Below are positions 1 through 64,000 of a stretch of DNA of 64,000 bases, one piece after another; the first letter of the stretch is position 1; the number at the start of each line of letters is the position of its first letter. Origin of the DNA: Gemmatimonadota bacterium (GTDB lineage Bacteria; Gemmatimonadota; Gemmatimonadetes; Gemmatimonadales; Gemmatimonadaceae); NCBI GenBank assembly GCA_027307165.1, contig DAHUXM010000014.1, positions 1 to 64,000 on the forward strand, written 5' to 3'. The notes under the pieces were generated by a model, which saw only the letters and a list, made by a program, of their open reading frames with translations, was not told the origin of the DNA and ran no database searches. Position numbers and translations under genes: made by a program.

Positions 1-110
1 GCAATCGAGGTGATCGCTGCCCATTGCGTGGCGTACTCGCTCTGATGCTCACGGACCAGCCGGACTGCCCGCTCCCTAACCTCTGGAGAAAACCGCCTCT
101 GCTTTGTCAT
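1..110 (-). CDS. IS3-family transposase OrfA, N-terminal part (cut by window edge)
   Basis: The reverse strand from ATG at 110 reads [20 protein letters not shown] and continues to the window edge (about 36 residues visible). The pattern R-x-F-S-P-E-x-R-x-R-A-V-R-L-V is the classic start of IS3-type OrfA proteins, which carry a helix-turn-helix that binds the IS ends and are joined to the DDE transposase OrfB by programmed frameshifting. The position, 50 bp from the IS terminus at 160, fits the family. Whether the element is complete cannot be seen. Confidence 0.75.
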
Positions 111-160
111 ACTCCCAACCTCTCAACTCTGGGAGTCTCCGGCAATCCCGGGGCGATTCA
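1..160 (-). mobile_element. End of an IS3-family insertion sequence
   Basis: The outer end of an insertion sequence lies at base 160, where the top strand reads CCCGGGGCGATTCA (TGAATCGCCCCGGG read inward), a terminus typical of one IS3-family group. An OrfA-like reading frame starts 50 bp inside it. Only this end is in the window. The sequence right of 160 continues an open reading frame of unrelated composition, so the element appears to have landed inside or next to that gene. A second, solo copy of a very similar terminus is present at 30236-30269. Confidence 0.75.
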
Positions 161-1552
161 CTTTCGTTAAAACGTCGCTATCAGCTCAATGTCTATCGAA
201 CTCTTCAGGCACAAGCTCGACAACGCCATCTTGAGAGTGGCATTGTGACTCTCGTGGCGACATTCGTGGAGGTAATGGTGCGTTACACTGGAACGACATT
301 CGATGATATTATTGAGTACGTAACGAACACCGAAGGTCCTTGGACAGTGCAGGATCTGCTTGGCACGAACGAACCGCCTGTACGGGCAATTGATGATGAA
401 TTAGATGAGGCCGCATACGTTGAATCCACGCTCGAATTGCTGGACACGGCGCTCCTTACGACTGTTGAACAGCATGACGTCGACATCGCGCTCGTGGCCG
501 ACAGCCTTGACGACGCCCTACGGTCGTCGCTCTGGGCACGCCGATTAGGGCGGCGAACACCGGAGGAAGCCGCTTTGCACGGGGCGATATTGAGAGGTCG
601 CGTACGGTGGCTCTGGTCAAACAGTACTTCCGCTCAGCGACGCGGATTCTATGCCGCTGGCGTCGGCTACCGAACCGGTTCATTGGTTGATGGTCAACTG
701 GTTCCGTTGCTACAGCTTCTTCAAACAGCAGAGTTAGCGCTGTCTATGAGGGATTTGGCGGGTGCGACCGATGCGATCACTCAGTTCGCCGACATCGTCT
801 GGAGAATCCCAGCCTTTTCGATTAAGGATAGACCCGGCACGTGGCATCAGCTATTAAGCGGATGGATTAGTGGACTCTCTTTGCTGTCAGTCTCCGCCGA
901 TTCGAGTTCCGTGAGCACGTGCATCCAAGACGCAGTTGTGTACAAGCTCGTTTGGGCTGTGGAAGCCGTTCGCGTGCAGGCGCTCGCCCGCACTATGCCC
1001 GATGCTGAAGTCGTGACTGGGAGCCTCGCGTTGTGTCTCACATATGGGCTGCCTACTGTTCAGGGTGCCCTCCTCGCACAATCGGGTTTATCATCGCGAG
1101 CGATGGTAACGAGTATAATCAGCACATTGGCTCCGTCATTTACTGATTCGGATGCAATGCGCGTTTGGTTGGGCGATGCCGAGATACTAGCGACCGTCGA
1201 ACGTTTGTGGACTACCGACGGGCAGCGCCGGCTTTGGCACGACTTCGTTAGGCGGTGGACGGGTCAAAGCTTATCTGCGTGGAACGAGTGGGTCGAACGC
1301 GTTCCTCCGAATTGGCTGGGCACCGCGCCACCAGACGGGACTGAGGTGCGTCTCGTAGACGAACGCGCCACTGCGTCCACGCGCATTTGCGATCTCGAAC
1401 TTAGAACGCTTGGATATCTGCAAAATGTGCCCGCCCGTCGCAGTTCTGAACCCGTGCTGGGTGAGGTAGGTGGAGGCGGTGCGTGGATATCGGCTCACCA
1501 TTTCGGTCCACGGGATCCAAGCAGCGTGTCCCGTGGCCCCGAGTCGCGGTAG
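104..1552 (+). CDS. Hypothetical protein, 5'-truncated by IS insertion
   Basis: The reading frame is open from base 80 to 1552, but its first possible start (TTG at 104) lies inside the IS3 end, so the first roughly 19 codons are IS sequence and the native part begins at about base 161. The protein (482 residues) is mostly helical, with no signal peptide and no motif I recognise. It has an acidic middle (about residues 75-145) and Trp-rich segments near residues 380-410. It could be the C-terminal part of a larger, perhaps helicase-like or defence-related protein, but I see no helicase motifs to prove that. Codon use and lower GC than the kinase/RmuC region suggest accessory DNA. Probably a remnant rather than a working gene. 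Confidence 0.45.
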
Positions 1553-1651
1553 AGTAAGAAAAACCGGCGGTATCAACAGCGATTGGAAAATAGCGCTCGA
1601 ACTAACTAATGAATCGTACCTCTATTAGTAATCAGTACCAATCTCATCCTT

Positions 1652-2152
1652 CTACGGCTGCTGAGGTATTTCCTTAGGGTTGGCGGTCGCGTAGGAGACT
1701 GCGAGTTCTGTATCACTGTGTGCGTGCAAGTACCCCTGCGACTTCTCGAAGTCAATTCGCCCCATCATCTCGATAACATTCATCGGTGGTAGCAACATCG
1801 GGCCGAACAGACCGCGTGCGGTAAGTGCGCTTACCGCCTCGCGCAGATACGGAGCGAGCATCGCCGACGCGTTCTGCATGACGAAGCTCTTGAAAGTGGG
1901 CCGCTCCGGCTCGCCGACTCGCTCAAAGCGACCAACTACGGTCGCTCTGACACGTTCCTTTCGTTCCGTGGATGGCGAGATCTCGACCCGCAGTATCACG
2001 TCGAAGATCGTAGTGGAATGTGCAAACCAGTCCCAGCCAACCGCAGCATTCTCTTCCGACGGGACGCCTTCCTCGGGCTCCTCGAAGTTTAGAAGCAGCT
2101 CGGGAGAGAAGATGCGATCGAGATAGTAACCGGGCGCGCGTTGATCGTTCAT
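1652..2152 (-). CDS. SecB-like chaperone (third gene of a TAC module)
   Basis: A protein of 166 residues. It has beta-strand-like segments carrying FDVILRVEIS and a C-terminal part reading LLPPMNVIEMMGRIDF, which resembles the region of SecB-family proteins with the FPPVNF-type motif. SecB-like proteins bind unfolded clients as tetramers. Stand-alone SecB is rare outside Proteobacteria, but SecB-like proteins are known as the dedicated chaperone of toxin-antitoxin-chaperone systems, where they protect the antitoxin from degradation. The start codon overlaps the stop of the upstream antitoxin gene by 4 bp (2149-2152), so the two are translationally coupled. The position as third gene after a HigB-like toxin and XRE antitoxin supports the TAC reading more strongly than sequence alone. 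Confidence 0.7.
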   Translation of the reverse strand: MNDQRAPGYYLDRIFSPELLLNFEEPEEGVPSEENAAVGWDWFAHSTTIFDVILRVEISPSTERKERVRATVVGRFERVGEPERPTFKSFVMQNASAMLAPYLREAVSALTARGLFGPMLLPPMNVIEMMGRIDFEKSQGYLHAHSDTELAVSYATANPKEIPQQP

Positions 2153-2730
2153 GCCGCTAGTTTAGTGTCATCCGTTGAGTCCAACGCCACCGCGGAAGGG
2201 CTCGGATTTGATGTGGGCGTATCATTCCCGGTTGCTCCTGCTGATGACCAGGTGAGCGACGTCTGTGGCGACCGTGTAACAGTCTCACCCAGGAAATTCT
2301 CAACTTCCGCACGTGGGAGCAGTGCTTCGCCAACGGGAGCGAGTTGCAGCGATTCGATCTCCATCCCACATGCCCAGAGAAGGTCGCTCAACGTCTTGAT
2401 GGTGATGTTCTGACGCGCACTCAGCGCGCGAGTTACGTAACTCTTGTGTCGACCGAGTCGCTCAGCGAGAGCGCTTCTATTCAAATTCGCCGCTTCCATC
2501 GCGTCGCCGATCGCCTCGGTAAGCACGATAGCACCGCGCTCCCGAGCGTAATCACGCTGCTCGGTTTCATTCGGGAGGATCTCTCTGAGCCAATTAACGC
2601 GATCAACATCGGTGGGAGGAGCAGCAGCTCCGCTGACAGATCGAAGCTGAATGGGGAACATATTGGGAGTGCAGAATGGTGCGCTCATCTCTTCGTGTTT
2701 TACCGTTGGGGAGTTAGAAGACAGCTTCAA
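2149..2730 (-). CDS. higA: HigA-like XRE-family antitoxin with C-terminal extension
   Basis: A protein of 193 residues. Residues about 70-125 form an XRE-type helix-turn-helix (AIGDAMEAANLNRSALAERL followed by GRHKSYVTRALS). HigA-like antitoxins bind and neutralise a cognate RelE/HigB-fold toxin and repress their own promoter. After the helix-turn-helix there is an unusually long, Ser/Thr/Pro-rich, probably disordered tail (about residues 145-193). In TAC systems such a tail is the chaperone-addiction segment that makes the antitoxin dependent on the SecB-like partner. That role is inferred here from length, composition and neighbours. It overlaps the toxin gene by 4 bp at its start and the SecB-like gene by 4 bp at its end. 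Confidence 0.8.
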   Translation of the reverse strand: MKLSSNSPTVKHEEMSAPFCTPNMFPIQLRSVSGAAAPPTDVDRVNWLREILPNETEQRDYARERGAIVLTEAIGDAMEAANLNRSALAERLGRHKSYVTRALSARQNITIKTLSDLLWACGMEIESLQLAPVGEALLPRAEVENFLGETVTRSPQTSLTWSSAGATGNDTPTSNPSPSAVALDSTDDTKLAA

Positions 2731-3134
2731 GACTTGTCTTTGGAAGATGCCGGCCTTGCTGCCTGCAACTTTCGTTCGAAATATTTCGCACGGAGATCGA
2801 CGGCGAAATCGTAGTCGCGATCCTGCCGTTTAGGATCCTTGCGGGCTCCATTCGTGATGTAAAACGTGCCGCCGTCGCGGAAGCCGAAGAATCGAAAGTT
2901 GCCTGGCTTGAGTTCTGTGATGTCAGCGTACTTTCCCTTCAGTTGCCGACCATTCTCGGGGACCTTGCTCACCCGTCCCCGCAGTGCGATTTGCTTTGCC
3001 TGGGCCACCAACGCACCGCGGCAGGCGGGGTTCTCATCGAAGAAACGTCTGCCATGAAGAATCCTGTCCGAGTGCCGCAGCCACTTGACGCTGACGGTGC
3101 CAAGGTTCGGGACCAGCAGTTCACAGTCATCCAC
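2727..3134 (-). CDS. higB: HigB/RelE-fold toxin (Gp49-like)
   Basis: A protein of 135 residues from a GTG start. The C-terminal half contains an R-x-L-K-G-x-Y-A-D-I-x-E-L-K-P-G-N-F-R-F-F-G-F pattern followed by FYITNGARKD, which matches the RelE-like/phage Gp49 family (HigB-type ribosome-dependent mRNA interferases: basic residues on a small beta sheet, with R-x-F/Y on the central strand). It is the first gene of a three-gene operon with ATGA overlaps. Toxin-first order (toxin-antitoxin-chaperone) is the arrangement known for higBA-secB TAC loci. The N-terminal 45 residues are longer than in minimal HigB. Confidence 0.75.
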   Translation of the reverse strand: MDDCELLVPNLGTVSVKWLRHSDRILHGRRFFDENPACRGALVAQAKQIALRGRVSKVPENGRQLKGKYADITELKPGNFRFFGFRDGGTFYITNGARKDPKRQDRDYDFAVDLRAKYFERKLQAARPASSKDKS

Positions 3135-3135
3135 T

Positions 3136-3170
3136 AATTATCGGTTGCCTTATAAGTAAACCTAAGTATC
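3136..3170 (-). promoter_or_regulatory. Candidate TAC operon promoter/operator
   Basis: Immediately upstream of the toxin gene is a short AT-rich island. On the minus strand it contains two TACTTA direct repeats about 11 bp apart and a GATAAT box, within otherwise GC-rich DNA. Autoregulated TA operons have repeated operator half-sites in this position. No well-matched -35 box is visible, so this is only a candidate. Confidence 0.3.
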
Positions 3171-3501
3171 CACGATGTTCCCGCAAGGCCAGACCGGGCT
3201 GGCCTTGAATTCCCCCTATGCGCCCGACGGTTTTGCAGGGATCTTCTGCCAGGCGCCCTGTCCCGACGGTATGTCGAAGATGACACCAAGGACGGCAACC
3301 TCGAATGCCCCTTTTCGACACGCCGGAGCGATCTTCGGCGACTCGGACGCCAGGCAGGTGGATCTGGGCGCGCGTGAGCCGCGCCGCAGATGACATTGGA
3401 GCGTTGTCAGAAGACGGCGTCGGTTGCGGATCGCCGTGGCTACGAGGCCGCGCACTGGCGTTCTGCGACTGCTGTCGAAGCGCGCCGGTGCCTTACGTCG
3501 A
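3171..3501. other. Intergenic region, no supported gene
   Basis: Open frames exist on both strands but none has a recognisable domain, a plausible ribosome-binding site or consistent coding character. The one clear structure is a perfect hairpin CAAGGCCAG / CTGGCCTTG at 3184-3207, without a T-run on either side. Confidence 0.4.
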
Positions 3502-3912
3502 TCAATTGCTACAAACCCGCCTGACCCTCGCCGTATCCTCCGGAACAAAGATCGCAACCGACTTCCCCGTCCGTTCCGTCCCCGTCCCCAGAAACGCCCC
3601 CGCAACCTTCGCCCCCGCGCCAGGCTCATCTATCCCACCCATGATGATCCCATTCGCGCCCACTTCAGCGGCCTTCTTCCTCATCGATTTCATCATTCCG
3701 CTTTCTGTCGTAAATCCGGTGCTCCCAGCCGAATTGAGCAGGGCAACCTCGGTGTACGTGCTTCCCACCTTGTCGGGAGACGTATAAAGCTTGACGCCGT
3801 CAGGACATGTCCTCGCAAGATGGACAGAATTATCGATGAGCGCGGCGTTCGTCCGCGTGCATGCAGTGAACACACTTGCCACCACGACCAAGACCACCAA
3901 TCGCCTGATCAT
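3502..3912 (-). CDS. Putative lipoprotein
   Basis: A protein of 136 residues when started at the ATG at 3912. This start was chosen because it gives a compact lipoprotein signal (MIRRLVVLVVVASVFTAC), with the lipobox ending FTAC at about residue 18. The mature part contains a cluster K-A-A-E-V-G-A-N-G-I-I-M-G-G, like the 'lysine/alanine-rich then GAN-(G/A)-(I/V)' turn seen in small RcsF/DUF4156-type envelope lipoproteins. A role in outer-membrane stress sensing would be speculative. It stands alone, on the minus strand, with divergent GNAT downstream on the other strand. Confidence 0.65.
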   Translation of the reverse strand: MIRRLVVLVVVASVFTACTRTNAALIDNSVHLARTCPDGVKLYTSPDKVGSTYTEVALLNSAGSTGFTTESGMMKSMRKKAAEVGANGIIMGGIDEPGAGAKVAGAFLGTGTERTGKSVAIFVPEDTARVRRVCSN

Positions 3913-4297
3913 ACGCGTTACCGGATAGAGTGACGCCGCGCAACGAGACTGAGAGTCTCGCTGGCACACAAGCCTCCAGCTGAGTTCGCAATCGCGCCCT
4001 CAGCATTTGCGGGAATCAGCCGACTGAATCGAACCGGCCGATCCCGGAGCACGGCACTGAACCGACAACGTACGAACCACCCCTGACAATCGAAGCGCGT
4101 CTCTCTCCAGCCATCAACGCCGATTGGTATTACAACGGCGACAGCTTTGAAATTAGTAGCGAGAATATACTAATTAGTAGCAGGGCATCCCACACACACA
4201 TTCTTATCGAGCCCTCAGCGATCCGCACCAGAATATTTACGGTAAAAGCCTGCGCACAGCACAGGCGCGTGACGATCACCCGCCTTATAGTACACCC
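3913..4297. other. Intergenic region, no supported gene
   Basis: Separates the divergent lipoprotein and GNAT genes. An AT-rich patch at about 4145-4185 contains two copies of AATTAGTAG, one of them inside a TACTAATTAGTA palindrome, and may hold promoters. No coding sequence, RNA gene or terminator is evident. Confidence 0.35.
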
Positions 4298-4840
4298 ATG
4301 CCCGGCACGAAAACCCCACCCATATTCCGCCCTGCGACGCTCGCAGACATCCCCGCCCTCCACGCCCTCGTCGAGAGCGCTTACCGCGGCGACTCCGCCC
4401 GCCTTGGCTGGACCCACGAAGCCGATCTCCTCGACGGCCAACGTACCGATCCCGAATCGTTGACCGCGATCATCGACGATCCCGATCAGCAAATCCTCGT
4501 CGCTCTCGACGGATCCGAGATCATCGGCTGTGTCCAGATCGCCAGAAAGGAGCACGGCACGTCCTATCTCGGTCTTCTCTCGGTAGATCCCCGACGACAG
4601 GCGACCGGGCTCGGCAGACAACTCATAACTGCCGCCGAGCGCGCGGCCGCAACACACTTCGGCGCGCACGCGATCGAGATGACCGTCATCAAGCAACGCA
4701 CCGAGCTCATCGACTACTACCACCGCCGCGGTTACTCACCAACCGGCGAGGAACGACCTTTCCCCCACGGTGACGTGCGCTTCGGGTTGCCGAAGACTAC
4801 CGAGCTGGTGTTCGTCGTTCTATCAAAGCGCATCGCATAG
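4298..4840 (+). CDS. GNAT-family N-acetyltransferase
   Basis: A protein of 180 residues. It begins with the N-terminal strand FRPATLADIPALHALVESAY, typical of GNATs. The acetyl-CoA binding motif A is visible as YLGLLSVDPRRQATGLGRQL (V-x-P-x-x-R-x-x-G-x-G-x-x-L) around residues 90-110, followed by AHAIEMTVI and a final helix YYHRRGYSPTGEERPFPHG. GNATs transfer acetyl from acetyl-CoA to an amine; the acceptor cannot be predicted. Full length for a single-domain GNAT. It is followed 61 bp later by a DUF4440 protein on the same strand, possibly co-transcribed. Confidence 0.9.
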   Translation: MPGTKTPPIFRPATLADIPALHALVESAYRGDSARLGWTHEADLLDGQRTDPESLTAIIDDPDQQILVALDGSEIIGCVQIARKEHGTSYLGLLSVDPRRQATGLGRQLITAAERAAATHFGAHAIEMTVIKQRTELIDYYHRRGYSPTGEERPFPHGDVRFGLPKTTELVFVVLSKRIA

Positions 4841-4901
4841 AGCACCCTGGCTCGGTTCTTTCACGTCCGATCCCGACCATTCACAGCCGAGCCGAAAGAC
4901 G

Positions 4902-5318
4902 ATGCCAGCAACTCCTAACGACCAGACCATCCGCGACCTCGAGTCCGCCTTCTGGGCCGCAATGCAGTCCAAGGACGCAACCAGCGCCGCCAGCATGACG
5001 GACGATGGTTGCATCGTCGTCGGAGCGCAGGGTGTCTCGGCGATCGACGCTAAAGCAATGGCGAAGATGACGACCGAAGGCGCGTGGGAGCTCACGCACT
5101 TCAAGTTCGATCCCAAAACAATGCAACTGCGCTTCCTCACCGATGACATCGCAATCATCGCGTACACTGTGAACGAAACCGTAATCCTCGACGGAAAGAC
5201 GTTCCCGCTCAAGGCGCACGACGCGTCTGTCTGGCTTCGTCGCGATGGCGATTGGCGTTGCGCACTGCACACTGAATCAGTTACCGGCGATCCGTTCGGC
5301 CGGAAAAATCACGAATAG
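4902..5318 (+). CDS. DUF4440 / NTF2-like protein
   Basis: A protein of 138 residues from ATG at 4902; upstream codons in the same frame overlap the GNAT gene and look non-native. Pattern: IRDLESAFWAAMQSKDATSA, then DDGCIVVGAQGV, a strand LTDDIAIIAYTVNETV, and the C-terminal SVWLRRDGDWRCALHTES, matching the SnoaL/NTF2-like DUF4440 fold (alpha+beta cone, about 130 residues). Members are small ligand-binding or isomerase-like proteins, and the specific function is unknown. A strong bidirectional terminator follows at 5349. Confidence 0.85.
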   Translation: MPATPNDQTIRDLESAFWAAMQSKDATSAASMTDDGCIVVGAQGVSAIDAKAMAKMTTEGAWELTHFKFDPKTMQLRFLTDDIAIIAYTVNETVILDGKTFPLKAHDASVWLRRDGDWRCALHTESVTGDPFGRKNHE

Positions 5319-5348
5319 CGCCAGCACTGTGCGTGCAGGGAATAAAAA

Positions 5349-5373
5349 CGGGGCGCCGGGTTGGGGCGCCCCG
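5349..5373. terminator. Bidirectional rho-independent terminator
   Basis: A 9-bp GC-only stem (CGGGGCGCC at 5349-5357 pairing with GGCGCCCCG at 5365-5373, 7-nt loop). It is followed on the plus strand by CTCTTTT and preceded by ATAAAAA, which reads TTTTTAT on the minus strand. It sits between the convergent DUF4440 (+) and subtilase (-) genes and should stop both. Confidence 0.85.
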
Positions 5374-5393
5374 CTCTTTTCATCCACCCACGC

Positions 5394-6872
5394 TCAGCTT
5401 CCCAAGCCCATCGCGTTGCTCACGCTGATGCGGCCCTTTCCATAATACTGCTCCCTGCCGCGTTGCCCGAACTGGATCGCCGACTTCTCAATAAGCGCCT
5501 TGATCCGCGACGGAGCTGCGTTCGGGTTCTGCGCGAAGAGAAGCGCGGCGAGTCCACTCACGTGCGGCGTTGCCTGGCTCGTTCCGATGAAGCCGGCGAG
5601 CAGATTGCCACCCTGACAGCCGGCGAAACCGAGTGGAGTGCCGGTCGTGTCAAACACGAGTGTCGTCTTGCTGCAAAACGACCAGACCCACGACGCGATG
5701 TCCGGTCCCCACGGCCAGCTCGATGGCGGGAAACCATCCTCGGCGTCGGCGTTGCCGCCAGGTGCGGCGACGTCGATCGACCTGCGACCGAAGTTGGTGT
5801 AGAACGCTGGCGTGTTGGGATCGTCGCCGGCGACTCTGGGGCCGACTGCTGATACGCAAATCACATGCGGTGCGTCGCAGTACGCTTCATACACGTTGCC
5901 ATTCTGATCCAGATCCAGCGCGTCGTTCCCCGCTGCAACGACTACTAGCATCCCCTTTCTGTTGGCGTAGTCGAATATGCGCGTGATCAGGTTGACGTAA
6001 CGACGGTTACCCGGCTTGGCGAAGCTTCCGCCCAGGCTCAGGTTGCCGACGTTGGCGCCGTGATCGGCGGAATACAGAACGCCTGCGAGAACTCCGCTGA
6101 GTGGTCCAACTCCCAACCCGTTGAGCACCTTCACGCCGATGAGCGTGGTTTTGGACGTGACGCCGGCCAGCGCAACTGCCTTGCTGCTCACCTGCGTTGC
6201 GACGTTGGTACCGTGACCGTTGTAATCGGAGATCAAATTGCGCGATGGAAAGAAATGCGCGGTGATCGAATCGTCCGACGGTACGAAGGACGTGGAACGC
6301 GACAGGTCGACGAGTCCGTTCATATCGGGCGCATCGTAGTCGATTCCGCTATCCATGATCGCGACCGTGACGCTCGACGAGCCGAGCTGGCCGGCGGCCC
6401 ACGCCTTGTCCGCACCGATGAGGCGCATGTTCCACTGCCACGAGAAACGGCCCGCGGCGGCTGGATTGCCCTGACTCGTCGCGGCGTCGTCCACGACCGA
6501 TCCCACCGCGTCGTGGATGGACGGTACCGGAAGATCGAGCGCGATCTGGATGTCCGGCTCGACGTCGTCCACGCCCTTGAGGCTGGCCAGCTGCGCGGCG
6601 TTGGCGTCGCTGATGTTGCTCACCACCGCGAATCCGGCCCCGGTATGCAGGCGCTCGAGCTTGCCGCCGAGGTTCGCGATCTGACTCGCGAGATCGCTTC
6701 CGAAGCCGGCACTGCTGGACAGGATGTAGCGACCACTGATGTGGCCTGCCGCGCCGAGTACGTCACGCGACGCGCTTACGGTGGGTGCAACTGGATTGGG
6801 GCTGTCCGGCGAGCACGCTACGAACGCGACTGCTCCGGCGACAGCAATAATGACACGGTAACGGTGGTTCAA
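5394..6872 (-). CDS. Subtilisin-like serine protease (S8), lipoprotein
   Basis: A protein of 492 residues. The TTG at 6872 is chosen because GGAAGG lies a few bases upstream and it gives an immediate lipoprotein signal (RVIIAVAGAVAFVAC). An I9-type propeptide covers about residues 45-115 (GRYILSSSAGFG to VDDVEPDIQ). The catalytic triad is visible: Asp174 in AIMDSGIDYD, His220 in NGHGTNVA, Ser432 in GTSQATPHVSG. The oxyanion-hole Asn region is in VVVAAGNDALDLDQNG. The domain is full length, so it is probably an active cell-envelope protease that matures by removing its propeptide. An insert near residues 360-420 contains several Trp and Cys residues. Upstream codons to 7241 are non-native repeat and pseudogene sequence. 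Confidence 0.9.
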   Translation of the reverse strand: MNHRYRVIIAVAGAVAFVACSPDSPNPVAPTVSASRDVLGAAGHISGRYILSSSAGFGSDLASQIANLGGKLERLHTGAGFAVVSNISDANAAQLASLKGVDDVEPDIQIALDLPVPSIHDAVGSVVDDAATSQGNPAAAGRFSWQWNMRLIGADKAWAAGQLGSSSVTVAIMDSGIDYDAPDMNGLVDLSRSTSFVPSDDSITAHFFPSRNLISDYNGHGTNVATQVSSKAVALAGVTSKTTLIGVKVLNGLGVGPLSGVLAGVLYSADHGANVGNLSLGGSFAKPGNRRYVNLITRIFDYANRKGMLVVVAAGNDALDLDQNGNVYEAYCDAPHVICVSAVGPRVAGDDPNTPAFYTNFGRRSIDVAAPGGNADAEDGFPPSSWPWGPDIASWVWSFCSKTTLVFDTTGTPLGFAGCQGGNLLAGFIGTSQATPHVSGLAALLFAQNPNAAPSRIKALIEKSAIQFGQRGREQYYGKGRISVSNAMGLGS

Positions 6873-6989
6873 CTTGACCTTCCGGGGGTTGGCGGGGAGG
6901 GCAGCAAAATTTCGAAATTCGGTGACGTTGTCAATACAGTTGTTTACCAGCAATCGATGCTGATGGGCTGGTGAAGGGTTGGGACTCCC

Positions 6990-7182
6990 GCCAAAAATAC
7001 CGCATGACGCCCCAGATCGAGCGTATCCGCGACATCCTCGCGCCGCTGCTCGGCTCGACCACCCACATATCCTGCCGCTGTTCGACTTAGTGAGATGGAG
7101 GGCCTGCTGTATTACGTGATGCCGTACGTCGAGGGCAAGTCGTTGTGCGAATGGCTGAACCGTCAACGACCGCTGCCCTGGA
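6990..7182 (+). pseudogene. Fragment of a Ser/Thr protein kinase gene
   Basis: Two pieces of a kinase N-lobe/hinge are readable in different frames: LDHPHILPLFD (7054-7086) and, after a shift, MEGLLYYVMPYVEGKSLCEW (from 7095). In kinases of this type they form one stretch (HPHILPLFDSG...LYYVMPYVEGESLRDRL). The frameshift falls exactly between them, and nothing of the P-loop or catalytic loop remains. A decayed relic, lying in the 540-bp gap between the subtilase and MsrB genes. Confidence 0.7.
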
Positions 7183-7208
7183 CTCGTCATTCCCGCTAAC
7201 GCTCCTCT

Positions 7209-7317
7209 GGATTCGTCATTCCCGTGAAAGCGGGGATCCACGTTATCGATCTCTGAGTGCGATCACAGCTGGAAGCTGGTCGGCAGCAAATGGATTCCCG
7301 CGTTCGCGGGAATGACG
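7209..7317. repeat. Dispersed hairpin repeats (GGATTCCCGC...GCGGGAATGACG type)
   Basis: Copies of a REP-like hairpin. One, at 7209-7242, is in inverted form (ATTCCCGTGAAAGCGGGGATCC). Another, at 7281-7317, reads CGGCAGCAAATGGATTCCCG then CGTTCGCGGGAATGACG. The second differs by a single base over about 37 bp from a copy at 13751-13787, about 6.5 kb away. A more divergent copy underlies 17325-17353. The stem ATTCCCGC/GCGGGAAT is common to all. Confidence 0.8.
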
Positions 7318-7404
7318 ACGAGTGTGCAAATGACGATTCTGTACGTGTTCTCGCTTGAATGACGACGAGTGTGCGAATGACGATTCTGTGCGTGTTCTCG
7401 CGCG
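7311..7404. repeat. Tandem duplication, 47-bp unit x2
   Basis: Two adjacent 47-bp units start AATGACGACGAGTGTGC and end in a GTGTTCTCGC(T/G) segment (7311-7357 and 7358-7404), differing at a few positions. They begin with the tail of the hairpin repeat above and end just before the MsrB stop codon. Confidence 0.8.
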
Positions 7405-7416
7405 AACGCCAGCCCG

Positions 7417-7884
7417 TTACTTCTTCCCCTCTCCACCAAACAGCTTCAACCACTCCCCGTACCCTTCCTCCGCCAGTTTCTCCCCCGGCACGAACCGCAT
7501 CGACGCGGAGTTCATGCAGTAACGCAGACCGGTCGGACCCGGGCCGTCGTCGAACACGTGGCCCAGATGTGAGTCCGCCTGCGCAGATCGCACTTCGGTG
7601 CGCGTCATGCCGAGCTTGTTGTCGGTTCTGGTCGTGACATTCGCTTCATCCAGCGGCTTCGTGAAACTCGGCCACCCGCAATGCGCGTCGAACTTGTCGA
7701 GCGAGCTGAAGAGCGGCTCGCCGGATACGACATCCACGTAGATGCCTGCTTCGTGATTGTCGTTGTACTCGTTCGTGAACGGACGCTCGGTGCCTTCATG
7801 CTGCGTGACACGATACTGCTCCGGCGTGAGCTTCTTCCTCAGCTCCTCGTCACTCGGCTTCTGAAACTTGCTCGTCGAATCCAT
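7417..7884 (-). CDS. msrB: Peptide-methionine (R)-S-oxide reductase MsrB
   Basis: A protein of 155 residues from ATG at 7884; a GTG three codons upstream is possible. It reduces methionine-R-sulfoxide in proteins. Family signatures are present in order: [59 protein letters not shown], and the catalytic [11 protein letters not shown]. The two CxxC pairs that bind structural zinc in many MsrBs are absent (the positions read VVSGEPLF and SAQADSH), so this is the zinc-free type. No signal peptide is seen, so it is probably cytoplasmic. It forms a single-gene unit, with the 3' end abutting repeats. Confidence 0.95.
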
Positions 7885-8184
7885 TGCGATCACTCACAGA
7901 TTGAAGCGTACGCGGCTCGATCATGTGTGTTGTGCGTCCACAGCACTCCGCCGTACCAGAAAGTTAGCGCAACACACCGGGCTCGTGACAGCTTCCTGAC
8001 ATGTTGGGAGCGACGCATTCGCTTGTGACACGCCGATTGTCAGTTTGATGACAGCTTGAGAGCCGATTCGCTCGAATGTTCGCGCGTGGCGACTTAGCAC
8101 GGAGCTTGCGCATGTCTATCTTGAAGATACGGTGGAAGGAACCCACCGATCTGGTGTACAATCGTGCCAACTGGAGGAATTGTT
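7885..8184. other. Divergent intergenic region
   Basis: Lies between msrB (-) and the repeat-rich secreted protein (+). Several short TGACAGCTT/TTGTCAG-like words occur at 7985-8060 but form no clear operator. It must contain promoters for both genes; none is unambiguous. Confidence 0.3.
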
Positions 8185-8706
8185 ATGACTGCAAAGTTCA
8201 TCAGTACCGTGCTCAAGGCTGCAAGCGTGGTGGCCGTACCCCTCGCGATGCTTGCAGCATCGACGCCGGCAGGCGCGCAGCGTCCAGGTCACCGCGACCA
8301 CTCCGAGTGGCACGACAACAACGGACGCTTCGACAACGGGCATCACGGGAAAGCGCATCACAAGGACAAGGAAAAGAACGAGAATTACAAGAACGGGTAC
8401 TACAGAAACGGCCGCCACAACGACGGACGGTACGACAATGACGGGCGCTACGACAACGACGGGCGCTACGACAACGACGGACGTTACGACAACGACGGAC
8501 GATACGGCAATCGCAACGGATACCCGCCGCGCAACGCAACACGGTACCCGTCATCGCCAGTGATTCCGGGTTTCCCGAACCCCATCATACCGAACGGTCG
8601 CACGGGAAAGGCTCTTCCCGGTACAAACCAGCAGTACCAGCCGAACCAGCAGAATCCGCAGAACCGGCAGTACCAGCAGAACGGCGCACACCGTCGCAGG
8701 AATTAA
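8185..8706 (+). CDS. Secreted Asn/Asp/Gly/Tyr-rich repeat protein
   Basis: A protein of 173 residues. The start at 8185 is set by a strong ribosome-binding site (TGGAGGA, 7 bases upstream). A Sec signal peptide is clear (ending STPAGAQ at about residue 31). The mature protein is low complexity: a His/Lys/Asn-rich segment, then five tandem six-residue units of the form D-G-R-Y-D-N, then a Pro/Gln/Asn-rich tail. No enzymatic domain. Repeats of acidic and aromatic residues in an exported protein might bind ions or the cell surface, but there is no direct evidence. Isolated gene ended by a strong terminator. Confidence 0.75.
   Translation: MTAKFISTVLKAASVVAVPLAMLAASTPAGAQRPGHRDHSEWHDNNGRFDNGHHGKAHHKDKEKNENYKNGYYRNGRHNDGRYDNDGRYDNDGRYDNDGRYDNDGRYGNRNGYPPRNATRYPSSPVIPGFPNPIIPNGRTGKALPGTNQQYQPNQQNPQNRQYQQNGAHRRRN
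8422..8511 (+). repeat. In-frame minisatellite, 18-bp unit x5
   Basis: Five 18-bp units of the form GACGGRCGNTACGACAAY, starting at 8422, 8440, 8458, 8476 and 8494. The middle three are nearly identical. The period is a multiple of three, so copy-number change would keep the frame and alter only the number of DGRYDN units. Confidence 0.9.
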
Positions 8707-8736
8707 CACTGCGCTGGCGTGATGCATGAGTGAATG

Positions 8737-8769
8737 AAATGCGGCCCCCGGACACCGGGGGCCGCATTT
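8737..8769. terminator. Bidirectional terminator hairpin
   Basis: A 15-bp perfect inverted repeat (AAATGCGGCCCCCGG / CCGGGGGCCGCATTT) with a 3-nt loop, between the convergent secreted-repeat gene and the di-haem peroxidase gene. Its A/T-rich ends give short U-tracts in both directions. Confidence 0.85.
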
Positions 8770-8782
8770 GACAACAACCTGT

Positions 8783-10171
8783 CTACTGCCCTACCGGCAG
8801 CCCGCTCGGCACCTTCTTCGGCACAAACCTGGTCAGATTCCGCGCTGCAGGATCGGTGAGCGCGCGCATGTAGGCAACGAGGTTGTCCACCAGCTGCGGT
8901 GTGAGCACGACGCCGTTCAATAGAGTGTCGCGCTGCGCGAGTACACCGGCGGTGTTGTCGAGCACGGTGCCCCGGAGATCCGGCTCGAGCTGCGACGGAT
9001 CGTACGTCCTGAGCTTCACGTCGGACTCGCTGTAGTGCGCGATGAATCCTTCCAGTGTCGTTATCGAGCCGTCGTGGCCGTACGGGCCGGTGAGCTCGAC
9101 GTTGCGCAACGGAGTGGTGCGAAAGAGATACTTGTCAGCTGGATTGCCGGTAACGTTCATGCGTCCGAAATCGTCGCGCCCCTGCAGACCCTCACCCTGC
9201 ACTGGTCCGATCTGCGCGACTGCAACGTCGTGGAACTTGTCGTCACTGAACGTCGGGCCGTTGTGACAGATCGAGCACTTGAGCGTGAGGAACGAGCGCG
9301 CACCTTCCAGCTGCTGCGGCGTGAGCGCGTTGTCGTGGCCGGCAAGAAACCGATCCCACGGTGAATTGTTCATCGTGAACTTCGACACGAGAAAGCCGGC
9401 GATCGCATTCGATGCGTACGCGAAGTTCATGTCGTCGAATCGTTTTCCTGGGTACGCCCGCTCGAACATCCTGCGATACTTCGGAATGTTGCCGAGCCGT
9501 CGCATCAGGCCCGACCAGATATCGGTGTAGTCGTTGTCGGCGATCTGCGTCAGCTCGTTGCCGGACTGGCCGCGCATCTCCGCGCGTGCGGTGACCGGGA
9601 ACATCGGCTGCGCCGATATCGCACCGAACTCCAGCACGCGCTGCATCGACGGCGTCAACTGCGACTGCGCCGGTGTAATGAAGTGACCGTGGCCATCGGT
9701 CTCGACACGTCCATCCCAGAACATGTGCCGCAGCTGCGCCAGATCGAAGACGGGCGGTGCGTTGCGCGGGATGAATATGCCGTCGGGATGGGTACGGTTG
9801 GGACCGAGCCCTGTTCCGCCGGCGCCGATCGAGAGGCTGCGCCCGTCGCCTGTCGCGTATGCTGCAACGTGACACGTGGCGCAGCTGACGTCGTGGTTCC
9901 CGCTCAGTATCGGATCGAACATGAGAGCCTGTCCGAGCTCCGCGAGCGCCGGCCGTACATGCGGCGGATCGGCCAGCCGCCCAATCCCGCGCGCGGCGGC
10001 GAGCTGGCGCACGAGCCGCGGCGAAAGCGCAGTGTCGGACGAACTACCGTCATTGCGCTGAGCGGTGGGGGCGACGCGCGCCGGATCGGTCGGTTGCTGG
10101 TCTGTGCAACCGAAGAGTATGAGAATTACTCCCGCGATCGCGACTGCTGTCCTACGCGATCCGCTACGCAT
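8783..10171 (-). CDS. Di-haem cytochrome c peroxidase / MauG-family lipoprotein
   Basis: A protein of 462 residues from ATG at 10171, with AGGGGAAG just upstream. The lipoprotein signal ends ILILFGC. Two c-type haem sites are visible: SCATCHV in the N-terminal half and CSICHNG in the C-terminal half, with the domain order typical of bacterial cytochrome c peroxidase/MauG (ALGQALMFDPILSGNHDVSC, DLAQLRHMFWDGRVET, and GPYGHDGSITTLEGFIAHY near the end). Such enzymes reduce peroxide or oxidise a protein or small-molecule substrate in the periplasm. The substrate is unknown. Monocistronic. Confidence 0.9.
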   Translation of the reverse strand: MRSGSRRTAVAIAGVILILFGCTDQQPTDPARVAPTAQRNDGSSSDTALSPRLVRQLAAARGIGRLADPPHVRPALAELGQALMFDPILSGNHDVSCATCHVAAYATGDGRSLSIGAGGTGLGPNRTHPDGIFIPRNAPPVFDLAQLRHMFWDGRVETDGHGHFITPAQSQLTPSMQRVLEFGAISAQPMFPVTARAEMRGQSGNELTQIADNDYTDIWSGLMRRLGNIPKYRRMFERAYPGKRFDDMNFAYASNAIAGFLVSKFTMNNSPWDRFLAGHDNALTPQQLEGARSFLTLKCSICHNGPTFSDDKFHDVAVAQIGPVQGEGLQGRDDFGRMNVTGNPADKYLFRTTPLRNVELTGPYGHDGSITTLEGFIAHYSESDVKLRTYDPSQLEPDLRGTVLDNTAGVLAQRDTLLNGVVLTPQLVDNLVAYMRALTDPAARNLTRFVPKKVPSGLPVGQ

Positions 10172-10424
10172 CACTTCCCCTTGCTGCCCCTGCAAGCAGG
10201 AGAAATGCGGAAATCAGGGCTGGGATGGTTCGAGACTTCATGTCTGTATCACCAATTGGGTATGAAATGGTGCGACCGACCCGGCACACATCATGAGCCG
10301 CGCAATCATATAATCGGAATTCGGCCGCCAAACCCGCCACGACCTGGTCGCGAGATTCCGGGGACTTGTCCGGACGCCCGGCGAGAGCATACTTTGCCAG
10401 AATCCCACGCATGGGAGACCGACG

Positions 10425-13058
<2,634 letters not shown>

Positions 13059-13093
13059 GGAGAAGACGCGGGGATGACGAGAGGCTGAGCGAC

Positions 13094-13684
13094 TTACGTC
13101 TGGTCGCTGTCCTCATCCATCAACGAATGCTGCAGCAGCAGTCGCGCCTTTCGCCAGTCGCGTTGCACGGTGCGCTCCGACGAGCTGCGGAACTCTGCGA
13201 TCTCCGTGAACGCGAAGCCGCAGAAAAAGTGCAGATCCACCAGCTCGGCGAGCGCCGGATCCAGCAGCGCGAGCTCCTCGATCGCGTCGCCGAGCCTTTC
13301 CAGCTCGTGCGATCGTAGCACGGCGTCGTCCGACGGTTGTTCATCGCCAGCGAGAGTGATCTCCAGCTGACGCCCGCGTTTGAGCGCACGCCGGCGCCGC
13401 GCGTAATCGATGACCAGACCGCGCATCGCGCGGGAGGCGTAGGCGAGGAAGGACGGATGGTCGGCAAACGAGACATCCTTGCGCCCGGAGATGTTGAGAT
13501 ACGCCTCGTGCAGCAGCGTCGTGGCGTCGAGCGTGATGGTCGCGTTGCTGCGTCTCAGATTGTGCTCGGCGAGCCGGTGCAGCTCCTGATACAGCAGCGC
13601 GAACAGCGCATCCGCCGAGCTCTGGTCGGATTCCGCGCGCTGGATCAGTCTGTCGAGGTCCGTCTCCACTCGTGATCGTAGCAT
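13094..13684 (-). CDS. ECF-type RNA polymerase sigma factor
   Basis: A protein of 196 residues from ATG at 13684; the frame upstream is repeat DNA. Region 2 is visible as LLYQELHRLAEHNLRR...LLHEAYLNI...SFLAYASRAMRGLVIDYARRRRA, and region 4 as LDPALAELVDLHFFCGFAFTEIAE...ERTVQRDWRKARLLL. This pattern (LHRLA...L-D-A-T-T-L-L-H-E-A-Y-L) is that of the ECF group associated with protein kinases in Acidobacteria, Planctomycetes and Gemmatimonadota. It is convergent with the kinase gene. No anti-sigma gene is adjacent, so control could be by kinase-dependent phosphorylation. Confidence 0.9.
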   Translation of the reverse strand: MLRSRVETDLDRLIQRAESDQSSADALFALLYQELHRLAEHNLRRSNATITLDATTLLHEAYLNISGRKDVSFADHPSFLAYASRAMRGLVIDYARRRRALKRGRQLEITLAGDEQPSDDAVLRSHELERLGDAIEELALLDPALAELVDLHFFCGFAFTEIAEFRSSSERTVQRDWRKARLLLQHSLMDEDSDQT

Positions 13685-13750
13685 TTTTGCGAGTGCTGCG
13701 CCAGCCTTCAAGGCCCGGGGTTCCGGGTGTGCGGTCGAGACGGAGGCAAC

Positions 13751-13872
13751 CGGCAGCAAATGGATTCCCGCTTTCGCGGGAATGACGGCCTTAATGGATT
13801 CCCGCTTTCGCGGGAATGACGAAAAGCGATGGGTTCCAGCCCCCCACCCGCCACCGCGGGAACGACGAGAAT
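13751..13872. repeat. Cluster of REP-like hairpin repeats
   Basis: Two close copies of AATGGATTCCCGCTTTCG followed by CGGGAATGACG (13759-13787 and 13793-13821), plus a degenerate copy (CACCGCGGGAACGACGAGAA) up to 13872. The first copy extends leftward (CGGCAGCAA) in the same way as the copy at 7281. They fill the gap between the sigma factor and VapC genes. Confidence 0.85.
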
Positions 13873-13881
13873 CGGGCGCGT

Positions 13882-14250
13882 TCAGTCCATACCGGAAGGC
13901 GCGAGCTTCAACTCCGTTGCGACGGCCGCGAGGCGTCTATCGTGAGTCCAGAGCGTTGCGGCGCTCAGTGCCGCGGAGGCCAGCAGATGCGCGTCGACGA
14001 AGCCGATGCCGCGCCCCATCAGCTCGTGCCGTTCGAGAAACATCAGCGCTTCGGCGTCAGTCGCGACAGCTGCAGACGGAAGGTGTCCCAGCAGCTCGAG
14101 CAGCTCCACGCGGTTCTTCAGATTGGCGCACGCAATCTCACCCCTGATGAATGGATGGATGCACACTCGGCTCGCTTCCAACGCATCAATGAGCCGGCTA
14201 TCTCCACTCCGCAGGTGTTGAACCCACACCGACGTATCGGCCAGGATCAC
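13882..14250 (-). CDS. vapC: VapC-like PIN-domain ribonuclease toxin
   Basis: A protein of 122 residues. The PIN-domain acidic residues are visible: Asp in MILADTSVWVQHLR, Glu in FIRGEIACANL, and the D-x-H-L-L motif GIGFVDAHLLASA followed by LWTHDRRLAAVA. VapC toxins cut specific RNAs, often tRNA or rRNA. Its start overlaps the stop of the upstream antitoxin gene by 4 bp. Complete length. Immediately downstream are REP-like repeats. Confidence 0.92.
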   Translation of the reverse strand: MILADTSVWVQHLRSGDSRLIDALEASRVCIHPFIRGEIACANLKNRVELLELLGHLPSAAVATDAEALMFLERHELMGRGIGFVDAHLLASAALSAATLWTHDRRLAAVATELKLAPSGMD

Positions 14251-14444
14251 GCGCTGGCCGACCGGCGTCTCGGTACGGCGCGCAACGTGGGCTCGCTGCC
14301 GCCAAGGCGTGCCAGCCGACGGCCGCTTTCGCGCTCGATGAGGGCCCGCAGTCCTTCGTGGATGACAGCGGTCCGCTCGGTGATCCCGGCCAGGCGCTGG
14401 GCTTCAGCGATGAGGTCGTCGTCCAGGTTCAGGGTCGTGCGCAT
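14247..14444 (-). CDS. vapB: VapB-like antitoxin
   Basis: A protein of 65 residues from ATG at 14444 with a GGAG 9 bases upstream; a longer start at 14474 is less likely. The N-terminus MRTTLNLDDDLIAEAQRLAG is the ribbon-helix-helix-type DNA-binding start of this VapB/DUF2191-like family, and TERTAVIHEGLRALIERE is its second helix. The basic tail probably enters the VapC active site. Coupled to vapC. It likely represses the operon. Confidence 0.9.
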   Translation of the reverse strand: MRTTLNLDDDLIAEAQRLAGITERTAVIHEGLRALIERESGRRLARLGGSEPTLRAVPRRRSASA

Positions 14445-14486
14445 ATCGCGACGCTCCAATGTGATATGCATCAAAGATACATCAAA
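14445..14486 (-). promoter_or_regulatory. Candidate vapBC operator/promoter
   Basis: An AT-rich stretch just upstream of vapB contains TGATATGCATCA (an imperfect palindrome around ATGCAT) followed by GATACATCA, giving TGAT...ATCA half-sites in opposite orientation. This is where VapBC complexes usually bind. The call rests on position and symmetry only. Confidence 0.35.
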
Positions 14487-14728
14487 TGATGCCCGATAGG
14501 GATGGCTCGCTCGACCTCAGTCAGTACGGGTTGTACGCGCAGAATCGATGGGATTATCGATTCGAAACGGCCCGTGGAAAATTTTGCAAAGCAAGTATCG
14601 GATTCGATGTTACGCAACGTGACCCCGAACTGTCGTGTTTCCAGGCGGCCGGGTCCCGCGTAGCTGTTCTGGCGCAACCTGGCGGCACGAGTGCGGCCGC
14701 GCTCGACATTCCAAAATCTGACACGACG

Positions 14729-15256
14729 ATGGCAGCTCCTCCCCCCAAGGACCTTCAGGTCACCGCGCTGCGCACCCGGCTGACGGGCGCGCTTCCCCTG
14801 ATGATGCAGGCGGCGATAGAGCCGTTCGACGACGACTCCATCTGGTGGCAGCCTGCGGCTGGCGTCAATCCTGTCGCGGTGCTGGCGTTGCACTGCGCGG
14901 GGAACCTCAGACACTTCATCGGCCGCCACATCGCCGGTACGGACTACGTTCGCAATCGCCCTGAAGAGTTCGACGCATCGCGCCGGCTCACCAAGCGCGA
15001 GATCCTGGACGAGCTCGAGCGCGCCATCGACGAGGTGCGCGTTGCGATGGATTCGCTCACCACGGAAGACTACGCCGCACCGTCACGCGATCCGGATGGA
15101 CGCCACTGGACAGTGTACGAGGACTTCCTCAACGCGACGGTTCACCTGGCACTGCACGTGGGCCAGGCGGTGCAGCTGGCAAAGCTCAAGGGCTACAAGC
15201 TGAGCGATCGCGTCTGGGGCGAGGCGCACGCTGCATCGGGAGCGTCCCGTGTCTGA
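14729..15256 (+). CDS. DinB-family (DUF1572-like) protein
   Basis: A protein of 175 residues from ATG at 14729; the frame upstream back to 14486 does not resemble the family. It forms a four-helix bundle with metal-binding-type histidines in VAVLALHCAGNLRHFIG and in the C-terminal helix ATVHLALHVGQAVQLAKL. The WW dipeptide in DDDSIWWQPAAGVNPVAV is typical of DinB-like proteins. Members include metal-dependent thiol transferases, but many have unknown roles. The 3' end overlaps the rmuC start by 8 bp, so the two are probably co-transcribed. Confidence 0.8.
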   Translation: MAAPPPKDLQVTALRTRLTGALPLMMQAAIEPFDDDSIWWQPAAGVNPVAVLALHCAGNLRHFIGRHIAGTDYVRNRPEEFDASRRLTKREILDELERAIDEVRVAMDSLTTEDYAAPSRDPDGRHWTVYEDFLNATVHLALHVGQAVQLAKLKGYKLSDRVWGEAHAASGASRV

Positions 15257-16751
15257 CATGTTCACCATCACCACAATCGCTGCCGCAATCGGTCTTCTAC
15301 TCCTCGGCGTCGGACTCGGCTGGCTCGCGGCAGCGGGCAGACAGCGCGCATCGTTCGGCACACTGCAAAGCAGGATCGCGGATCTCTCGGCGCGCTACGA
15401 AATACGGAGCGCAGAAGCCGCGCGGCTTACACTCCGGGTGGAGCAGCTCGGGGCTGCCGATGTGAAACGTGCGGCACTCGCCGCGCAGCTCGACGCCGAA
15501 CGAAAGAGCAACACCGACAAGGTCGCCGTGATGGAGCAGGCGGAGCTGCGGCTGCGCGAAGCATTCCAGTCCATGGGAGCGGAAGCGCTGCGGCAGAACA
15601 GTGAGTCGTTTCTGCAGCTCGCGCGCACATCGTTGACGGAGATGCAGCAGAGCAATTCCTCCGAACTGGAGCTGCGGCAGCAGGCTATCAGCGAATTGGT
15701 GTCGCCGATAAAGGAAACGCTCGAGAAGATGGACGGCACGCTGCAGAAGGTCGAGCTTGCACGCGTCGGATCGTACGAGTCGCTGATCGAGCAGGTTCGG
15801 TCGATGGGCGAAGCGCAGCGCGAGCTTAGCGGCCGCACGAAGCAACTGGGCGATGCGCTTCGTGCACCGGCCGTACGCGGCCGCTGGGGCGAGATCCAGC
15901 TCAAGCGAGTGTGCGAGATGGCAGGCATGCTGGATCATTGCGATTTCGCCGAGCAGACGAGCGTGGATACGGAAGACGGCAGACTGCGTCCCGATCTCAC
16001 CGTGCGACTGCCGGGCGGAAAGGTGATCATCGTCGACGCCAAGGCACCGCTGATGGCGTATCTCGCCGCAACCGAGTGCAATGACGAGATGGAGCGCGAA
16101 CGCTTGATGCGCGACCATTCGCGTCAGGTGCGCGACCACATGGTCAAGCTCGGCCAGAAGGCGTACTGGGGACAGTTCGAATCGACTCCGGAGTTCGTTG
16201 TGATGTTTCTTCCGGGCGAGACGTTCTTCAGTGCCGCACTGCAGTACGATCCTGGATTGATCGAGTATGGTGTCGACCAGCACGTGATTCCGTCCAGCCC
16301 GACCACGCTGATCGCACTGCTGCGGTCGATCGCATACGGCTGGCAGCAGGATCGCGTGGCGAAGAATGCCGAGGAGATCAGCGCGCTTGGCCGCGAGATG
16401 TACGTCCGCATCAGCACATTCTCGAATCACTTCGACACCCTGCGGCGCGGACTGGAGAAATCGGTGGAGGCGTACAACAGCGCAGTCGGCTCCCTGGAAC
16501 GCAAGGTACTGCCGCAGGCGCGAAAGTTCCGCGATCTCGGAGCAGGAACAGCAGCCGAGATAGATACGATCGACAGCATCGATCTCACGTTGCGGAGGCT
16601 GGACGTACCGGACCAACGCACCGAACAGCAGGAAGACCCCGAACAGCGAGAGCATGCGGCGCCGTCGATCCCGACGCATATTTCCGACGCATCGATGCCG
16701 ATCGCGGATCTACGCCCGGCATACATGGAGCATCCACACTACCCGGGCTAG
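15249..16751 (+). CDS. rmuC: DNA recombination protein RmuC homolog
   Basis: A protein of 500 residues. An N-terminal membrane anchor (about residues 3-25) is followed by a long coiled coil (about 35-190) and the RmuC core: GRWGEIQLKRVCEMAGMLDHCDF, LRPDLTVRLPGGKVIIVDAKAPL, FVVMFLPGETFFSAALQYDP, PTTLIALLRSIAYGWQQ. The core has an endonuclease-like fold (D...V-D-A-K). RmuC limits inversions and recombination at short inverted repeats in E. coli, which fits a genome rich in hairpin repeats. Start GTG at 15249; ATG at 15258 is an alternative. Confidence 0.93.
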   Translation: MSDMFTITTIAAAIGLLLLGVGLGWLAAAGRQRASFGTLQSRIADLSARYEIRSAEAARLTLRVEQLGAADVKRAALAAQLDAERKSNTDKVAVMEQAELRLREAFQSMGAEALRQNSESFLQLARTSLTEMQQSNSSELELRQQAISELVSPIKETLEKMDGTLQKVELARVGSYESLIEQVRSMGEAQRELSGRTKQLGDALRAPAVRGRWGEIQLKRVCEMAGMLDHCDFAEQTSVDTEDGRLRPDLTVRLPGGKVIIVDAKAPLMAYLAATECNDEMERERLMRDHSRQVRDHMVKLGQKAYWGQFESTPEFVVMFLPGETFFSAALQYDPGLIEYGVDQHVIPSSPTTLIALLRSIAYGWQQDRVAKNAEEISALGREMYVRISTFSNHFDTLRRGLEKSVEAYNSAVGSLERKVLPQARKFRDLGAGTAAEIDTIDSIDLTLRRLDVPDQRTEQQEDPEQREHAAPSIPTHISDASMPIADLRPAYMEHPHYPG

Positions 16752-16792
16752 CGATGTGACGGGCTAGGATGCTGGGGGTTGTCGACGGGCAA

Positions 16793-16858
16793 GGATGCAG
16801 GGCTTTTTGAAATGACAGGCAAGGATGCATCCTTGCCCCACCATCGCGGACCATCGGT
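16793..16858. repeat. 66-bp direct repeat, copy 1
   Basis: Identical over 66 bp to 17161-17226. Contains the 20-bp perfect palindrome GGCAAGGATGCATCCTTGCC at 16818-16837. Starts with GGATGCAGGG and ends CCATCGGT. Confidence 0.95.
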
Positions 16859-16966
16859 TCGCGAATAGGGGCCGAAAACGAATCCAGTTGCATAACAGCG
16901 TGCCACGTCATCGACGTGTTGGATTGACGACGCTCAACCACCAGCAACAATGCCAGACATAGGTAG

Positions 16967-16986
16967 GGCAGGGATGCATCCCTGCC
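16967..16986. repeat. 20-bp perfect palindrome (variant)
   Basis: GGCAGGGATGCATCCCTGCC, a variant of the palindrome at 16818 and 17186 with a compensating base change on both arms (A/T to G/C), so symmetry is kept. This suggests selection or gene-conversion on the palindrome rather than chance. Confidence 0.9.
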
Positions 16987-16993
16987 TGTCACC

Positions 16994-17137
16994 TAAAATG
17001 TTATCGTGGCCTGAAATGCAATCATGGCCTGAAATGGTATCGTGGCCTGAAATGTTATCGTGGCCTGCAATGCAATCGGGGCCTGAAATGGTATCGGGGC
17101 CTGAAATGCAACCACGGCCTGCAATGCAATCCTGGCC
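16994..17137. repeat. Tandem array, 18-bp unit x8
   Basis: Eight 18-bp units with consensus TGAAATGNWATCGTGGCC. Units start at 16994, 17012, 17030, 17048, 17066, 17084, 17102 and 17120. Variation is concentrated at unit positions 3, 8-9 and 13-14. The period keeps the frame, so each strand reads a six-residue peptide repeat (plus strand S-W-P-E-M-x; minus strand F-Q-A-x-I-x). No protein of this type is known to me and there is no good ribosome-binding site, so I treat it as non-coding. Confidence 0.9.
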
Positions 17138-17160
17138 CTGGGTATTATCCTAGCACCCTG

Positions 17161-17226
17161 GGATGCAGGGCTTTTTGAAATGACAGGCAAGGATGCATCC
17201 TTGCCCCACCATCGCGGACCATCGGT
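17161..17226. repeat. 66-bp direct repeat, copy 2
   Basis: Second identical copy of the 66-bp element, with the palindrome at 17186-17205. Together with copy 1 it brackets the 18-bp tandem array. The element ends just before the N-terminal region of the permease gene. Confidence 0.95.
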
Positions 17227-17297
17227 CTGCGATGGGTGGTTGCCTGTCACCCAAATCACCCCCGTTTTTCATCCACCTACAGCCGACACCTGCCACG

Positions 17298-18671
17298 ATG
17301 GATGCTACACGTACATCCTCGGCCATGAATCCCCGCTTCCCCGGGAATAATGGCCCTGCAAATACCGAGCACGGGCTCGAGCGTGCGATTGGCGTGCGCG
17401 CGCTTGCGGCTACGGCGTTCAACGTTACGGTTGGCGGCGGAATATTCGTGCTTCCGGCGGTTGTTGCAGCCGCGATCGGGCCGTCGGCGCCGGTTGCGTA
17501 CGTCGTCGTTGCGGCGGCGATGGGGCTCATCGTACTCTGCTTCGCGCAGGCCGGAAGCAGAGTTTCGCTCACGGGCGGTCCCTATGCGTACGTCGAGATC
17601 GCGCTCGGCAAGTATGTCGGCTTTCTCGTCGGAACGTTGCTGTGGCTTGTGGGAACGACGGCGACAGCGGCGGTGGGAAGTGCGTTCATCGGATCGATCG
17701 CCGTATTCTGGGCACCGCTTGCGCAACCCGTGCCGCGCGCGCTGATACTGGCGCTGGTGTTTCTGTTGTTCGGTGCGCTGAACATCCGCGGAACGAGACA
17801 GAGCACGCGGTTTCTGGAGCTGGTGACGATCGTGAAATTGCTGCCGCTCATCGTGTTCGTCGTGATTGGCGCAGCACTCGCGCACGGCGGCGCGCCGGAT
17901 GTGTTTGGCAATCTCGCACCGGCGAAACTTGGCCGATCCGTGATCGTGCTGATCTTCGCGTTCGCCGGAATCGAATTCGCGCTGGTGCCCAGTGGCGAGG
18001 TCAAGGATCCTGCGCGGACAGTACCGCGAGCGTTGTTCATGGCGATGACCGCGATAACGATTCTGTACGTGTCGATACAGTATGTCGCGCAGATGATACT
18101 CGGTCCGCAACTCGCGCTGGAGCAGGCGGCTCCGCTGACTTCGGCCGCGCGCGCCGTGGCGGGAGCGGGCGGCGCGATATTCATCGGCGTGTGCGCGAGC
18201 ATCTCGATGTTCGGCTACGTGAGCGGAATGATGCTTACGGCGCCGCGCGCGCTGTACGCGTTCGGGCGCGACGGAATTCTTCCGCCCATCTTTGCGCGCG
18301 TGCACCGGAAGTACGATACGCCGGCAGTCGCGATTGCAGCGCAGTGCGCGATGACTTTCGTCGTTGCCGTGACCGGTGGATTCGCCGAGCTTGCGATTCT
18401 GAGCAACATCGCCGTGCTGGTGCTGTATCTCTTCTGCTGCATCTCCGCATGGGAGCTGCGGAGAAGAAACGTTCAGGCGGGAGGAACGCCGTTCAGGATT
18501 CCGGGCGGAGCCGTGGTGCCGTTTCTCGCGGTTGCGGTGATCGTGTGGATCCTGAGCAATGCGACGGTCAGGGAGTTCTCCGTGATCGGCGGAGTTCTGG
18601 TGGTGGCGTCGGGATTGTTCCTGGTCGCACGTACGAGAACCGGATCTCGCGTAGCGCCAGCAAATTCCTGA
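17298..18671 (+). CDS. APC-family amino acid permease
   Basis: A protein of 457 residues with about 12 transmembrane helices. The first helix carries the family signature VGGGIFVLPAVVAAAIGPSAP (TM1 unwound G-G-G-I). Other APC hallmarks are FAQAGSRVSLTGGPYAYVE (TM2-3 loop), FAFAGIEFALVPSGEVKDPARTVPRA (TM6) and YVSGMMLTAPRALYAFGRDGILP (TM8). It imports amino acids or related organic cations; the substrate cannot be told. The start at 17298 is uncertain because the first codons run over a hairpin repeat. A paralog lies at 21400. Confidence 0.9.
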   Translation: MDATRTSSAMNPRFPGNNGPANTEHGLERAIGVRALAATAFNVTVGGGIFVLPAVVAAAIGPSAPVAYVVVAAAMGLIVLCFAQAGSRVSLTGGPYAYVEIALGKYVGFLVGTLLWLVGTTATAAVGSAFIGSIAVFWAPLAQPVPRALILALVFLLFGALNIRGTRQSTRFLELVTIVKLLPLIVFVVIGAALAHGGAPDVFGNLAPAKLGRSVIVLIFAFAGIEFALVPSGEVKDPARTVPRALFMAMTAITILYVSIQYVAQMILGPQLALEQAAPLTSAARAVAGAGGAIFIGVCASISMFGYVSGMMLTAPRALYAFGRDGILPPIFARVHRKYDTPAVAIAAQCAMTFVVAVTGGFAELAILSNIAVLVLYLFCCISAWELRRRNVQAGGTPFRIPGGAVVPFLAVAVIVWILSNATVREFSVIGGVLVVASGLFLVARTRTGSRVAPANS

Positions 18672-18693
18672 GAGCGTCGGCGCACCATTAGAT

Positions 18694-19728
18694 CTACAGC
18701 TCGAGCTCCCATACCTGACTCACCAGATCATGGCCAAAGCTGTGATGCGGTGTTTCTTCGATCATTGTGTATCCCGCGGCGGCGTAGATGCGCAGTGCCG
18801 AATCCAGAATGCTGTTCGTCCAGAGCGTGATGGTGTGGTATCGCGCCTTTCGCGCGAATCGCGTGCACTCTTCCACGAGCCGTCGCCCGATGCCAAGCCC
18901 GCGTGCGGACGGCTCGACCAGGAGCAGGCGCAACTTGGCGACACCCGCACGCTCGGGATGCCGGACGAGGAACACGCTGCCCACGTTCTCGCCAGCCCGC
19001 TCCGCAATCCAGCAAGCCTCGCGCTCCGCATCGTGATGCTCGACGTAGTCCGCGACTATGCGCGCGACCAGACCTTCGAATTCTTCGTTCCAGCCGTACT
19101 CCTGCGAGTACACCGCACCATGTCGAGCGACCACCCAGCCCAGGTCGCCGGCACGCGGTGGCCTGACGATGAACGCGGGTGCTTCGACTGAGACGTCGGG
19201 TGCGGTATCATGTGATCGAACCGCAAGCGAGGCCTGTACCGTGCGGAGCGCGTCGATCACCAGACGCTGCTTGTTATCGCCGAGCGGTGCGAGCAATGCC
19301 GCGATGTCGGCCTTCGCGCGCTTTTCGAGATCGGCGGCCACGCTGCGTCCCTCGGGCGTGAGCCGCAGATGGTGTTGCCTTGCATCGGTGGGCGATGGTG
19401 CGCGCTTCACGAGCCGTTTGCGCACGAGGTCGCGCAGGAGCCGGCTCAGGTAGCCGGCGTCCAGCCCCATCTCGCGCGCGACATCCGTCGCCGTCGGCGG
19501 ATCCGGGCGATCGTCGTTCCAGTGCGCCAGCTCGTACATCAACCGCACTGCGGCGAGCGAGAACGGGCTGTGCAGATGGCCCTGCTCCAGCACGCCGATC
19601 TCTCGCGTGTAGAAGCGATTGAAGCGGCGCATCTCCTCGATCCGCGCTGGATCCACGGCCGATGCCACCGGCGCTTGCTTCGCCACGGTCGTGTCGACCC
19701 GCCGCGTCCCCTTTCGAGCGGTACTCAT
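18694..19728 (-). CDS. MarR-family regulator fused to GNAT acetyltransferase
   Basis: A protein of 344 residues from ATG at 19728. Residues about 25-165 are a winged helix of the MarR type (FNRFYTREIGVLEQGHLHSPFSLAAVRLMYEL...MGLDAGYLSRLLRDLVRKRLVKRAPSPTDARQHHLRLTPEG). Residues about 190-344 are a GNAT domain with LLLVEPSARGLGIGRRLVEE as the acetyl-CoA motif and YAAAGYTMIEETPHHSFG at the end. This fusion is a known architecture; the GNAT part may sense or modify a small molecule. It lies downstream of the MATE pump on the same strand and probably responds to a toxic or nutrient metabolite handled by neighbouring transporters. Confidence 0.9.
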   Translation of the reverse strand: MSTARKGTRRVDTTVAKQAPVASAVDPARIEEMRRFNRFYTREIGVLEQGHLHSPFSLAAVRLMYELAHWNDDRPDPPTATDVAREMGLDAGYLSRLLRDLVRKRLVKRAPSPTDARQHHLRLTPEGRSVAADLEKRAKADIAALLAPLGDNKQRLVIDALRTVQASLAVRSHDTAPDVSVEAPAFIVRPPRAGDLGWVVARHGAVYSQEYGWNEEFEGLVARIVADYVEHHDAEREACWIAERAGENVGSVFLVRHPERAGVAKLRLLLVEPSARGLGIGRRLVEECTRFARKARYHTITLWTNSILDSALRIYAAAGYTMIEETPHHSFGHDLVSQVWELEL

Positions 19729-19754
19729 TCCCCTGCCCCCTCCGTGGGTGATAT

Positions 19755-19767
19755 TTGACAAAGTCAA
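19755..19767. promoter_or_regulatory. Palindromic operator candidate for the MarR-GNAT gene
   Basis: TTGACAAAGTCAA, 5-bp inverted arms with a 3-nt centre, located 27-39 bp upstream of the regulator start in the 98-bp gap after the MATE gene. A further TTGACA (minus strand) lies at 19783-19788. MarR proteins usually bind short palindromes of this size at their own promoter. Confidence 0.5.
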
Positions 19768-19826
19768 CCAATTAGTTGCCGTTGTCAAGTATCAGCCTGG
19801 GTGAGACAGGGCGCCTCCCGGACATC

Positions 19827-21245
19827 TCAGACCTGGCGCCGCTTCCACCTTCCGAGCCGGAACACGATCGCGCTGACGATCGTGAGCGCGGAGAACGAGA
19901 TGGTGATCGCCAGGAACACACCATGCGGGCCCATCTTCAGCGTCTTCGCGAGGACGTACGCGAGCGGAATCTCGAATACCCAGAACACCAGCAGATTCAG
20001 CACTGTCGGCGTCCACGTATCACCGGCGCCGTTGAACGCCTGCGTCAATACCATTCCGCCGGCGTACAACAGGAATCCGTATGACACCGTGCGGAGACAG
20101 TCGACTGCGTAGCCAGCAACCAGAGGATCACCAGTGAAGATGCCGACGATCGGCGCCGCTGCGATCACGAACAACAATCCGATGGTCGTGAGAAACAGCG
20201 TGTTGTACGCAGCCGCGCGCCACACTGCGCGCTCCGCACGCTCCGGATCGTTGGCGCCCAGAGCCTGTCCTACCATCGTGGCGGCGGCATTGCTCATTCC
20301 CCAGGACGGGAGCAGCGCAAAGACTATCAATCGCACACCGATCGTGTACCCCGCGAGCGCGTCGCTGCCGTATGTCGATACGATACGCACAAGCCCGATC
20401 CAGCTCGCCATTCCGATGATCATCTGGAACGTGCCGGCCGCCGACAGCGTGATGAGCTTCCCCATCAGACGCGGCCTCACGCGCACGTCCTTGCGTGTCA
20501 CAGCGATCTTTCCGCCGCCGCGCACCAGTCGCGACAGTGCGTACACCGCGCCGGTGCCGCGTCCGATCGTCGTCGCCACTGCACCACCAGTCACGCCCAG
20601 CGCTGGAAGCGGACCCAGTCCAAAGATCAGACATGGTCCGAGCACGATGTTGATCGCATTCGCCAGCCAGAGAACCCGCATCGCTATCGCAGCGTCGCCG
20701 GCGCCGCGGAACACCGCGTTGGCGAGAAACAGCAGTACGACACTCACGTCGCCGCCGAGCATGACGCGCGTGAAGTTCGATCCGATCGCGATGACCTGCG
20801 GCGACGCACCCATGAGACCAAGCAGCCGTGGCGCCAGTATCACGCCGGCGACGCCGAGCACGATGGCAATCACGAGACCGACGATGACTCCCTGCACTGC
20901 AGCATCTCTCGCCCCTTCGACGTCGTGCTCGCCGATGCGGCGCGCGACCATCGCCGTGACGCCGATCGACAGCCCCATCGCCATTGCGTACAGAACGGTC
21001 AGCAGCGATTCGGTGAGCCCGACGGTGGCGACGGCGTCGGCGCCAAGCTTCCCGACGAAAAAGACATCGGTAACGGCGAAGACGCTCTCGAGCACCATCT
21101 CCAGCACCATCGGCACCGCAAGCAGGAGAATCGCGCGCGGGATGCTGCCCCTGGTGTAATCCTGGTGCGATCCACGCAGTGACTCGCGCACGGTTTCCCA
21201 GAACCCGTGCGTATTCGGGACAATGACTTCGGTGCCTTCGGGCAT
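19827..21245 (-). CDS. MATE-family efflux transporter
   Basis: A protein of 472 residues from ATG at 21245, 12 transmembrane helices in two related halves. The first helix region reads AVPMVLEMVLESVFAVTDVFFVGKLGADAVATVGLTE and the second half repeats this with LSAAGTFQMIIGMASWIGLVRIVSTYGSDALAGYTIG, as in MATE (MatE/NorM-like) pumps, which export cationic drugs or metabolites using Na+ or H+. Conserved features VGQALGANDPERAERAVWRA and AFNGAGDTWTPTVLNLLVFW are present. It is divergent from the second APC permease, with overlapping 5' regions. Confidence 0.92.
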   Translation of the reverse strand: MPEGTEVIVPNTHGFWETVRESLRGSHQDYTRGSIPRAILLLAVPMVLEMVLESVFAVTDVFFVGKLGADAVATVGLTESLLTVLYAMAMGLSIGVTAMVARRIGEHDVEGARDAAVQGVIVGLVIAIVLGVAGVILAPRLLGLMGASPQVIAIGSNFTRVMLGGDVSVVLLFLANAVFRGAGDAAIAMRVLWLANAINIVLGPCLIFGLGPLPALGVTGGAVATTIGRGTGAVYALSRLVRGGGKIAVTRKDVRVRPRLMGKLITLSAAGTFQMIIGMASWIGLVRIVSTYGSDALAGYTIGVRLIVFALLPSWGMSNAAATMVGQALGANDPERAERAVWRAAAYNTLFLTTIGLLFVIAAAPIVGIFTGDPLVAGYAVDCLRTVSYGFLLYAGGMVLTQAFNGAGDTWTPTVLNLLVFWVFEIPLAYVLAKTLKMGPHGVFLAITISFSALTIVSAIVFRLGRWKRRQV

Positions 21246-21399
21246 CGCGCAAATTAATCCGGGCGACATTTCCGGTGAAGCGCCGGTGTGCGGCTACTGT
21301 ACGCTGCTTACCAGGGCCGCTGTATCGCGATTCGTGCGCCGGATGTATGTTGGAGCCGCTGCACAGGCCACGAGCGTCAATCCCCGATCCGGAGCCGGC

Positions 21400-22746
21400 A
21401 TGGCGGATGAGAAGGCTGCACCACTGGTCGCAGATACCGGACTGATCCGCGCGCTGGGAGTGCGTGCACTTGGCGCCAACACGATCAACAGCGTCATCGG
21501 ATCGGGCATCTTCGTTCTGCCAGCCGTTGTCGCAGCAACACTCGGCGCTTCCGCAATCATCGCTTATATAGTATGCGCGATCGCCGCCGGACTCATCGCG
21601 CTGAGCTTCGCTGAGGCGGGGAGCCGCGTGTCTGCGCCGGGCGGATTGTACGCATACATCGAGACTGCATTCGGGCCGTTCAGTGGATTTCTCTCGGGCG
21701 TGCTGTTCTGGTGCAGCCAGACGGTCGCGAGCGCGGCGGTCGCAATGGTATTCGTCGGATCCCTTGCGGCACTCCTGCCGGCACTCGCCGCACCCGTGCC
21801 GCACGCAGCGTTGCTTATCGTGTTGTATGCGGCGCTCGCGGCGCTCAACATACGGGGAGTGCGTTCCGGCGTCAGCGTCGTCGAGACACTGACGGCGGCC
21901 AAGCTGCTGCCGTTGATTCTCCTTGTGGTTGTGGGTGCATTCTTCGTACGACCCGTGAATCTGCAATGGAGCTTCACTCCGACGCTATCGCAGGTCGGCT
22001 CTGCATCGCTGGTGCTCATCTTCGCGTTTCAGGGAGTCGAGAACGCGCTCACGTCCAGCGGAGAGGTAATAAATCCGTCGCGCACGGTTCCGCGCGCAAT
22101 TCTCCTCGGACTCGGCGCGGTCTCGCTGCTTTACATCGCCATTCAGATGGTGGCGCAGGGAGTGCTCGGACCAGAGTTGGCGAGCGACCAGACCGCTCCG
22201 CTGGTGGGAGTCGCCGCTCGTGCATTCGGATCTGCCGGTGGTGCCCTGCTCGCCGTCGCGGCTGCCGTCTCAGCGTTCGGATATGTGAGCGGTGACATGC
22301 TCACCACGCCGCGAATTCTTTTCGCGTTCGGCAGGGATGGATTTCTCCCCGCACGTTTCGGCTCGGTGCATCCGCGTCATCACACACCGGTCATTGCGAT
22401 AATCGCGCATGCTGCCGCCTGTGTTGCGTTCGCGCTCACCGGCACATTCACGTCGCTGGTGGTGTTGTCGACAGTTTCGATGCTGCTCATCTACCTCGCG
22501 ACGTGTCTTGCGGCGATACAGTTGCGCAGGCGCGACGTTCGCACTGACGGACCGCCGTTCGTGCTGCGCGGCGGTCCCGTCATTCCTCTGCTTGCGTGCG
22601 TCGTCGTGGTGTGGATGCTCTCCAGCGCATCGCGAATCGAATTCATCAGCGTCGGCGTGGCACTGGTGATTGCGACAGTGTTGTACGCAATCCGCCAGTA
22701 CCTTGCCGGTCGACCCGTGGTCGCTACTTCAGCTCGCGAACCTTGA
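21400..22746 (+). CDS. APC-family amino acid permease (paralog)
   Basis: A protein of 448 residues from ATG at 21400, preceded by GGAG. It is strikingly similar in pattern to the permease at 17298: INSVIGSGIFVLPAVVAATLG (TM1), FAEAGSRVSAPGGLYAYIETAFG, FAFQGVENALTSSGEVINPSRTVPRA, YVSGDMLTTPRILFAFGRDGFLP. Probably an ancient tandem duplication now separated by the MarR-GNAT and MATE genes. The substrate is unknown. Its 3' end overlaps the convergent DUF1080 gene by 23 bp. Confidence 0.9.
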   Translation: MADEKAAPLVADTGLIRALGVRALGANTINSVIGSGIFVLPAVVAATLGASAIIAYIVCAIAAGLIALSFAEAGSRVSAPGGLYAYIETAFGPFSGFLSGVLFWCSQTVASAAVAMVFVGSLAALLPALAAPVPHAALLIVLYAALAALNIRGVRSGVSVVETLTAAKLLPLILLVVVGAFFVRPVNLQWSFTPTLSQVGSASLVLIFAFQGVENALTSSGEVINPSRTVPRAILLGLGAVSLLYIAIQMVAQGVLGPELASDQTAPLVGVAARAFGSAGGALLAVAAAVSAFGYVSGDMLTTPRILFAFGRDGFLPARFGSVHPRHHTPVIAIIAHAAACVAFALTGTFTSLVVLSTVSMLLIYLATCLAAIQLRRRDVRTDGPPFVLRGGPVIPLLACVVVVWMLSSASRIEFISVGVALVIATVLYAIRQYLAGRPVVATSAREP

Positions 22747-23518
22747 TGTTGCGGAGCGACAGCACGCCGTCGTGATCTCCCTGAATTCCAATGTATCCGC
22801 TCCGCGCAAGTCCATAGTTCGGCCATGCCGAGAACTTGCTCGCCTTGACCTTGGCTTTCCAGTCGGGGCTCTGCAGATCGTACTCGAGCAGCTTCTGGCC
22901 GTTCATCCAGTGCTGCACATGATTACCCTTCACGACGATAAGACTCGAATTCCACTGGTTCGCCGGCTTCACGACACCTGCTGGCGACGGATATACAGCA
23001 TACGCAGATCCAGCGGCCGTCAAACGACTCTTGCCGTCGGGATGACCTGCATCGTCGAGTAGCTGGTATTCGGGTCCGCTCCAGTACATGTGATCGTACT
23101 CTTCGGTCACACGGTACATCACTCCCGAGTTTCCGCCCGATCCGAGCTTCCAGTCGAATGCAAGCTCGAAGTCACCGAACTTGTCGCGCGTTACGAGATC
23201 GCCGACGCTGCCTGACTTTGTGAGCGTGCCGTCGACGATGTGCCAGCCGGCGGGAACGCTGTCGGCCTTGTATCCGCGGAATGCAGCGAGCGACGTTCCG
23301 TCGAACAACGTGTGCCATCCGGCGGAGTCGAGTGGAGCAGCCATGCCTCCAGCTCCTGCACTGTGCGTGCCCGTGTCGGTTGCCGATGCAACCGCACCGG
23401 TCGAACCGGCGGGTGCACTCGCCTGGTTGGAAGTCTTCGCGCATCCCGTGAGCAACAGCGCAGTTGCAAGCGACGTTGCAATCAACGTTGCCGAGCGCGT
23501 CAATGCCTTTTCGTACAT
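22724..23518 (-). CDS. DUF1080 protein (3-keto-disaccharide hydrolase-like), lipoprotein
   Basis: A protein of 264 residues from ATG at 23518 (AAGGGGA upstream). Lipoprotein signal ends ATALLLTGC, followed by a low-complexity linker. The DUF1080 domain (about 75-264) is a concanavalin-like beta sandwich: GWHTLFDGTSLAAFRGY, DFELAFDWKLGSGGNSGVMYRV, MYWSGPEYQLLDDAGHPDG, QWNSSLIVVKGNHVQHWMNGQKLLEYDL, SGYIGIQGDHDGVLSLRNIKVREL. Proteins of this family cleave 3-keto-glycosides. The gene is 23 bp downstream of a Gfo/Idh/MocA oxidoreductase on the same strand, which fits an oxidise-then-cleave sugar pathway in the periplasm. Confidence 0.9.
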   Translation of the reverse strand: MYEKALTRSATLIATSLATALLLTGCAKTSNQASAPAGSTGAVASATDTGTHSAGAGGMAAPLDSAGWHTLFDGTSLAAFRGYKADSVPAGWHIVDGTLTKSGSVGDLVTRDKFGDFELAFDWKLGSGGNSGVMYRVTEEYDHMYWSGPEYQLLDDAGHPDGKSRLTAAGSAYAVYPSPAGVVKPANQWNSSLIVVKGNHVQHWMNGQKLLEYDLQSPDWKAKVKASKFSAWPNYGLARSGYIGIQGDHDGVLSLRNIKVRELK

Positions 23519-23541
23519 CGTGTCCCCTTGATTATTGGAAT

Positions 23542-25080
23542 TTAGACCGACCAGCCGTCGCGATACTCGCGCCGCAAATACTGATTCGCTTCCGGTATGT
23601 TGGTGACCAGCATCTGGTCTCCATCGTACAGCAACTTCCGCCCCTGACCCGTGCGCAGCGCGACGATGCCGAGCAGCATCGTCTCGGTGAGACGCGCACT
23701 GTATTCGAACGGCGAGCTCGCCGTCGCCTGTCCCATGCAGGCCTTTGCCCAGTTCACTTCGTGACCCCACGGAATGCGCTCGTAGGTTTTGGGTACGAGT
23801 GCTGCATCTGCCATGAGCGACACGGGATACAGGCGCGGATTCTGTCCGTACGTATCGTTCATGAGAATCCCGCGCTCGCCGACGAATATTACTCCGTTCG
23901 ACTTGAGTGGCACGTCGTCGGGCAGCGCATCCGGCCGCGGCGGATACAGACCTCCGTCGTACCAGCTCAACTTCACCGGCGGCTGCGCGCCGCGCGCTGC
24001 GAACTGGTAGTGCACGTTCGTCGCCAGCGGATACGAGACCTGACGCATCCTTGGACGACTGCTTGCCGTCAATCGCGCAGGCTCAGCTTGCTCCGTCACG
24101 CCCCACGGCGTGGACGTCGCTTCGATGCTCGTCGGATACGTCAGGCCGAGCGCCCAGTAGGGTTGATCTATCAGGTGCGCGCCCATATCGCCGAGTGCGC
24201 CGACGCCGTAATCCAGCCAACCGCGCCAGTTGAACGGGTGGTAGATCGGGTGATATGGAATGTCTTCGGGGATGCCGCCGAGGTAGAGATTCCAGTGGAG
24301 ACCATCCGGTACCGGGTACGATCCCATGGCGTATGCGACAGCGTCATCTAGACGACGCTGACCCCACTCGGTGCCGAATCCGTCGTCGGGATATTCCACG
24401 GGCGGCTTGGATTTGGACGGCCGCGGGATCGCCTGCGGCCAGTATCCCTTTGGCCTGTTGGTCCAGACGTGAACTTCGCGCACGTCACCGATGATTCCAG
24501 CCTGAATCCACTCGTTGATGAGCCGTGCGCCCTCGCCGGAGTGGCCCTGGTTGCCCATCTGCGTCACGAGCTTTGGATTTGCCATTGCGAGCTCGCGCAG
24601 CACGCGCGATTCGTGCACCGATACGGTCAACGGCTTCTGCACGTACACGTGCTTGCCGGCCTGCATCGCTGCCTTCGCGATAACTGCGTGCTGGTGATCG
24701 GGAGTCGCTACCACGACTCCATCTATGTCGTGCTGCTTCGCGAGCATCTCGCGGAAGTCGGCGTAGCGCACGGCCTTTTTTATCTGCGCCTCGAGTCGCA
24801 GGCGCGCTGGCGTTCCCTTGCCGTCGGGATCGCTCAACTTCTTGAGGATCATCCTGTCCGCATCCACATCACAGATCGCGACGATGTTGCAGACTTCCGC
24901 GAGTGCCTCGGCGTTCACCGAACCCTGGCCGCCGAAGCCAACTATGGCGACGTTGAGTGTGTTGCCTGGAGTTCGCCGCCGCGCTTCGGCGGCCATGTAA
25001 TGCGGCGCGACCATCGCGCCGAGTGCGAGCTTGCCGGTTCCAGCGAGAAAGTCTCGCCTGGTGACGTCGTGATCTGTCAT
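23542..25080 (-). CDS. Gfo/Idh/MocA-family oxidoreductase with Tat signal
   Basis: A protein of 512 residues from ATG at 25080; codons further upstream are tandem repeats. The N-terminus is a twin-arginine signal, [20 protein letters not shown]. The Rossmann fold follows: [18 protein letters not shown], with the family EKP motif as [15 protein letters not shown] and the catalytic-region [17 protein letters not shown]. Exported members act on sugars with a tightly bound NAD(P). With the DUF1080 hydrolase immediately downstream it probably forms a glycoside 3-oxidation/cleavage unit. Divergent from the esterase gene. Confidence 0.92.
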
Positions 25081-25214
25081 TGGATGATCGGAATGCGGGT
25101 TCGTGAGTCCTGGGGACCGCCCGAAAATGGCAGACCGAGCGATGTTTCGGAATGGGTCGGTTCGCGTCCCTGGTTCGCTCACCGTACGTGCACGCGGCAA
25201 TATTTGCCCGGAGT

Positions 25215-25280
25215 CCGTCCCCACTCCGTCCCCGCTCCGTCCCCACTCCGTCCCCACTCCGTCCCCACTCCGTCCCGCCT
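25215..25280. repeat. Tandem array, 11-bp unit x6
   Basis: Six units of CCGTCCCCACT (the second has a G for A; the last is degenerate), from 25215 to 25280, between divergent genes and ending 21 bp before the esterase start. The 11-bp period is close to one DNA turn, so identical faces would be presented on one side of the helix. Confidence 0.9.
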
Positions 25281-25301
25281 CCGGCCCCTGTAGATTCGCG
25301 C

Positions 25302-26963
25302 ATGCGCTCAAACACACACCTATTGGCTGGACGCGCGCTCGCCTGCTCCGCGCTGGCCACCATTCTGGTTTCACTTCCCCTGAACGGTCAGGCGCCTGCC
25401 GTATCCGGACCGCTCTTCGAGATCTCATTCAGCGGCCAGGCCCATTCGGGCCCGGTCACGGGCCGGGTTTATGTCGCGATCAGCCGGCTTGCCGATACGG
25501 CGGGGACGCCGATCATGCGCACCGGAGAGACCGGCGATCCGTTGTTCGGCGTCAACGTCGAGAATCTCGCGCCGGGCCAGACCGCGATCATCGATGCTTC
25601 CGCGTTCGGTCATCCGGTTCGGAGTCTGCGTGACATTCCAGCCGGCAGATATCGCGTCGAGCCGTTCGTGAACGTCTACACGAAATTCGCGCGCGCCGAT
25701 GGCCATACCGTGTGGATGCACATGGATCAGTGGGAAGGCCAGAACTGGAAGCGGTCGCCTGGCAACATCTATGGCGATCCAGTCGTGATCACGTACGATC
25801 CGCGATCGACAAAGCCGATCAAGCTCGTCGCCGACAGGGTCATTCCACCTGTCACGGTGCCTGCAGACAACGAATACGTGAAGCGCATCAGGATACAGAG
25901 CGCTATTCTCAGCAAGTGGTGGGGCCATCCGATCTATTTCGGCGCGACCGTGCTGCTGCCAAAGGACTACGACAAGCATCCCGGTGTGAAGTATCCAATT
26001 GTGTACGATGAAGGACACTTCTCGCTCCGCGCGCCGGGCGGATTCGGGAGCACTTCGGGAGCTGGCGCAAAATTCACGAGCTACTGGCTCGCTGATGGAA
26101 CGCCGCGCGTGATTCTCGTCACGCTGCAACATCCGTCGCCTTACTATGATGATTCGTACGGTGTGAATTCCGCCAACAACGGCCCGTACGGCGACGCGAT
26201 AATGAAGGAGTTGATTCCCGCGGTCGAGACGAAGTTCCGTGTCGAGCGTGAGCCGTGGGCGCGGCTGCTTACCGGCGGCTCGACTGGCGGATGGATTGCG
26301 CTCGCACATCAGGTGATGTATCCGGATTTCTACGGAGGCACGTGGGCGCTCTGTCCCGACGGCGTGGACTTTCGCTACTTCCAGATCGTCGACATCTACG
26401 CTGACACCAATGCGTACTGGCTGAATGCGGGAAGCTGGACCAGGCTCGAGCGTCCCGATTCACGCAAGCCCGACGGCAACATCACGGCGATGATGAAGGA
26501 CGAGAACTGGTTCGAGCTTTCTGTGGGAGATCACGCGCGATCGGGTGGTCAGTGGGACATCTGGCAGGCGACGTACGGACCAGTCGGTACCGATGGATAC
26601 CCCGTGCCGATCTGGGACAAGAAGACCGGCGTCATCGACAGGAAGGTCGCGGAGTACTGGAAGCAGCATTACGATCTGCGCAACATCCTGGAAACGAACT
26701 GGAGCACGCTCGGTCCAAAGGTAGCGAACAAGATCAACGTCTACGTCGGCGACGCCGACACGTACTTCCTGAACATGGGCGTGCACAAGCTGGACGAGTT
26801 CCTGAAGCAGGCGAAGAACCCGACGCCGACGGGAGAGGTTGTGTTCCAGCCCATGGCGCCGCACTGCTGGGGACCTCCGTTGCCGGATCTCATCACGAAG
26901 ATGACCGCGCACATGGACAAGTACGCACCCGCTGGTTCGGATCTTCGGAGCTGGCGCTATTGA
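25302..26963 (+). CDS. Secreted alpha/beta-hydrolase (putative esterase D-like)
   Basis: A protein of 553 residues from ATG at 25302. Sec signal ends [10 protein letters not shown]. An N-terminal beta domain (about 35-185) precedes an alpha/beta-hydrolase domain: [13 protein letters not shown], then the nucleophile elbow [16 protein letters not shown] (G-x-S-x-G-G, Ser nucleophile), the acid region [13 protein letters not shown], and a late His in [11 protein letters not shown]. This matches the enterochelin esterase/putative esterase group. It probably acts on ester-linked carbohydrates or siderophores outside the cytoplasm; the substrate is unknown. Monocistronic. Confidence 0.85.
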
Positions 26964-27095
26964 TTGCGCGCGTGACGCGCATGAGCGGTAGCGTCACCAG
27001 ATAGTTGTTATTCTTCTATAGGGCGCAGATGTATCCGCGCCTGTCGCGTTACGTGTGAAAGCGTTACCACAGTTCAACCGATGGAAGGAAATCAC

Positions 27096-27551
27096 ATGCA
27101 GCCCAGATTCAACCTTACGGCAGATCCTGGCGCTTACCGCGCCATGTCCGAGCTGGAGAAGTACGTTCATCAGACCAGCCTGGAAGCGCCGTTGATCCAT
27201 ATCGTCAAGCTTTACGCATCGATAATCAATCACTGTGCATATTGCATCGACATGCACTGGAAGGATCTTCGTGCACTGGGTGAAACGGAGCAGCGTCTGT
27301 ACGGACTTCCTGCGTGGCGGGAAGCGCCGTACTACACGGATCGCGAGCGCGCTGCATTCATATGGACCGAGGCAGTTACAGTAGTGACCGACGGTTTCAT
27401 ATCGGACGAAGCCTACGATGCCGTAAAGGCGCACTTCTCGGAGAAGGAGATCGTGGAGCTGACCATGGTGCTCGTAGCGATCAATGGATGGAACCGGCTC
27501 AGCGTCGCCGCACGCACTACTCCCGGCACGTACCAGCCGAAGAAGCAGTAG
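27096..27551 (+). CDS. AhpD-like carboxymuconolactone decarboxylase-family protein
   Basis: A protein of 151 residues from ATG at 27096, with GGAAGG 7 bases upstream. The CMD/AhpD active-site pattern is present: VKLYASIINHCAYCIDMHWKDLRALGE (C-x-x-C-x-x-x-H). It continues YYTDRERAAFIWTEAVTVV and IVELTMVLVAINGWNRL. AhpD-like proteins use the CxxC in peroxide reduction; others in the family are decarboxylases. Complete. Isolated, on the plus strand. Confidence 0.92.
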   Translation: MQPRFNLTADPGAYRAMSELEKYVHQTSLEAPLIHIVKLYASIINHCAYCIDMHWKDLRALGETEQRLYGLPAWREAPYYTDRERAAFIWTEAVTVVTDGFISDEAYDAVKAHFSEKEIVELTMVLVAINGWNRLSVAARTTPGTYQPKKQ

Positions 27552-27612
27552 CCGCACGCATGGCGACGGTAGAACCGGATGCAGGGGGGTTGATCGGGCG
27601 GTAGGGTCTAAT

Positions 27613-27666
27613 TTGCCCTTCTCATAAGTACAGATATCCCTTATTTTGTACTTATGAGAAGGGCAA
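27613..27666. promoter_or_regulatory. Perfect 19-bp inverted repeat spanning the start of the DUF4143 gene
   Basis: TTGCCCTTCTCATAAGTAC (27613-27631) and its exact reverse complement (27648-27666), with a 16-nt AT-rich spacer. The predicted start codon (27654) lies inside the right arm. As DNA it is a strong operator or recombination-site candidate. As RNA it would fold into a long hairpin hiding the start codon and any ribosome-binding site. Confidence 0.9.
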
Positions 27667-28979
27667 TATCCAACGAACTGCTCTCGCTGAAACTGGCGGA
27701 GTCACTCGCTGCGCCGACTCCTGTGCGCACCGCCCGTGACATTCGACTTCCGAAAGTTCCCAACAAGGCGTTTGCGGTGATCGGCGTTCGGCGCGGCGGC
27801 AAGACGTCGTTCCTGTACCACTACATGGCGGGGCGTCTTGCCGCGGGTGATGAGCCTGGCACGCATCTCCTCGTGTCGCTGGAAGACGAGCGGCTCGTGG
27901 GAATGACTGCAGCTGACCTGGGGTGGCTGCTCGACGAACACCGGCGTATCGTGCCGGCTGTTGGACGACAGGGAAGACGAACGGTTTATCTCGATGAGAT
28001 ACAGGTCGTGTCGGGTTGGGAGGTGCTCGTTCGGCGCCTTCTCGATACCCACGACACGCAAGTCTTTGTCTCTGGCTCCTCTGCGAAGCTCCTCAGCAGT
28101 GAAGTTCATACTTCATTGCGTGGCCGCTCGATGGAAGTGCTGGTGCATCCATTCTCGTTCCGGGAGGCGCTACGCCATGCCGGCGAGGAGCCAGCGGTAG
28201 AATGGGCACGTCTCGATCCCAATGATCGCGCCACCGTTGACAGTGCGCTTCGGCGCTATCTGGAGGTCGGAGGCTTTCCGGAAGCCCAACAGGCCGAATA
28301 CCGGGATAGAATGGGTCTTCTAAAGGGATACGTGGATCTCATGATCCTGCGTGACGTGATCGACCGGCATCACGTTTCCCAACCGGAAGCGCTTCGGCGA
28401 ATCCAGCGCCACCTCCTGACGAATCCCGGCGCGGCATTCAGTGTCTCCAAATTTCACCGCGATCTCAAATCCCAGGGATTACATGTGGGCGAGGAGACGC
28501 TGTACAATCTTCTGCGTCATGTCGAGGACGCCTTCCTCGTTCGTCTGGTTCACATGCACAGTGCATCCGAACGACAGCGCATGCGCAATCCGCGGAAGGT
28601 GTACCCAATCGATCCCGGGCTGATTCCAGTGTATCAGCAGACCGGTCGTGAAAACACGGGCAGGAGTCTCGAGACGACGATCCTGCTGGAGCTCGAGCGT
28701 CGCGGATATGACACGGGCTGGGTCCGTGTCGGGCCCGATTACGAGGTGGATTTCCACGCTGCGCGAAGGGGCACTGCACCCTTGCTTATCCAGGTGAGCC
28801 TCGACACTGCGGCCGATGCAACCTGGGAGCGGGAGATAAGAGCTCTCGCGGCAGCGGCGGCTGAATTCCCCCGAGCGCGTCCGTTGCTCATCACCCTGGA
28901 CTCTACGCCGCCCCTCCACCCTATGCCATCACGACTCGAGTGGTACTCGGCGTCGCAGTGGTTGCTCGGAGCTGACTGA
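27654..28979 (+). CDS. AAA ATPase with DUF4143 domain
   Basis: A protein of 441 residues. Walker A is FAVIGVRRGGKTSFLYHYMAGRL (G-x-R-R-G-G-K-T, as usual for this AAA_14 family). Walker B is RRTVYLDEIQVVSGW, followed by sensor VFVSGSSAKLLSSE and the FSFREAL motif. A C-terminal DUF4143 domain (about 215-400) has a winged-helix part (ALRRIQRHLLTNPGAAFSVSKFHRDLKS) and a nuclease-like strand pattern YEVDF...LLIQVS. These proteins are common, mobile and often autoregulated; some are linked to toxin-antitoxin or defence. Start codon lies within a perfect inverted repeat. Confidence 0.9.
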   Translation: MRRAISNELLSLKLAESLAAPTPVRTARDIRLPKVPNKAFAVIGVRRGGKTSFLYHYMAGRLAAGDEPGTHLLVSLEDERLVGMTAADLGWLLDEHRRIVPAVGRQGRRTVYLDEIQVVSGWEVLVRRLLDTHDTQVFVSGSSAKLLSSEVHTSLRGRSMEVLVHPFSFREALRHAGEEPAVEWARLDPNDRATVDSALRRYLEVGGFPEAQQAEYRDRMGLLKGYVDLMILRDVIDRHHVSQPEALRRIQRHLLTNPGAAFSVSKFHRDLKSQGLHVGEETLYNLLRHVEDAFLVRLVHMHSASERQRMRNPRKVYPIDPGLIPVYQQTGRENTGRSLETTILLELERRGYDTGWVRVGPDYEVDFHAARRGTAPLLIQVSLDTAADATWEREIRALAAAAAEFPRARPLLITLDSTPPLHPMPSRLEWYSASQWLLGAD

Positions 28980-29008
28980 TACCAGTCGCAGAAGCAGTAA
29001 CTTCACGC

Positions 29009-29968
29009 ATGGCGATACGCGTCATGAAGCTATCGATAGTCCTGGGCTGCGTCATCGCGCTGTCGCCACCGATCGATATCGCAGCTGCGCAGACTCCCGT
29101 CGCGCCTGTCTTCATCGATACGATATCCACGCGCGACACTGCCCCGAATCATCCCGTGCTTCACGAGTGTGATGCCGCCAGACCGGAATGGGTATTCTGC
29201 GACGACTTCGAGACCGACAGACTCGGCCGCTACTTCGAGTACACCCATCCGGACTCCAGCTTCGAGCGCACCGACAGTGTGGGTGTGCTGGGTTCGTTCG
29301 GGATGCGCGCACGCTTCAAGAAAGGGCAGGTCGATGCCGGATCGCTCAAGCTCGCACTCGGCAAGACTCCAGTGCCGTACATGCATCCGGTGGATAGCGG
29401 TGCGACGGTGTATCGCGAGCTGTACTGGCGCGTGTATCTGCGCAACGATTCCACGTGGACCGGTGGCGGCGGCGACAAGTTGTCGCGCGCGCAGGTGCTC
29501 ACTTCACGTTCGTGGGCGCAGGCCGCGGGCGCGCCGGTGTGGTCCGGCAGTGGTGTAACGTCCGATTATCTCGTCATCGATCCGTATTCGGGGACCGATG
29601 CTTCCGGAGTCGTGCGCGCAACAACGTACAACGACTTTTCGCGTCTCCGCTGGCTCGGCGCGATACGCAGTGCGACGCCGATCTTCGCGCCGTCGCGGGT
29701 GGGCAAGTGGTATTGCATAGAGGCGCACGCGCGACTCAACGATCCAGGGAAGAACAACGGTGTGTTCGAGCTGTGGGTCGACGACTTCATCGAGGCACGT
29801 GAGGGAAACATCGACTGGCTCGGTAGTTTCACCGACTACGGATTCAACGCAGTCTTCTTCGAGAATTACTGGAACGCAGGATCGCCAGTGGAGCAGAGCC
29901 GCTACATGGATAACATTGTCGTGAGCACGAAGCGCATTGGATGCGGGAGATTGATCGCGGCGAATTGA
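29009..29968 (+). CDS. Secreted polysaccharide-lyase/lectin-like protein
   Basis: A protein of 319 residues; ATG at 29024 is an equally good start. Signal peptide ends PPIDIAAAQ. The mature part looks like a concanavalin-type beta sandwich: WVFCDDFETDRLGRYFEY, YRELYWRVYLRNDSTWTGGGGDKLSRAQVL, KWYCIEAHARLNDPGKNNGVFELWVDDF, and a final strand YMDNIVVSTKRIGCG. This pattern (FEYW-R-x-Y-x-R...E-x-x-x-K...W-x-D) resembles heparin-lyase-like or alginate-lyase-like domains. No catalytic assignment can be made by eye. Confidence 0.6.
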   Translation: MAIRVMKLSIVLGCVIALSPPIDIAAAQTPVAPVFIDTISTRDTAPNHPVLHECDAARPEWVFCDDFETDRLGRYFEYTHPDSSFERTDSVGVLGSFGMRARFKKGQVDAGSLKLALGKTPVPYMHPVDSGATVYRELYWRVYLRNDSTWTGGGGDKLSRAQVLTSRSWAQAAGAPVWSGSGVTSDYLVIDPYSGTDASGVVRATTYNDFSRLRWLGAIRSATPIFAPSRVGKWYCIEAHARLNDPGKNNGVFELWVDDFIEAREGNIDWLGSFTDYGFNAVFFENYWNAGSPVEQSRYMDNIVVSTKRIGCGRLIAAN

Positions 29969-30084
29969 CGGCGTCGCTGGTCATCCACGTGGCCAGGACA
30001 GCGGACATGCGCTGGTTCTTACCGTTCGCATCCTGACGGTGTAGTTTTCCCTCCACGCGAGACCGGAGCGTCGTGGTGCACATT

Positions 30085-30183
30085 CGTGTAGTGCGTCGAA
30101 TTGGTGTTACGTGTAGTGGGTTACTGGCGGAGCCGATGGCAGCTGACGATGTGGCGGAGGGGTATGCTCTGTTCCCCGTTTCG
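30085..30183 (+). pseudogene. 3'-terminal fragment of a regulator gene (copy of 49.5 kb gene end)
   Basis: Frame 30085-30183 ends IGVTCSGLLAEPMAADDVAE followed by a short tail and stop. The first 19-20 residues match the C-terminus of the regulator at 48772-49551 (IGVTCSGLRAEPMTAEEVAR). At DNA level 30100-30156 and 49456-49512 agree at about 50 of 57 positions and lie in the same orientation. Nothing upstream of this tail is preserved. Confidence 0.8.
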
Positions 30184-30235
30184 TGAGACAGCTTCAGGAA
30201 CCCAAGTTCGCAACAACTGTGGCTGGAGCAGTCAA

Positions 30236-30269
30236 ACAACTGGGCCTCCGATAAACCCGGGGCGATTCA
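30236..30269. mobile_element. Solo IS3-type terminal sequence
   Basis: Reads AACTGGGCCTCCGATAAACC then CGGGGCGATTCA. Compared with the IS end at 127-160, both share GGG-x(1-2)-CTCCG, AA and the terminal CCCGGGGCGATTCA in the same spacing, so it is the terminus of a related element. No transposase remains beside it. Confidence 0.65.
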
Positions 30270-30415
30270 AACCGCATTTGTTTGACCCAAGTGTGTGTCA
30301 TGGTTGCTGTGCACATTTAGATATGGGGAAACGAGGTCAGAGCTTATTTTCTAGTCCAAAACTTGGGACCGGCTGAAGAAATACACTCCGACCCCTGATT
30401 CCCTGCGGGATTTAC

Positions 30416-31054
30416 TCACCGAACTGGGTAGCCACGCTGACGCCGCCACTCTTGCCATAGCCTGTTGTTCGTTTGTCGATTCTCTGTGGTCCACCACGCC
30501 TCGGATAGGCTTTCCCGTAGACTAGCGATGTACTTTTGCTTGGTTGCATAAAGCTCGTCTGGCGTCTTTCGCAAGAAAGTGATTACCTCTTCGGTGCACA
30601 ATCGCTCCATTCTGGGTAATAGGTCCCTTCTGAACGCAGCGAGAAATCCAGCCCGTGCCAGCTTAGCATGTGTGAACTCGTGGACAATATCGCACGCCGT
30701 GAGCCCAGGAGAGTATTCCAATATTACATCCATGGACAGGACACAGACATTCGTTTCTTCCCAGTACATAGCCGATGGTACCGGAAGCACGATGATACAC
30801 GTGCACAAGTCCAGCATCCGCGCATAACGAGAGGGATCAAATCTCCGAATGTCGTTGATCGCATCATCAACCTTTGCCAGCGTCGATTCCAGAGCAGCCT
30901 TGTCTCGCATTCGGTCTCGTTCCGGAATATGAACCGAGAATCCATGTATCGAATGCGGACGCGCTGCAGCAATGGCGATCAATTGCTGTAGATAGAATCC
31001 GGGTCGTTTAGCACGAAGTACCAGGCGCGGATGACAGTTTAGCATTGGAGACAT
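30416..31054 (-). CDS. Uncharacterised HExxH-motif protein downstream of the Rhs gene
   Basis: A protein of 212 residues, GC content lower than its surroundings. It contains LTACDIVHEFTHAKLARAGF, a zinc-metallopeptidase-like HExxH (H-E-F-T-H) on a helix, preceded by a strand NVCVLSMDVILEYSP and followed by acidic and basic helices with EEVITFLRKTPDELYATKQ. No signal peptide. It starts 69 bp after the Rhs stop codon on the same strand, the position where immunity genes normally sit in Rhs loci. It could be an immunity protein, an accessory metalloprotease or an unrelated passenger. I do not recognise the family. Confidence 0.6.
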   Translation of the reverse strand: MSPMLNCHPRLVLRAKRPGFYLQQLIAIAAARPHSIHGFSVHIPERDRMRDKAALESTLAKVDDAINDIRRFDPSRYARMLDLCTCIIVLPVPSAMYWEETNVCVLSMDVILEYSPGLTACDIVHEFTHAKLARAGFLAAFRRDLLPRMERLCTEEVITFLRKTPDELYATKQKYIASLRESLSEAWWTTENRQTNNRLWQEWRRQRGYPVR

Positions 31055-31123
31055 TAACGTTCGTTGATGGGGTGGCTCGTTCGACCCAATCCAATTCTAT
31101 ACGTGAGGGTTGAATGCCGCAGG

Positions 31124-34100
31124 TCATATAATCATCTCGGTGATCGGCGGTAGCTCTCCAGGCGTAAATATCCACGGGGTGCGTCCACCGCTCGGTACGC
31201 CCCAAAGAGTTGGAGCGTTCCACCCGGGAGTTTTAGTCGGATCTATACAGCGGCCAACAGCAGCGCAAAACGAGTCCATTATTTGCTGGCCCGTATTTTT
31301 GATTGATTGAAGGGGTGATGAGTTGTTGCTGTCGCCATTCTGTGTACTGTCCGGCTTTGGCTTGTTCGGATCCACCACGAGCCCGATTGGATCATTCTCG
31401 GGGGGAAGGTTCTTTCCCTCTTGGTAACTCTCCGCTGGATCCCCATGACGGCCGCCAACCATATCCTGAGTTTGAGGAGGTCCGTCTTGTTTTACCTGGG
31501 GACGGCACCAATCGCCTATAAAGTTCAAAGGTATGATCGCAAGACAAACAGTGTGGCGCAGCCACCAAGGTGCTTCGCCACTTGGATCCCGACCATTGAC
31601 CGGATCATTTTTGGCAAACAAGTATGGATTGATGCCACCCTTAAGCCCTATTGGATCTTCACTGACGAACCGGCCTTGCACCGGATCGTACCAGCGCGCT
31701 CTCACCTGCGAGAGCCAAAGACGTGAGTCAACCGGCAGGCCCTTCCACGCGAGACGGTTGGTCGTATCCCCAGTCACCGTCTGTATGTCTCCCCAGTCGT
31801 CATAGGAGATCGTCTGTGCCACGTGCGTGGAGTCGTATACCGTGCCAGTGACGTTCCCCATGTCATCCAGCACGAAGTATTGAACTCCAGTCACCGCAGT
31901 GGCTCCGGTCAGGAGCGCATAGGGGTGATCGGTGCCAGCGTCATAGACATACTCGCCCTCTCTGTTCCCCAGCGAGTCCAAGTCGGCCAAGACATTGCCT
32001 CTGTCGTACAGCGTCACTCTAGCGATGTGATTATCGCTCCCCTTCCGCATCACCACGGGCTGGCCCAATGGATCGTAATCGAAGTTCTCCATTCCTCCCC
32101 AGTCAGAGCCACCCGAGAGGAGCCTATTGTCAGAACTCCAGTGATAGGACCAAATCACATCGTGCAGCGGCATGAAGCGTATTGTGACGTTGCCATCGGC
32201 GTCATACGCGTAATACAGCTCCATGCCCGAGTAGGTGACCACTCTCATCTGATCGCCCACGCCCAGCGTATCTCCCGGGTCGGCCCTGTTCCCGGCGGCG
32301 TCGTACCTGTACAGCTGTGGAGCGACCACGCTATCGATCGGGCAGTTCACCATGCCGTAATTGACATCGTATCGGTCGCGATTCTGGCTGCAGGCCCACG
32401 AATAACCGCTCGCATCGGTCGCACCCGCGTAACGTCCTAGCGCGTCGTAGGCAAAGACACGATTGGTTACGACAGTATCGGTACCAGTTTGCGCTCGGCT
32501 GTCTGCCCGTATTCGTCCGGCCGAATCTACGCGGTATGCGGCAGACAGGTACCCCGAGATGCCCGGGTTGTAGCTCTGTGTCACGTGCGACCCGGTGCTG
32601 AGGTACAGCCCGCTTCCACTGCCGCCAGTAGGCCATGCGGTTGAGACGCGTCTGCCAGGAGCGTCGTAGATGAAGTTGCCATGCCCGATATTGAGTCCTA
32701 GATCGATCGACTTGAGCGTACCGCTCGTGGAATCGCGCACGTAACGGCGTGTGACGAACTGCGCTGGCGCTCCATCGCTCGAAATCGTGGTCGAGTCGGT
32801 GCCTCCCGCATCAGCGCTGTGATAATGCACGACCGTGTACGTATGCCGCGTCACACCTTGTGCCAGCATGGTCGTCTGTACCGTATCAAGTACTGCGGTT
32901 GGCACTGATACTGTGCGCATCGAATCGGTCGTATTAGCAACAGTCCGGATCAGTCCGTTCGGCGAATATGTGAACCGATCTTCACTGGTACTGTCGCCCA
33001 TCTTGCTCAGCACTCGGCCCAGCGGATCGTATGTCAGGTCTATCCGTTGCCCACGCCTGTTGGTAGTGCTTGTGGGTCGGCTGTCCAAGTCGTACCTGGC
33101 CGTGGTTGCGAGGGTCGATGAAGCATAACCGAAGTGCCGTGTAGTTCTCCCCAAGGCATCGTATTCCGTGGAATCGACATGGCTCAACTGATCCCGCACC
33201 GATACCGGAAGTATTGCGTCGTACTTGATCCTGACCGGGTTCGCGCCAACGCTGTCGTACGAGGCCGTCACGCGGTTGAGAGAGTCGTACACCACGCGCG
33301 TCCTGGGAAATTGCGGCGCCTTGGTCGAAGTGTCGCGACCATAGGAGTCGAAATACGACTGTGTCATCCGGTTACCCGGATCTGTCTCGGTCGAGAGATT
33401 TCCGAAGTTTGAATCGTATTGATAGGTCACTAGTCCTGTGTCAGCACGAAACATGGTCGCCACGTTCTTTGTCACCGGATCGTACGTGAACTCGGTCGTG
33501 TCTCCAGCTACCGTACCGTAATGTGTCCTGAGTACACGGCCCAAACTGTCGAGAGTGTTGCTAACGCTTACGACTCCGCTACCGGAAACGCCCTGCAACT
33601 GGCTTCTCGCACCATAAATATACGACGCCATTTGCTGGCCAGCTGCGCGCTGGGTGAGTAACAATCCGTTGCTCAGGTTATATGTTGCCGAGTCTGCGCT
33701 TCCGTCGGGGTGCGTCACTACGGTTGGCAGAAAGCCCTGCCGCGTGATCGTCGTAACGTTGCCGAGCGCGTCGACGGTCTTGAGCGGCTCGCCCCATCGA
33801 TCGGGATATATCGTTGATACGTAGCCCTTTGGATCTGTAACGCGAGCGGCGATTGTATCAGCATCAAGTAACGGAGCATGGTTACTTGCCGTAGCAACGG
33901 TCGGTACACCCACAGCCTGCCAAGCTGCGATGTTGGTGGTCGGCGTACCCGTCGTAGTTGACCCGCCTCCGGCGTCGATTGGTACTAGGGGACTTACGAT
34001 CCGTGACAGCTTCCACGTCAGGTCATAGTCGTACGTCGTCGTGTTGCCGCGCCGGTCGGTGATCGTACTGAGCCGACCCGATCCGTCATAGCCGTAACTA

Positions 34101-37100
34101 TCGTATCCGCCATCCGGGTCGGTGACTCGCGTCAGATGTCCAGTGGTCGGATCGACCGTCACGCTGGTTGTGCGCCCGCCAGTACCGCCGGTCTCTGTGA
34201 TTGACTGAAGGTGGTGATTGGCATCGTATGACAACACGAGATACGGTGCCGATGCCGAGCTGCCACTCGATCGCATTGGCTCGATGATGTTCGTCACCTG
34301 CAAGCTGTCCAGACCACCGTAGTTGAACGTCGTCTTTCTTCCCAGCCTATCGATCGCGGCCAGCATGCGACCACCGCCGTCAAACAGCACCTTGCTGCTA
34401 TCCTGGTACGTCCTGATCCAGGTTGCGACGCTGTCGAAGTGGAGGGTACTGAAGTCTGCCGCCATAGCGCCATTACTAGCGAAGTATGTTGCCGACCCGT
34501 CCCCGTTTTCGATCATGTAGCCACCGCTGGGTGAGCCTGAGCCTTCCGGAGTCGGCCAGAAGTGCTGCAGACCGGCAATCGTCCAACCCTTGGCAATCGG
34601 TGAAGATTGCGTGTTGAGTGTCGAATTGACAATCATGAGTTGCGTCTTCACTGGTGTCACATCGCTCATGCCGTTGGCGTAATGAGCCGTCACAACCAGT
34701 GTCACGGAGTCGATTCCCGTCCCATAGCTGGACATGTCGAGCTGGCCAGCCAGTCTATAGGTCGTGGCAGGACTGCTCGTGCCGGCGAATGTGAGTACCG
34801 AATCTCCGTTGGTGAAGAGGAGGTGGGCACCGAGCCGCTTCACCTCCAGCGTGTAGCTCTGGATGTTGGCTGGAGCCGAAGGTACGGAAACGTCGGCGTA
34901 GATGAATGGCCTCGGGAAGGCGCGGTCTCCGTTATAGGCAAGCGTCACGCTCCGCGGAGTGTTCAGCGTGTAGTACGGAACCGTACTCCGGCTCGCAGTC
35001 ATTGCGAAGCACGACGCTGCACACAGGCTCATGTCCTGATCGTCGTTGTTCATGAATGCCGTCGACACGTGAACGGCGTTCGGCGAATGAACGTTCACGG
35101 CAACGGCTGCGGAGTCGGAATATGTTCCGCCGTCATTTGCCACTACGTGAAGCATGACGGTGCCAGAGGAATAGTCCCTGCCGCCGCCGGTAAACCGTAC
35201 TGTCACAGTTTTCTGCTGTGACGGCAGGAGCGATATCGGCGTCGATGGCTGCTGGCAAGCTGTAGCCGCAGTGCCATCGCACGAGGCGGATACGGAATAA
35301 GACATCGAATCCAGTCCGATGTTCTTGACCGTGAACGTCGCTGTATCGAGGACGCCTGATGCAACTGTATCGGGTGAGCCAACAGTGGCGATCTGCACCA
35401 TGTAGCTCTTGATCCGGACCAGAATGGAATCCGTAGCGGTGCCAGCAAGGTTGCTGACTGTTGCCACGACCGAGCCTGTGGCATTGGGAGCGCCTGAGGT
35501 CGTATATGAAGCTGAAAGGCTCGTATCTCCCTTGGCGCCTACGCCAATTGTTCCGGAGCTCGGCGTGCACGACGCCGCGTTGTAGCAAGCAATGTTCCAC
35601 GAGTAGTTCTCAGCCACGGCGTTCGGATTGTGAATCATGAACGAGTGCGTCTCGGACGCACCGTTGAATTCCACGACAGACGGTGTCGTCGTGGTGATCG
35701 ACGCTGGAAGCTGGGTTATGACAATCGTCGCCGGACCGGACGTACTATCAGTGCCTTCGGTAGCGACTAGAGTCATCGTGGACGATGTCCCAGCGTCGCC
35801 GGCGTTGAAACGCACCTGGACCGTGACACTCGCTCCAGCTGCAACCGTGTCGGGTGCCGGCGTGACGACCGCACAGCTTGCCGGAATCGCAGCCTCGCCA
35901 ACATCATCCACGCACGAGACAGTGTAGCTGTAAGTGGCGCGGGAGCTTCCGTTGTTCGTCACTGTGAACGACTGAATCAGGCCAACGCCGCCCTCATTGA
36001 ATCCTCCCGGCGGTATGCCTTGAGCCGTGACCGACGGTGCGACCCAGGGATAGTATGTGAGCGTCTTGATGCCGGTGTTAGTCCAGGTACTGTAGGATGC
36101 GGTAAGGGAGACCGTATCAGTCGGAGCAGACGTTGAAGCCTCCCATCGAACTGGAACCAACGCTTCTTCCTGAGGCAGAAGATCCACGTGACTCTGCATG
36201 GAATTAGCCAGGGCACAGGTCGGTATGTTCGGACTGCAGTGGGGAGCCACGCTGTAGTTTGCTTCAGTGTTACCCTGGTTCCTGACGGTAAACGTGTCGA
36301 CTACCAATTGTCCGATTACGAGCGGTCCAGATTCGCTCAACGGCACCACCCCGGGCGTGTAATCAGGAGCGGGAGGCACCGTCACCGAGAAGGTATACTG
36401 ACCGGTGTACGGATTATTCCAGTCATCGGTGTAGAGCGCCGTGAGCTTGACCGTCCCCGCACCACCCGCTGTGCCACTGCTGGCGGTTGCCACCACGCTC
36501 GCCGTCGCCGGGCTACCGGGCGAGATGCCAACCGATCCTGGGCTCGGGGTCGTGCTACAGCTCAACGTGCCAGTGCACGTTGCCGTGAGCCCGTAGGTAA
36601 CCGTGCTGGTATTGTTCCCAGTAGCCGTGATGGTGAAGCCGTATGTGGCACTTCCGCCAGGTTCCGGCGGTGTTGGCGCTCCCTGTTCTGCTACGCCAAC
36701 GTCTTCCGACATTGGCACGATCGTACCACTTGCACTGTTCGTCTCAGCGTACGGGGATGTGGCGGTCAGCGTCGCCGTTGCATTTCCGCTGCTCGCGGGG
36801 TTTGTCGTGAAATGGACCTCAGCCGTGATAGTTCCGTTGGGTGCCACCGATCCTGTGGGAGAGGCGACCGAGCACGTATCCGCGACGACGTTGCTACAGA
36901 TTGCGGTGAGATTGTAGGTGGCCGCGGTATTGCCGGTGTTCTTGATCGTGAAGTATGGGAAGCCCGTGCTCACGTTCTGCTGCGTCCACTCGGTCGGCTG
37001 GGTTGTGGTGACCGATGGCTGCGCACTCGGCAGCGTCACCGTAACGGAGCCGTCGACATAGTTGGCAGAGGGCCAGTTTGCCGTGAGCATTATGGTGCCC

Positions 37101-37498
37101 GAACCTGTGGCTGCCGTATGAAACGTCACAGTCACAGGAACGCTGCCTCCGTAAGGAACTGATGCGCTCGATGGCGACAGGGAGCAGTTGCTGACCGCTC
37201 CCGCACACGAGCTGATGCTGAACGTCGCCGTGGTATTCGCTGTGCCCGTATTCTCGACATAGAACACGTAGGTCTGCGAGGTACTGTTGCCGACGGCCGT
37301 GGTGCTCCCGTTCACCGGACTCACGTCGAGTATCGCATTGCCGCCTATCATCGGCATTGCACCTGGCTTCGTGCCCTGGGCGTGCGACAGTGCCGGAGTG
37401 AGTGTCGAACACAACGCGACGGCCGAGAGACAGATCCCGACTGCCGGGCGAAGCAGGATGAGAGCAATGCGAGAATCCGATCTCGGATAATTACTCAT
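31124..37498 (-). CDS. Giant exported Rhs-repeat protein with seven N-terminal Ig-like domains
   Basis: A protein of 2,124 residues. A signal peptide (about 1-40, cleavage near LSHAQG) is followed by seven tandem beta-sandwich repeats of about 100 residues (about 55-780). Each repeat has a conserved Cys pair (e.g. ATCTGTLSC, PHCSPNIPTC, IACYNAASC) and N-T-G-x-(T/N)-A-x-Y-type strands. A linker domain leads into YD-type Rhs repeats (about 1030-1970; e.g. YDALGRTTRHFGY, YDAAGNRADPGDT) and the Rhs-core end VRARWYDPVQGRFVSEDPIG to DPVNGRDPSG. The 150-residue tip (coding 31124-31576) is Pro/Asn-rich with one hydrophobic stretch and no recognised toxin fold. Rhs cores form shells around C-terminal tips. 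The neighbouring T2SS operon and the sigma-54 control region suggest T2SS export, which is an inference. Confidence 0.9.
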   Translation of the reverse strand: MSNYPRSDSRIALILLRPAVGICLSAVALCSTLTPALSHAQGTKPGAMPMIGGNAILDVSPVNGSTTAVGNSTSQTYVFYVENTGTANTTATFSISSCAGAVSNCSLSPSSASVPYGGSVPVTVTFHTAATGSGTIMLTANWPSANYVDGSVTVTLPSAQPSVTTTQPTEWTQQNVSTGFPYFTIKNTGNTAATYNLTAICSNVVADTCSVASPTGSVAPNGTITAEVHFTTNPASSGNATATLTATSPYAETNSASGTIVPMSEDVGVAEQGAPTPPEPGGSATYGFTITATGNNTSTVTYGLTATCTGTLSCSTTPSPGSVGISPGSPATASVVATASSGTAGGAGTVKLTALYTDDWNNPYTGQYTFSVTVPPAPDYTPGVVPLSESGPLVIGQLVVDTFTVRNQGNTEANYSVAPHCSPNIPTCALANSMQSHVDLLPQEEALVPVRWEASTSAPTDTVSLTASYSTWTNTGIKTLTYYPWVAPSVTAQGIPPGGFNEGGVGLIQSFTVTNNGSSRATYSYTVSCVDDVGEAAIPASCAVVTPAPDTVAAGASVTVQVRFNAGDAGTSSTMTLVATEGTDSTSGPATIVITQLPASITTTTPSVVEFNGASETHSFMIHNPNAVAENYSWNIACYNAASCTPSSGTIGVGAKGDTSLSASYTTSGAPNATGSVVATVSNLAGTATDSILVRIKSYMVQIATVGSPDTVASGVLDTATFTVKNIGLDSMSYSVSASCDGTAATACQQPSTPISLLPSQQKTVTVRFTGGGRDYSSGTVMLHVVANDGGTYSDSAAVAVNVHSPNAVHVSTAFMNNDDQDMSLCAASCFAMTASRSTVPYYTLNTPRSVTLAYNGDRAFPRPFIYADVSVPSAPANIQSYTLEVKRLGAHLLFTNGDSVLTFAGTSSPATTYRLAGQLDMSSYGTGIDSVTLVVTAHYANGMSDVTPVKTQLMIVNSTLNTQSSPIAKGWTIAGLQHFWPTPEGSGSPSGGYMIENGDGSATYFASNGAMAADFSTLHFDSVATWIRTYQDSSKVLFDGGGRMLAAIDRLGRKTTFNYGGLDSLQVTNIIEPMRSSGSSASAPYLVLSYDANHHLQSITETGGTGGRTTSVTVDPTTGHLTRVTDPDGGYDSYGYDGSGRLSTITDRRGNTTTYDYDLTWKLSRIVSPLVPIDAGGGSTTTGTPTTNIAAWQAVGVPTVATASNHAPLLDADTIAARVTDPKGYVSTIYPDRWGEPLKTVDALGNVTTITRQGFLPTVVTHPDGSADSATYNLSNGLLLTQRAAGQQMASYIYGARSQLQGVSGSGVVSVSNTLDSLGRVLRTHYGTVAGDTTEFTYDPVTKNVATMFRADTGLVTYQYDSNFGNLSTETDPGNRMTQSYFDSYGRDTSTKAPQFPRTRVVYDSLNRVTASYDSVGANPVRIKYDAILPVSVRDQLSHVDSTEYDALGRTTRHFGYASSTLATTARYDLDSRPTSTTNRRGQRIDLTYDPLGRVLSKMGDSTSEDRFTYSPNGLIRTVANTTDSMRTVSVPTAVLDTVQTTMLAQGVTRHTYTVVHYHSADAGGTDSTTISSDGAPAQFVTRRYVRDSTSGTLKSIDLGLNIGHGNFIYDAPGRRVSTAWPTGGSGSGLYLSTGSHVTQSYNPGISGYLSAAYRVDSAGRIRADSRAQTGTDTVVTNRVFAYDALGRYAGATDASGYSWACSQNRDRYDVNYGMVNCPIDSVVAPQLYRYDAAGNRADPGDTLGVGDQMRVVTYSGMELYYAYDADGNVTIRFMPLHDVIWSYHWSSDNRLLSGGSDWGGMENFDYDPLGQPVVMRKGSDNHIARVTLYDRGNVLADLDSLGNREGEYVYDAGTDHPYALLTGATAVTGVQYFVLDDMGNVTGTVYDSTHVAQTISYDDWGDIQTVTGDTTNRLAWKGLPVDSRLWLSQVRARWYDPVQGRFVSEDPIGLKGGINPYLFAKNDPVNGRDPSGEAPWWLRHTVCLAIIPLNFIGDWCRPQVKQDGPPQTQDMVGGRHGDPAESYQEGKNLPPENDPIGLVVDPNKPKPDSTQNGDSNNSSPLQSIKNTGQQIMDSFCAAVGRCIDPTKTPGWNAPTLWGVPSGGRTPWIFTPGELPPITEMII

Positions 37499-37643
37499 GA
37501 CGATGCGAGGGCGTGAGAGGGGATGAGTCGACCGAGCAGCCAGAAGGCGGGGATACTTCTCACCGGTGTAGACGCAATCCGGTGACGCACGAGAGGCGTC
37601 CTGGGAGATGGCGGCGACGATGGCAGCATGACTGGCGGCATAG

Positions 37644-37658
37644 GCACGCCGAGTGCCA
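37644..37658 (-). promoter_or_regulatory. Sigma-54 (-24/-12) promoter of the rhs gene
   Basis: The minus strand reads TGGCACTCGGCGTGC, matching TGGCAC-N5-TTGC with the invariant GG (-24) and GC (-12) at the required 12-bp spacing. Predicted start near 37632, giving a leader of about 134 nt. It lies downstream (in transcription order) of an enhancer-like array and of a gene for a sigma-54 activator. Confidence 0.8.
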
Positions 37659-37668
37659 TTTCAACACA

Positions 37669-37703
37669 AACGCTAAGTCGCGTTACCTCAACGACTTAGC
37701 GTT
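37669..37703. promoter_or_regulatory. 12-bp inverted repeat between enhancer array and rhs promoter
   Basis: AACGCTAAGTCG (37669-37680) and exact reverse complement (37692-37703), 11-nt spacer. It covers about -38 to -72 relative to the predicted rhs start, between the sigma-54 promoter and the TGTCGC array, where a repressor or a DNA-bending protein would act. Confidence 0.7.
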
Positions 37704-37715
37704 CACTCACCTTCC

Positions 37716-37774
37716 GGTTGTCGCATTTTGTCGCGCGACAGTCGCACCTTGTCGCGCGACAAAATGCGACAACC
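37716..37774. promoter_or_regulatory. Enhancer-like array of TGTCGC half-sites (bEBP binding site candidate)
   Basis: A perfect 25-bp inverted repeat with a 9-nt centre. Within it are two complete TGTCGCGCGACA palindromes (37729-37740 and 37750-37761), whose centres are 21 bp apart (two DNA turns), plus two outer TGTCGC half-sites. The array centre is about 113 bp upstream of the predicted rhs start, the usual distance for a sigma-54 enhancer. It begins 14 bp after the activator gene's stop codon, so a role as transcript hairpin is also possible, but no T-run follows. Confidence 0.75.
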
Positions 37775-37787
37775 ACTCGTTCCTACA

Positions 37788-38807
37788 TCACGACCGGATC
37801 ACTCGCGTATGCTCCTCGGACTCGCCCAACTCCTCCACCGCAGACACTGGCACACGACTCAACCCACGCGGAGCGCCTGACAGTCCCAACCTCTGCATGC
37901 GTCGATAAACTGTCGAGCGATCGACTCCTAGCGCTCGCGCAACGACATTCACGTTGCCTTGATAGGCAGCGAGCAATTCAAGGAACTTGCGCCGGTCGTT
38001 TTCCAGTTGCGATTCCAGTCCCACGGCTCCGCCACGCCCCCACGCAAGAACCTGCGTCACGTGCATTTCGCCTATGGTATTTCCGTTCGCGAGAAACGCC
38101 GCATGTTCGATCGCCTGCCGGAGTTCACGAACGTTGCCAGGCCAACTGTAGGCCTCGAGGCGTCGAAGCGCAGTCGGCGTGAAGCTTATCTCGCCCGTGT
38201 TTGACGAGCCGGCAATCATCCGTGCAAAGTGCGCTGTCAACGGAGCGATATCCTCTGGATGATCGCGAAGCGCCGGAACTGTTATGACGATTCCCCGCAA
38301 ACGGAATAGCAGATCCGTGCGGAATCGCCCGTCGCCTGAAGCCACCAGAAGATTGACGTTGGTAGCTGTAACGAGGCGGAAGTCCACCTTCTCGGTCACA
38401 TCCGATCCGACAGCCGAAACCTCGTATGCATCGAGCACCCGCAGCATCTTGGCTTGTACCAGCGGAGACAGCTCGCCAATCTCGTCGATAAATGCTGTGC
38501 CATGATTGGCACTGCGCAACAGGCCGGCACGATCGCGTACCGCTCCGCTGAACGCTCCACGCACGTGGCCGAGCACTTCGGTCTCGAACAACGATTCCGG
38601 TATCGCCGCGGCGTTGAAGCTCACAAACCGACCTCGCCGTCCACTCTCGACATGCAACCCGTGAGCAACCAATTCCTTCCCGGCGCCGGTTGGACCCTGA
38701 ATCAACACCGGCGCCGAGTGCGGGGCCGCCCGGCGGACTGTCTCACGCAGATTTCGGGCGACGGCTGACGTACCAATGATCAGCTCATTCACGCTGGTAT
38801 GTGTCAT
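37788..38807 (-). CDS. Sigma-54-dependent transcriptional activator (bEBP) without receiver domain
   Basis: A protein of 339 residues. It has only the AAA+ core and a Fis-type DNA-binding end: Walker A QGPTGAGKE (38-44), the sigma-54 contact loop as GAFSGA (84-89; consensus GAFTGA), Walker B TAFIDEIGEL (Asp108-Glu109), the arginine-finger region FRTDLLFRLRG, and a C-terminal helix-turn-helix NVNVVARALGVDRSTVYRRM. With no N-terminal regulatory domain it may be constitutively competent or controlled by partners, like PspF. Its start overlaps the gspD stop by 4 bp, so it belongs to the T2SS operon. It presumably binds the TGTCGC array just downstream of its own gene. Confidence 0.92.
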   Translation of the reverse strand: MTHTSVNELIIGTSAVARNLRETVRRAAPHSAPVLIQGPTGAGKELVAHGLHVESGRRGRFVSFNAAAIPESLFETEVLGHVRGAFSGAVRDRAGLLRSANHGTAFIDEIGELSPLVQAKMLRVLDAYEVSAVGSDVTEKVDFRLVTATNVNLLVASGDGRFRTDLLFRLRGIVITVPALRDHPEDIAPLTAHFARMIAGSSNTGEISFTPTALRRLEAYSWPGNVRELRQAIEHAAFLANGNTIGEMHVTQVLAWGRGGAVGLESQLENDRRKFLELLAAYQGNVNVVARALGVDRSTVYRRMQRLGLSGAPRGLSRVPVSAVEELGESEEHTRVIRS

Positions 38808-40324
38808 TTGTTCTGGTCTCCGGCTCGCTTCTGCAAAGGCTTGGTTAGTTGGTCCGCATCATCGTCAGTCCGAATCACGTGCGGCGTGATGAAAAGGAAC
38901 AGCTCCGTTTCGGATGTAGAGCGCTTGACATGGCCGAACAGCGCACCGAGAATCGGAATGCTGGACAGAATGGGAACGCCTCCCTGTGTCGATTCGTGTT
39001 GTCGATCCGTCAGACCACCGATTACTACGGTCTGGCCATCTTTGAGAAGAAGCTGCGTCTGAACGGATCTGGTAGAGATGACCGGCGCATCGAATTGCGT
39101 CTGGTCCGTCGCTGCGCTTACCTCCTGGCTCACTTGCAACGTGACATATCCGTCCGACGAAATAGTGGGACGCACCGACAATTTCGTTCCAACATCCTTG
39201 TACTGGACTACCTGATCCCGTGATGCCCCATCGGTGGGGAGCGAACGCGATATCTCGACGAACGGCTGCTGACTGCCAACGAGGATCTGGGCTTCCTCGT
39301 TGTTGGCGGCTATCACTGTCGGTCGCGACACGATGGTCACCTCTCCCTTGGAGGCCGCGGCGCGAACGGTAGCTTCGAGATCAGGATCGCCTCCGATGCC
39401 TACCACGTGAAGGCTCGCATCTCCGGCAGCTATACCTGTGGAGTAGCCATCATAGGTCGTGCGCGGATGACCTGGTATGCGAGCGGCGGGAAGATTGACA
39501 TCGACTCCTAACTCGAGTGATCGATCGCGACTGACCTCCACAACCAGGACTTCGATCAGCGCCTGCAGTGGTCGTACATCGAGCTCCTTAACCGCCGCTG
39601 CGATCAACGCGAAGTCACTGGGATTCGCCCTGATCAGGAGCGCATTCGTAGATGCATCGGGGACGATCGTGGTCTCCCCTGATAGTGTTGCAGAGCCTTG
39701 AGTGACTGCACCACTCAGCAGACCAGACGGAGCAGCGGTAGCAGGCGGCCCCGTCATGGCATTGAAACTGGACTGGCGCTGCTGCGAGAGCTGCTGAGAA
39801 AGAGTTGAGGACTTGCTTCCTATCTCGCCAAATGCGCTGGCTCTTCCGTACAGGGAATTCACAGTTGCGGCCACATCGGCTGCGCGCGCATGACTCAAGC
39901 GTATGACGTATAACCGCGCATCGCCACCGGGTGGCGCTCTCGCGGATGCAGCGTTGGGTTCGGGTAAGGAGGGCGGCTTTTGCCTGATTTGATACGGGCC
40001 ACCGGAGTCAGCGACGAGCTCGAGATTCTCACCCCGGAGCGTCGCTTTGAGAAGCGGCAGCACTTCCGCGACACGAATCGCGTGCGGAGTCTGTAGTGTG
40101 ACCTTGCTGTTACCGATCGGTCCGAATACGACCGGGCGATCCAGGTACTGTCCCAGGGCCTGAATGGCCGTCCGGACATCGACGTCGATGAGATGGATCG
40201 ACACGGTGTCCGGCAGCGCCGTTTTGGCCTGGGCGAAAAGTCTTAACGGCGTAAGTGTACATATCCCCACAACAGCCAGAACTGCGACAACAGCAGCACG
40301 ACAGCGTTGGTCGAATCCGTTCAT
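38804..40324 (-). CDS. gspD: Type II secretion outer-membrane secretin GspD
   Basis: A protein of 506 residues from ATG at 40324. Signal peptide ends PLRLFAQA. The N0 domain (VSIHLIDVDVRTAIQALGQYLDRPVVF) and one N1-type domain (RLYVIRLSHARAADVAATVNSLYG) are followed by the secretin barrel: EVLVVEVSRDRSLELGVDV, GEVTIVSRPTVIAANNEEAQILVGSQQPF, LLLKDGQTVVIGGLTDRQ, and VPILSSIPILGALFGHVKR near the end. It forms the outer-membrane channel. It is shorter than Proteobacterial GspD (about 650), with fewer N domains. Start shares one base with the gspC-like stop. Confidence 0.93.
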   Translation of the reverse strand: MNGFDQRCRAAVVAVLAVVGICTLTPLRLFAQAKTALPDTVSIHLIDVDVRTAIQALGQYLDRPVVFGPIGNSKVTLQTPHAIRVAEVLPLLKATLRGENLELVADSGGPYQIRQKPPSLPEPNAASARAPPGGDARLYVIRLSHARAADVAATVNSLYGRASAFGEIGSKSSTLSQQLSQQRQSSFNAMTGPPATAAPSGLLSGAVTQGSATLSGETTIVPDASTNALLIRANPSDFALIAAAVKELDVRPLQALIEVLVVEVSRDRSLELGVDVNLPAARIPGHPRTTYDGYSTGIAAGDASLHVVGIGGDPDLEATVRAAASKGEVTIVSRPTVIAANNEEAQILVGSQQPFVEISRSLPTDGASRDQVVQYKDVGTKLSVRPTISSDGYVTLQVSQEVSAATDQTQFDAPVISTRSVQTQLLLKDGQTVVIGGLTDRQHESTQGGVPILSSIPILGALFGHVKRSTSETELFLFITPHVIRTDDDADQLTKPLQKRAGDQNK

Positions 40325-40827
40325 CAAACTCCCGCCTTTGCTAGAGTTACGGTCCACGTCGAATCTCTCACGCGTACTGTGACGCCATCCTTGTTGACGC
40401 TGCGGATTGCAACGGTCCCAAGCGTGTCGCCAGACGACACCACGATCGTACCATCACGACCCGGGATACCGGAAATGATTGCGCGCCATGGAGGACCACC
40501 AATGGTTCCATGTAGCACGATGCGTACGATTGGCGCAGCAGGTACCGGTGGCGCAGGAACACCGCTTGCTGCGATCGCGAATGCCACCATCGCTGGTTTA
40601 CGATCCACACGAAAGGGATCGTGCGTGACGATGTGACTGGATGCGCTATCCAATGAATCGCTATCGAATGCTGCCATTCTTGGGATCGCACCGGAGCCGA
40701 GTAAACGGCCGCTCGCGCTTGCGGCTGCAATGTCGTCCCTATGTGCGAGCATGACCTCTCGGCCCATCAAACCGAGAACCGACACTGTGCAGGCCCAGAG
40801 GCCGCGCTCCAATTGCCGGCGATTCAT
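40324..40827 (-). CDS. GspC/PilP-like inner-membrane clamp protein
   Basis: A protein of 167 residues. An N-terminal hydrophobic segment (about 8-22) is followed by a flexible Ala/Pro-rich linker (about 85-100). A C-terminal beta domain (100-167) reads IVLHGTIGGPPWRAIISG...TIVVSSGDTLGTVAIRSVNKDGVTVRV. That is the homology-region fold of GspC/PilP, which links the inner-membrane platform to the secretin. The position directly before gspD is where gspC-type genes occur in many operons. Sequence support is mostly structural pattern plus position, hence no symbol. Confidence 0.7.
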   Translation of the reverse strand: MNRRQLERGLWACTVSVLGLMGREVMLAHRDDIAAASASGRLLGSGAIPRMAAFDSDSLDSASSHIVTHDPFRVDRKPAMVAFAIAASGVPAPPVPAAPIVRIVLHGTIGGPPWRAIISGIPGRDGTIVVSSGDTLGTVAIRSVNKDGVTVRVRDSTWTVTLAKAGV

Positions 40828-41462
40828 TGCCCGACCTTATCGTCTGGAGAATCTGGAACGCGTCTGTATAGGCCACGCACAGTCAATTCGATGTGGAGAG
40901 CTTCCATACGATCGGCGGGAGCGGCAGGATCGGATTGCGCTATAGTAAGCTGGCGAATTTCGGTGAGTGGCTCCCCGCCTTCCAGATCACGCAACATTCC
41001 GGAGACGCCCCGTACATCTCCTGTTCCGCTCGCGTGAACAACCACGGGCACGAGCAGAGTGCGATTGGCGGAGTCCGCCTCGGGCTGAATCGACGACAGA
41101 TGAACCCCGTTCGCATCCGCTGCGTCGGCCACTACCGACGCAAGGGCCGCGGCTGCCTGGCTGGCCGAGCTTCCATTCAGAAATGCGGACGACAAGCCGA
41201 GGAATTGCGTAGTCGTCTCGTCGAGCGATTTGAGAGTGCTGTTGCGACGAGAAATGATCTGCCTGTCCTGAGCCAGTTCGGCGTGAATCAACCGCAACTG
41301 CGTCTCGGTCGTACGGCGCGCAGCAATCACTCGTGGAATGACCTTTCCAACGAGCAGCATGGTCCCGACACAAACTACGCCTATCAAGAGCGTGCGTACG
41401 TCTTTGGAGAGGGGATTCGTCCGCACCGTAGAGCCAGACACGATACTGCCGCCAGTATTCAT
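40824..41462 (-). CDS. gspM: GspM/PilO-like inner-membrane platform protein
   Basis: A protein of 212 residues. A short cytoplasmic N-terminus and a transmembrane helix (about 23-46, VRTLLIGVVCVGTMLLVGKVIP) lead to a coiled coil and a ferredoxin-like periplasmic domain (VHLSSIQPEADSANRTLLVPVVVHASGTGDVRGVSGMLRDLEGGEPL), the GspM type-b/PilO layout. It dimerises with the GspL-like protein. Overlaps its neighbours by 4 bp at both ends. Confidence 0.78.
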   Translation of the reverse strand: MNTGGSIVSGSTVRTNPLSKDVRTLLIGVVCVGTMLLVGKVIPRVIAARRTTETQLRLIHAELAQDRQIISRRNSTLKSLDETTTQFLGLSSAFLNGSSASQAAAALASVVADAADANGVHLSSIQPEADSANRTLLVPVVVHASGTGDVRGVSGMLRDLEGGEPLTEIRQLTIAQSDPAAPADRMEALHIELTVRGLYRRVPDSPDDKVGQ

Positions 41463-42649
41463 TGACTTGTGTCCCGTTGTGGTTCAAACGCAGTTTTGGC
41501 GTGACCATAGTCAGGCAGCATGTGCAGGCGAAGCGTCGCTCTTTCCAGCTCGCGCGCGCCAACCATCTCTCGGCTGACAGGTCCGATTATCGTGGGAGCA
41601 ACGATATTTGCTACCTCACTCATCGCATCCACGACCGCCGCTGTACGTGGGGACAGCACCACCAGATCGACGTTGGCAGTGTCGATACGCATCGTCGTAA
41701 CGGTCGCTTCTGCAGGCAGTGCCTGAGTTATCGCGCCAAGGAGGAGTGCAGTCGATACACGATGCCGCGAGAAGTTCGCAGCGCTGGCGAGATCGCGACT
41801 GATGCGTCCTAGTTCCGCTTTTTCGTGCGATCCACTATCGCTCAACATCTGCATACTGCGTAGCTCAGTTCTGTTACGCGCTAGCCGTGCACCGTCGACG
41901 TAACCTTGAGCCGCGAAATAGGTGCCGATTGCGATGAGAAGTATTGCCGTAGCGGCGACAATCCTGGTGCGCGACACATCTGGTATCGTTATCGCTGGAT
42001 TGTCCTTTGCACATAGCGCCAGCTGTCGCGGTACATGCCCCATTGCGACTTGCACGGCAATTGCTTCACCGGCCGTGCGCATACCCGTGCTGCCAACCTC
42101 ATCAGCTGCCAGCGCGGAAAGGACGCCTGGATCGATCGATTCCGCCGGCACAAGCGGCCCAGCACGCAGATTGTGGTCGCATATCGCGCCAGTAATCGCG
42201 CCGATCACGCCAACTTCGGCGACGCCGACGTGATACTGCCCAGCAGAAACCGCGCTTGCGCCGGTGATGACGACTGGTCGCGGCGACGCAACGAAACGAC
42301 TCGTGTTCAGCCGAAGCATTGCGATGACTTCCTTTCGATGACGAACCGATGGAATACCCTTCACGAGCTTCACACGGCTCCATGGAGTTCCGATCGCAGT
42401 ATCCACGCGTAACTTCGGCCACCTGTATTTCGGAATACCATCGAGCAATTCACCAAGGGCTGCTGCGATCGGAGCGCTGTCGCCCGAGGTGCGATCCGCG
42501 TCGAGTTGAGCTGTGGCAGACCATACAACCTCACCATGCTCGACGACAATAACGTTGATCACATTGTGGTCCAGATACACGCCGGCGCGTCTCACGATAC
42601 AATCACGGCCAGATCTTCGCACGTGTAATACCGGCCCTGCGGCCGGCAC
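41459..42649 (-). CDS. gspL: GspL/PilM-PilN-like cytoplasmic-membrane protein
   Basis: A protein of 396 residues; the start is uncertain, and a GTG at 42592 is possible. Residues about 20-215 have an actin-like (PilM/GspL cytoplasmic) pattern, GVYLDHNVINVIVVEHGEVV and VGVAEVGVIGAITGAI. They are followed by a transmembrane helix (about 232-250, RIVAATAILLIAIGTYFAAQG), then a PilN-like periplasmic domain with coiled coil and VSTALLLGAITQALPAEATVTTMRID. In T2SS, GspL anchors the ATPase GspE to the membrane. Overlaps gspK by up to 47 bp with the long start. Confidence 0.78.
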   Translation of the reverse strand: MPAAGPVLHVRRSGRDCIVRRAGVYLDHNVINVIVVEHGEVVWSATAQLDADRTSGDSAPIAAALGELLDGIPKYRWPKLRVDTAIGTPWSRVKLVKGIPSVRHRKEVIAMLRLNTSRFVASPRPVVITGASAVSAGQYHVGVAEVGVIGAITGAICDHNLRAGPLVPAESIDPGVLSALAADEVGSTGMRTAGEAIAVQVAMGHVPRQLALCAKDNPAITIPDVSRTRIVAATAILLIAIGTYFAAQGYVDGARLARNRTELRSMQMLSDSGSHEKAELGRISRDLASAANFSRHRVSTALLLGAITQALPAEATVTTMRIDTANVDLVVLSPRTAAVVDAMSEVANIVAPTIIGPVSREMVGARELERATLRLHMLPDYGHAKTAFEPQRDTSQ

Positions 42650-43538
42650 GAACCAACCGCAACTCCTCGACGACCGTTACCGGCGGTGTTCCTGCAGTTG
42701 ACGTCAGCCGGACTATCCACGCATCCGGCTCGCTAGCGATCAGGTTCGCCAGCTCCTGGAATGCCGACTCGAGCTTCGTGCGAGAGTCAGCACTCAGATA
42801 CGGCTCCAGAGTCCGGATGTCGGTTATCGGCTCTTTTCTCCAGCGCATCTCGGCGATACGAGCAATCGATTCAGCAGTCATCCCCGGTAGCGACGCTATC
42901 ACCGGGATTGGGGCGCGATCCAGGACGATCTTGCCCGGCTCGACACCGAGAAGCGCGATGAGCGAATCGGCTGACTCGAAACCGCGAACGAGACGTATTT
43001 CATTCTCGTCGTCAAACTGGTGATTGAATGGTGGCAATCGCCCCGCACGCCGGTACCAGCCAATTTCAGCGCCACTCGGTCGTGGTATGGAGTCAGCATC
43101 ACGCCAGTCGGCTATTGCATCGGCGAGGCTGTCCGCCCGATCCGTACCGACGCCGGCAGCGACGAATGTCGCGCTGATGGCGTCAGTATTCGCTTCGTTC
43201 ACATCGAGACGATCTCCCGCAGCCCGCGCGCTGATGGCGCAGCCAAGCTGCTCTCCCTGGACGTCGGCAAATGTGCGATCGAGCGTGTCCCACGCCGCGC
43301 TGGCTGCTACGAGTGTATCGCCAAGCGCGGCATCCGTCACGGCACGTGCGACCTCGCCACAGCCCTCGGCGTGCCACGTTGCACGGATGATGTTCATGCG
43401 ATTCTGAGCAGTCGCCAGCGAATCCTGCGTCGTTGCCGTGTCATCCAGCCCAATGGCTGCCATCGCCACTATCAGCCACAGAATTACGATGAGTGCGAAA
43501 CCACGCCGCTCACTCGAGATCCTGCCTGATGATCTCAT
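42603..43538 (-). CDS. gspK: Type II secretion minor pseudopilin GspK
   Basis: A protein of 311 residues from ATG at 43538, overlapping the gspJ stop by 4 bp. The prepilin motif is ERRGFALIVILWLIVAMAAIG: Gly at -1, but no Glu at +5, as is characteristic of GspK. The large periplasmic domain has LDVNEANTDAISATFVAAGV, DWRDADSIPRPSGAEIGWYRRAGRLPPFN and a SAM-like helical region (ASLPGMTAESIARIAEMR), as in GspK (about 310-330 residues). It caps the pseudopilus tip with GspI and GspJ. Confidence 0.9.
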   Translation of the reverse strand: MRSSGRISSERRGFALIVILWLIVAMAAIGLDDTATTQDSLATAQNRMNIIRATWHAEGCGEVARAVTDAALGDTLVAASAAWDTLDRTFADVQGEQLGCAISARAAGDRLDVNEANTDAISATFVAAGVGTDRADSLADAIADWRDADSIPRPSGAEIGWYRRAGRLPPFNHQFDDENEIRLVRGFESADSLIALLGVEPGKIVLDRAPIPVIASLPGMTAESIARIAEMRWRKEPITDIRTLEPYLSADSRTKLESAFQELANLIASEPDAWIVRLTSTAGTPPVTVVEELRLVRAGRRAGITRAKIWP

Positions 43539-44092
43539 CCGCGCGCTCCGACACGGTAGACTACCGTGTCGGATCGGCTGACAACGCCGATCGCGATCGG
43601 TACTGTGGGCCCGATCGGCCAACTGTTCACCCAATGTCCACCATTATTGGCGTCCATCAGATATCGCAGAGCTATGGTACTTCCGCGTAACCTGACACGA
43701 GCCGAATCGCCGGACGAGCTCTCAGCCTGAAGTGCTACGCCGCTCGAATCCAATACCGCACGAAGTGAGATGCCACACTCGCATTCCCAGCCTCCGGCCG
43801 AAATGCACCACGACGTGAAGCGCATCTGCGCACTATCTCCACCGAAGTTGCTCGACTCATGTGTCGGCCCGGCTTCAGGAGATATGTCGATTTGTCTTAC
43901 CCATCTCTGTACCAACGCTCCGGCATTTTGCGTATCGTCTCGCGCCAACGCTGAAGATGCGTCCTTGTCCCTGGAATCGGCTAACTGCTCGAATACCATA
44001 TCCGCAGAGAGGAGCAACGTGGCTGCTATCATTACCGCGACTAGGATCTCGAGTAGTGTGAAGCCGGTGTGTAAAGGACTAGTTCGTGACAT
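43535..44092 (-). CDS. gspJ: Type II secretion minor pseudopilin GspJ
   Basis: A protein of 185 residues from ATG at 44092. Canonical type III signal: SPLHTGFTLLEILVAVMIAATLLL (Gly -1, Phe +1, Glu +5). The rest is a beta-rich globular domain with a Cys trio (SWCISAGGWECECG) that could form a disulfide. Length and place between gspI and gspK fit GspJ, part of the tip complex. Confidence 0.88.
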   Translation of the reverse strand: MSRTSPLHTGFTLLEILVAVMIAATLLLSADMVFEQLADSRDKDASSALARDDTQNAGALVQRWVRQIDISPEAGPTHESSNFGGDSAQMRFTSWCISAGGWECECGISLRAVLDSSGVALQAESSSGDSARVRLRGSTIALRYLMDANNGGHWVNSWPIGPTVPIAIGVVSRSDTVVYRVGARG

Positions 44093-44453
44093 GCGTACGT
44101 GGAAGCGCACGATACACCATCGTATCGAGCAATTTTACGTGCGAACGCCCGTCCAGCAGGGCAATCGAATACAGTTGCGGCACGGGATGCTCGATATCGA
44201 GCCACCAATCTCCCTGCGTGTGCGCACCCAGATGGCGGTCGAGGTCGTCTCGCGGCCAGAGCACCACACGATCCATGAATGCGCTCGCGGCATTTAAGCG
44301 ATCCTCGCTCATCCGTGCAAGAGCGACGGAGTGGCGCGCCTGTCCTGCTCCTATCAGCGTTACTGCGCTAGCGATGGAGAAGATGGTCATCGCTATCAAG
44401 ACCTCGAGCAGGACTGCTCCGGATCGGCAGGCAAAAGCGATTCTACCGGACAT
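44079..44453 (-). CDS. gspI: Type II secretion minor pseudopilin GspI
   Basis: A protein of 124 residues from ATG at 44453, inside the end of gspH. The signal reads FACRSGAVLLEVLIAMTIFSIA (Gly -1, Ala +1, Glu +5), so Phe at +1 is replaced. The length of about 120 residues and position after gspH are usual for GspI, which starts pseudopilus assembly. A longer start at 44516 would give an implausibly long leader. Confidence 0.82.
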   Translation of the reverse strand: MSGRIAFACRSGAVLLEVLIAMTIFSIASAVTLIGAGQARHSVALARMSEDRLNAASAFMDRVVLWPRDDLDRHLGAHTQGDWWLDIEHPVPQLYSIALLDGRSHVKLLDTMVYRALPRTHVTN

Positions 44454-44763
44454 CGATAGTCCCTGTAGATACCGCGACCCGATCGATGTTTGGCGGATCG
44501 GAGATGACGCGGCCATCTGGTAGGGCCGTAACGAGTATCACGCCTGCCGAATCACTCAACGTGGCTGTTTGGGAACTGCCTGAGTGAATCGCTGAGCTCC
44601 GGAGAGCTTTTATGCGGGTGTGGACGGACGCTACCGTTGCATCTTTGCGTTTCTGGCCAGCGAGCGACAGTGATGTAATCGCGAGCACGACACCTATTAT
44701 CACTATCGTCACTATCAATTCGATCAGCGTTACGCCGGTGCGATGCGAGCTGGTGCGAGTCAT
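44443..44763 (-). CDS. gspH: Type II secretion pseudopilin GspH
   Basis: A protein of 106 residues. Signal: SHRTGVTLIELIVTIVIIGVVLA (Gly -1, Val +1, Glu +5). A helix and small beta domain follow. Somewhat shorter than most GspH (about 150-170), so the globular part is reduced. Start shares one base with the gspF stop. GspH/FimT family by motif and order. Confidence 0.82.
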   Translation of the reverse strand: MTRTSSHRTGVTLIELIVTIVIIGVVLAITSLSLAGQKRKDATVASVHTRIKALRSSAIHSGSSQTATLSDSAGVILVTALPDGRVISDPPNIDRVAVSTGTIDVR

Positions 44764-45977
44764 CAGCGCACCGGATGTATGGCGTATACGGCCTGCAACA
44801 GGGCGCCGGATACGACGGCGACAATTACGCCGAACGTTAGAATGAGGATTGGCTCGACGAGCCGTACAGCGGCGCGCGTCAATTCGCGCGCACGTTCACT
44901 CTCGATCCTCGCAGCGTGGATACACAGGGTTGCAACTCGCCCGGACTCTTCCCCCGCGCGGATGAGTCGTATCGCAGCAACGGTGAGCGCCGACGACTGC
45001 TCCAATGCCAATCCGATCGATTCTCCGCGCGTCACTCCCGCACGGGCGACGGCGAGTCTCGATTCGATAGCCGGATCCCCTGCCGCGGTAGCAGCGCGAC
45101 GCAGAGCGGTTGCCGCCGGAACACCAGAGTCGAGCAATGCCGCCATGGCTGTGCAGACGCGCGATGTCGCAGCCGCTCTCCGAACTGACCCCACGCCTGG
45201 CAACCTCAGCAGCAGGTTACTCCAGGCTACGCTGCCGTTTGCACTGCCTGTCCAGATGCGCCAGCCGACGAATCCGAGGATCAGGATAATTGCAGCAAGG
45301 ACTGAGTTATGCTGCATGGCTGCTGTTGCCTGCAGCACAAATCGCGTCAGTGGTGGTGGCTGCTGGCCCGTATCCGCCAGCATCACAGCGAAGCGTGGCA
45401 ACACGACGCCGACAAGCAGCGCGACGGAGCATGCGCCTGCAACCAGAAGAATTGCGGGATAAACTAGAGCCCCACGGATCGCGGATTTCAGCGAAGCAGT
45501 CTCTTCCGCCAACTCGGCGCTTCTCAGCACGGCTGGCGCAAGATCGCCCGAAGATTCACCGGCGGAAATGATACCGGCAAGAACTGGCGGCAGTCCCGCA
45601 TCGTCCCTCAGTCCATCCGCGAGGCGTCCACCCGTTCTGACACGCTCTCGAATCGCGGTACATGCCGGAGCCCATGAGTCGGGCGCAAGCTTCTCGAATG
45701 TCGCAAGCGTCCGCGACATCGGAATGTCGGCAGCGAGGAGGTTGGCAAGTACACGCAACCCGGGCGCGACGTCCGACCCGCGGGGCATGCTACGGCTTGC
45801 GACAAAACGCGCAGTCGCGATTTCGATTGGGAAGAGACCTTGCGAATGGAGTGCATCCACTGCAGCGCCTTTGTCGGCGGCCAGTATCGTTCCGCGCAGC
45901 ATCGTACCGTCGTTGCGCGCGGCCCGATACCTGAAGGGACGAGCACTGCCGTGGTTATCCGGGGAATCGTCACTCAT
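44763..45977 (-). CDS. gspF: Type II secretion inner-membrane protein GspF
   Basis: A protein of 404 residues from ATG at 45977, overlapping the gspG stop by 4 bp. Two GspF domains are visible, each a helical bundle before a transmembrane segment: LRVLANLLAADIPMSRTLATFEKL...IISAGESSGDLAPAVLRSAEL, then TM VYPAILLVAGACSVALLVGVVLPRF, TM SVLAAIILILGFVGW, and the second bundle CTAMAALLDSGVPAATALRRAA...RLIRAGEESGRVATL with final TM. It is the platform protein that couples ATPase movement to pseudopilus growth. Full length. Confidence 0.95.
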   Translation of the reverse strand: MSDDSPDNHGSARPFRYRAARNDGTMLRGTILAADKGAAVDALHSQGLFPIEIATARFVASRSMPRGSDVAPGLRVLANLLAADIPMSRTLATFEKLAPDSWAPACTAIRERVRTGGRLADGLRDDAGLPPVLAGIISAGESSGDLAPAVLRSAELAEETASLKSAIRGALVYPAILLVAGACSVALLVGVVLPRFAVMLADTGQQPPPLTRFVLQATAAMQHNSVLAAIILILGFVGWRIWTGSANGSVAWSNLLLRLPGVGSVRRAAATSRVCTAMAALLDSGVPAATALRRAATAAGDPAIESRLAVARAGVTRGESIGLALEQSSALTVAAIRLIRAGEESGRVATLCIHAARIESERARELTRAAVRLVEPILILTFGVIVAVVSGALLQAVYAIHPVR

Positions 45978-46516
45978 TGGTGCACCGGGCCGCCCCACGA
46001 GGTGACGTCCGCATCTTCATCATCACCGCCGGGTTTGCCGTCCTTGCCGAGTGTGTACAGGTCGAATCCTCCCTGATTCCCCACACCAGGGAAGGTGTAC
46101 ACGTAGGGCCGGCGCCACGGATCCAGGGGTATGTCACGCGTCAGATATGGACCGCGCCAGTTGGGTGGCGCATCGGCTCCTGTCGGCGCGACGCGTAGCG
46201 CAATCAGCCCCTGCGCTTGCGACGGATAGTCCCCGTTATCGAGCCGGTAGGAATTGAGAGCAAGCGAGAGAATTTCTATCTGGCTCTGCGCCGCACTGGT
46301 CTTTGCGTCACCGAGGTTGCGGAAGATGGACGGTGCAACGATCGCTGCCAGTGTCGCGATGATTGCAATAACTACGAGCAGCTCCATCAACGTGAACGCG
46401 CGGCGATCATGCCTGCGACTGATGGAGGGGATATGTCTGGAAGCGCAGGACTGTGCAACGTCGGCGCGATGCGTATTCCGAATCAACAGTAAGCCTGTAG
46501 CGAGCACATTATGCAT
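45974..46516 (-). CDS. gspG: Type II secretion major pseudopilin GspG
   Basis: A protein of 180 residues, start overlapping the gspE stop by 8 bp. The prepilin motif is HDRRAFTLMELLVVIAIIATLAAIVAP: Phe +1 and Glu +5 are normal, but the -1 residue is Ala instead of Gly, and the leader is about 40 residues, longer than usual. The GspG C-terminus is clear: YRLDNGDYPSQAQGLIAL, NWRGPYLTRDIPLDPWRRPY, GGFDLYTLGKDGKPGGDDEDADV with the calcium-binding-type Asp cluster. Confidence 0.95.
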   Translation of the reverse strand: MHNVLATGLLLIRNTHRADVAQSCASRHIPSISRRHDRRAFTLMELLVVIAIIATLAAIVAPSIFRNLGDAKTSAAQSQIEILSLALNSYRLDNGDYPSQAQGLIALRVAPTGADAPPNWRGPYLTRDIPLDPWRRPYVYTFPGVGNQGGFDLYTLGKDGKPGGDDEDADVTSWGGPVHQ

Positions 46517-48077
46517 TGCAGACCCTCAGCACTTCATCAACGGTAGTAATCCCGGCAGCGGCCTTCGCGATGCCATCGGCAATCATCGGACGATATCCGC
46601 GTCCGTCGGCGAGTGACTCGAGCTCGACTCTGGACGCTCCCTTTGAAATGGCAGTTCGCAGCGATTCGTCCATGGAAACCATCTCGAAGATGCCTATTCT
46701 CCCCCGGAAGCCGGTGCCGCGACATGCCGCGCAGCCGTTGCTGCGTACGAATTCGCGAGACGATATTTCAGGCGCAACGCGTTCCTGAATGGCCACGATT
46801 TCGCTTCGTGGCTTTTCGGCTGTCTTGCACTGCGGGCAAGCAATACGGACGAGTCGCTGTGCCATGACCGCGGTCAACGTCGCAGCGACGAGGTACGGCG
46901 CCACGCCGAGATCGAAGAGTCTTGGCAATGCACCGACAGCGTCGTTCGTATGAAGCGTGGAGAAGACCAGGTGGCCAGTCATCGAGGCCTGAATGGCAAT
47001 CTCCGCCGTTTCCGTATCGCGCATCTCGCCGATCATTACTACGTCGGGATCCTGGCGGAGGATGGAGCGGAGCGCGGACGCAAAGGTCACGCCAGCCTGC
47101 CTGTGAACGGGGACCTGAGTAACTCCATCCAGCTGATACTCGACGGGATCCTCGACCGTGACAATCTTCTCGGATTGGATGTCACGTCGGCGCAGAGCAC
47201 TGTAGAGCGTCGTAGTCTTTCCGCTTCCCGTCGGCCCTGTGACGAGCACCATGCCGTGAGGGCGATCGATCGCTGCAATCATGTCATGCAGAATCGAGCG
47301 TGGCATCCCGAGTGCTGTGAGATCCACTGGCCGGCTGCCACGATCGAGGAGACGCAGTACGACGCTCTCTCCGTAAACGGTTGGGACGGTAGATACTCTG
47401 AGATACAGTTCCGTATCTTCCACGCGTACGCGGATTCGTCCATCCTGGGGACGACGACGCTCGGAGATATCAAGATCCGCCAGAAGCTTGAGCCGAGAGA
47501 CAACTGCCTCATGCAACCGTCGAGGTGGCTCTATGGTTGGAGCGAGCACACCGTCAACGCGTACTCGCGCCGTCGCTCCTCCGCGCGTGGATTCAATGTG
47601 GACATCGCTGGCACCAGCCTCGTACGCGTCGTGCAGCAGCGTGTTGACGTACCTGATGACTGGCGGCTGATTGGCAATCTCACGCACGTCCGCGGTTCCT
47701 TCATCGCTGCCAGACGTCACGTCAGAACCATCACCGGCATGCGCGGTGGCGCGTTCGATCATCCGCTCGAGATCATCGTCGTTGGTATCGCGCGTGACGA
47801 TAATGCGCCCGTAGATATCGCTGAGCTCCGGTATCGCCTCCAGGAACGCACCGGGCGCGACCGCCACGATCAACTTGCCATCGTCGCCCAGTTTATCTGG
47901 ACACACACGATGATGCAGCAAATACTCTCGACTCACGCCAGTAACAGCGAACGACTCCACAGCAACTTCGGAAACCGATAGCACGGGTAGCCTCGCAGAA
48001 CGTATTCGCAATCGAGCAATGCGCAGAGAGCATTTACGATTTGGACTACAACGTATGTATCCCCGCCTGCCAAGCAA
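46509..48077 (-). CDS. gspE: Type II secretion ATPase GspE
   Basis: A protein of 522 residues with a TTG start at 48077; the first roughly 30 basic residues may not be translated. An N-terminal N1-type domain (about 35-110) leads to the ATPase: VRVDGVLAP region, Walker A VTGPTGSGKTTTLYSAL (281-289), Asp box VEDPVEYQLDGVTQVPVH, Walker B DPDVVMIGEMRDTETAEIA, and His box TGHLVFSTLHTNDA. A zinc site CPQC...CAAC with FRGRIGIFEM follows. It powers pseudopilus assembly and is first gene of the operon; a sigma-54 promoter match lies 34-48 bp upstream. Confidence 0.95.
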   Translation of the reverse strand: MLGRRGYIRCSPNRKCSLRIARLRIRSARLPVLSVSEVAVESFAVTGVSREYLLHHRVCPDKLGDDGKLIVAVAPGAFLEAIPELSDIYGRIIVTRDTNDDDLERMIERATAHAGDGSDVTSGSDEGTADVREIANQPPVIRYVNTLLHDAYEAGASDVHIESTRGGATARVRVDGVLAPTIEPPRRLHEAVVSRLKLLADLDISERRRPQDGRIRVRVEDTELYLRVSTVPTVYGESVVLRLLDRGSRPVDLTALGMPRSILHDMIAAIDRPHGMVLVTGPTGSGKTTTLYSALRRRDIQSEKIVTVEDPVEYQLDGVTQVPVHRQAGVTFASALRSILRQDPDVVMIGEMRDTETAEIAIQASMTGHLVFSTLHTNDAVGALPRLFDLGVAPYLVAATLTAVMAQRLVRIACPQCKTAEKPRSEIVAIQERVAPEISSREFVRSNGCAACRGTGFRGRIGIFEMVSMDESLRTAISKGASRVELESLADGRGYRPMIADGIAKAAAGITTVDEVLRVCNA

Positions 48078-48110
48078 GTGCTAATTCCGGCCAGCCTATG
48101 CGAATCCCGG

Positions 48111-48125
48111 GCAAAAAAATGGCCA
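48111..48125 (-). promoter_or_regulatory. Sigma-54 (-24/-12) promoter of the T2SS operon
   Basis: The minus strand reads TGGCCATTTTTTTGC: GG at -24, TTTGC at -12, correct 12-bp spacing. Predicted start near 48100, about 23 nt before the gspE TTG start. Same promoter class as the rhs gene. Confidence 0.7.
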
Positions 48126-48209
48126 TAAACTGCTACTTTGAGCCCGATTGATCGTGTTTTTGGGCCGTTAACCGCTTGCGTTGAGGTGACGGGATACTCG
48201 GAGCGACCT

Positions 48210-48228
48210 TGACCGCACGGCACGGTCA
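48210..48228. promoter_or_regulatory. Inverted repeat, candidate enhancer for the gspE promoter
   Basis: TGACCG-N7-CGGTCA centred about 119 bp upstream of the predicted gspE start, a distance like that of the TGTCGC array at the rhs promoter. It does not share the TGTCGC sequence, so a different activator would be expected if it is functional. Confidence 0.4.
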
Positions 48229-48357
48229 GGAGTGGTACACCGACGGACGTCTTGCACGGGACCAGTGAAATACATGGGGGAATGACCTCTTCTTGGTAAC
48301 CAGCGCCGATCTATTGATTGCCGGTTGCGAGCCGGCGCGGAAGGGGCATCTCTCGTG

Positions 48358-48394
48358 TTGGCCGGGATTCGCATACCTTGGCCGGGATTCGCAT
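48358..48394. repeat. 17-bp direct repeat, period 20 bp
   Basis: TTGGCCGGGATTCGCAT occurs at 48358-48374 and 48378-48394. Thirteen bases of it (CCGGGATTCGCAT) recur inverted at 48098-48110, beside the predicted gspE transcription start. Spacing of two helical turns suggests a protein-binding site, possibly for the regulator encoded at 48772. Confidence 0.7.
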
Positions 48395-48771
48395 GTCATC
48401 AACTGGAAGGAAACGACGCCCGACTCTTCTGCCGCCAGGTACGACGCGGCAGTTGCTTCTGCCTCAGTTCGAATTCCGGGAAGGGTGTTGGCGTTGAATA
48501 CCCGGTCGTTCATCGGCGATAGGTTGATACGAATTTCAACCTTGGCGACCAAACCCTTCGTCTGCTTGCCTACCGCATCTTATGGCGGGCCGTCAACCCA
48601 ATCCCGGGGTTCTCTTCGTGGGGAACGCCAGGCCGATGCAGGTTCTTACCGTTGGAGTACGAACGATGTAGTATTTCTCCCCGTGCAAGAACGCGACTTC
48701 GTAGCACTCATGTGCGTGGCGCACGCTCATTACACCCGGGAATCCCCGGATGTGACAGAATCCGAGCTGAC

Positions 48772-49551
48772 TTGAGATACATCGTATTTCTGTCGCCAGA
48801 CACGCTGGAAACTGTGTCAGCAATCGTCGCTGGATATGGCGGCAGTATCGATTCCGTACTGGATGCGCGCCGGCCGCTGACCGCGATCGCGTCGACAGAT
48901 GGCGACTGCCTCGTCATCGATCCGTCTCTCATCACGCCTGCGATAGCCGAGACGATCGTCGTCAGCCTGTCCAAGTTCCCGCGCCCGGTCGTCGTCTCGT
49001 GCGCCATCACCCCGGTGGCGATGGACAGCGCGGTGATTCTGGCCGAGCGCACTCAGGCGCGATTCATCTTCCGTGGGGTGCCAGCCGAGCACTCGCTGCT
49101 GGAGCGGGCGTTGCTGCTGACGCCGGACGTGAAGCTGAGCGCGGCGTTGCTATCCGGGGTCGAAGCGCAGATGGCCCGCCTCACGTCGGTTATACGGGAC
49201 AGGCTTAGAGATGTATTGCTGACGGGGGATGGCGCTCATTCACTCGACGCACTGGCCGCGATGACCGCGCACACACGCCGCAGTCTCGAGCGGCATCTCG
49301 CCGATGCGGGCTTCGTGTCGGGGACGCGACTGCTGGACGCGGTGCGGATCGTGGCTGGTTACACGGCGATTACAAGATCGACGGTGCCGCTCGAGAGCAT
49401 CGCGCGCATGCTCGGTTGTACGATGCGGGCTATGGATGCGCAGTTCGAGTTGATGATTGGTGTTACGTGTAGTGGGTTACGGGCGGAGCCGATGACAGCT
49501 GAGGAGGTGGCGAGGCGGATTGTGCGACGGTTGACGGAACGGGAGAGGTAG
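48772..49551 (+). CDS. Helix-turn-helix transcriptional regulator (AraC-like C-terminus)
   Basis: A protein of 259 residues from TTG at 48772 (LRYIVFLSPDTLETVSAIVA); a TTG at 48652 gives a longer form. Residues 1-125 look like an alternating alpha/beta sensor or receiver-like fold without phosphorylation-site residues that I can identify. Residues about 155-240 form two helix-turn-helix units of AraC type (HTRRSLERHLADAGFVSGTRLLDAVRIVAGY...PLESIARMLGCTMRAMDAQF). It is divergent from gspE and may control the T2SS operon. Its 3' end is duplicated at 30.1 kb. Confidence 0.7.
   Translation: MRYIVFLSPDTLETVSAIVAGYGGSIDSVLDARRPLTAIASTDGDCLVIDPSLITPAIAETIVVSLSKFPRPVVVSCAITPVAMDSAVILAERTQARFIFRGVPAEHSLLERALLLTPDVKLSAALLSGVEAQMARLTSVIRDRLRDVLLTGDGAHSLDALAAMTAHTRRSLERHLADAGFVSGTRLLDAVRIVAGYTAITRSTVPLESIARMLGCTMRAMDAQFELMIGVTCSGLRAEPMTAEEVARRIVRRLTERER
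49456..49512 (+). repeat. 57-bp direct repeat, right copy (island boundary)
   Basis: Matches 30100-30156 at about 50 of 57 positions in the same orientation. It lies at the 3' end of the regulator gene. The two copies enclose the whole Rhs/T2SS block (about 19.3 kb). Confidence 0.8.
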
Positions 49552-49806
49552 CGGCGTGACTAGCTGAACAGATTTCTGCTTGTACTCCTTCGTGAATCTC
49601 CATCTCGTACCCACCCCAACCTCTTATTCCCCTTGGTCCACCCTAAATATGGTGTCCTTGAAACTGGCAGCAGGCCAACTTCTCAATCGCGCAGCTGAAG
49701 GACAGCTTGGTGTAGCGGAACCCTCGAACGACGGTGGGCGACGCACGGGGAAGACCTGACCACGGCTGAGCCCGTGTCGAGTCCAAATTCCTCACTAGCC
49801 GATTGT
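49552..49806. other. Intergenic region right of the island
   Basis: About 250 bp between the regulator stop and the membrane-protein gene that lies downstream of the second Rhs fragment. No gene, terminator or repeat is recognisable. Confidence 0.3.
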
Positions 49807-50247
49807 CTATTTCAGAGTTTCATCCGTACTACTCCGCTGTTCAGCGCGGGCGTATCCACGTCGGAATCCAACGGCGCAGAACGCGCAAATCGAGACGAAC
49901 AGGAGCAAAATGAAGATATCGGCTAGGTTCCAATCTCCCAATCCAATCGCCAAGACACGAACATAGAATGCGAGCGGGATTCCGACGACCGCACCAATCA
50001 CTGCGGCGCCCCAAGTCGTTGACGCGATCGGCCGTAGCGCACCAACTACGATTCCTGTAAGCAGTCCAAAAACGGCATAAATAAAAATGGTACGCTGAAT
50101 ATTGAGACCGTGGAATTTTACGCCGAGTAACTCTCCTACAAGAGATAGGCCGCCAAACGCAAGGACGAATGGAGTGACGCGTGTCACGCCCCAATGTATG
50201 TCGCGACCGATATCACCTAACGTGCGACCCGTTTGCCCTAATGGCAT
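49807..50247 (-). CDS. Four-helix membrane protein, candidate immunity protein
   Basis: A protein of 146 residues with four predicted transmembrane helices: about 23-42 (VTPFVLAFGGLSLVGELLGV), 53-71 (TIFIYAVFGLLTGIVVGAL), 78-99 (TTWGAAVIGAVVGIPLAFYVRVL) and 107-127 (LADIFILLLFVSICAFCAVG). No family recognised. Its start overlaps the end of the truncated Rhs gene by 10 bp, so it is translationally coupled to the Rhs tip. Integral-membrane immunity proteins usually protect against toxins that act on the inner membrane or peptidoglycan. The role is inferred only from position and topology. Confidence 0.6.
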   Translation of the reverse strand: MPLGQTGRTLGDIGRDIHWGVTRVTPFVLAFGGLSLVGELLGVKFHGLNIQRTIFIYAVFGLLTGIVVGALRPIASTTWGAAVIGAVVGIPLAFYVRVLAIGLGDWNLADIFILLLFVSICAFCAVGFRRGYARAEQRSSTDETLK

Positions 50248-52229
50248 GCTTCGGCCGCCGATATGCCTGTTGAGATAACATCTAGCACAGGGAACAATTC
50301 GGCCACTGCCTTAATTTTGGCCTCCGTATCGAACTTCTCGCCAAAAGCGTGTTCAGTGAGCGCTGTTTCAAATCCAGTTAACGCGAGTTTGCCAGTATTC
50401 TCCGCGTCCTCGGCCCCCCGTAACGCGATACTACGTGCAACCGCACGGGTCAACGCCGCTCCTCCCTTCACCGCAAAGGCGGCTTCTCCGCCTCCGGTGA
50501 ACCAAGAGAACGTATTTAATCCGGCGAGTCCGAGGCTAGCTCCGGCAGACAAGCATTTTTTCCAGTTAAAATCTGATGATTTCCGTGCAGCCGACGCATT
50601 TGATCCGCTGCCGATATGTAGCCCTTGCAGAGTGAATGTCAATGACGAAGACGGCACATCAGCCGGTTCTCTTGAATCAATCCAGGTGTTGGGATTGGAA
50701 AATGGGCTTGTGGCAGGCGCCGTAATGTTCACGGGTGAGTAGCTGCACATCCATTTCCCAGTCGAGAAATGCACGCACACAGGGTCGTCGTCGACGATCA
50801 TCCCACTCGGATCGCTGTTATTGATCGGGTCATCATCCGCAAACACATACGGATTGATCCCACCCGCGAGCCCTGCCGGATCCTCGCTTATGAACCGCCC
50901 AAGCGTCGGATCGTACCATCGCGCTCTCATGTAGATGAGGCCGGTCCCAGTCTCCGGCTGCAAGCCCTTCCAGCCCAGGGCATCCATAGCGTCCCACATC
51001 GTACTCGTGTTCCTTCCCCACGCGTCCCACGTGTGCGGCACTCCGATCGAGTCCAGGTTCACCGTGCCGGCAAGGTTGCCCATGGGATCTATTACTTCTG
51101 CTCGCCACTCGTCCGACGGCAGCGTGTGGATGTACTCCATCGCCGGCCGATCCGTGCCGTCGTCATAAGCCACATCGGTGTATGCGCTCTGGGACTGGAC
51201 TACTTCCGAGACCTGGTCTCCATGGTAAACAAGCCAGCCAGTGTTTGGGCTGCCATCGACGTGCACGAGTCGTCCGCTCGCATCGTACACGTAATGCTCG
51301 GCAACGGTCGTTCGCTGGCCACTCTGAGGATCGATCGCGCTCACCACGATCGCACTGTCCAACTGGCCCAGCGCATTCCATACGTACCGGTGATCGGCTC
51401 CGGCTACAGGATTGTACCGGCGGATCAAATTGCCGTCGTCGTCGTAGGTGATAGTGTCACCGTTGAAGCTGGCGAGCCGGTCTCCGGCTGTGATGACGGC
51501 GCTGTGATCAGTCCTGTTTCCTACGGAATCGTAGCTGAACACGGCGCCGCTATCGGGCGCTACCGTACCGCAGGTATAGCGCCAGCCAAACGATGAGCTC
51601 AATGAGTCGCTGGCTGTGCTGTCCGATGGCCAAGGCATGCACGTGCCACGGCGAACCGTGACACTGGTCAGGCGTCCAAGCGAATCGTAGCTGAACTGAC
51701 GCTGGCGTTGCCTGGCTCCGTCGCCGTCTTTGAAATAGTTGATTGCCACCTGCTCGCTAGTGAGTCTTCCTGCCGAGTCATAGCCGTAGGCACGGTGCAG
51801 GACTGAATCCACCTGCGCGACATTGAATGACGTCTCGACCGGCAGAGCCGTGAAGGGCGCATAGCTATCCGCTCGCACGCTGCCATCCGTTGTCCGTGTC
51901 GGCGGCACATAGGTCGTGCTCGTTCGCACGCCCAGTTGATGGTCATACCCGAAGGTCACCGTATGACCGCCCAGCGAAACGCTTCCAAGAGCACCCAGAA
52001 GCGGATCGCGTCCAGTTATGCGCTGCGACGGCGTTCCGCCAAACGTAAGAGCTGTCACAGTGGACGTATCGGGTACGCACGGGGCAAGACCCTCACTGCC
52101 CAGGCGACCGCTCTGATGCGGGCCGCGCCGATCTCCATGGACTCGCGGGCTCTCATAAGAGAAATGGATCAACGCCTGCACCTTGATGCGTCGCAGAGAG
52201 CGACGATCGCGACCATTCTGTTGACGCAC
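50238..52229 (-). CDS. N-terminally truncated Rhs protein with variable C-terminal tip
   Basis: A protein of up to 663 residues. The first roughly 50 residues (from 52229) are basic and not Rhs-like; they are antisense to a Spy-like relic and mark the truncation point. True Rhs sequence begins near 52090 (DTSTVTALTFGGTPSQRITG) and has YD repeats (YGYDSAGRLTSEQVAIN, YDSVGNRTDHSAV) and the core end MRARWYDPTLGRFISEDPAG to DPINNSDPSG. The 187-residue tip differs completely from that of the large Rhs protein and contains Gly/Ala-rich helices (CLSAGASLGLAGLNTFSWF, GGAALTRAVARSIALRG) and a final EAKIKAVAELFPVLDVISTG. It has lost signal peptide and shell N-terminus, so it is probably an orphan tip cassette. 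Confidence 0.75.
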   Translation of the reverse strand: MRQQNGRDRRSLRRIKVQALIHFSYESPRVHGDRRGPHQSGRLGSEGLAPCVPDTSTVTALTFGGTPSQRITGRDPLLGALGSVSLGGHTVTFGYDHQLGVRTSTTYVPPTRTTDGSVRADSYAPFTALPVETSFNVAQVDSVLHRAYGYDSAGRLTSEQVAINYFKDGDGARQRQRQFSYDSLGRLTSVTVRRGTCMPWPSDSTASDSLSSSFGWRYTCGTVAPDSGAVFSYDSVGNRTDHSAVITAGDRLASFNGDTITYDDDGNLIRRYNPVAGADHRYVWNALGQLDSAIVVSAIDPQSGQRTTVAEHYVYDASGRLVHVDGSPNTGWLVYHGDQVSEVVQSQSAYTDVAYDDGTDRPAMEYIHTLPSDEWRAEVIDPMGNLAGTVNLDSIGVPHTWDAWGRNTSTMWDAMDALGWKGLQPETGTGLIYMRARWYDPTLGRFISEDPAGLAGGINPYVFADDDPINNSDPSGMIVDDDPVCVHFSTGKWMCSYSPVNITAPATSPFSNPNTWIDSREPADVPSSSLTFTLQGLHIGSGSNASAARKSSDFNWKKCLSAGASLGLAGLNTFSWFTGGGEAAFAVKGGAALTRAVARSIALRGAEDAENTGKLALTGFETALTEHAFGEKFDTEAKIKAVAELFPVLDVISTGISAAEACH

Positions 52230-52396
52230 CAGGCAACTGTTGATTCAGCGTGGAGGGGGTGGTACAGCGGCGCGTGCGCGCCGCAATGAGCGCGTCGCAG
52301 GCGGAGATTCTGGGCGTGTTGCACCCGGACCAGCGGACCCCCTACCTCGCATGGCGGCAACGTGCGCATGGTCACATGGGATCGACGCGTCGATAG
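52125..52396 (+). pseudogene. Truncated, frameshifted Spy/CpxP-like periplasmic protein gene
   Basis: Plus-strand sequence reads ALIREMDQRLHLDASQRATI and ILLTHQATVDSAWRG. After a shift in the run GTGGAGGGGGTGG it continues VVQRRVRAAMSASQAEILGVLHPDQRTPYLAWRQR, with a stop at 52394. Joined, this is the helical L-x-L-x-x-x-Q...I-x-x-I-L pattern of small periplasmic Spy-like chaperones. Both the 5' part (replaced by the Rhs fragment) and the frame are damaged. Confidence 0.65.
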
Positions 52397-52552
52397 ATTC
52401 GGTAGCGTGCCACGAGTGGCGCTCAATACAGGGAGATACAGATAAGCACTGCACTGATCGACTTCGCGGAGCCGTCAGCGCCCCGCGGCCTGCGCGCGTA
52501 CACGAATCCAATCGAAGTCCTCGTAGCGGACCGGATTGACGAAGTAGTCCCG

Positions 52553-54208
52553 GTGCTTGAGCGGGTGTGGGAGGCAGCGTTGAGCGGCCTTCATTCCGTG
52601 GGGTTTGTGGCGTATGAAGCGGCGCCCGCATTTGAAGGGCGTATGCTAGTTCCGGCCCGGTCGGCGATCCCGCTCGCGTGGTTCGCGATAACGCGTGAAC
52701 CGGTGGTCCAACCAGAGTCTCAATCCGCACCGTTTGTTGTCCGACCCGGATTCGATCTGCAGCCGTGGGACGTGCCGCCCGACCGTGCCGATCACGCCAC
52801 TGCGATTGAAGTGATCAAGGCTGCGATTGAGTGCGGCGATGTCTATCAGGTCAATCATACGGTCCGCCTTACAGCCAGCTCGACGGGTGACGCCGAGTCG
52901 CTATTTCATCGGCTTCGCCGCGCCGGGCGGCACGGTAGCAGCGCAACGTATGCGGCATATCTGGATATCGGTCGGTGGAAGATTGTATCCGCATCGCCGG
53001 AACTCTTCTTCCGTTACGACGGTAACCGCATCGAGGCTCGTCCGATGAAGGGCACCAGCGCGCGTGGATACTGGGACGCGCAGGACGACGAGCGGGCCGA
53101 GCAGCTGCAAGCGTCGCAGAAAGATCGCGCCGAGAACGTGATGATCACGGATCTGCTGCGGAACGACATCGGGAAGATCGCCGAGGTCGGGTCGGTTCGT
53201 GTGCCGCGACTGTTCGACGTGGAGAGGCACCCGACGGTGTTGCAGATGACATCGGCAATCCAGGCGACACTTCGGCCCAGTTGCACGCTGGTTGAGCTGT
53301 TCCGTGCCCTGTTCCCGTGCGGCTCTGTTACTGGCGCGCCCAAACTCGCTGCAATGCAACTGATAGCGAGGCTCGAACCCCGCGCGCGCGGGGCCTACTG
53401 CGGAGCGATCGGAATAGTAGGACCAGGCGGCGATTGCACCTTCAGCGTGGCGATACGTACACTGACCCAGGATACAGCCGATGGGAAAGTGACATACGGG
53501 ATAGGTGGTGGGATAACATGGGATTCCAATCCTGAGGATGAGTACCGGGAGGCGATGCTGAAGTCCGCAATAATCACGCGGGCGGAGCCCGACTTTGAGC
53601 TTGTGGAGACGTTAGGCATGGAGGACGGCGTCTGTCATCGACTCCGGCGCCATCTCAGCAGGATGGGAGCCTCGGCGCGCTACTTCGGATTCGCTGATCC
53701 TATCGCAGCGGTACAGTCTCAGCTCGGCGAGCTCTCGAAGCAGATGGGCTCAGGTCGATATCGAGTGCGCATTACCGCCGCACCCGACGGCGTCGTCACC
53801 ATCCAGCATGCTGACTTCATCGCTACACCGCAGGACGAGTCGTTGGTGGTGGCGCTCGCCGCGACGCCTGTCGCGCGAGACGATCGGTTTCTCTATCACA
53901 AGACCACAAATCGATCGGTGTACGACTTGCGGCGGGCAGAGCGTCCTGATCGCTGGGAGGTGCTCCTCTGGAATGAGGAGCGAGAGCTTACCGAGTTCAC
54001 GATCGGCAATGTCGTGCTCGAGATCGACGGGGATCTACTGACGCCGACGCGCTCATCCGGTCTGTTGAACGGAACGTTCCGCAGTGAGTTGCTCGAGCTT
54101 GGCGTCATACGTGAAGCTCACCTGGGGATGCACGAGCTCGATCGCGCGACGGGTATCTGGCTGATCAACAGTCTGCGTGGGTGGGTTCGCGTGACGATGT
54201 CCCCGTAG
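52553..54208 (+). CDS. pabBC: Aminodeoxychorismate synthase component I fused to aminodeoxychorismate lyase (PabB-PabC)
   Basis: A protein of 551 residues from GTG at 52553. Homologous-looking sequence (LRAYTNPIEVLVADRIDEV) continues in frame upstream to about 52442, where AGGGAG precedes an ATA codon; no ATG/GTG/TTG exists there, so the true start is unresolved. The PabB half (to about residue 340) has YQVNHTVRL, ARPMKGTSARG, SQKDRAENVMITDLLRNDIGK, HPTVLQMTS and GSVTGAPKLAAMQLIA. The PabC half (about 350-551) is a PLP-dependent lyase of the aminotransferase IV fold (YHKTTNRSVYDLRRA, ELTEFTIGNVVLEIDG, TPTRSSGLLNGTFRSEL). Together they convert chorismate to p-aminobenzoate for folate, with a separate glutaminase PabA. 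Confidence 0.93.
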   Translation: MLERVWEAALSGLHSVGFVAYEAAPAFEGRMLVPARSAIPLAWFAITREPVVQPESQSAPFVVRPGFDLQPWDVPPDRADHATAIEVIKAAIECGDVYQVNHTVRLTASSTGDAESLFHRLRRAGRHGSSATYAAYLDIGRWKIVSASPELFFRYDGNRIEARPMKGTSARGYWDAQDDERAEQLQASQKDRAENVMITDLLRNDIGKIAEVGSVRVPRLFDVERHPTVLQMTSAIQATLRPSCTLVELFRALFPCGSVTGAPKLAAMQLIARLEPRARGAYCGAIGIVGPGGDCTFSVAIRTLTQDTADGKVTYGIGGGITWDSNPEDEYREAMLKSAIITRAEPDFELVETLGMEDGVCHRLRRHLSRMGASARYFGFADPIAAVQSQLGELSKQMGSGRYRVRITAAPDGVVTIQHADFIATPQDESLVVALAATPVARDDRFLYHKTTNRSVYDLRRAERPDRWEVLLWNEERELTEFTIGNVVLEIDGDLLTPTRSSGLLNGTFRSELLELGVIREAHLGMHELDRATGIWLINSLRGWVRVTMSP

Positions 54209-54329
54209 GATCCCGGTGCGGATTACGGGGTGGCACGATCACGGTGGAGTTTCACGGCAAATTCCCATCATTTGTCTTGTTGCGTGGACACAGCCAAGGT
54301 GCGTTTGAAGAACGCAATCAACGCGCGAT
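54209..54329. other. Short gap after pabBC
   Basis: No feature seen apart from the 3' tail of the following truncated reading frame. Confidence 0.3.
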
Positions 54330-54689
54330 TCAGCATGGCCGTGTGAATATGAGCACCAATGGGTACCGTCGATTTGCGGGAAGCAATGGCGCCTTCTCCG
54401 CGACATCGAATGTCTGCAATCGCAAGGTGCGCCGCGCCCAGTGGAGATAGTCTGGCTGATCGAATGCGAATGGCGTAAGCCAGAAGAATGCGTCGGCGTT
54501 CTCCAACGCGAGATCGAGGAGAGATGGACTATCGATGGAGCCCTGGATCAGTTGTGCCCCGCGCTCAACCAAGTCCGCTATCTTCGTGGGGTTGCGATTG
54601 ACCATTACGACGTCCTGCTTACCCTGAAGAAGTTCGTGCACTACTTCGCGTCCGAAGTTTCCCGCTGGGGTGTTGGCTGCAATTCGCAT
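54330..54689 (-). pseudogene. Truncated NAD(P)-binding (NmrA/SDR-like) protein gene
   Basis: A frame of 119 residues. The first roughly 85 residues are a Rossmann-fold start: MRIAANTPAGNFGREVVHEL (with a G-x-x-G-x-x-V pattern), DVVMVNRNPTKIADLVERGAQLIQGSIDSPSLLDLALENADAFFWLTPFAF, as in NAD(P)H-binding NmrA-like proteins of about 290 residues. After DYLHWARR the sequence changes character and soon stops, so about two thirds of the gene is missing. It is antisense to a short extension upstream of the M23 peptidase. Confidence 0.6.
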
Positions 54690-54993
54690 CCTGGCCGACC
54701 TATGTCAACAGTGGTTTGAGAGAACGAAGAGTCTCCTCGTTCACGACAATGACGTGCCAGCCCCGCCGATTTCGACATCGTTCTTGTTGGATCGCGACTC
54801 AGCGGCGGCAATTACCTTGGCCAGGCAGAATCGACCGTTTACCGACGATTCCATGCCGTCTGGTGTACCGGATCCGCATAGTTCGAACCATTGCCGGACT
54901 CGAACCGTCAGACGTGCCAACCCCCATCGATTGCATCCCGCGCCGATTCCATGGCTTCAGGACTCAAACGCCAACAGACCGAGTGGAAATAGA

Positions 54994-56181
54994 ATGTCAA
55001 TCAATCCGCGAATACGCGCGATTACAATTGGGCTCCTGATGCTCGGATGTGCATGGACCAATGACGCTGCTGCGCAGCGATCCTCGCATCAGGGCCTCCT
55101 GAGCGTCGGGGTGCGTCCCGATCAACCACTCATTGAGCGTAGAGGTGATGATCAGCTCATCAACTTCGATTTCATTCTTACCAATTCGGGACGGGTCCCA
55201 TTGCGCCTGAATGCAATTCGTGTCTCAGTCCGGGATGCAAAGGGTGCGTTGGAGATTCGACGATTTATCGACGACAATGGATTTGCGCCCGGACTATCGA
55301 CCGTTGTTCAGACACTGCTCGGGCCAGGTGCGAGCATCAAGATCTACAATCCCTTCTACACATTCGACACCGACGTCGATGTTGGCCGGCTCGATTACGA
55401 TTTCTTCTTTGAACGCGAAGCGTCGGTGGTGGACCGGGCGCGCAATACGCGCCGTCTCCCCGTGGACTACGACTACAGTGCACACTTCACGGTGTACCCT
55501 CACTCTTATGCCGGCAGGACAGATCTCGTACTCCCGCTGCGAGCGCGCGCGATCGTATTTGACGGCCATGATTTCTACGCCCATCACCGTCGTCAGCCCC
55601 AGGGGCTGCCTGGTCACAGGAATACGAACTCCGTCCGTTACGCGTACGACTTCATGGTGGTCGACAGCTCCGGCGCTACTCACCGTGGAGACGGGTACAA
55701 GGTGAGCGACTGGTTCGGCTACGGCCGCGAGATCGTTGCGCCGGGATCCGGGGTGGTGGTGTCCGCAGTCAACGACATTCCAGACAACACCTTTTACGGG
55801 CGTCTGGTTCGCCACCCAGCCGGTCTCGGCGATCGGGATCCGGACGGTCTTGGGAATCACGTGGTGATCGACCACGGTGACGGCGAGTTTAGCGCGCTGG
55901 TACACATGAAAGCCGGCAGCGTGAGGGTCCGCAAAGGCGATCGCGTCACCCAGGGGCAGATCATCGGTGCGGTCGGCTTCTCGGGTGATACGTTTCTTCC
56001 TCACCTGCATTACCAAGTGATGAATACCGCCGAGGATTCGAGTGGAGAGGGGTTGCCGTCGTACTTTCGGAGATTCTACCGGGTGCTTGGCTCAAGGAAG
56101 CTCGCGGTTACACGAGGCGATGCTGATTCCGGCGATATCGTCGAGCCGATGCCGGAGCCTGTGAGGCGGCAGAGAAACTAA
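54994..56181 (+). CDS. Secreted M23-family metallopeptidase
   Basis: A protein of 395 residues from ATG at 54994 (codons upstream are not signal-like). Signal peptide ends TNDAAAQRS. An N-terminal beta domain (LINFDFILTNSGRVPLRLNAIRVSV) is followed by a C-terminal M23/LytM domain: SDWFGYGREIVAPGSGVVVSAV, GNHVVIDHGDGEFSALVHMKAGSVRVRKGDRVTQGQIIGAVGFSG and the zinc-ligand pair in FLPHLHYQVM. The first ligand region of active enzymes (HxxxD) reads less clearly. It cuts peptidoglycan cross-bridges or other Gly-containing peptides in the periplasm or outside. Confidence 0.88.
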   Translation: MSINPRIRAITIGLLMLGCAWTNDAAAQRSSHQGLLSVGVRPDQPLIERRGDDQLINFDFILTNSGRVPLRLNAIRVSVRDAKGALEIRRFIDDNGFAPGLSTVVQTLLGPGASIKIYNPFYTFDTDVDVGRLDYDFFFEREASVVDRARNTRRLPVDYDYSAHFTVYPHSYAGRTDLVLPLRARAIVFDGHDFYAHHRRQPQGLPGHRNTNSVRYAYDFMVVDSSGATHRGDGYKVSDWFGYGREIVAPGSGVVVSAVNDIPDNTFYGRLVRHPAGLGDRDPDGLGNHVVIDHGDGEFSALVHMKAGSVRVRKGDRVTQGQIIGAVGFSGDTFLPHLHYQVMNTAEDSSGEGLPSYFRRFYRVLGSRKLAVTRGDADSGDIVEPMPEPVRRQRN

Positions 56182-56285
56182 TTCATGATCGCTTAGGTGG
56201 TTGGTGGTTCAGGCCATCTGCAGGGCTGATTTAGGCCGCGCGAACAAGGCCGATACCCTTTGCTGCACGGTTTGGGACACGGGGT

Positions 56286-56831
56286 CTATGGTGAGCCGGG
56301 CGAAGAGGCGTGCTGCTGTCTCGCGCACGATAGTGTATCGCCCATACGCCAGGTAGCCGCGGAATCACGCGTAATTTCGTATGTGATCTTGAGAATGTCT
56401 TCCGATTCTCGCGCGTATGTGAATCGCTCGGAGAAGCCAGATGGCGCAATGCTGTCTCTCTGAAGTACTATCCGATTCGACGACCAGCCGCCATTGGCAA
56501 CGAAGTGACGCATGCCGCCACGACCATCGGCGATGTAGGCGACGACACCGCCGATACCTTCCGGGCCCCACAGTGCAACCGAATGATACGTGCCGGGAGG
56601 CTCGTCATCCTGACTCTGCTCGAGCCACGCGCCGTTCAGGACTTCATGGAAGGTAACATTTCCGGCGGTACGCTTGCCGCTCGCAAAAGCGCCAACGCAG
56701 TGCCAGTCTCCCGGTAGATACCTCACGGCATCGGGCGCGTTGCTGCGCATCGTATGTGCGCTAGTTTGCGCCGAGGCAAGATTGGTTATGGCAGTGACTG
56801 CGATGAGCAGGTACGTAATACGGCTAGACAT
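56286..56831 (-). CDS. Secreted small hypothetical protein (lipocalin/DUF1579-like)
   Basis: A protein of 181 residues from ATG at 56831. Signal peptide ends ITNLASAQT. The mature part reads LPGDWHCVGAFASGKRTAGNVTFHEVLNGAWLEQSQDD...VALWGPEGIGGVVAYIADGRGGMRHFVANGGWSSNRIVLQ, the pattern of a lipocalin-like barrel (G-x-W-x-C at the start, then repeated strands), seen in DUF1579-like proteins. Function unknown. It precedes the DUF4097 gene in transcription order by the opposite side (that gene lies upstream, at higher coordinates, on the same strand), with 108 bp between. Confidence 0.65.
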   Translation of the reverse strand: MSSRITYLLIAVTAITNLASAQTSAHTMRSNAPDAVRYLPGDWHCVGAFASGKRTAGNVTFHEVLNGAWLEQSQDDEPPGTYHSVALWGPEGIGGVVAYIADGRGGMRHFVANGGWSSNRIVLQRDSIAPSGFSERFTYARESEDILKITYEITRDSAATWRMGDTLSCARQQHASSPGSP

Positions 56832-56939
56832 GGGACCAGTAAGACTCCGTGAAGGTTGTGAGCACTTGGCAAGCAACTTGATTGGGTTGGGTTCGAATAC
56901 GTTGACAGCACGTTGACGGCACAACGACATGATGGAGCG

Positions 56940-57761
56940 TCAATGTCGACCTGCAACGCGCACACGACCTCTGACGTTGGTGTATTTCACGTCGCCGCTA
57001 CCCCTGCGGTCGACGGTAAGGTCGCCACCGACGCTGTCCGCAGAAAGGCTGCCGGATTCGATCGAGCCGAGGTGTAGCGAGCCTGTAACATTCCTGATGA
57101 CAAGCGCACCGGAGCCCGCCCCCCTTACATCTATGGAGCCGTTGACACCGTGAACGGTCATGCTGGCTGAGCCGATCTTCGCGATGAGATTGCCATGTAT
57201 GTTGCTTAGTTCGGCGTCACCGGATCCGCTGACAAGATCAACCGGGCCAGCCGCATTGCTTAGGTGAACCTCACCCGAACCGGAGCGTATCTTGATCGCA
57301 CCTACGTTCTCGATACGCGCCAGACCACTTCCATCCAGCACGTCGATTGCAAGATCGGAGGGCACCGCAACTATCAGGGCGACCGATGAGTTATCGAGGG
57401 AGAGCCATGATCGCTTGGGCCGGTCGGTGTGAAGCTCGAGCACGTCACCGTTTCGCTCCAGAACGAGTCTGACGGAATTGGCCGCCTTCTGCGATGAGCC
57501 ATGGACCACCATCGCTGCATTCACAGCAGAAGATCCAACGCGGCCGATGATAACGAGATGATCGGAGCCATTGACGATTCGAATCGTGTCAATGCCTGAC
57601 GTCGTCGCCTGGCCGGCTCGTCGCACTGAATACCGGTCACCGCGCACAAGGGTGCAAGACACGACAAGGGTGGAACACGCAACCGTCAGCAGAGCCGCCG
57701 CTGGTGGGATCCACCGACCAGAGCGATGCCGACTCGCAAATCCCGGATTCAAGGAGGACAT
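56940..57761 (-). CDS. DUF4097/GIN-type beta-helix envelope protein
   Basis: A protein of 273 residues from ATG at 57761 (AAGGAGGACATTG region). A hydrophobic N-terminal segment with Cys-containing sequence (LLTVACSTLVVSC) suggests a lipoprotein. The body is a right-handed beta-helix made of short strands with repeated S-G-S-G-(D/E)-turns: LDGSGLARIENVGAIKIRSGSGEVHLSNAAGPVDLVSGSGDAELSNIHG and on to the C-terminus. This is the DUF4097/DUF2807 pattern (putative adhesin head). Ligand unknown. Confidence 0.85.
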   Translation of the reverse strand: MSSLNPGFASRHRSGRWIPPAAALLTVACSTLVVSCTLVRGDRYSVRRAGQATTSGIDTIRIVNGSDHLVIIGRVGSSAVNAAMVVHGSSQKAANSVRLVLERNGDVLELHTDRPKRSWLSLDNSSVALIVAVPSDLAIDVLDGSGLARIENVGAIKIRSGSGEVHLSNAAGPVDLVSGSGDAELSNIHGNLIAKIGSASMTVHGVNGSIDVRGAGSGALVIRNVTGSLHLGSIESGSLSADSVGGDLTVDRRGSGDVKYTNVRGRVRVAGRH

Positions 57762-58097
57762 TGGACAGAGCGGATTGATTGCCTGAAACGGTACTTGAAA
57801 CGGTACTGGACACAAGACTGGAAACCCGAAGGCCTCCCCGTACAGGATTGGTTACCTTGGCTCACAAAATGGTTTCCGCCAACGTCGTGCGTCGAGCTGC
57901 ATTGCCGATCATCATCGCCGTCCGCCACCACTGGGTCGGTTGCAACGCGCGACGCCTACAATCATGATTTCTACCTTCGGCTTCCTCTCTGGCTATTGAG
58001 CTGCGGACAGCGATAGCGGAAGGAGCGCAAGATGTGAATTCGCTTCATGTTCTGTTTGTTGATTCCGATGAGTGGCAGCGCAATTGACAGCGCGAAG
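57762..58097. other. Intergenic region with a 12-bp tandem duplication
   Basis: No gene supported. It contains TGAAACGGTACT twice in direct tandem (57784-57807), about 25 bp upstream of the DUF4097 start. Confidence 0.5.
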
Positions 58098-59696
58098 TTA
58101 CTGCGCCTTTTTGACGAGGTCCTGCCAGGCGATCGGATCCTGATTCTGCACACAGAACACTGAATCGACCTGGAGCCCCTCCCTTGCCACTGCGTTCCGA
58201 AGATCGAACGCAGGTGTCCTGTTCTCGTCTGGCCCATTGTTCGGATCGACGAGATCGGCCCCATACAGCAGGCGATGACTGGGGAAATACGCCATCAGCA
58301 TACGCTCACCATATTCTCCCCCTACACGATACAGCTCGATTCGGTTGGTCCCCGATCCGATCGTAGTCTTCCCGGCAACAGCGATGAACTTCGGTGCTCT
58401 TGTTGCGCGCTGCAACGAATCCGGTGCTAGCGTGTGGGGTGCTTTCGCAACGCTCGTGAGAAACGGCACGCTACCGGCGCTCACGTAAATGGGGATCCCC
58501 AACGCGACAGCTTCCCGAAAGCCGCCGAGGTGCGCCCAGGGATCGGATGTCATCACGATGGCCTTGACCGGCTTGCCTGGAAATCTGCGCTTCGCCTCGC
58601 CTATCACCTGGCGCAGATAGCCTGCGCTGATGTGTGCCTCGAAGATGACGATACCGTCGTCCTGGTTCACGACTGTCATCGCCCAGAAATCCGGAATGCG
58701 CACGATTCCCGACCTTAGCTCCTTCGGCTGGCCGCGCATTCCGAGTCTGAAATTCTCGAACGTTGTCTTCGCGTTGGCTGCGTAGGTGGCGCGCGCAGAG
58801 TCGGACACGGTAAAGGAATCCGGGGCAGCGCTTTCTGTACTGAGGGTGACGTGAGCAATGGTGATATCGCGGAGCGGTTGTCCATTGAACGTGACCTTCT
58901 GCTGCATCGGCCACCAGACGCCCGAGCTTTGCAGCATCCAGTCCACGTATTCGCTGCGCATCGTGACGTCGCCAAATGGCGCCCACCGGATATTGCCTGG
59001 ATACGGTCGCACAATTTCGACAGCATCCGGGAAATGGTACTTGTGGCGGAGCTCGATACGCATCCTTCCGTTCCGCCAGGGGAACGAAACCACATCGAAC
59101 ACCAACCCGTATCGCTTGACTACACCGTCCCAGCGCAGTCGTGGCGAAACTGAAGCGAGCAACAAAGCGCGCTCCGGCGAGTTCTCCAGATGATCAACGA
59201 GATCCTCATACGCGCCGGGTGACAAACCGGTCTGGCGCGAGCCGGCGGTCAGAGCGACGACCGAATCGGTCAGAATGATTACGCGATTCGCGCCGGCGGA
59301 TCCGTTAGCGGGCACTGATTGATCGGTGCGACGCATACGGTCTTCGCCTAACGTTCGCAACTCGACGAACTTGGTGTACGCAGTGCGCCACGGGCCGTCT
59401 GCACGTTCGGCGTTGCCAAGCAGGAATTCGTGCTGAATGCCGACGGCGCGCAATGACCGCAGCGCACTCAGGGAGCCGCGGCCTTCCACGGTGCGAATCG
59501 CGGCAGCGATGAGTGCGTGCGGGTCTGGCGCGCCTCCTGTCGTCTGCTGGCCACGTGCAGCCGGTGGAGCGAAAGCTGCGATGGAAATCAATAGTGCAGA
59601 CAGTTTTATCTTGAGCGGCGCACGGAAACCGCGGAAAACGGAAGTTGAAGTCAATCTTGTCGAATGGTTGGTTGCAGGCCACATCGCAGGACCCAT
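58098..59696 (-). CDS. Secreted metallo-beta-lactamase-fold protein with degenerate metal site
   Basis: A protein of 532 residues (start 59696 or 59684). Signal peptide ends AAFAPPAARGQQ. An N-terminal domain of about 270 residues is typical of some exported MBL proteins (HKYHFPDAVEIVRPYP, FGDVTMRSEYVDWM). The C-terminal part has the MBL strand-loop order: PDFWAMTVVNQDDGIVIFEAHISAGYLRQVIGEAKRRFP, then VKAIVMTSDPWAHLGGFREAVALGIPIYVS. The usual H-x-H-x-D-H motif reads S-D-P-W-A-H, so only one of four ligands remains. Probably non-catalytic or altered in metal use. Confidence 0.75.
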   Translation of the reverse strand: MGPAMWPATNHSTRLTSTSVFRGFRAPLKIKLSALLISIAAFAPPAARGQQTTGGAPDPHALIAAAIRTVEGRGSLSALRSLRAVGIQHEFLLGNAERADGPWRTAYTKFVELRTLGEDRMRRTDQSVPANGSAGANRVIILTDSVVALTAGSRQTGLSPGAYEDLVDHLENSPERALLLASVSPRLRWDGVVKRYGLVFDVVSFPWRNGRMRIELRHKYHFPDAVEIVRPYPGNIRWAPFGDVTMRSEYVDWMLQSSGVWWPMQQKVTFNGQPLRDITIAHVTLSTESAAPDSFTVSDSARATYAANAKTTFENFRLGMRGQPKELRSGIVRIPDFWAMTVVNQDDGIVIFEAHISAGYLRQVIGEAKRRFPGKPVKAIVMTSDPWAHLGGFREAVALGIPIYVSAGSVPFLTSVAKAPHTLAPDSLQRATRAPKFIAVAGKTTIGSGTNRIELYRVGGEYGERMLMAYFPSHRLLYGADLVDPNNGPDENRTPAFDLRNAVAREGLQVDSVFCVQNQDPIAWQDLVKKAQ

Positions 59697-60456
59697 GAAG
59701 GCAATTGGAGTCCCCGAGGACCGTAATATGGAACCTGGCCAGCAGCCGATCGGTGCGTTGCAGGGAGCGGCTGCAATGGCTCAGCGAGTGGTCTCTACGG
59801 GCGCCTCAATGACGCGGCCTATGGATGGCGCCGCGCGAACCTGGCTGCCGCGCACCCTTGGTTGGCCGTTCCGGTGTGTAGCGTTCAGCGGTGTGCTGCT
59901 TCCCAGCGATCTGAGCCGTCAGTAAGCGCCGCCACCGGGAGCGACTGTCTCCGGTCAAGTGCAGAATGTTCTGTAGTCTTGCAGCATCTTCTCAAAGAGC
60001 GTGATGCTCAAGCGGATTGCCTGAGCACTCTCGTTTCACCGGTCTGTTTCTCGTTCATGGATTGCATGCGCAAATAGCACCGCTCGAGCCATCGCTCGTT
60101 GCGTTCGATCGCGAGTGCGGTGGTAAGAGGAATGAAGCGTGGTTCGTTTGGAAAGATGCGCACGACACGCATCCGGCGACGAGGTGCGCCCGGATCAATT
60201 GCGCGCATGGATCGAGGCAAGCATTACGAGTGTGCTGAGAGCCGACAATCGACGCATGTTGTGTCTCGCTACGGGGGTGCCAGGCGATGCGGCCCGCTTG
60301 CCTGTCGATTCAGATCTCCTCCCGTCGCGGCCACCCACAACCCTATCCGAGCAGCCCTCTCCCTGCTAACGTGTGACCAGTACCGACACAGCGCCGGCAC
60401 GGCTGCCGGCGTCCGCCGACGCACCCTGCTGCAACTCTGCCCCCGGGACCACTATT
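59697..60456. other. Intergenic region, no supported gene
   Basis: About 680-760 bp between the MBL-like gene and the M28 peptidase. Several short frames exist (e.g. 60139-60369 plus strand) but none has a recognisable domain or ribosome-binding site. No RNA gene or repeat was recognised. Confidence 0.4.
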
Positions 60457-62289
60457 GTGACCGACCGCCCTCGCCTCGTTCGCTCCGCGCTCATCACTCT
60501 CTTTTTCGCGAGCGCAGCTTCCGTCTCCGCTGTCTCCGCACAGCAGGCCGCACCGCGCTCCGATCGCCCCGTCTGGCCCGACGAGGGTCCGCGCACCTGG
60601 ACGCCGCGCGCAACTGAAGCCGCAATCACTCCGAACGATCTCCGCACTCGCCTCTATCAGATCGCCGACGACTCCATGCAGGGTCGCGAGATCGGCGCAC
60701 TCGGCGACTACAAGGCGACCGCCTACATCGCCGACGTGTTCCATCGCCTCGGTCTCAAGCCGGCCGGCGACAACGGTACGTACTTCCAGGATCTCCCCTA
60801 CGGCGCGTTCGCGCTGCAGGGGCCTGCGCCGCGTCTCTCGGTCGGGAAGAAGACACTCCCCGCCGGCGCACGATGGATTCCGTTGGCGCCAAGTGCCACG
60901 ACTGGTACCGGAGCAAGGGCTGAGTTCCGTAACACGCCGGTGGTCTTCGCCGGCCGCTTCGGCGACACAGTCACGCTCGATCCGGCTCGCTTCCGCGGCA
61001 AGGTGGCGGTGTTCGTGGGCGGCCCGCGCGTGCCGGAGAGCCAGGGTGCCACGGCACGCGTCCCGAGTTGCGACTCTCTCCCGGATCGCTTCGGCGCCGA
61101 TGCAGCCATCGCCGACGACGCGCGCAACCGCGCCCGTGGCGTGCGGACGTTCGGGCGCCGAGATGAGCGCGCACTCGCGGCAGGCGCCGCAGGCGTGCTG
61201 TTCATCGAGTCGATCGATGCATCGGCCGCCGCCGCGGTGATGCATCCACGCGTCGGGATGCCGGTGAGTGATTCACTCATCGCCGCTCCAGCAGGCGCGG
61301 TGATCGACAGCGTGACCGCGCAGCAGCTGTTCGGAAAGGCGACGAGCCAGCTCGCAGTAGGCGACGCAGGCGCGACAGTGTCCGCCAACTGGCGCTACAG
61401 TTTCAGCGTTTCCGCGACTCCAGGCCGCAACGTGATCGCGATCCGCCCCGGCAGCGATCCCACACGCGCCGGCGAGTACGTGCTGATCAGCGCGCACAAC
61501 GACCACGTCGGCATGCGTCCCGAAGGCGTGGATCACGATTCGTTGCGTGCCGTCAACATGGTCACCCGGCGGCAGGGCGCGAACGATCCGGTTTGCCGAC
61601 CCAACGCGGCGCAGCAGCATGAAATCGATTCGCTCATCGCACACGCGCGCAGCATCCGCCCACCTCGTCGCGATTCCATCATGAACGGCGCAGACGACGA
61701 TGGCTCCGGTACCGTCATACTTCTGGAAGAGGCGGAGAAGTTCGCGAGCGAGCACCCGGAACGCTCCATCATCTTCGTATCGCACACCGGCGAGGAAGCA
61801 GGCCTGCTCGGCTCCAAGTGGTTCACCGATCATCCCACGATCTCGCTCGATTCGGTCGCTGCCGCCATCAACATGGACATGGAAGCGAAGGGGCACGTCT
61901 GGCAGGTGAAGTTCGGTGGACCGAACTCGATCCAGATGCTCGGCGCACGCAGGCTTTCGCGCGAGTTCGGCGACGTGATCGACTCGGTGAACGCCGTACG
62001 TCCGGAGGCGATGGCGATCGACAAGTCGTGGGATGTGCCGGCCAATCCGTGGAACCGGTTCTGCCGCAGCGATCAGGTGAACTACGTGCTGCATCACGTA
62101 CCGGTCGTCTACGCCTCCACCGGATACGCGCTCGACTACCATCAACCCACCGATGAGCCGCAGTACGCCGACTACGATCACATGGCGAAAGTAGGCAACT
62201 TCGTGCACGACATCGCTCTCGCGGTAGCGGACCGTAAGAACAGGCCGGTGATCACCGGTGACGATCCCGCGTTTCCACGCTGCAGGTAA
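60457..62289 (+). CDS. Secreted M28-family zinc aminopeptidase
   Basis: A protein of 610 residues from GTG at 60457, which gives a normal signal peptide ending AVSAQQ (GTG at 60373 would add 28 residues). A protease-associated (PA) domain is inserted at about 150-300. The M28 metal ligands appear in order: His/Asp in VLISAHNDHVG, Asp in NGADDDGSGTVILLEEAEKF, Glu-Glu in VSHTGEEAGLLGSKWF, Asp in AAINMDMEAKG, and His in ALDYHQPTDEPQYAD. It removes N-terminal amino acids from peptides outside the cytoplasm. Complete. Confidence 0.93.
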   Translation: MTDRPRLVRSALITLFFASAASVSAVSAQQAAPRSDRPVWPDEGPRTWTPRATEAAITPNDLRTRLYQIADDSMQGREIGALGDYKATAYIADVFHRLGLKPAGDNGTYFQDLPYGAFALQGPAPRLSVGKKTLPAGARWIPLAPSATTGTGARAEFRNTPVVFAGRFGDTVTLDPARFRGKVAVFVGGPRVPESQGATARVPSCDSLPDRFGADAAIADDARNRARGVRTFGRRDERALAAGAAGVLFIESIDASAAAAVMHPRVGMPVSDSLIAAPAGAVIDSVTAQQLFGKATSQLAVGDAGATVSANWRYSFSVSATPGRNVIAIRPGSDPTRAGEYVLISAHNDHVGMRPEGVDHDSLRAVNMVTRRQGANDPVCRPNAAQQHEIDSLIAHARSIRPPRRDSIMNGADDDGSGTVILLEEAEKFASEHPERSIIFVSHTGEEAGLLGSKWFTDHPTISLDSVAAAINMDMEAKGHVWQVKFGGPNSIQMLGARRLSREFGDVIDSVNAVRPEAMAIDKSWDVPANPWNRFCRSDQVNYVLHHVPVVYASTGYALDYHQPTDEPQYADYDHMAKVGNFVHDIALAVADRKNRPVITGDDPAFPRCR

Positions 62290-62299
62290 CGGAGTTCAC

Positions 62300-62884
62300 A
62301 TGCGAAAGCTCATCGTATCCGAGTTCGTCACCCTGGACGGCGTGATTCAGGCGCCGGGAGGCAAGGACGAGGATCGGGACGGCGGATTCGAGCACGGCGG
62401 CTGGACATGGCCCTACTGGCACGACGACATCGGTAACAGCTTCGTCGCGTTGATGAAGGACACCGACGCATTCCTGCTGGGCCGTCGCACGTACGTGACA
62501 CACGCCGAGGCGTTCGAGCCGATGCCCGTGGGCGACAAGTTCGGCGATCTCATGAACGCGCCGAAGAAGTACGTCGTGTCACGAACGCTCGAGGAACCAA
62601 TCTGGCGCGACACCACGATCATTCGCGACAACGTGATCGAGTCGGTGCGTCAGCTCAAGGAGCAGCCGGGAAAGAACATCCTGACCGACGGAAGCAGCCA
62701 GCTCGTCCACGATTTGATGAAGCACGATCTCGTCGACGAGCTGCACATGGTGCTGTATCCGCTGACACTGGGAAGTGGCAAGCGGCTGTTCCCTGATGGC
62801 GTGTACGCGACGTTCAGCCTGGTGTCAGCGACACCATATCCCACCGGCGTGGTGGGGCTTCACTACGTGCGCAAGCGGAGTTGA
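62300..62884 (+). CDS. RibD C-terminal/dihydrofolate reductase-like protein
   Basis: A protein of 194 residues from ATG at 62300 (GGAG 6 bases upstream), 10 bp after the M28 gene, so the two are probably one operon. Pattern: MRKLIVSEFVTLDGVIQAPG, FLLGRRTYVTHAEAFEP, KKYVVSRTLEEPIW, NILTDGSSQLVHDLMKHDLVDELHMVLYPLTLGSGKRLFPDG. This is the YyaP/YwjB-like reductase family with the RibD/DHFR fold and NADPH-binding G-S-x-x-L. The substrate is unknown. Confidence 0.92.
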   Translation: MRKLIVSEFVTLDGVIQAPGGKDEDRDGGFEHGGWTWPYWHDDIGNSFVALMKDTDAFLLGRRTYVTHAEAFEPMPVGDKFGDLMNAPKKYVVSRTLEEPIWRDTTIIRDNVIESVRQLKEQPGKNILTDGSSQLVHDLMKHDLVDELHMVLYPLTLGSGKRLFPDGVYATFSLVSATPYPTGVVGLHYVRKRS

Positions 62885-62889
62885 GTGCG

Positions 62890-62908
62890 GGCCGGTCACA
62901 CGCCGGCC
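62890..62908. terminator. Weak hairpin between convergent genes
   Basis: GGCCGG-N7-CCGGCC just after the reductase stop codon and before the end of the convergent DUF4397 gene. No T-run, so termination strength is doubtful. Confidence 0.35.
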
Positions 62909-62914
62909 GATCCG

Positions 62915-63658
62915 CTACCCTCGATCCGGTATCGCCAGCCACGTATTCGGCAACCCGCCGCCGGCCGCGTCCATCAGCAGTACGCTTCTCGCCTGCCCAT
63001 TAGTCAACGAGCTGGCGTCGACGTCCAGCAGGACGTTCTTGGTGCCTGCTGCAGTTACGCGCAGACGCAGAATGCCGCTCGGAACTGGCGCAAGTATGTA
63101 GCCCGACGTGCCTTCGAACGTGATGTTGGTGGCGACCGGCGTCGTGAGCGTCGAATCCGCGCTCGTCAGATAGAAATCCACCGGGCCTGCAGACGGCGAT
63201 GCATTGATGACTCGCAATCCAACCTGACCACTCGGAAGAGGCGACACCGTATCCGGTAGAATGAGCAATCCCGCACCGGTCGCATGCTGCGTCACGATCA
63301 TCGCATAGACGCTGAGGTTCTGGACCAGCAGCTGGGTCGAAGCGATTGTCGTCGTGTCTGTCCCCGCGGTAACTCTGAACTTGCGAGCATTCGTAAGCGC
63401 ATTGGCATACACCGATGAACCGGAGTCGTACGGCTGCGGCCTCGACAGCGCACTCGTGTCATCGATGAACAGGTTCATCGTGGCATACCGTGGCGCCGCA
63501 TTGATGAACTGAATGAGTCCCTGCGAAGTCGTATTCCCCGATATTTTATCGAGCTGGCATCCGCTCAATGCAGTCACTCCAGCCAGGAGGCCGATGCTGG
63601 CAAGTGCCCGGAAACCCGGTAGTCGTTTGTTACGCATTAGCCCGAAGTGCTGAGACAT
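62915..63658 (-). CDS. DUF4397-domain lipoprotein
   Basis: A protein of 247 residues from ATG at 63658 (ATG at 63637 possible). Lipoprotein signal ends GVTALSGC. Two DUF4397-like beta domains are visible: GLIQFINAAPRYATMNLFID...YANALTNARKFRVTAGTD and VGLRVINASPSAGPVDFYLTSAD...TSGYILAPVPSGILRLRVTAAGTK. The V-N-A-(A/S)-P at the start of each domain is diagnostic. Surface protein of unknown role. Confidence 0.9.
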   Translation of the reverse strand: MSQHFGLMRNKRLPGFRALASIGLLAGVTALSGCQLDKISGNTTSQGLIQFINAAPRYATMNLFIDDTSALSRPQPYDSGSSVYANALTNARKFRVTAGTDTTTIASTQLLVQNLSVYAMIVTQHATGAGLLILPDTVSPLPSGQVGLRVINASPSAGPVDFYLTSADSTLTTPVATNITFEGTSGYILAPVPSGILRLRVTAAGTKNVLLDVDASSLTNGQARSVLLMDAAGGGLPNTWLAIPDRG

Positions 63659-63798
63659 TGAACTCTTGGTTAGTGACAGTGACTGTGCGACCCGAATACG
63701 CCGAATTGCGTCACATTCCGAGCCAGGCCGAACATTTACCCCTTTTCCCGTGATCCGGATCGCCTCCACCTGACCGAAGTTGCCGTCTTGTTGGGTAG

Positions 63799-63820
63799 TT
63801 GTATGACTGTTATAATACAA
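63799..63820. promoter_or_regulatory. Operator overlapping the -10 box of the GntR gene
   Basis: TTGTAT-N10-ATACAA (arms 63799-63804 and 63815-63820) overlaps a perfect TATAAT (63811-63816). YtrA-type GntR regulators bind such palindromes to repress their own operon. The ATG is only 14 bp after the -10 box, so the transcript should have a leader of about 7 nt or less. Confidence 0.7.
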
Positions 63821-63829
63821 GCATACATC

Positions 63830-64000
63830 ATGTTCCAGATCGATCCGGGCAATCCTGCACCAATCTACGCGCAACTCGAGCGCGCAGTTCGCACCGCGGT
63901 GGCAGCCGGCTGGCTGGAAGCCGGCGACCAGCTCCCCACGGTGCGGCAGCTCGCCGTCATCCTCAAGATCAACGCCAATACCGTCGCCCGGGCTTATGCG
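63830..64000 (+). CDS. GntR-family (YtrA-type) transcriptional regulator, N-terminal part
   Basis: 57 residues visible, running off the window. It starts MFQIDPGNPAPIYAQLERAV, then LEAGDQLPTVRQLAVILKIN and NANTVARAYA, an exact match to the GntR winged helix (P-I-Y-x-Q-x-x-x-x-I...G-x-x-L-P-T-V-R-x-L-A...N-P/A-N-T-V-x-x-A-Y). YtrA-type regulators are short (about 120 residues) and usually head an ABC-transporter operon, which would lie beyond the window. Confidence 0.92.
   Translation, partial: MFQIDPGNPAPIYAQLERAVRTAVAAGWLEAGDQLPTVRQLAVILKINANTVARAYA

What the first reader, a model, noticed from the sequence alone, without database searches (positions are those of the whole stretch)
37644..37774. 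Sigma-54 promoter and enhancer array in front of the rhs gene
TGGCACTCGGCGTGC has GG and GC at the exact -24/-12 spacing. About 113 bp upstream of the predicted start lies a 25-bp perfect inverted repeat holding two TGTCGCGCGACA palindromes 21 bp apart (same DNA face) and further TGTCGC half-sites. The gene next to it encodes a bEBP with Fis-type DNA-binding end. Everything needed for enhancer-driven transcription is present in 130 bp.
Basis: partly seen in the sequence, partly recalled or inferred. Interest (0 to 1): 0.75.

Follow-up and report, generated by a model that had tools for sequence, protein, structure and literature searches.

The report
Secretion-operon activator switches on Rhs gene
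The last gene of a bacterial protein-export operon encodes an activator whose predicted DNA-binding sites sit in front of the neighbouring giant Rhs exoprotein gene, and this arrangement is kept across a bacterial family while activator and sites change together, so the exporter probably switches on its own cargo.

Summary
A 59-bp array with seven GTCGC/GCGAC half-sites on a half-turn grid (37716-37774) is centred 113 bp upstream of the predicted start of a -24/-12 (sigma-54) promoter (37658-37643, minus strand) of a 2,124-aa RHS exoprotein gene. Next to it lies a PspF-like activator gene without sensory domain (37788-38807). The T2SS-activator pair recurs about 24 times in one bacterial family, and where sequence continues it is usually followed by an array, a sigma-54 box and an RHS gene. 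The half-site differs between copies (GCGAC, GCGAA, GAGAC, weaker others), partly in step with the activator's recognition helix. In two copies the RHS gene points the other way, and array and promoter stay with it, kilobases from the activator gene: an enhancer, not a 3' hairpin. A second conserved element, a 23-bp dyad (AAGTCRTTG-N5-CAAYGACTT), lies between enhancer and promoter. Binding, transcription start and export of the RHS protein are inferred, not shown. New variant of a known kind (activator, enhancer, sigma-54 promoter).

The parts
37716..37774 (.). enhancer array: 25-bp perfect inverted repeat, seven GTCGC/GCGAC half-sites (37720, 37730, 37735, 37741, 37751, 37756, 37766)
   Evidence: identical in G002, same half-site in G001, G003, G102
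37643..37658 (-). -24/-12 sigma-54 promoter box TGGCACTCGGCGTGCC; predicted start near 37632
   Evidence: box recurs in relatives, Fisher p 2e-8 over ten loci
37675..37697 (-). accessory dyad AAGTCGTTG-AGGTA-ACGCGACTT between array and promoter (15 of 18 to the family consensus AAGTCGTTG-N5-CAACGACTT)
37788..38807 (-). bEBP: AAA+ sigma-54 activator (GAFSGA loop) plus Fis-type HTH, no N-terminal regulatory domain; start overlaps the gspD stop by 4 nt
31124..37498 (-). rhs: 2,124-aa protein with N-terminal signal-like stretch, Ig-like domains and RHS/YD repeats with Rhs-associated core (predicted target)
38804..40357 (-). gspD secretin of the T2SS operon
40824..41462 (-). gspM-like
   Evidence: T2SSM_b
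42603..43634 (-). gspK-like
   Evidence: T2SSK
43535..44763 (-). three pseudopilin-type genes (43535-44110, 44079-44516, 44443-44763)
   Evidence: N_methyl, two of them below the curated cut-off
44763..45998 (-). gspF
45974..46516 (-). gspG major pseudopilin
46509..48077 (-). gspE ATPase, first gene of the operon
40324..40827 (-). small T2SS-operon gene of no known family, conserved in relatives
41459..42649 (-). gene in the position of gspL, no family match, conserved in relatives

Best explanation
A self-contained sigma-54 switch that couples production of a giant RHS exoprotein to expression of a type II secretion system. Transcription of the T2SS operon runs into its last gene, an activator without sensory domain (like PspF or HrpS). 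The activator binds the half-site array in front of rhs through its Fis-type HTH, assembles there as a hexamer, and by DNA looping (perhaps assisted by a factor bound to the AAGTC...GACTT dyad) remodels sigma-54 RNA polymerase at 37658-37643 to start rhs transcription. The exporter is made first and its own last gene switches on the likely cargo. Shown from sequence: the parts, their spacing, the single array in the genome, and conservation of the layout in relatives with changing half-sites. Inferred: binding, activation, start site, the looping factor, and that the RHS protein is the T2SS substrate.
For: Array dense and phased, unique in the genome. rpoN present. Activator with intact Walker motifs and GAFSGA, a variant listed among those expected to keep function (PMC4641369), in a T2SS operon. 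Same layout in relatives: T2SS + activator in about 24 loci; array and box followed by RHS genes; sigma-54 box enriched, p 2e-8 over ten loci. Array differs in half-site and tracks the recognition helix: RST with GCGAC (window, L063, L139), RAT/RAS with GCGAA (L126, L131, L135), permutation p 0.0006, or 0.017 without the same-genus copy, although window and L139 are distant in the AAA+ tree. In L135 and L140 array and box stay with a convergent rhs gene, kilobases from the activator.
Against: No binding or transcript data. L140 breaks the helix/half-site rule; L064, L132 and L137 have no statistically clear array and L136 none visible; L134 has no fitting -24/-12 box; L066-L068, L070, L071, L127-L130 and L138 lack a clear target downstream, some because the contig ends. 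The -12 element is GTGC rather than the preferred TTGC. Few independent copies, poorly resolved tree.
Confidence: 0.8

Rival explanations
1. The inverted repeat acts as RNA: a large hairpin at the 3' end of the T2SS-activator transcript that terminates, protects or attenuates it.
For: The array starts 14 nt after the activator stop, and the window copy folds very strongly as RNA (-50.4 kcal/mol, z -9.5).
Against: Hairpin strength is not kept: z -0.5 in L139, -1.5 in L063 and L126. No T-run terminator in the region. In L135 and L140 the array lies in front of a convergent rhs gene, away from the activator 3' end.
Confidence: 0.06
2. The array is bound by another regulator (for example a repressor or a different bEBP), and the linked activator works elsewhere.
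For: Linkage is not binding; the genome has at least ten other full sigma-54 activator domains; L140 breaks the helix/half-site match.
Against: The half-site changes between copies roughly with the linked activator's recognition helix; no other array for this activator in the genome; constant linkage with the activator and a sigma-54 box.
Confidence: 0.1
3. The array is a dispersed or mobile repeat and the -24/-12 box a chance match; rhs is not sigma-54 dependent.
For: Long perfect inverted repeat; contigs of G001 and G002 break nearby; G003 has an array without an activator ortholog.
Against: Single cluster in the genome; boxes enriched across copies; in G003 the array is again followed by CGGCACTCAGCGTGCG at the same distance; no sigma-70-like promoter found.
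Confidence: 0.03

Closest known systems
PspF and HrpR/HrpS, bEBPs without N-terminal regulatory domain (PMC7057263)
   Same: AAA+ domain plus HTH only, sigma-54 activation from an upstream enhancer with DNA looping
   Different: Encoded as last gene of a T2SS operon, predicted single target is an RHS gene; no PspA or HrpV-like inhibitor identified
DVUA0100 (EBP in a type III secretion operon) and DVU0569 (EBP with a sigma-54 promoter downstream of its gene), Desulfovibrio vulgaris (PMC4641369)
   Same: One-component EBP genetically tied to a secretion system, or with its promoter downstream of its own gene
   Different: Here a T2SS, one adjacent large exoprotein gene, and an array whose half-site changes between copies
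Bcn-A of Xanthomonas perforans (PMC7259588)
   Same: YD-repeat (Rhs-like) secreted protein whose activity was lost in a T2SS (xpsD) mutant
   Different: No dedicated T2SS operon or bEBP cassette was looked for or compared here; export of the window's protein is untested
IHF sites between enhancer and sigma-54 promoter (PMC7057263)
   Same: The AAGTC dyad sits in the same interval; some copies (G115 TATCAAATACTTA) fit the IHF consensus as I know it
   Different: Family consensus is a 9-5-9 palindrome, and the window copy does not fit the IHF consensus; bound factor unknown

Membership tests
sigma-54-dependent promoter | GG at -24 and GC at -12, 10 bp between | tested here: met
   TGGCACTCGGCGTGCC; conserved in relatives
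sigma-54-dependent promoter | RpoN encoded in the genome | tested here: met
   PF04552 at G000:C25, E 5.8e-64
sigma-54-dependent promoter | transcript starts about 12 bp after the GC and needs RpoN | not testable with these tools
   no RNA data
bEBP (AAA+ sigma-54 activator) | Sigma54_activat domain with Walker motifs and GAFTGA-type loop | tested here: met
   loop is GAFSGA, a listed variant expected to keep function
bEBP (AAA+ sigma-54 activator) | C-terminal Fis-type HTH | tested here: met
   PF02954, E 3.4e-6
PspF (equivalog) | NCBIfam pspF score above cut-off | tested here: not met
   212 bits against 443.55: works like PspF, not a PspF
upstream activating sequence | repeated inverted half-sites about 100-150 bp upstream of the promoter | tested here: met
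   centre 113 bp before predicted +1
upstream activating sequence | bound by the activator | not testable with these tools
   only indirect: covariation with recognition helix
type II secretion operon | secretin, ATPase, GspF, pseudopilins, GspK, GspM | tested here: met
   the GspD, GspE and GspF equivalog cut-offs are not reached, so assigned by Pfam domains and gene order
RHS/YD-repeat protein | RHS repeats and Rhs-associated core domain | tested here: met
   PF05593, TIGR03696 above cut-off
T2SS substrate | T2SS-dependent appearance outside the cell | not testable with these tools
   only linkage and the Bcn-A precedent

The most novel reading that the evidence does not exclude
A bacterial family carries many 'exporter switches on its own cargo' cassettes: each T2SS operon ends in a private activator whose recognition helix and enhancer half-site change together, so that several copies in one cell stay insulated, and their sigma-54 promoters share a helically phased dyad bound by an undescribed general factor.
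Probability: 0.4. Interest if true: 0.75.

Novelty: new variant of a known kind. Interest (0 to 1): 0.6.

Why it matters
It proposes a simple timing logic for a giant secreted RHS protein: the secretion operon itself makes the activator of the cargo gene. It also supplies a natural series of related activators with different enhancer half-sites, which makes the DNA-recognition code of Fis-type activator domains directly testable, and it points to an unknown factor acting between enhancer and sigma-54 promoter. One genome (G024) carries at least four such activators, which raises the question of how they stay specific.

Tried and rejected
Genome regulon by exact 12-mer and by looser half-site pairs: only this array. 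Rfam: only matches below the curated cut-offs to hairpin families. RNA hairpin or terminator: not conserved, no terminator. Sigma-70 promoter: none found. Array in front of the T2SS operon: none seen. A three-residue recognition code looked clean until L140; used as a prediction on two unread promoters it was right for L135 and wrong for L140. IHF as dyad factor: fits some copies but not the window's. Dyad as a strict sigma-54 element: rejected, it also occurs without a -24/-12 box, e.g. beside a YicC-like gene. Literature on the combination: none found for my guessed phylum, only partial precedents elsewhere; the motif search returned no relevant paper among those listed. The organism was not identified.

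Full report
What is there. On the minus strand, reading downstream: a T2SS operon (gspE from 48077 to gspD ending at 38804), a 339-aa activator whose start overlaps the gspD stop by 4 nt (38807-37788), a 59-bp array (37774-37716), a 23-bp dyad (37697-37675), a -24/-12 box (37658-37643), and rhs from 37498 with a predicted leader of about 134 nt. The activator has an intact AAA+ domain (GPTGAGKE, FIDEIG, loop GAFSGA) and a Fis-type HTH, with nothing in front of the AAA+ domain. RpoN is encoded.

Is it more than chance? The array is: seven GTCGC/GCGAC in 52 bp against at most three elsewhere in the window, p<0.001 in shuffles, no second cluster in the genome. The promoter match alone is not outstanding: fifth best in the window, p=0.0075.

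Relatives. G002 (near-identical activator) keeps array and promoter box letter for letter. G001, with an activator 59% identical, has ATTGTCGCGCGACATTATGCGACAATGCGCGACAATACGCGACAAT just after the activator gene: same half-site, different arrangement, 10-bp steps (its contig ends there). A profile of these activators finds a separate group of about 24 in 179 genomes of the family; in a sample of the class, nothing outside the family scores like them (the best two outsiders lie at the level of ordinary activators). Nearly all follow gspD in a T2SS operon. Where the contig continues on the same strand, the next gene is in eight loci a large RHS-repeat or RHS-homologous protein (L064, L069, L126, L132, L134, L136, L137, L139; the L137 link is weak); the L132 protein carries a Tox-REase-7 tip. 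Other copies (L066-L068, L070, L071, L127-L130, L138) show no such gene downstream, some because the contig ends.

Promoters and arrays of relatives. Boxes after the activator stop: TGGCATCGGTTGTGCC (L064), CGGCGCGCGCGTTGCT (L069), CGGCACTCCGCCTGCT (L126), TGGCACTCGCAGTGCT (L131), CGGCATCCCGTATGCT (L132), GGGCACACTCGATGCT (L136), GGGCACGGGGAGTGCC (L137), TGGCCCGCCTTGTGCC (L139); L134 has none that fits. Fisher p over the ten loci whose region was fixed beforehand is 2e-8; the 13-locus value includes regions placed after inspection and should be discounted. Arrays: GCGAC in window, L063, L139 and G003; GCGAA in L126, L131 and L135; GAGAC in L140, each p 0.01 or better in shuffles. The repeats of L069, L133, L064 and L132 are not significant by the same test. 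Steps cluster at 5-6, 10, 16 and 20-21 bp.

Two informative exceptions. In L135 and L140 the rhs gene is convergent with the T2SS-activator operon, and array and box lie at its far end, kilobases from the activator. The array therefore belongs to the rhs promoter, not to the 3' end of the activator gene. In G003, which has no ortholog of the activator in its 89%-complete assembly, an array and the box CGGCACTCAGCGTGCG stand in front of a short ORF that begins like a signal peptide: probably a remnant.

Who binds it? Array similarity follows the recognition-helix class (p=0.0006; 0.017 without the same-genus copy). The AAA+ tree puts the window with L063, then L065 and L064, not with L139, which shares its RST helix and GCGAC sites (poorly resolved). 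This points to the linked activator. The classes were chosen after seeing most arrays, so the p-values are indicative. Used as a prediction for two promoters not yet read, the rule was right for L135 and wrong for L140.

The second element. Aligned on the -24 box, AAGT...ACTT appears at the same offset in window, L131, L135 and L132, with a weaker copy in G003. A family-wide search for that spacing found it in front of unrelated genes as well. With a free gap of 11-23 nt, hits pile up at 17 and 18 (35 of 59; 17 of 21 with a good dyad interior). Related genomes are not independent, so the binomial values overstate this. The motif AGTCNTTG-N5-CAAYNACTT gave 46 rows against 5 for the reversed control (some palindromic sites are listed twice); some copies lie 6, 17 or 27 nt before a -24/-12 box, many have none. 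In the window's own genome one lies 6 nt before TGGCCCGCCGGTTGCT, in front of an operon with a lipoprotein-like gene, a further gene and a sigma-54 activator, with TGTAACGCTACGTTACA upstream. I read it as the site of an unidentified factor that assists or tunes some sigma-54 promoters from one face of the helix.

Mechanism. Best reading: T2SS operon transcription makes the activator, which binds the array, loops to sigma-54 polymerase and opens the rhs promoter, so cargo follows exporter. Shown: parts, geometry, conservation, partial covariation. Inferred: binding, activation, looping factor, and RHS export by the T2SS, for which Bcn-A of Xanthomonas is one precedent (PMC7259588).

Novelty. 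The device is textbook (PspF, HrpRS; PMC7057263), and EBPs tied to secretion genes or with a promoter downstream are known (PMC4641369). The T2SS-activator-RHS cassette, its changing half-sites and the dyad were not found described in the open library searched, which lacks most subscription papers.

Noticed in passing
G000:C7:215681-215703 (L276, about 4682): Another sigma-54 promoter of the same genome: TGTAACGCTACGTTACA, then the AAGTC dyad, then TGGCCCGCCGGTTGCT 6 nt on, before an operon with a lipoprotein-like gene and a 324-aa sigma-54 activator; the same layout in G001 (L278).
   Followed up: partly
family-wide, e.g. L214, L215, L217, L270, L225: The 23-bp dyad AAGTCRTTG-N5-CAAYGACTT recurs in the family, often 17-18 nt before a -24/-12 box, including in front of ECF sigma factor genes (L270, L225); the bound factor is unknown.
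   Followed up: partly
window 30416-31054 (minus strand): 212-aa ORF just after rhs with no family match; possible immunity or accessory gene.
   Followed up: no
L095 about 13052 (G003:C301:21051): Array and sigma-54 box in front of a short ORF beginning like a signal peptide, beside an ECF-sigma-like gene, in a genome without an ortholog of the activator: probable remnant of a lost cassette.
   Followed up: partly
G024 contigs C71, C32, C24, C58 (L064, L065, L133, L134): One genome with four T2SS-activator cassettes, with different recognition helices and different downstream repeats.
   Followed up: partly
L062 1-80 (G002:C21): The G002 rhs gene departs from the window's about 600 bp from the array, near the contig end: an insertion or an assembly join.
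   Followed up: no
window 37738-37755: The repeat is so strong (RNA fold z -9.5) that assembly or cloning artefacts near it are likely; G001's contig ends inside its array.
   Followed up: no
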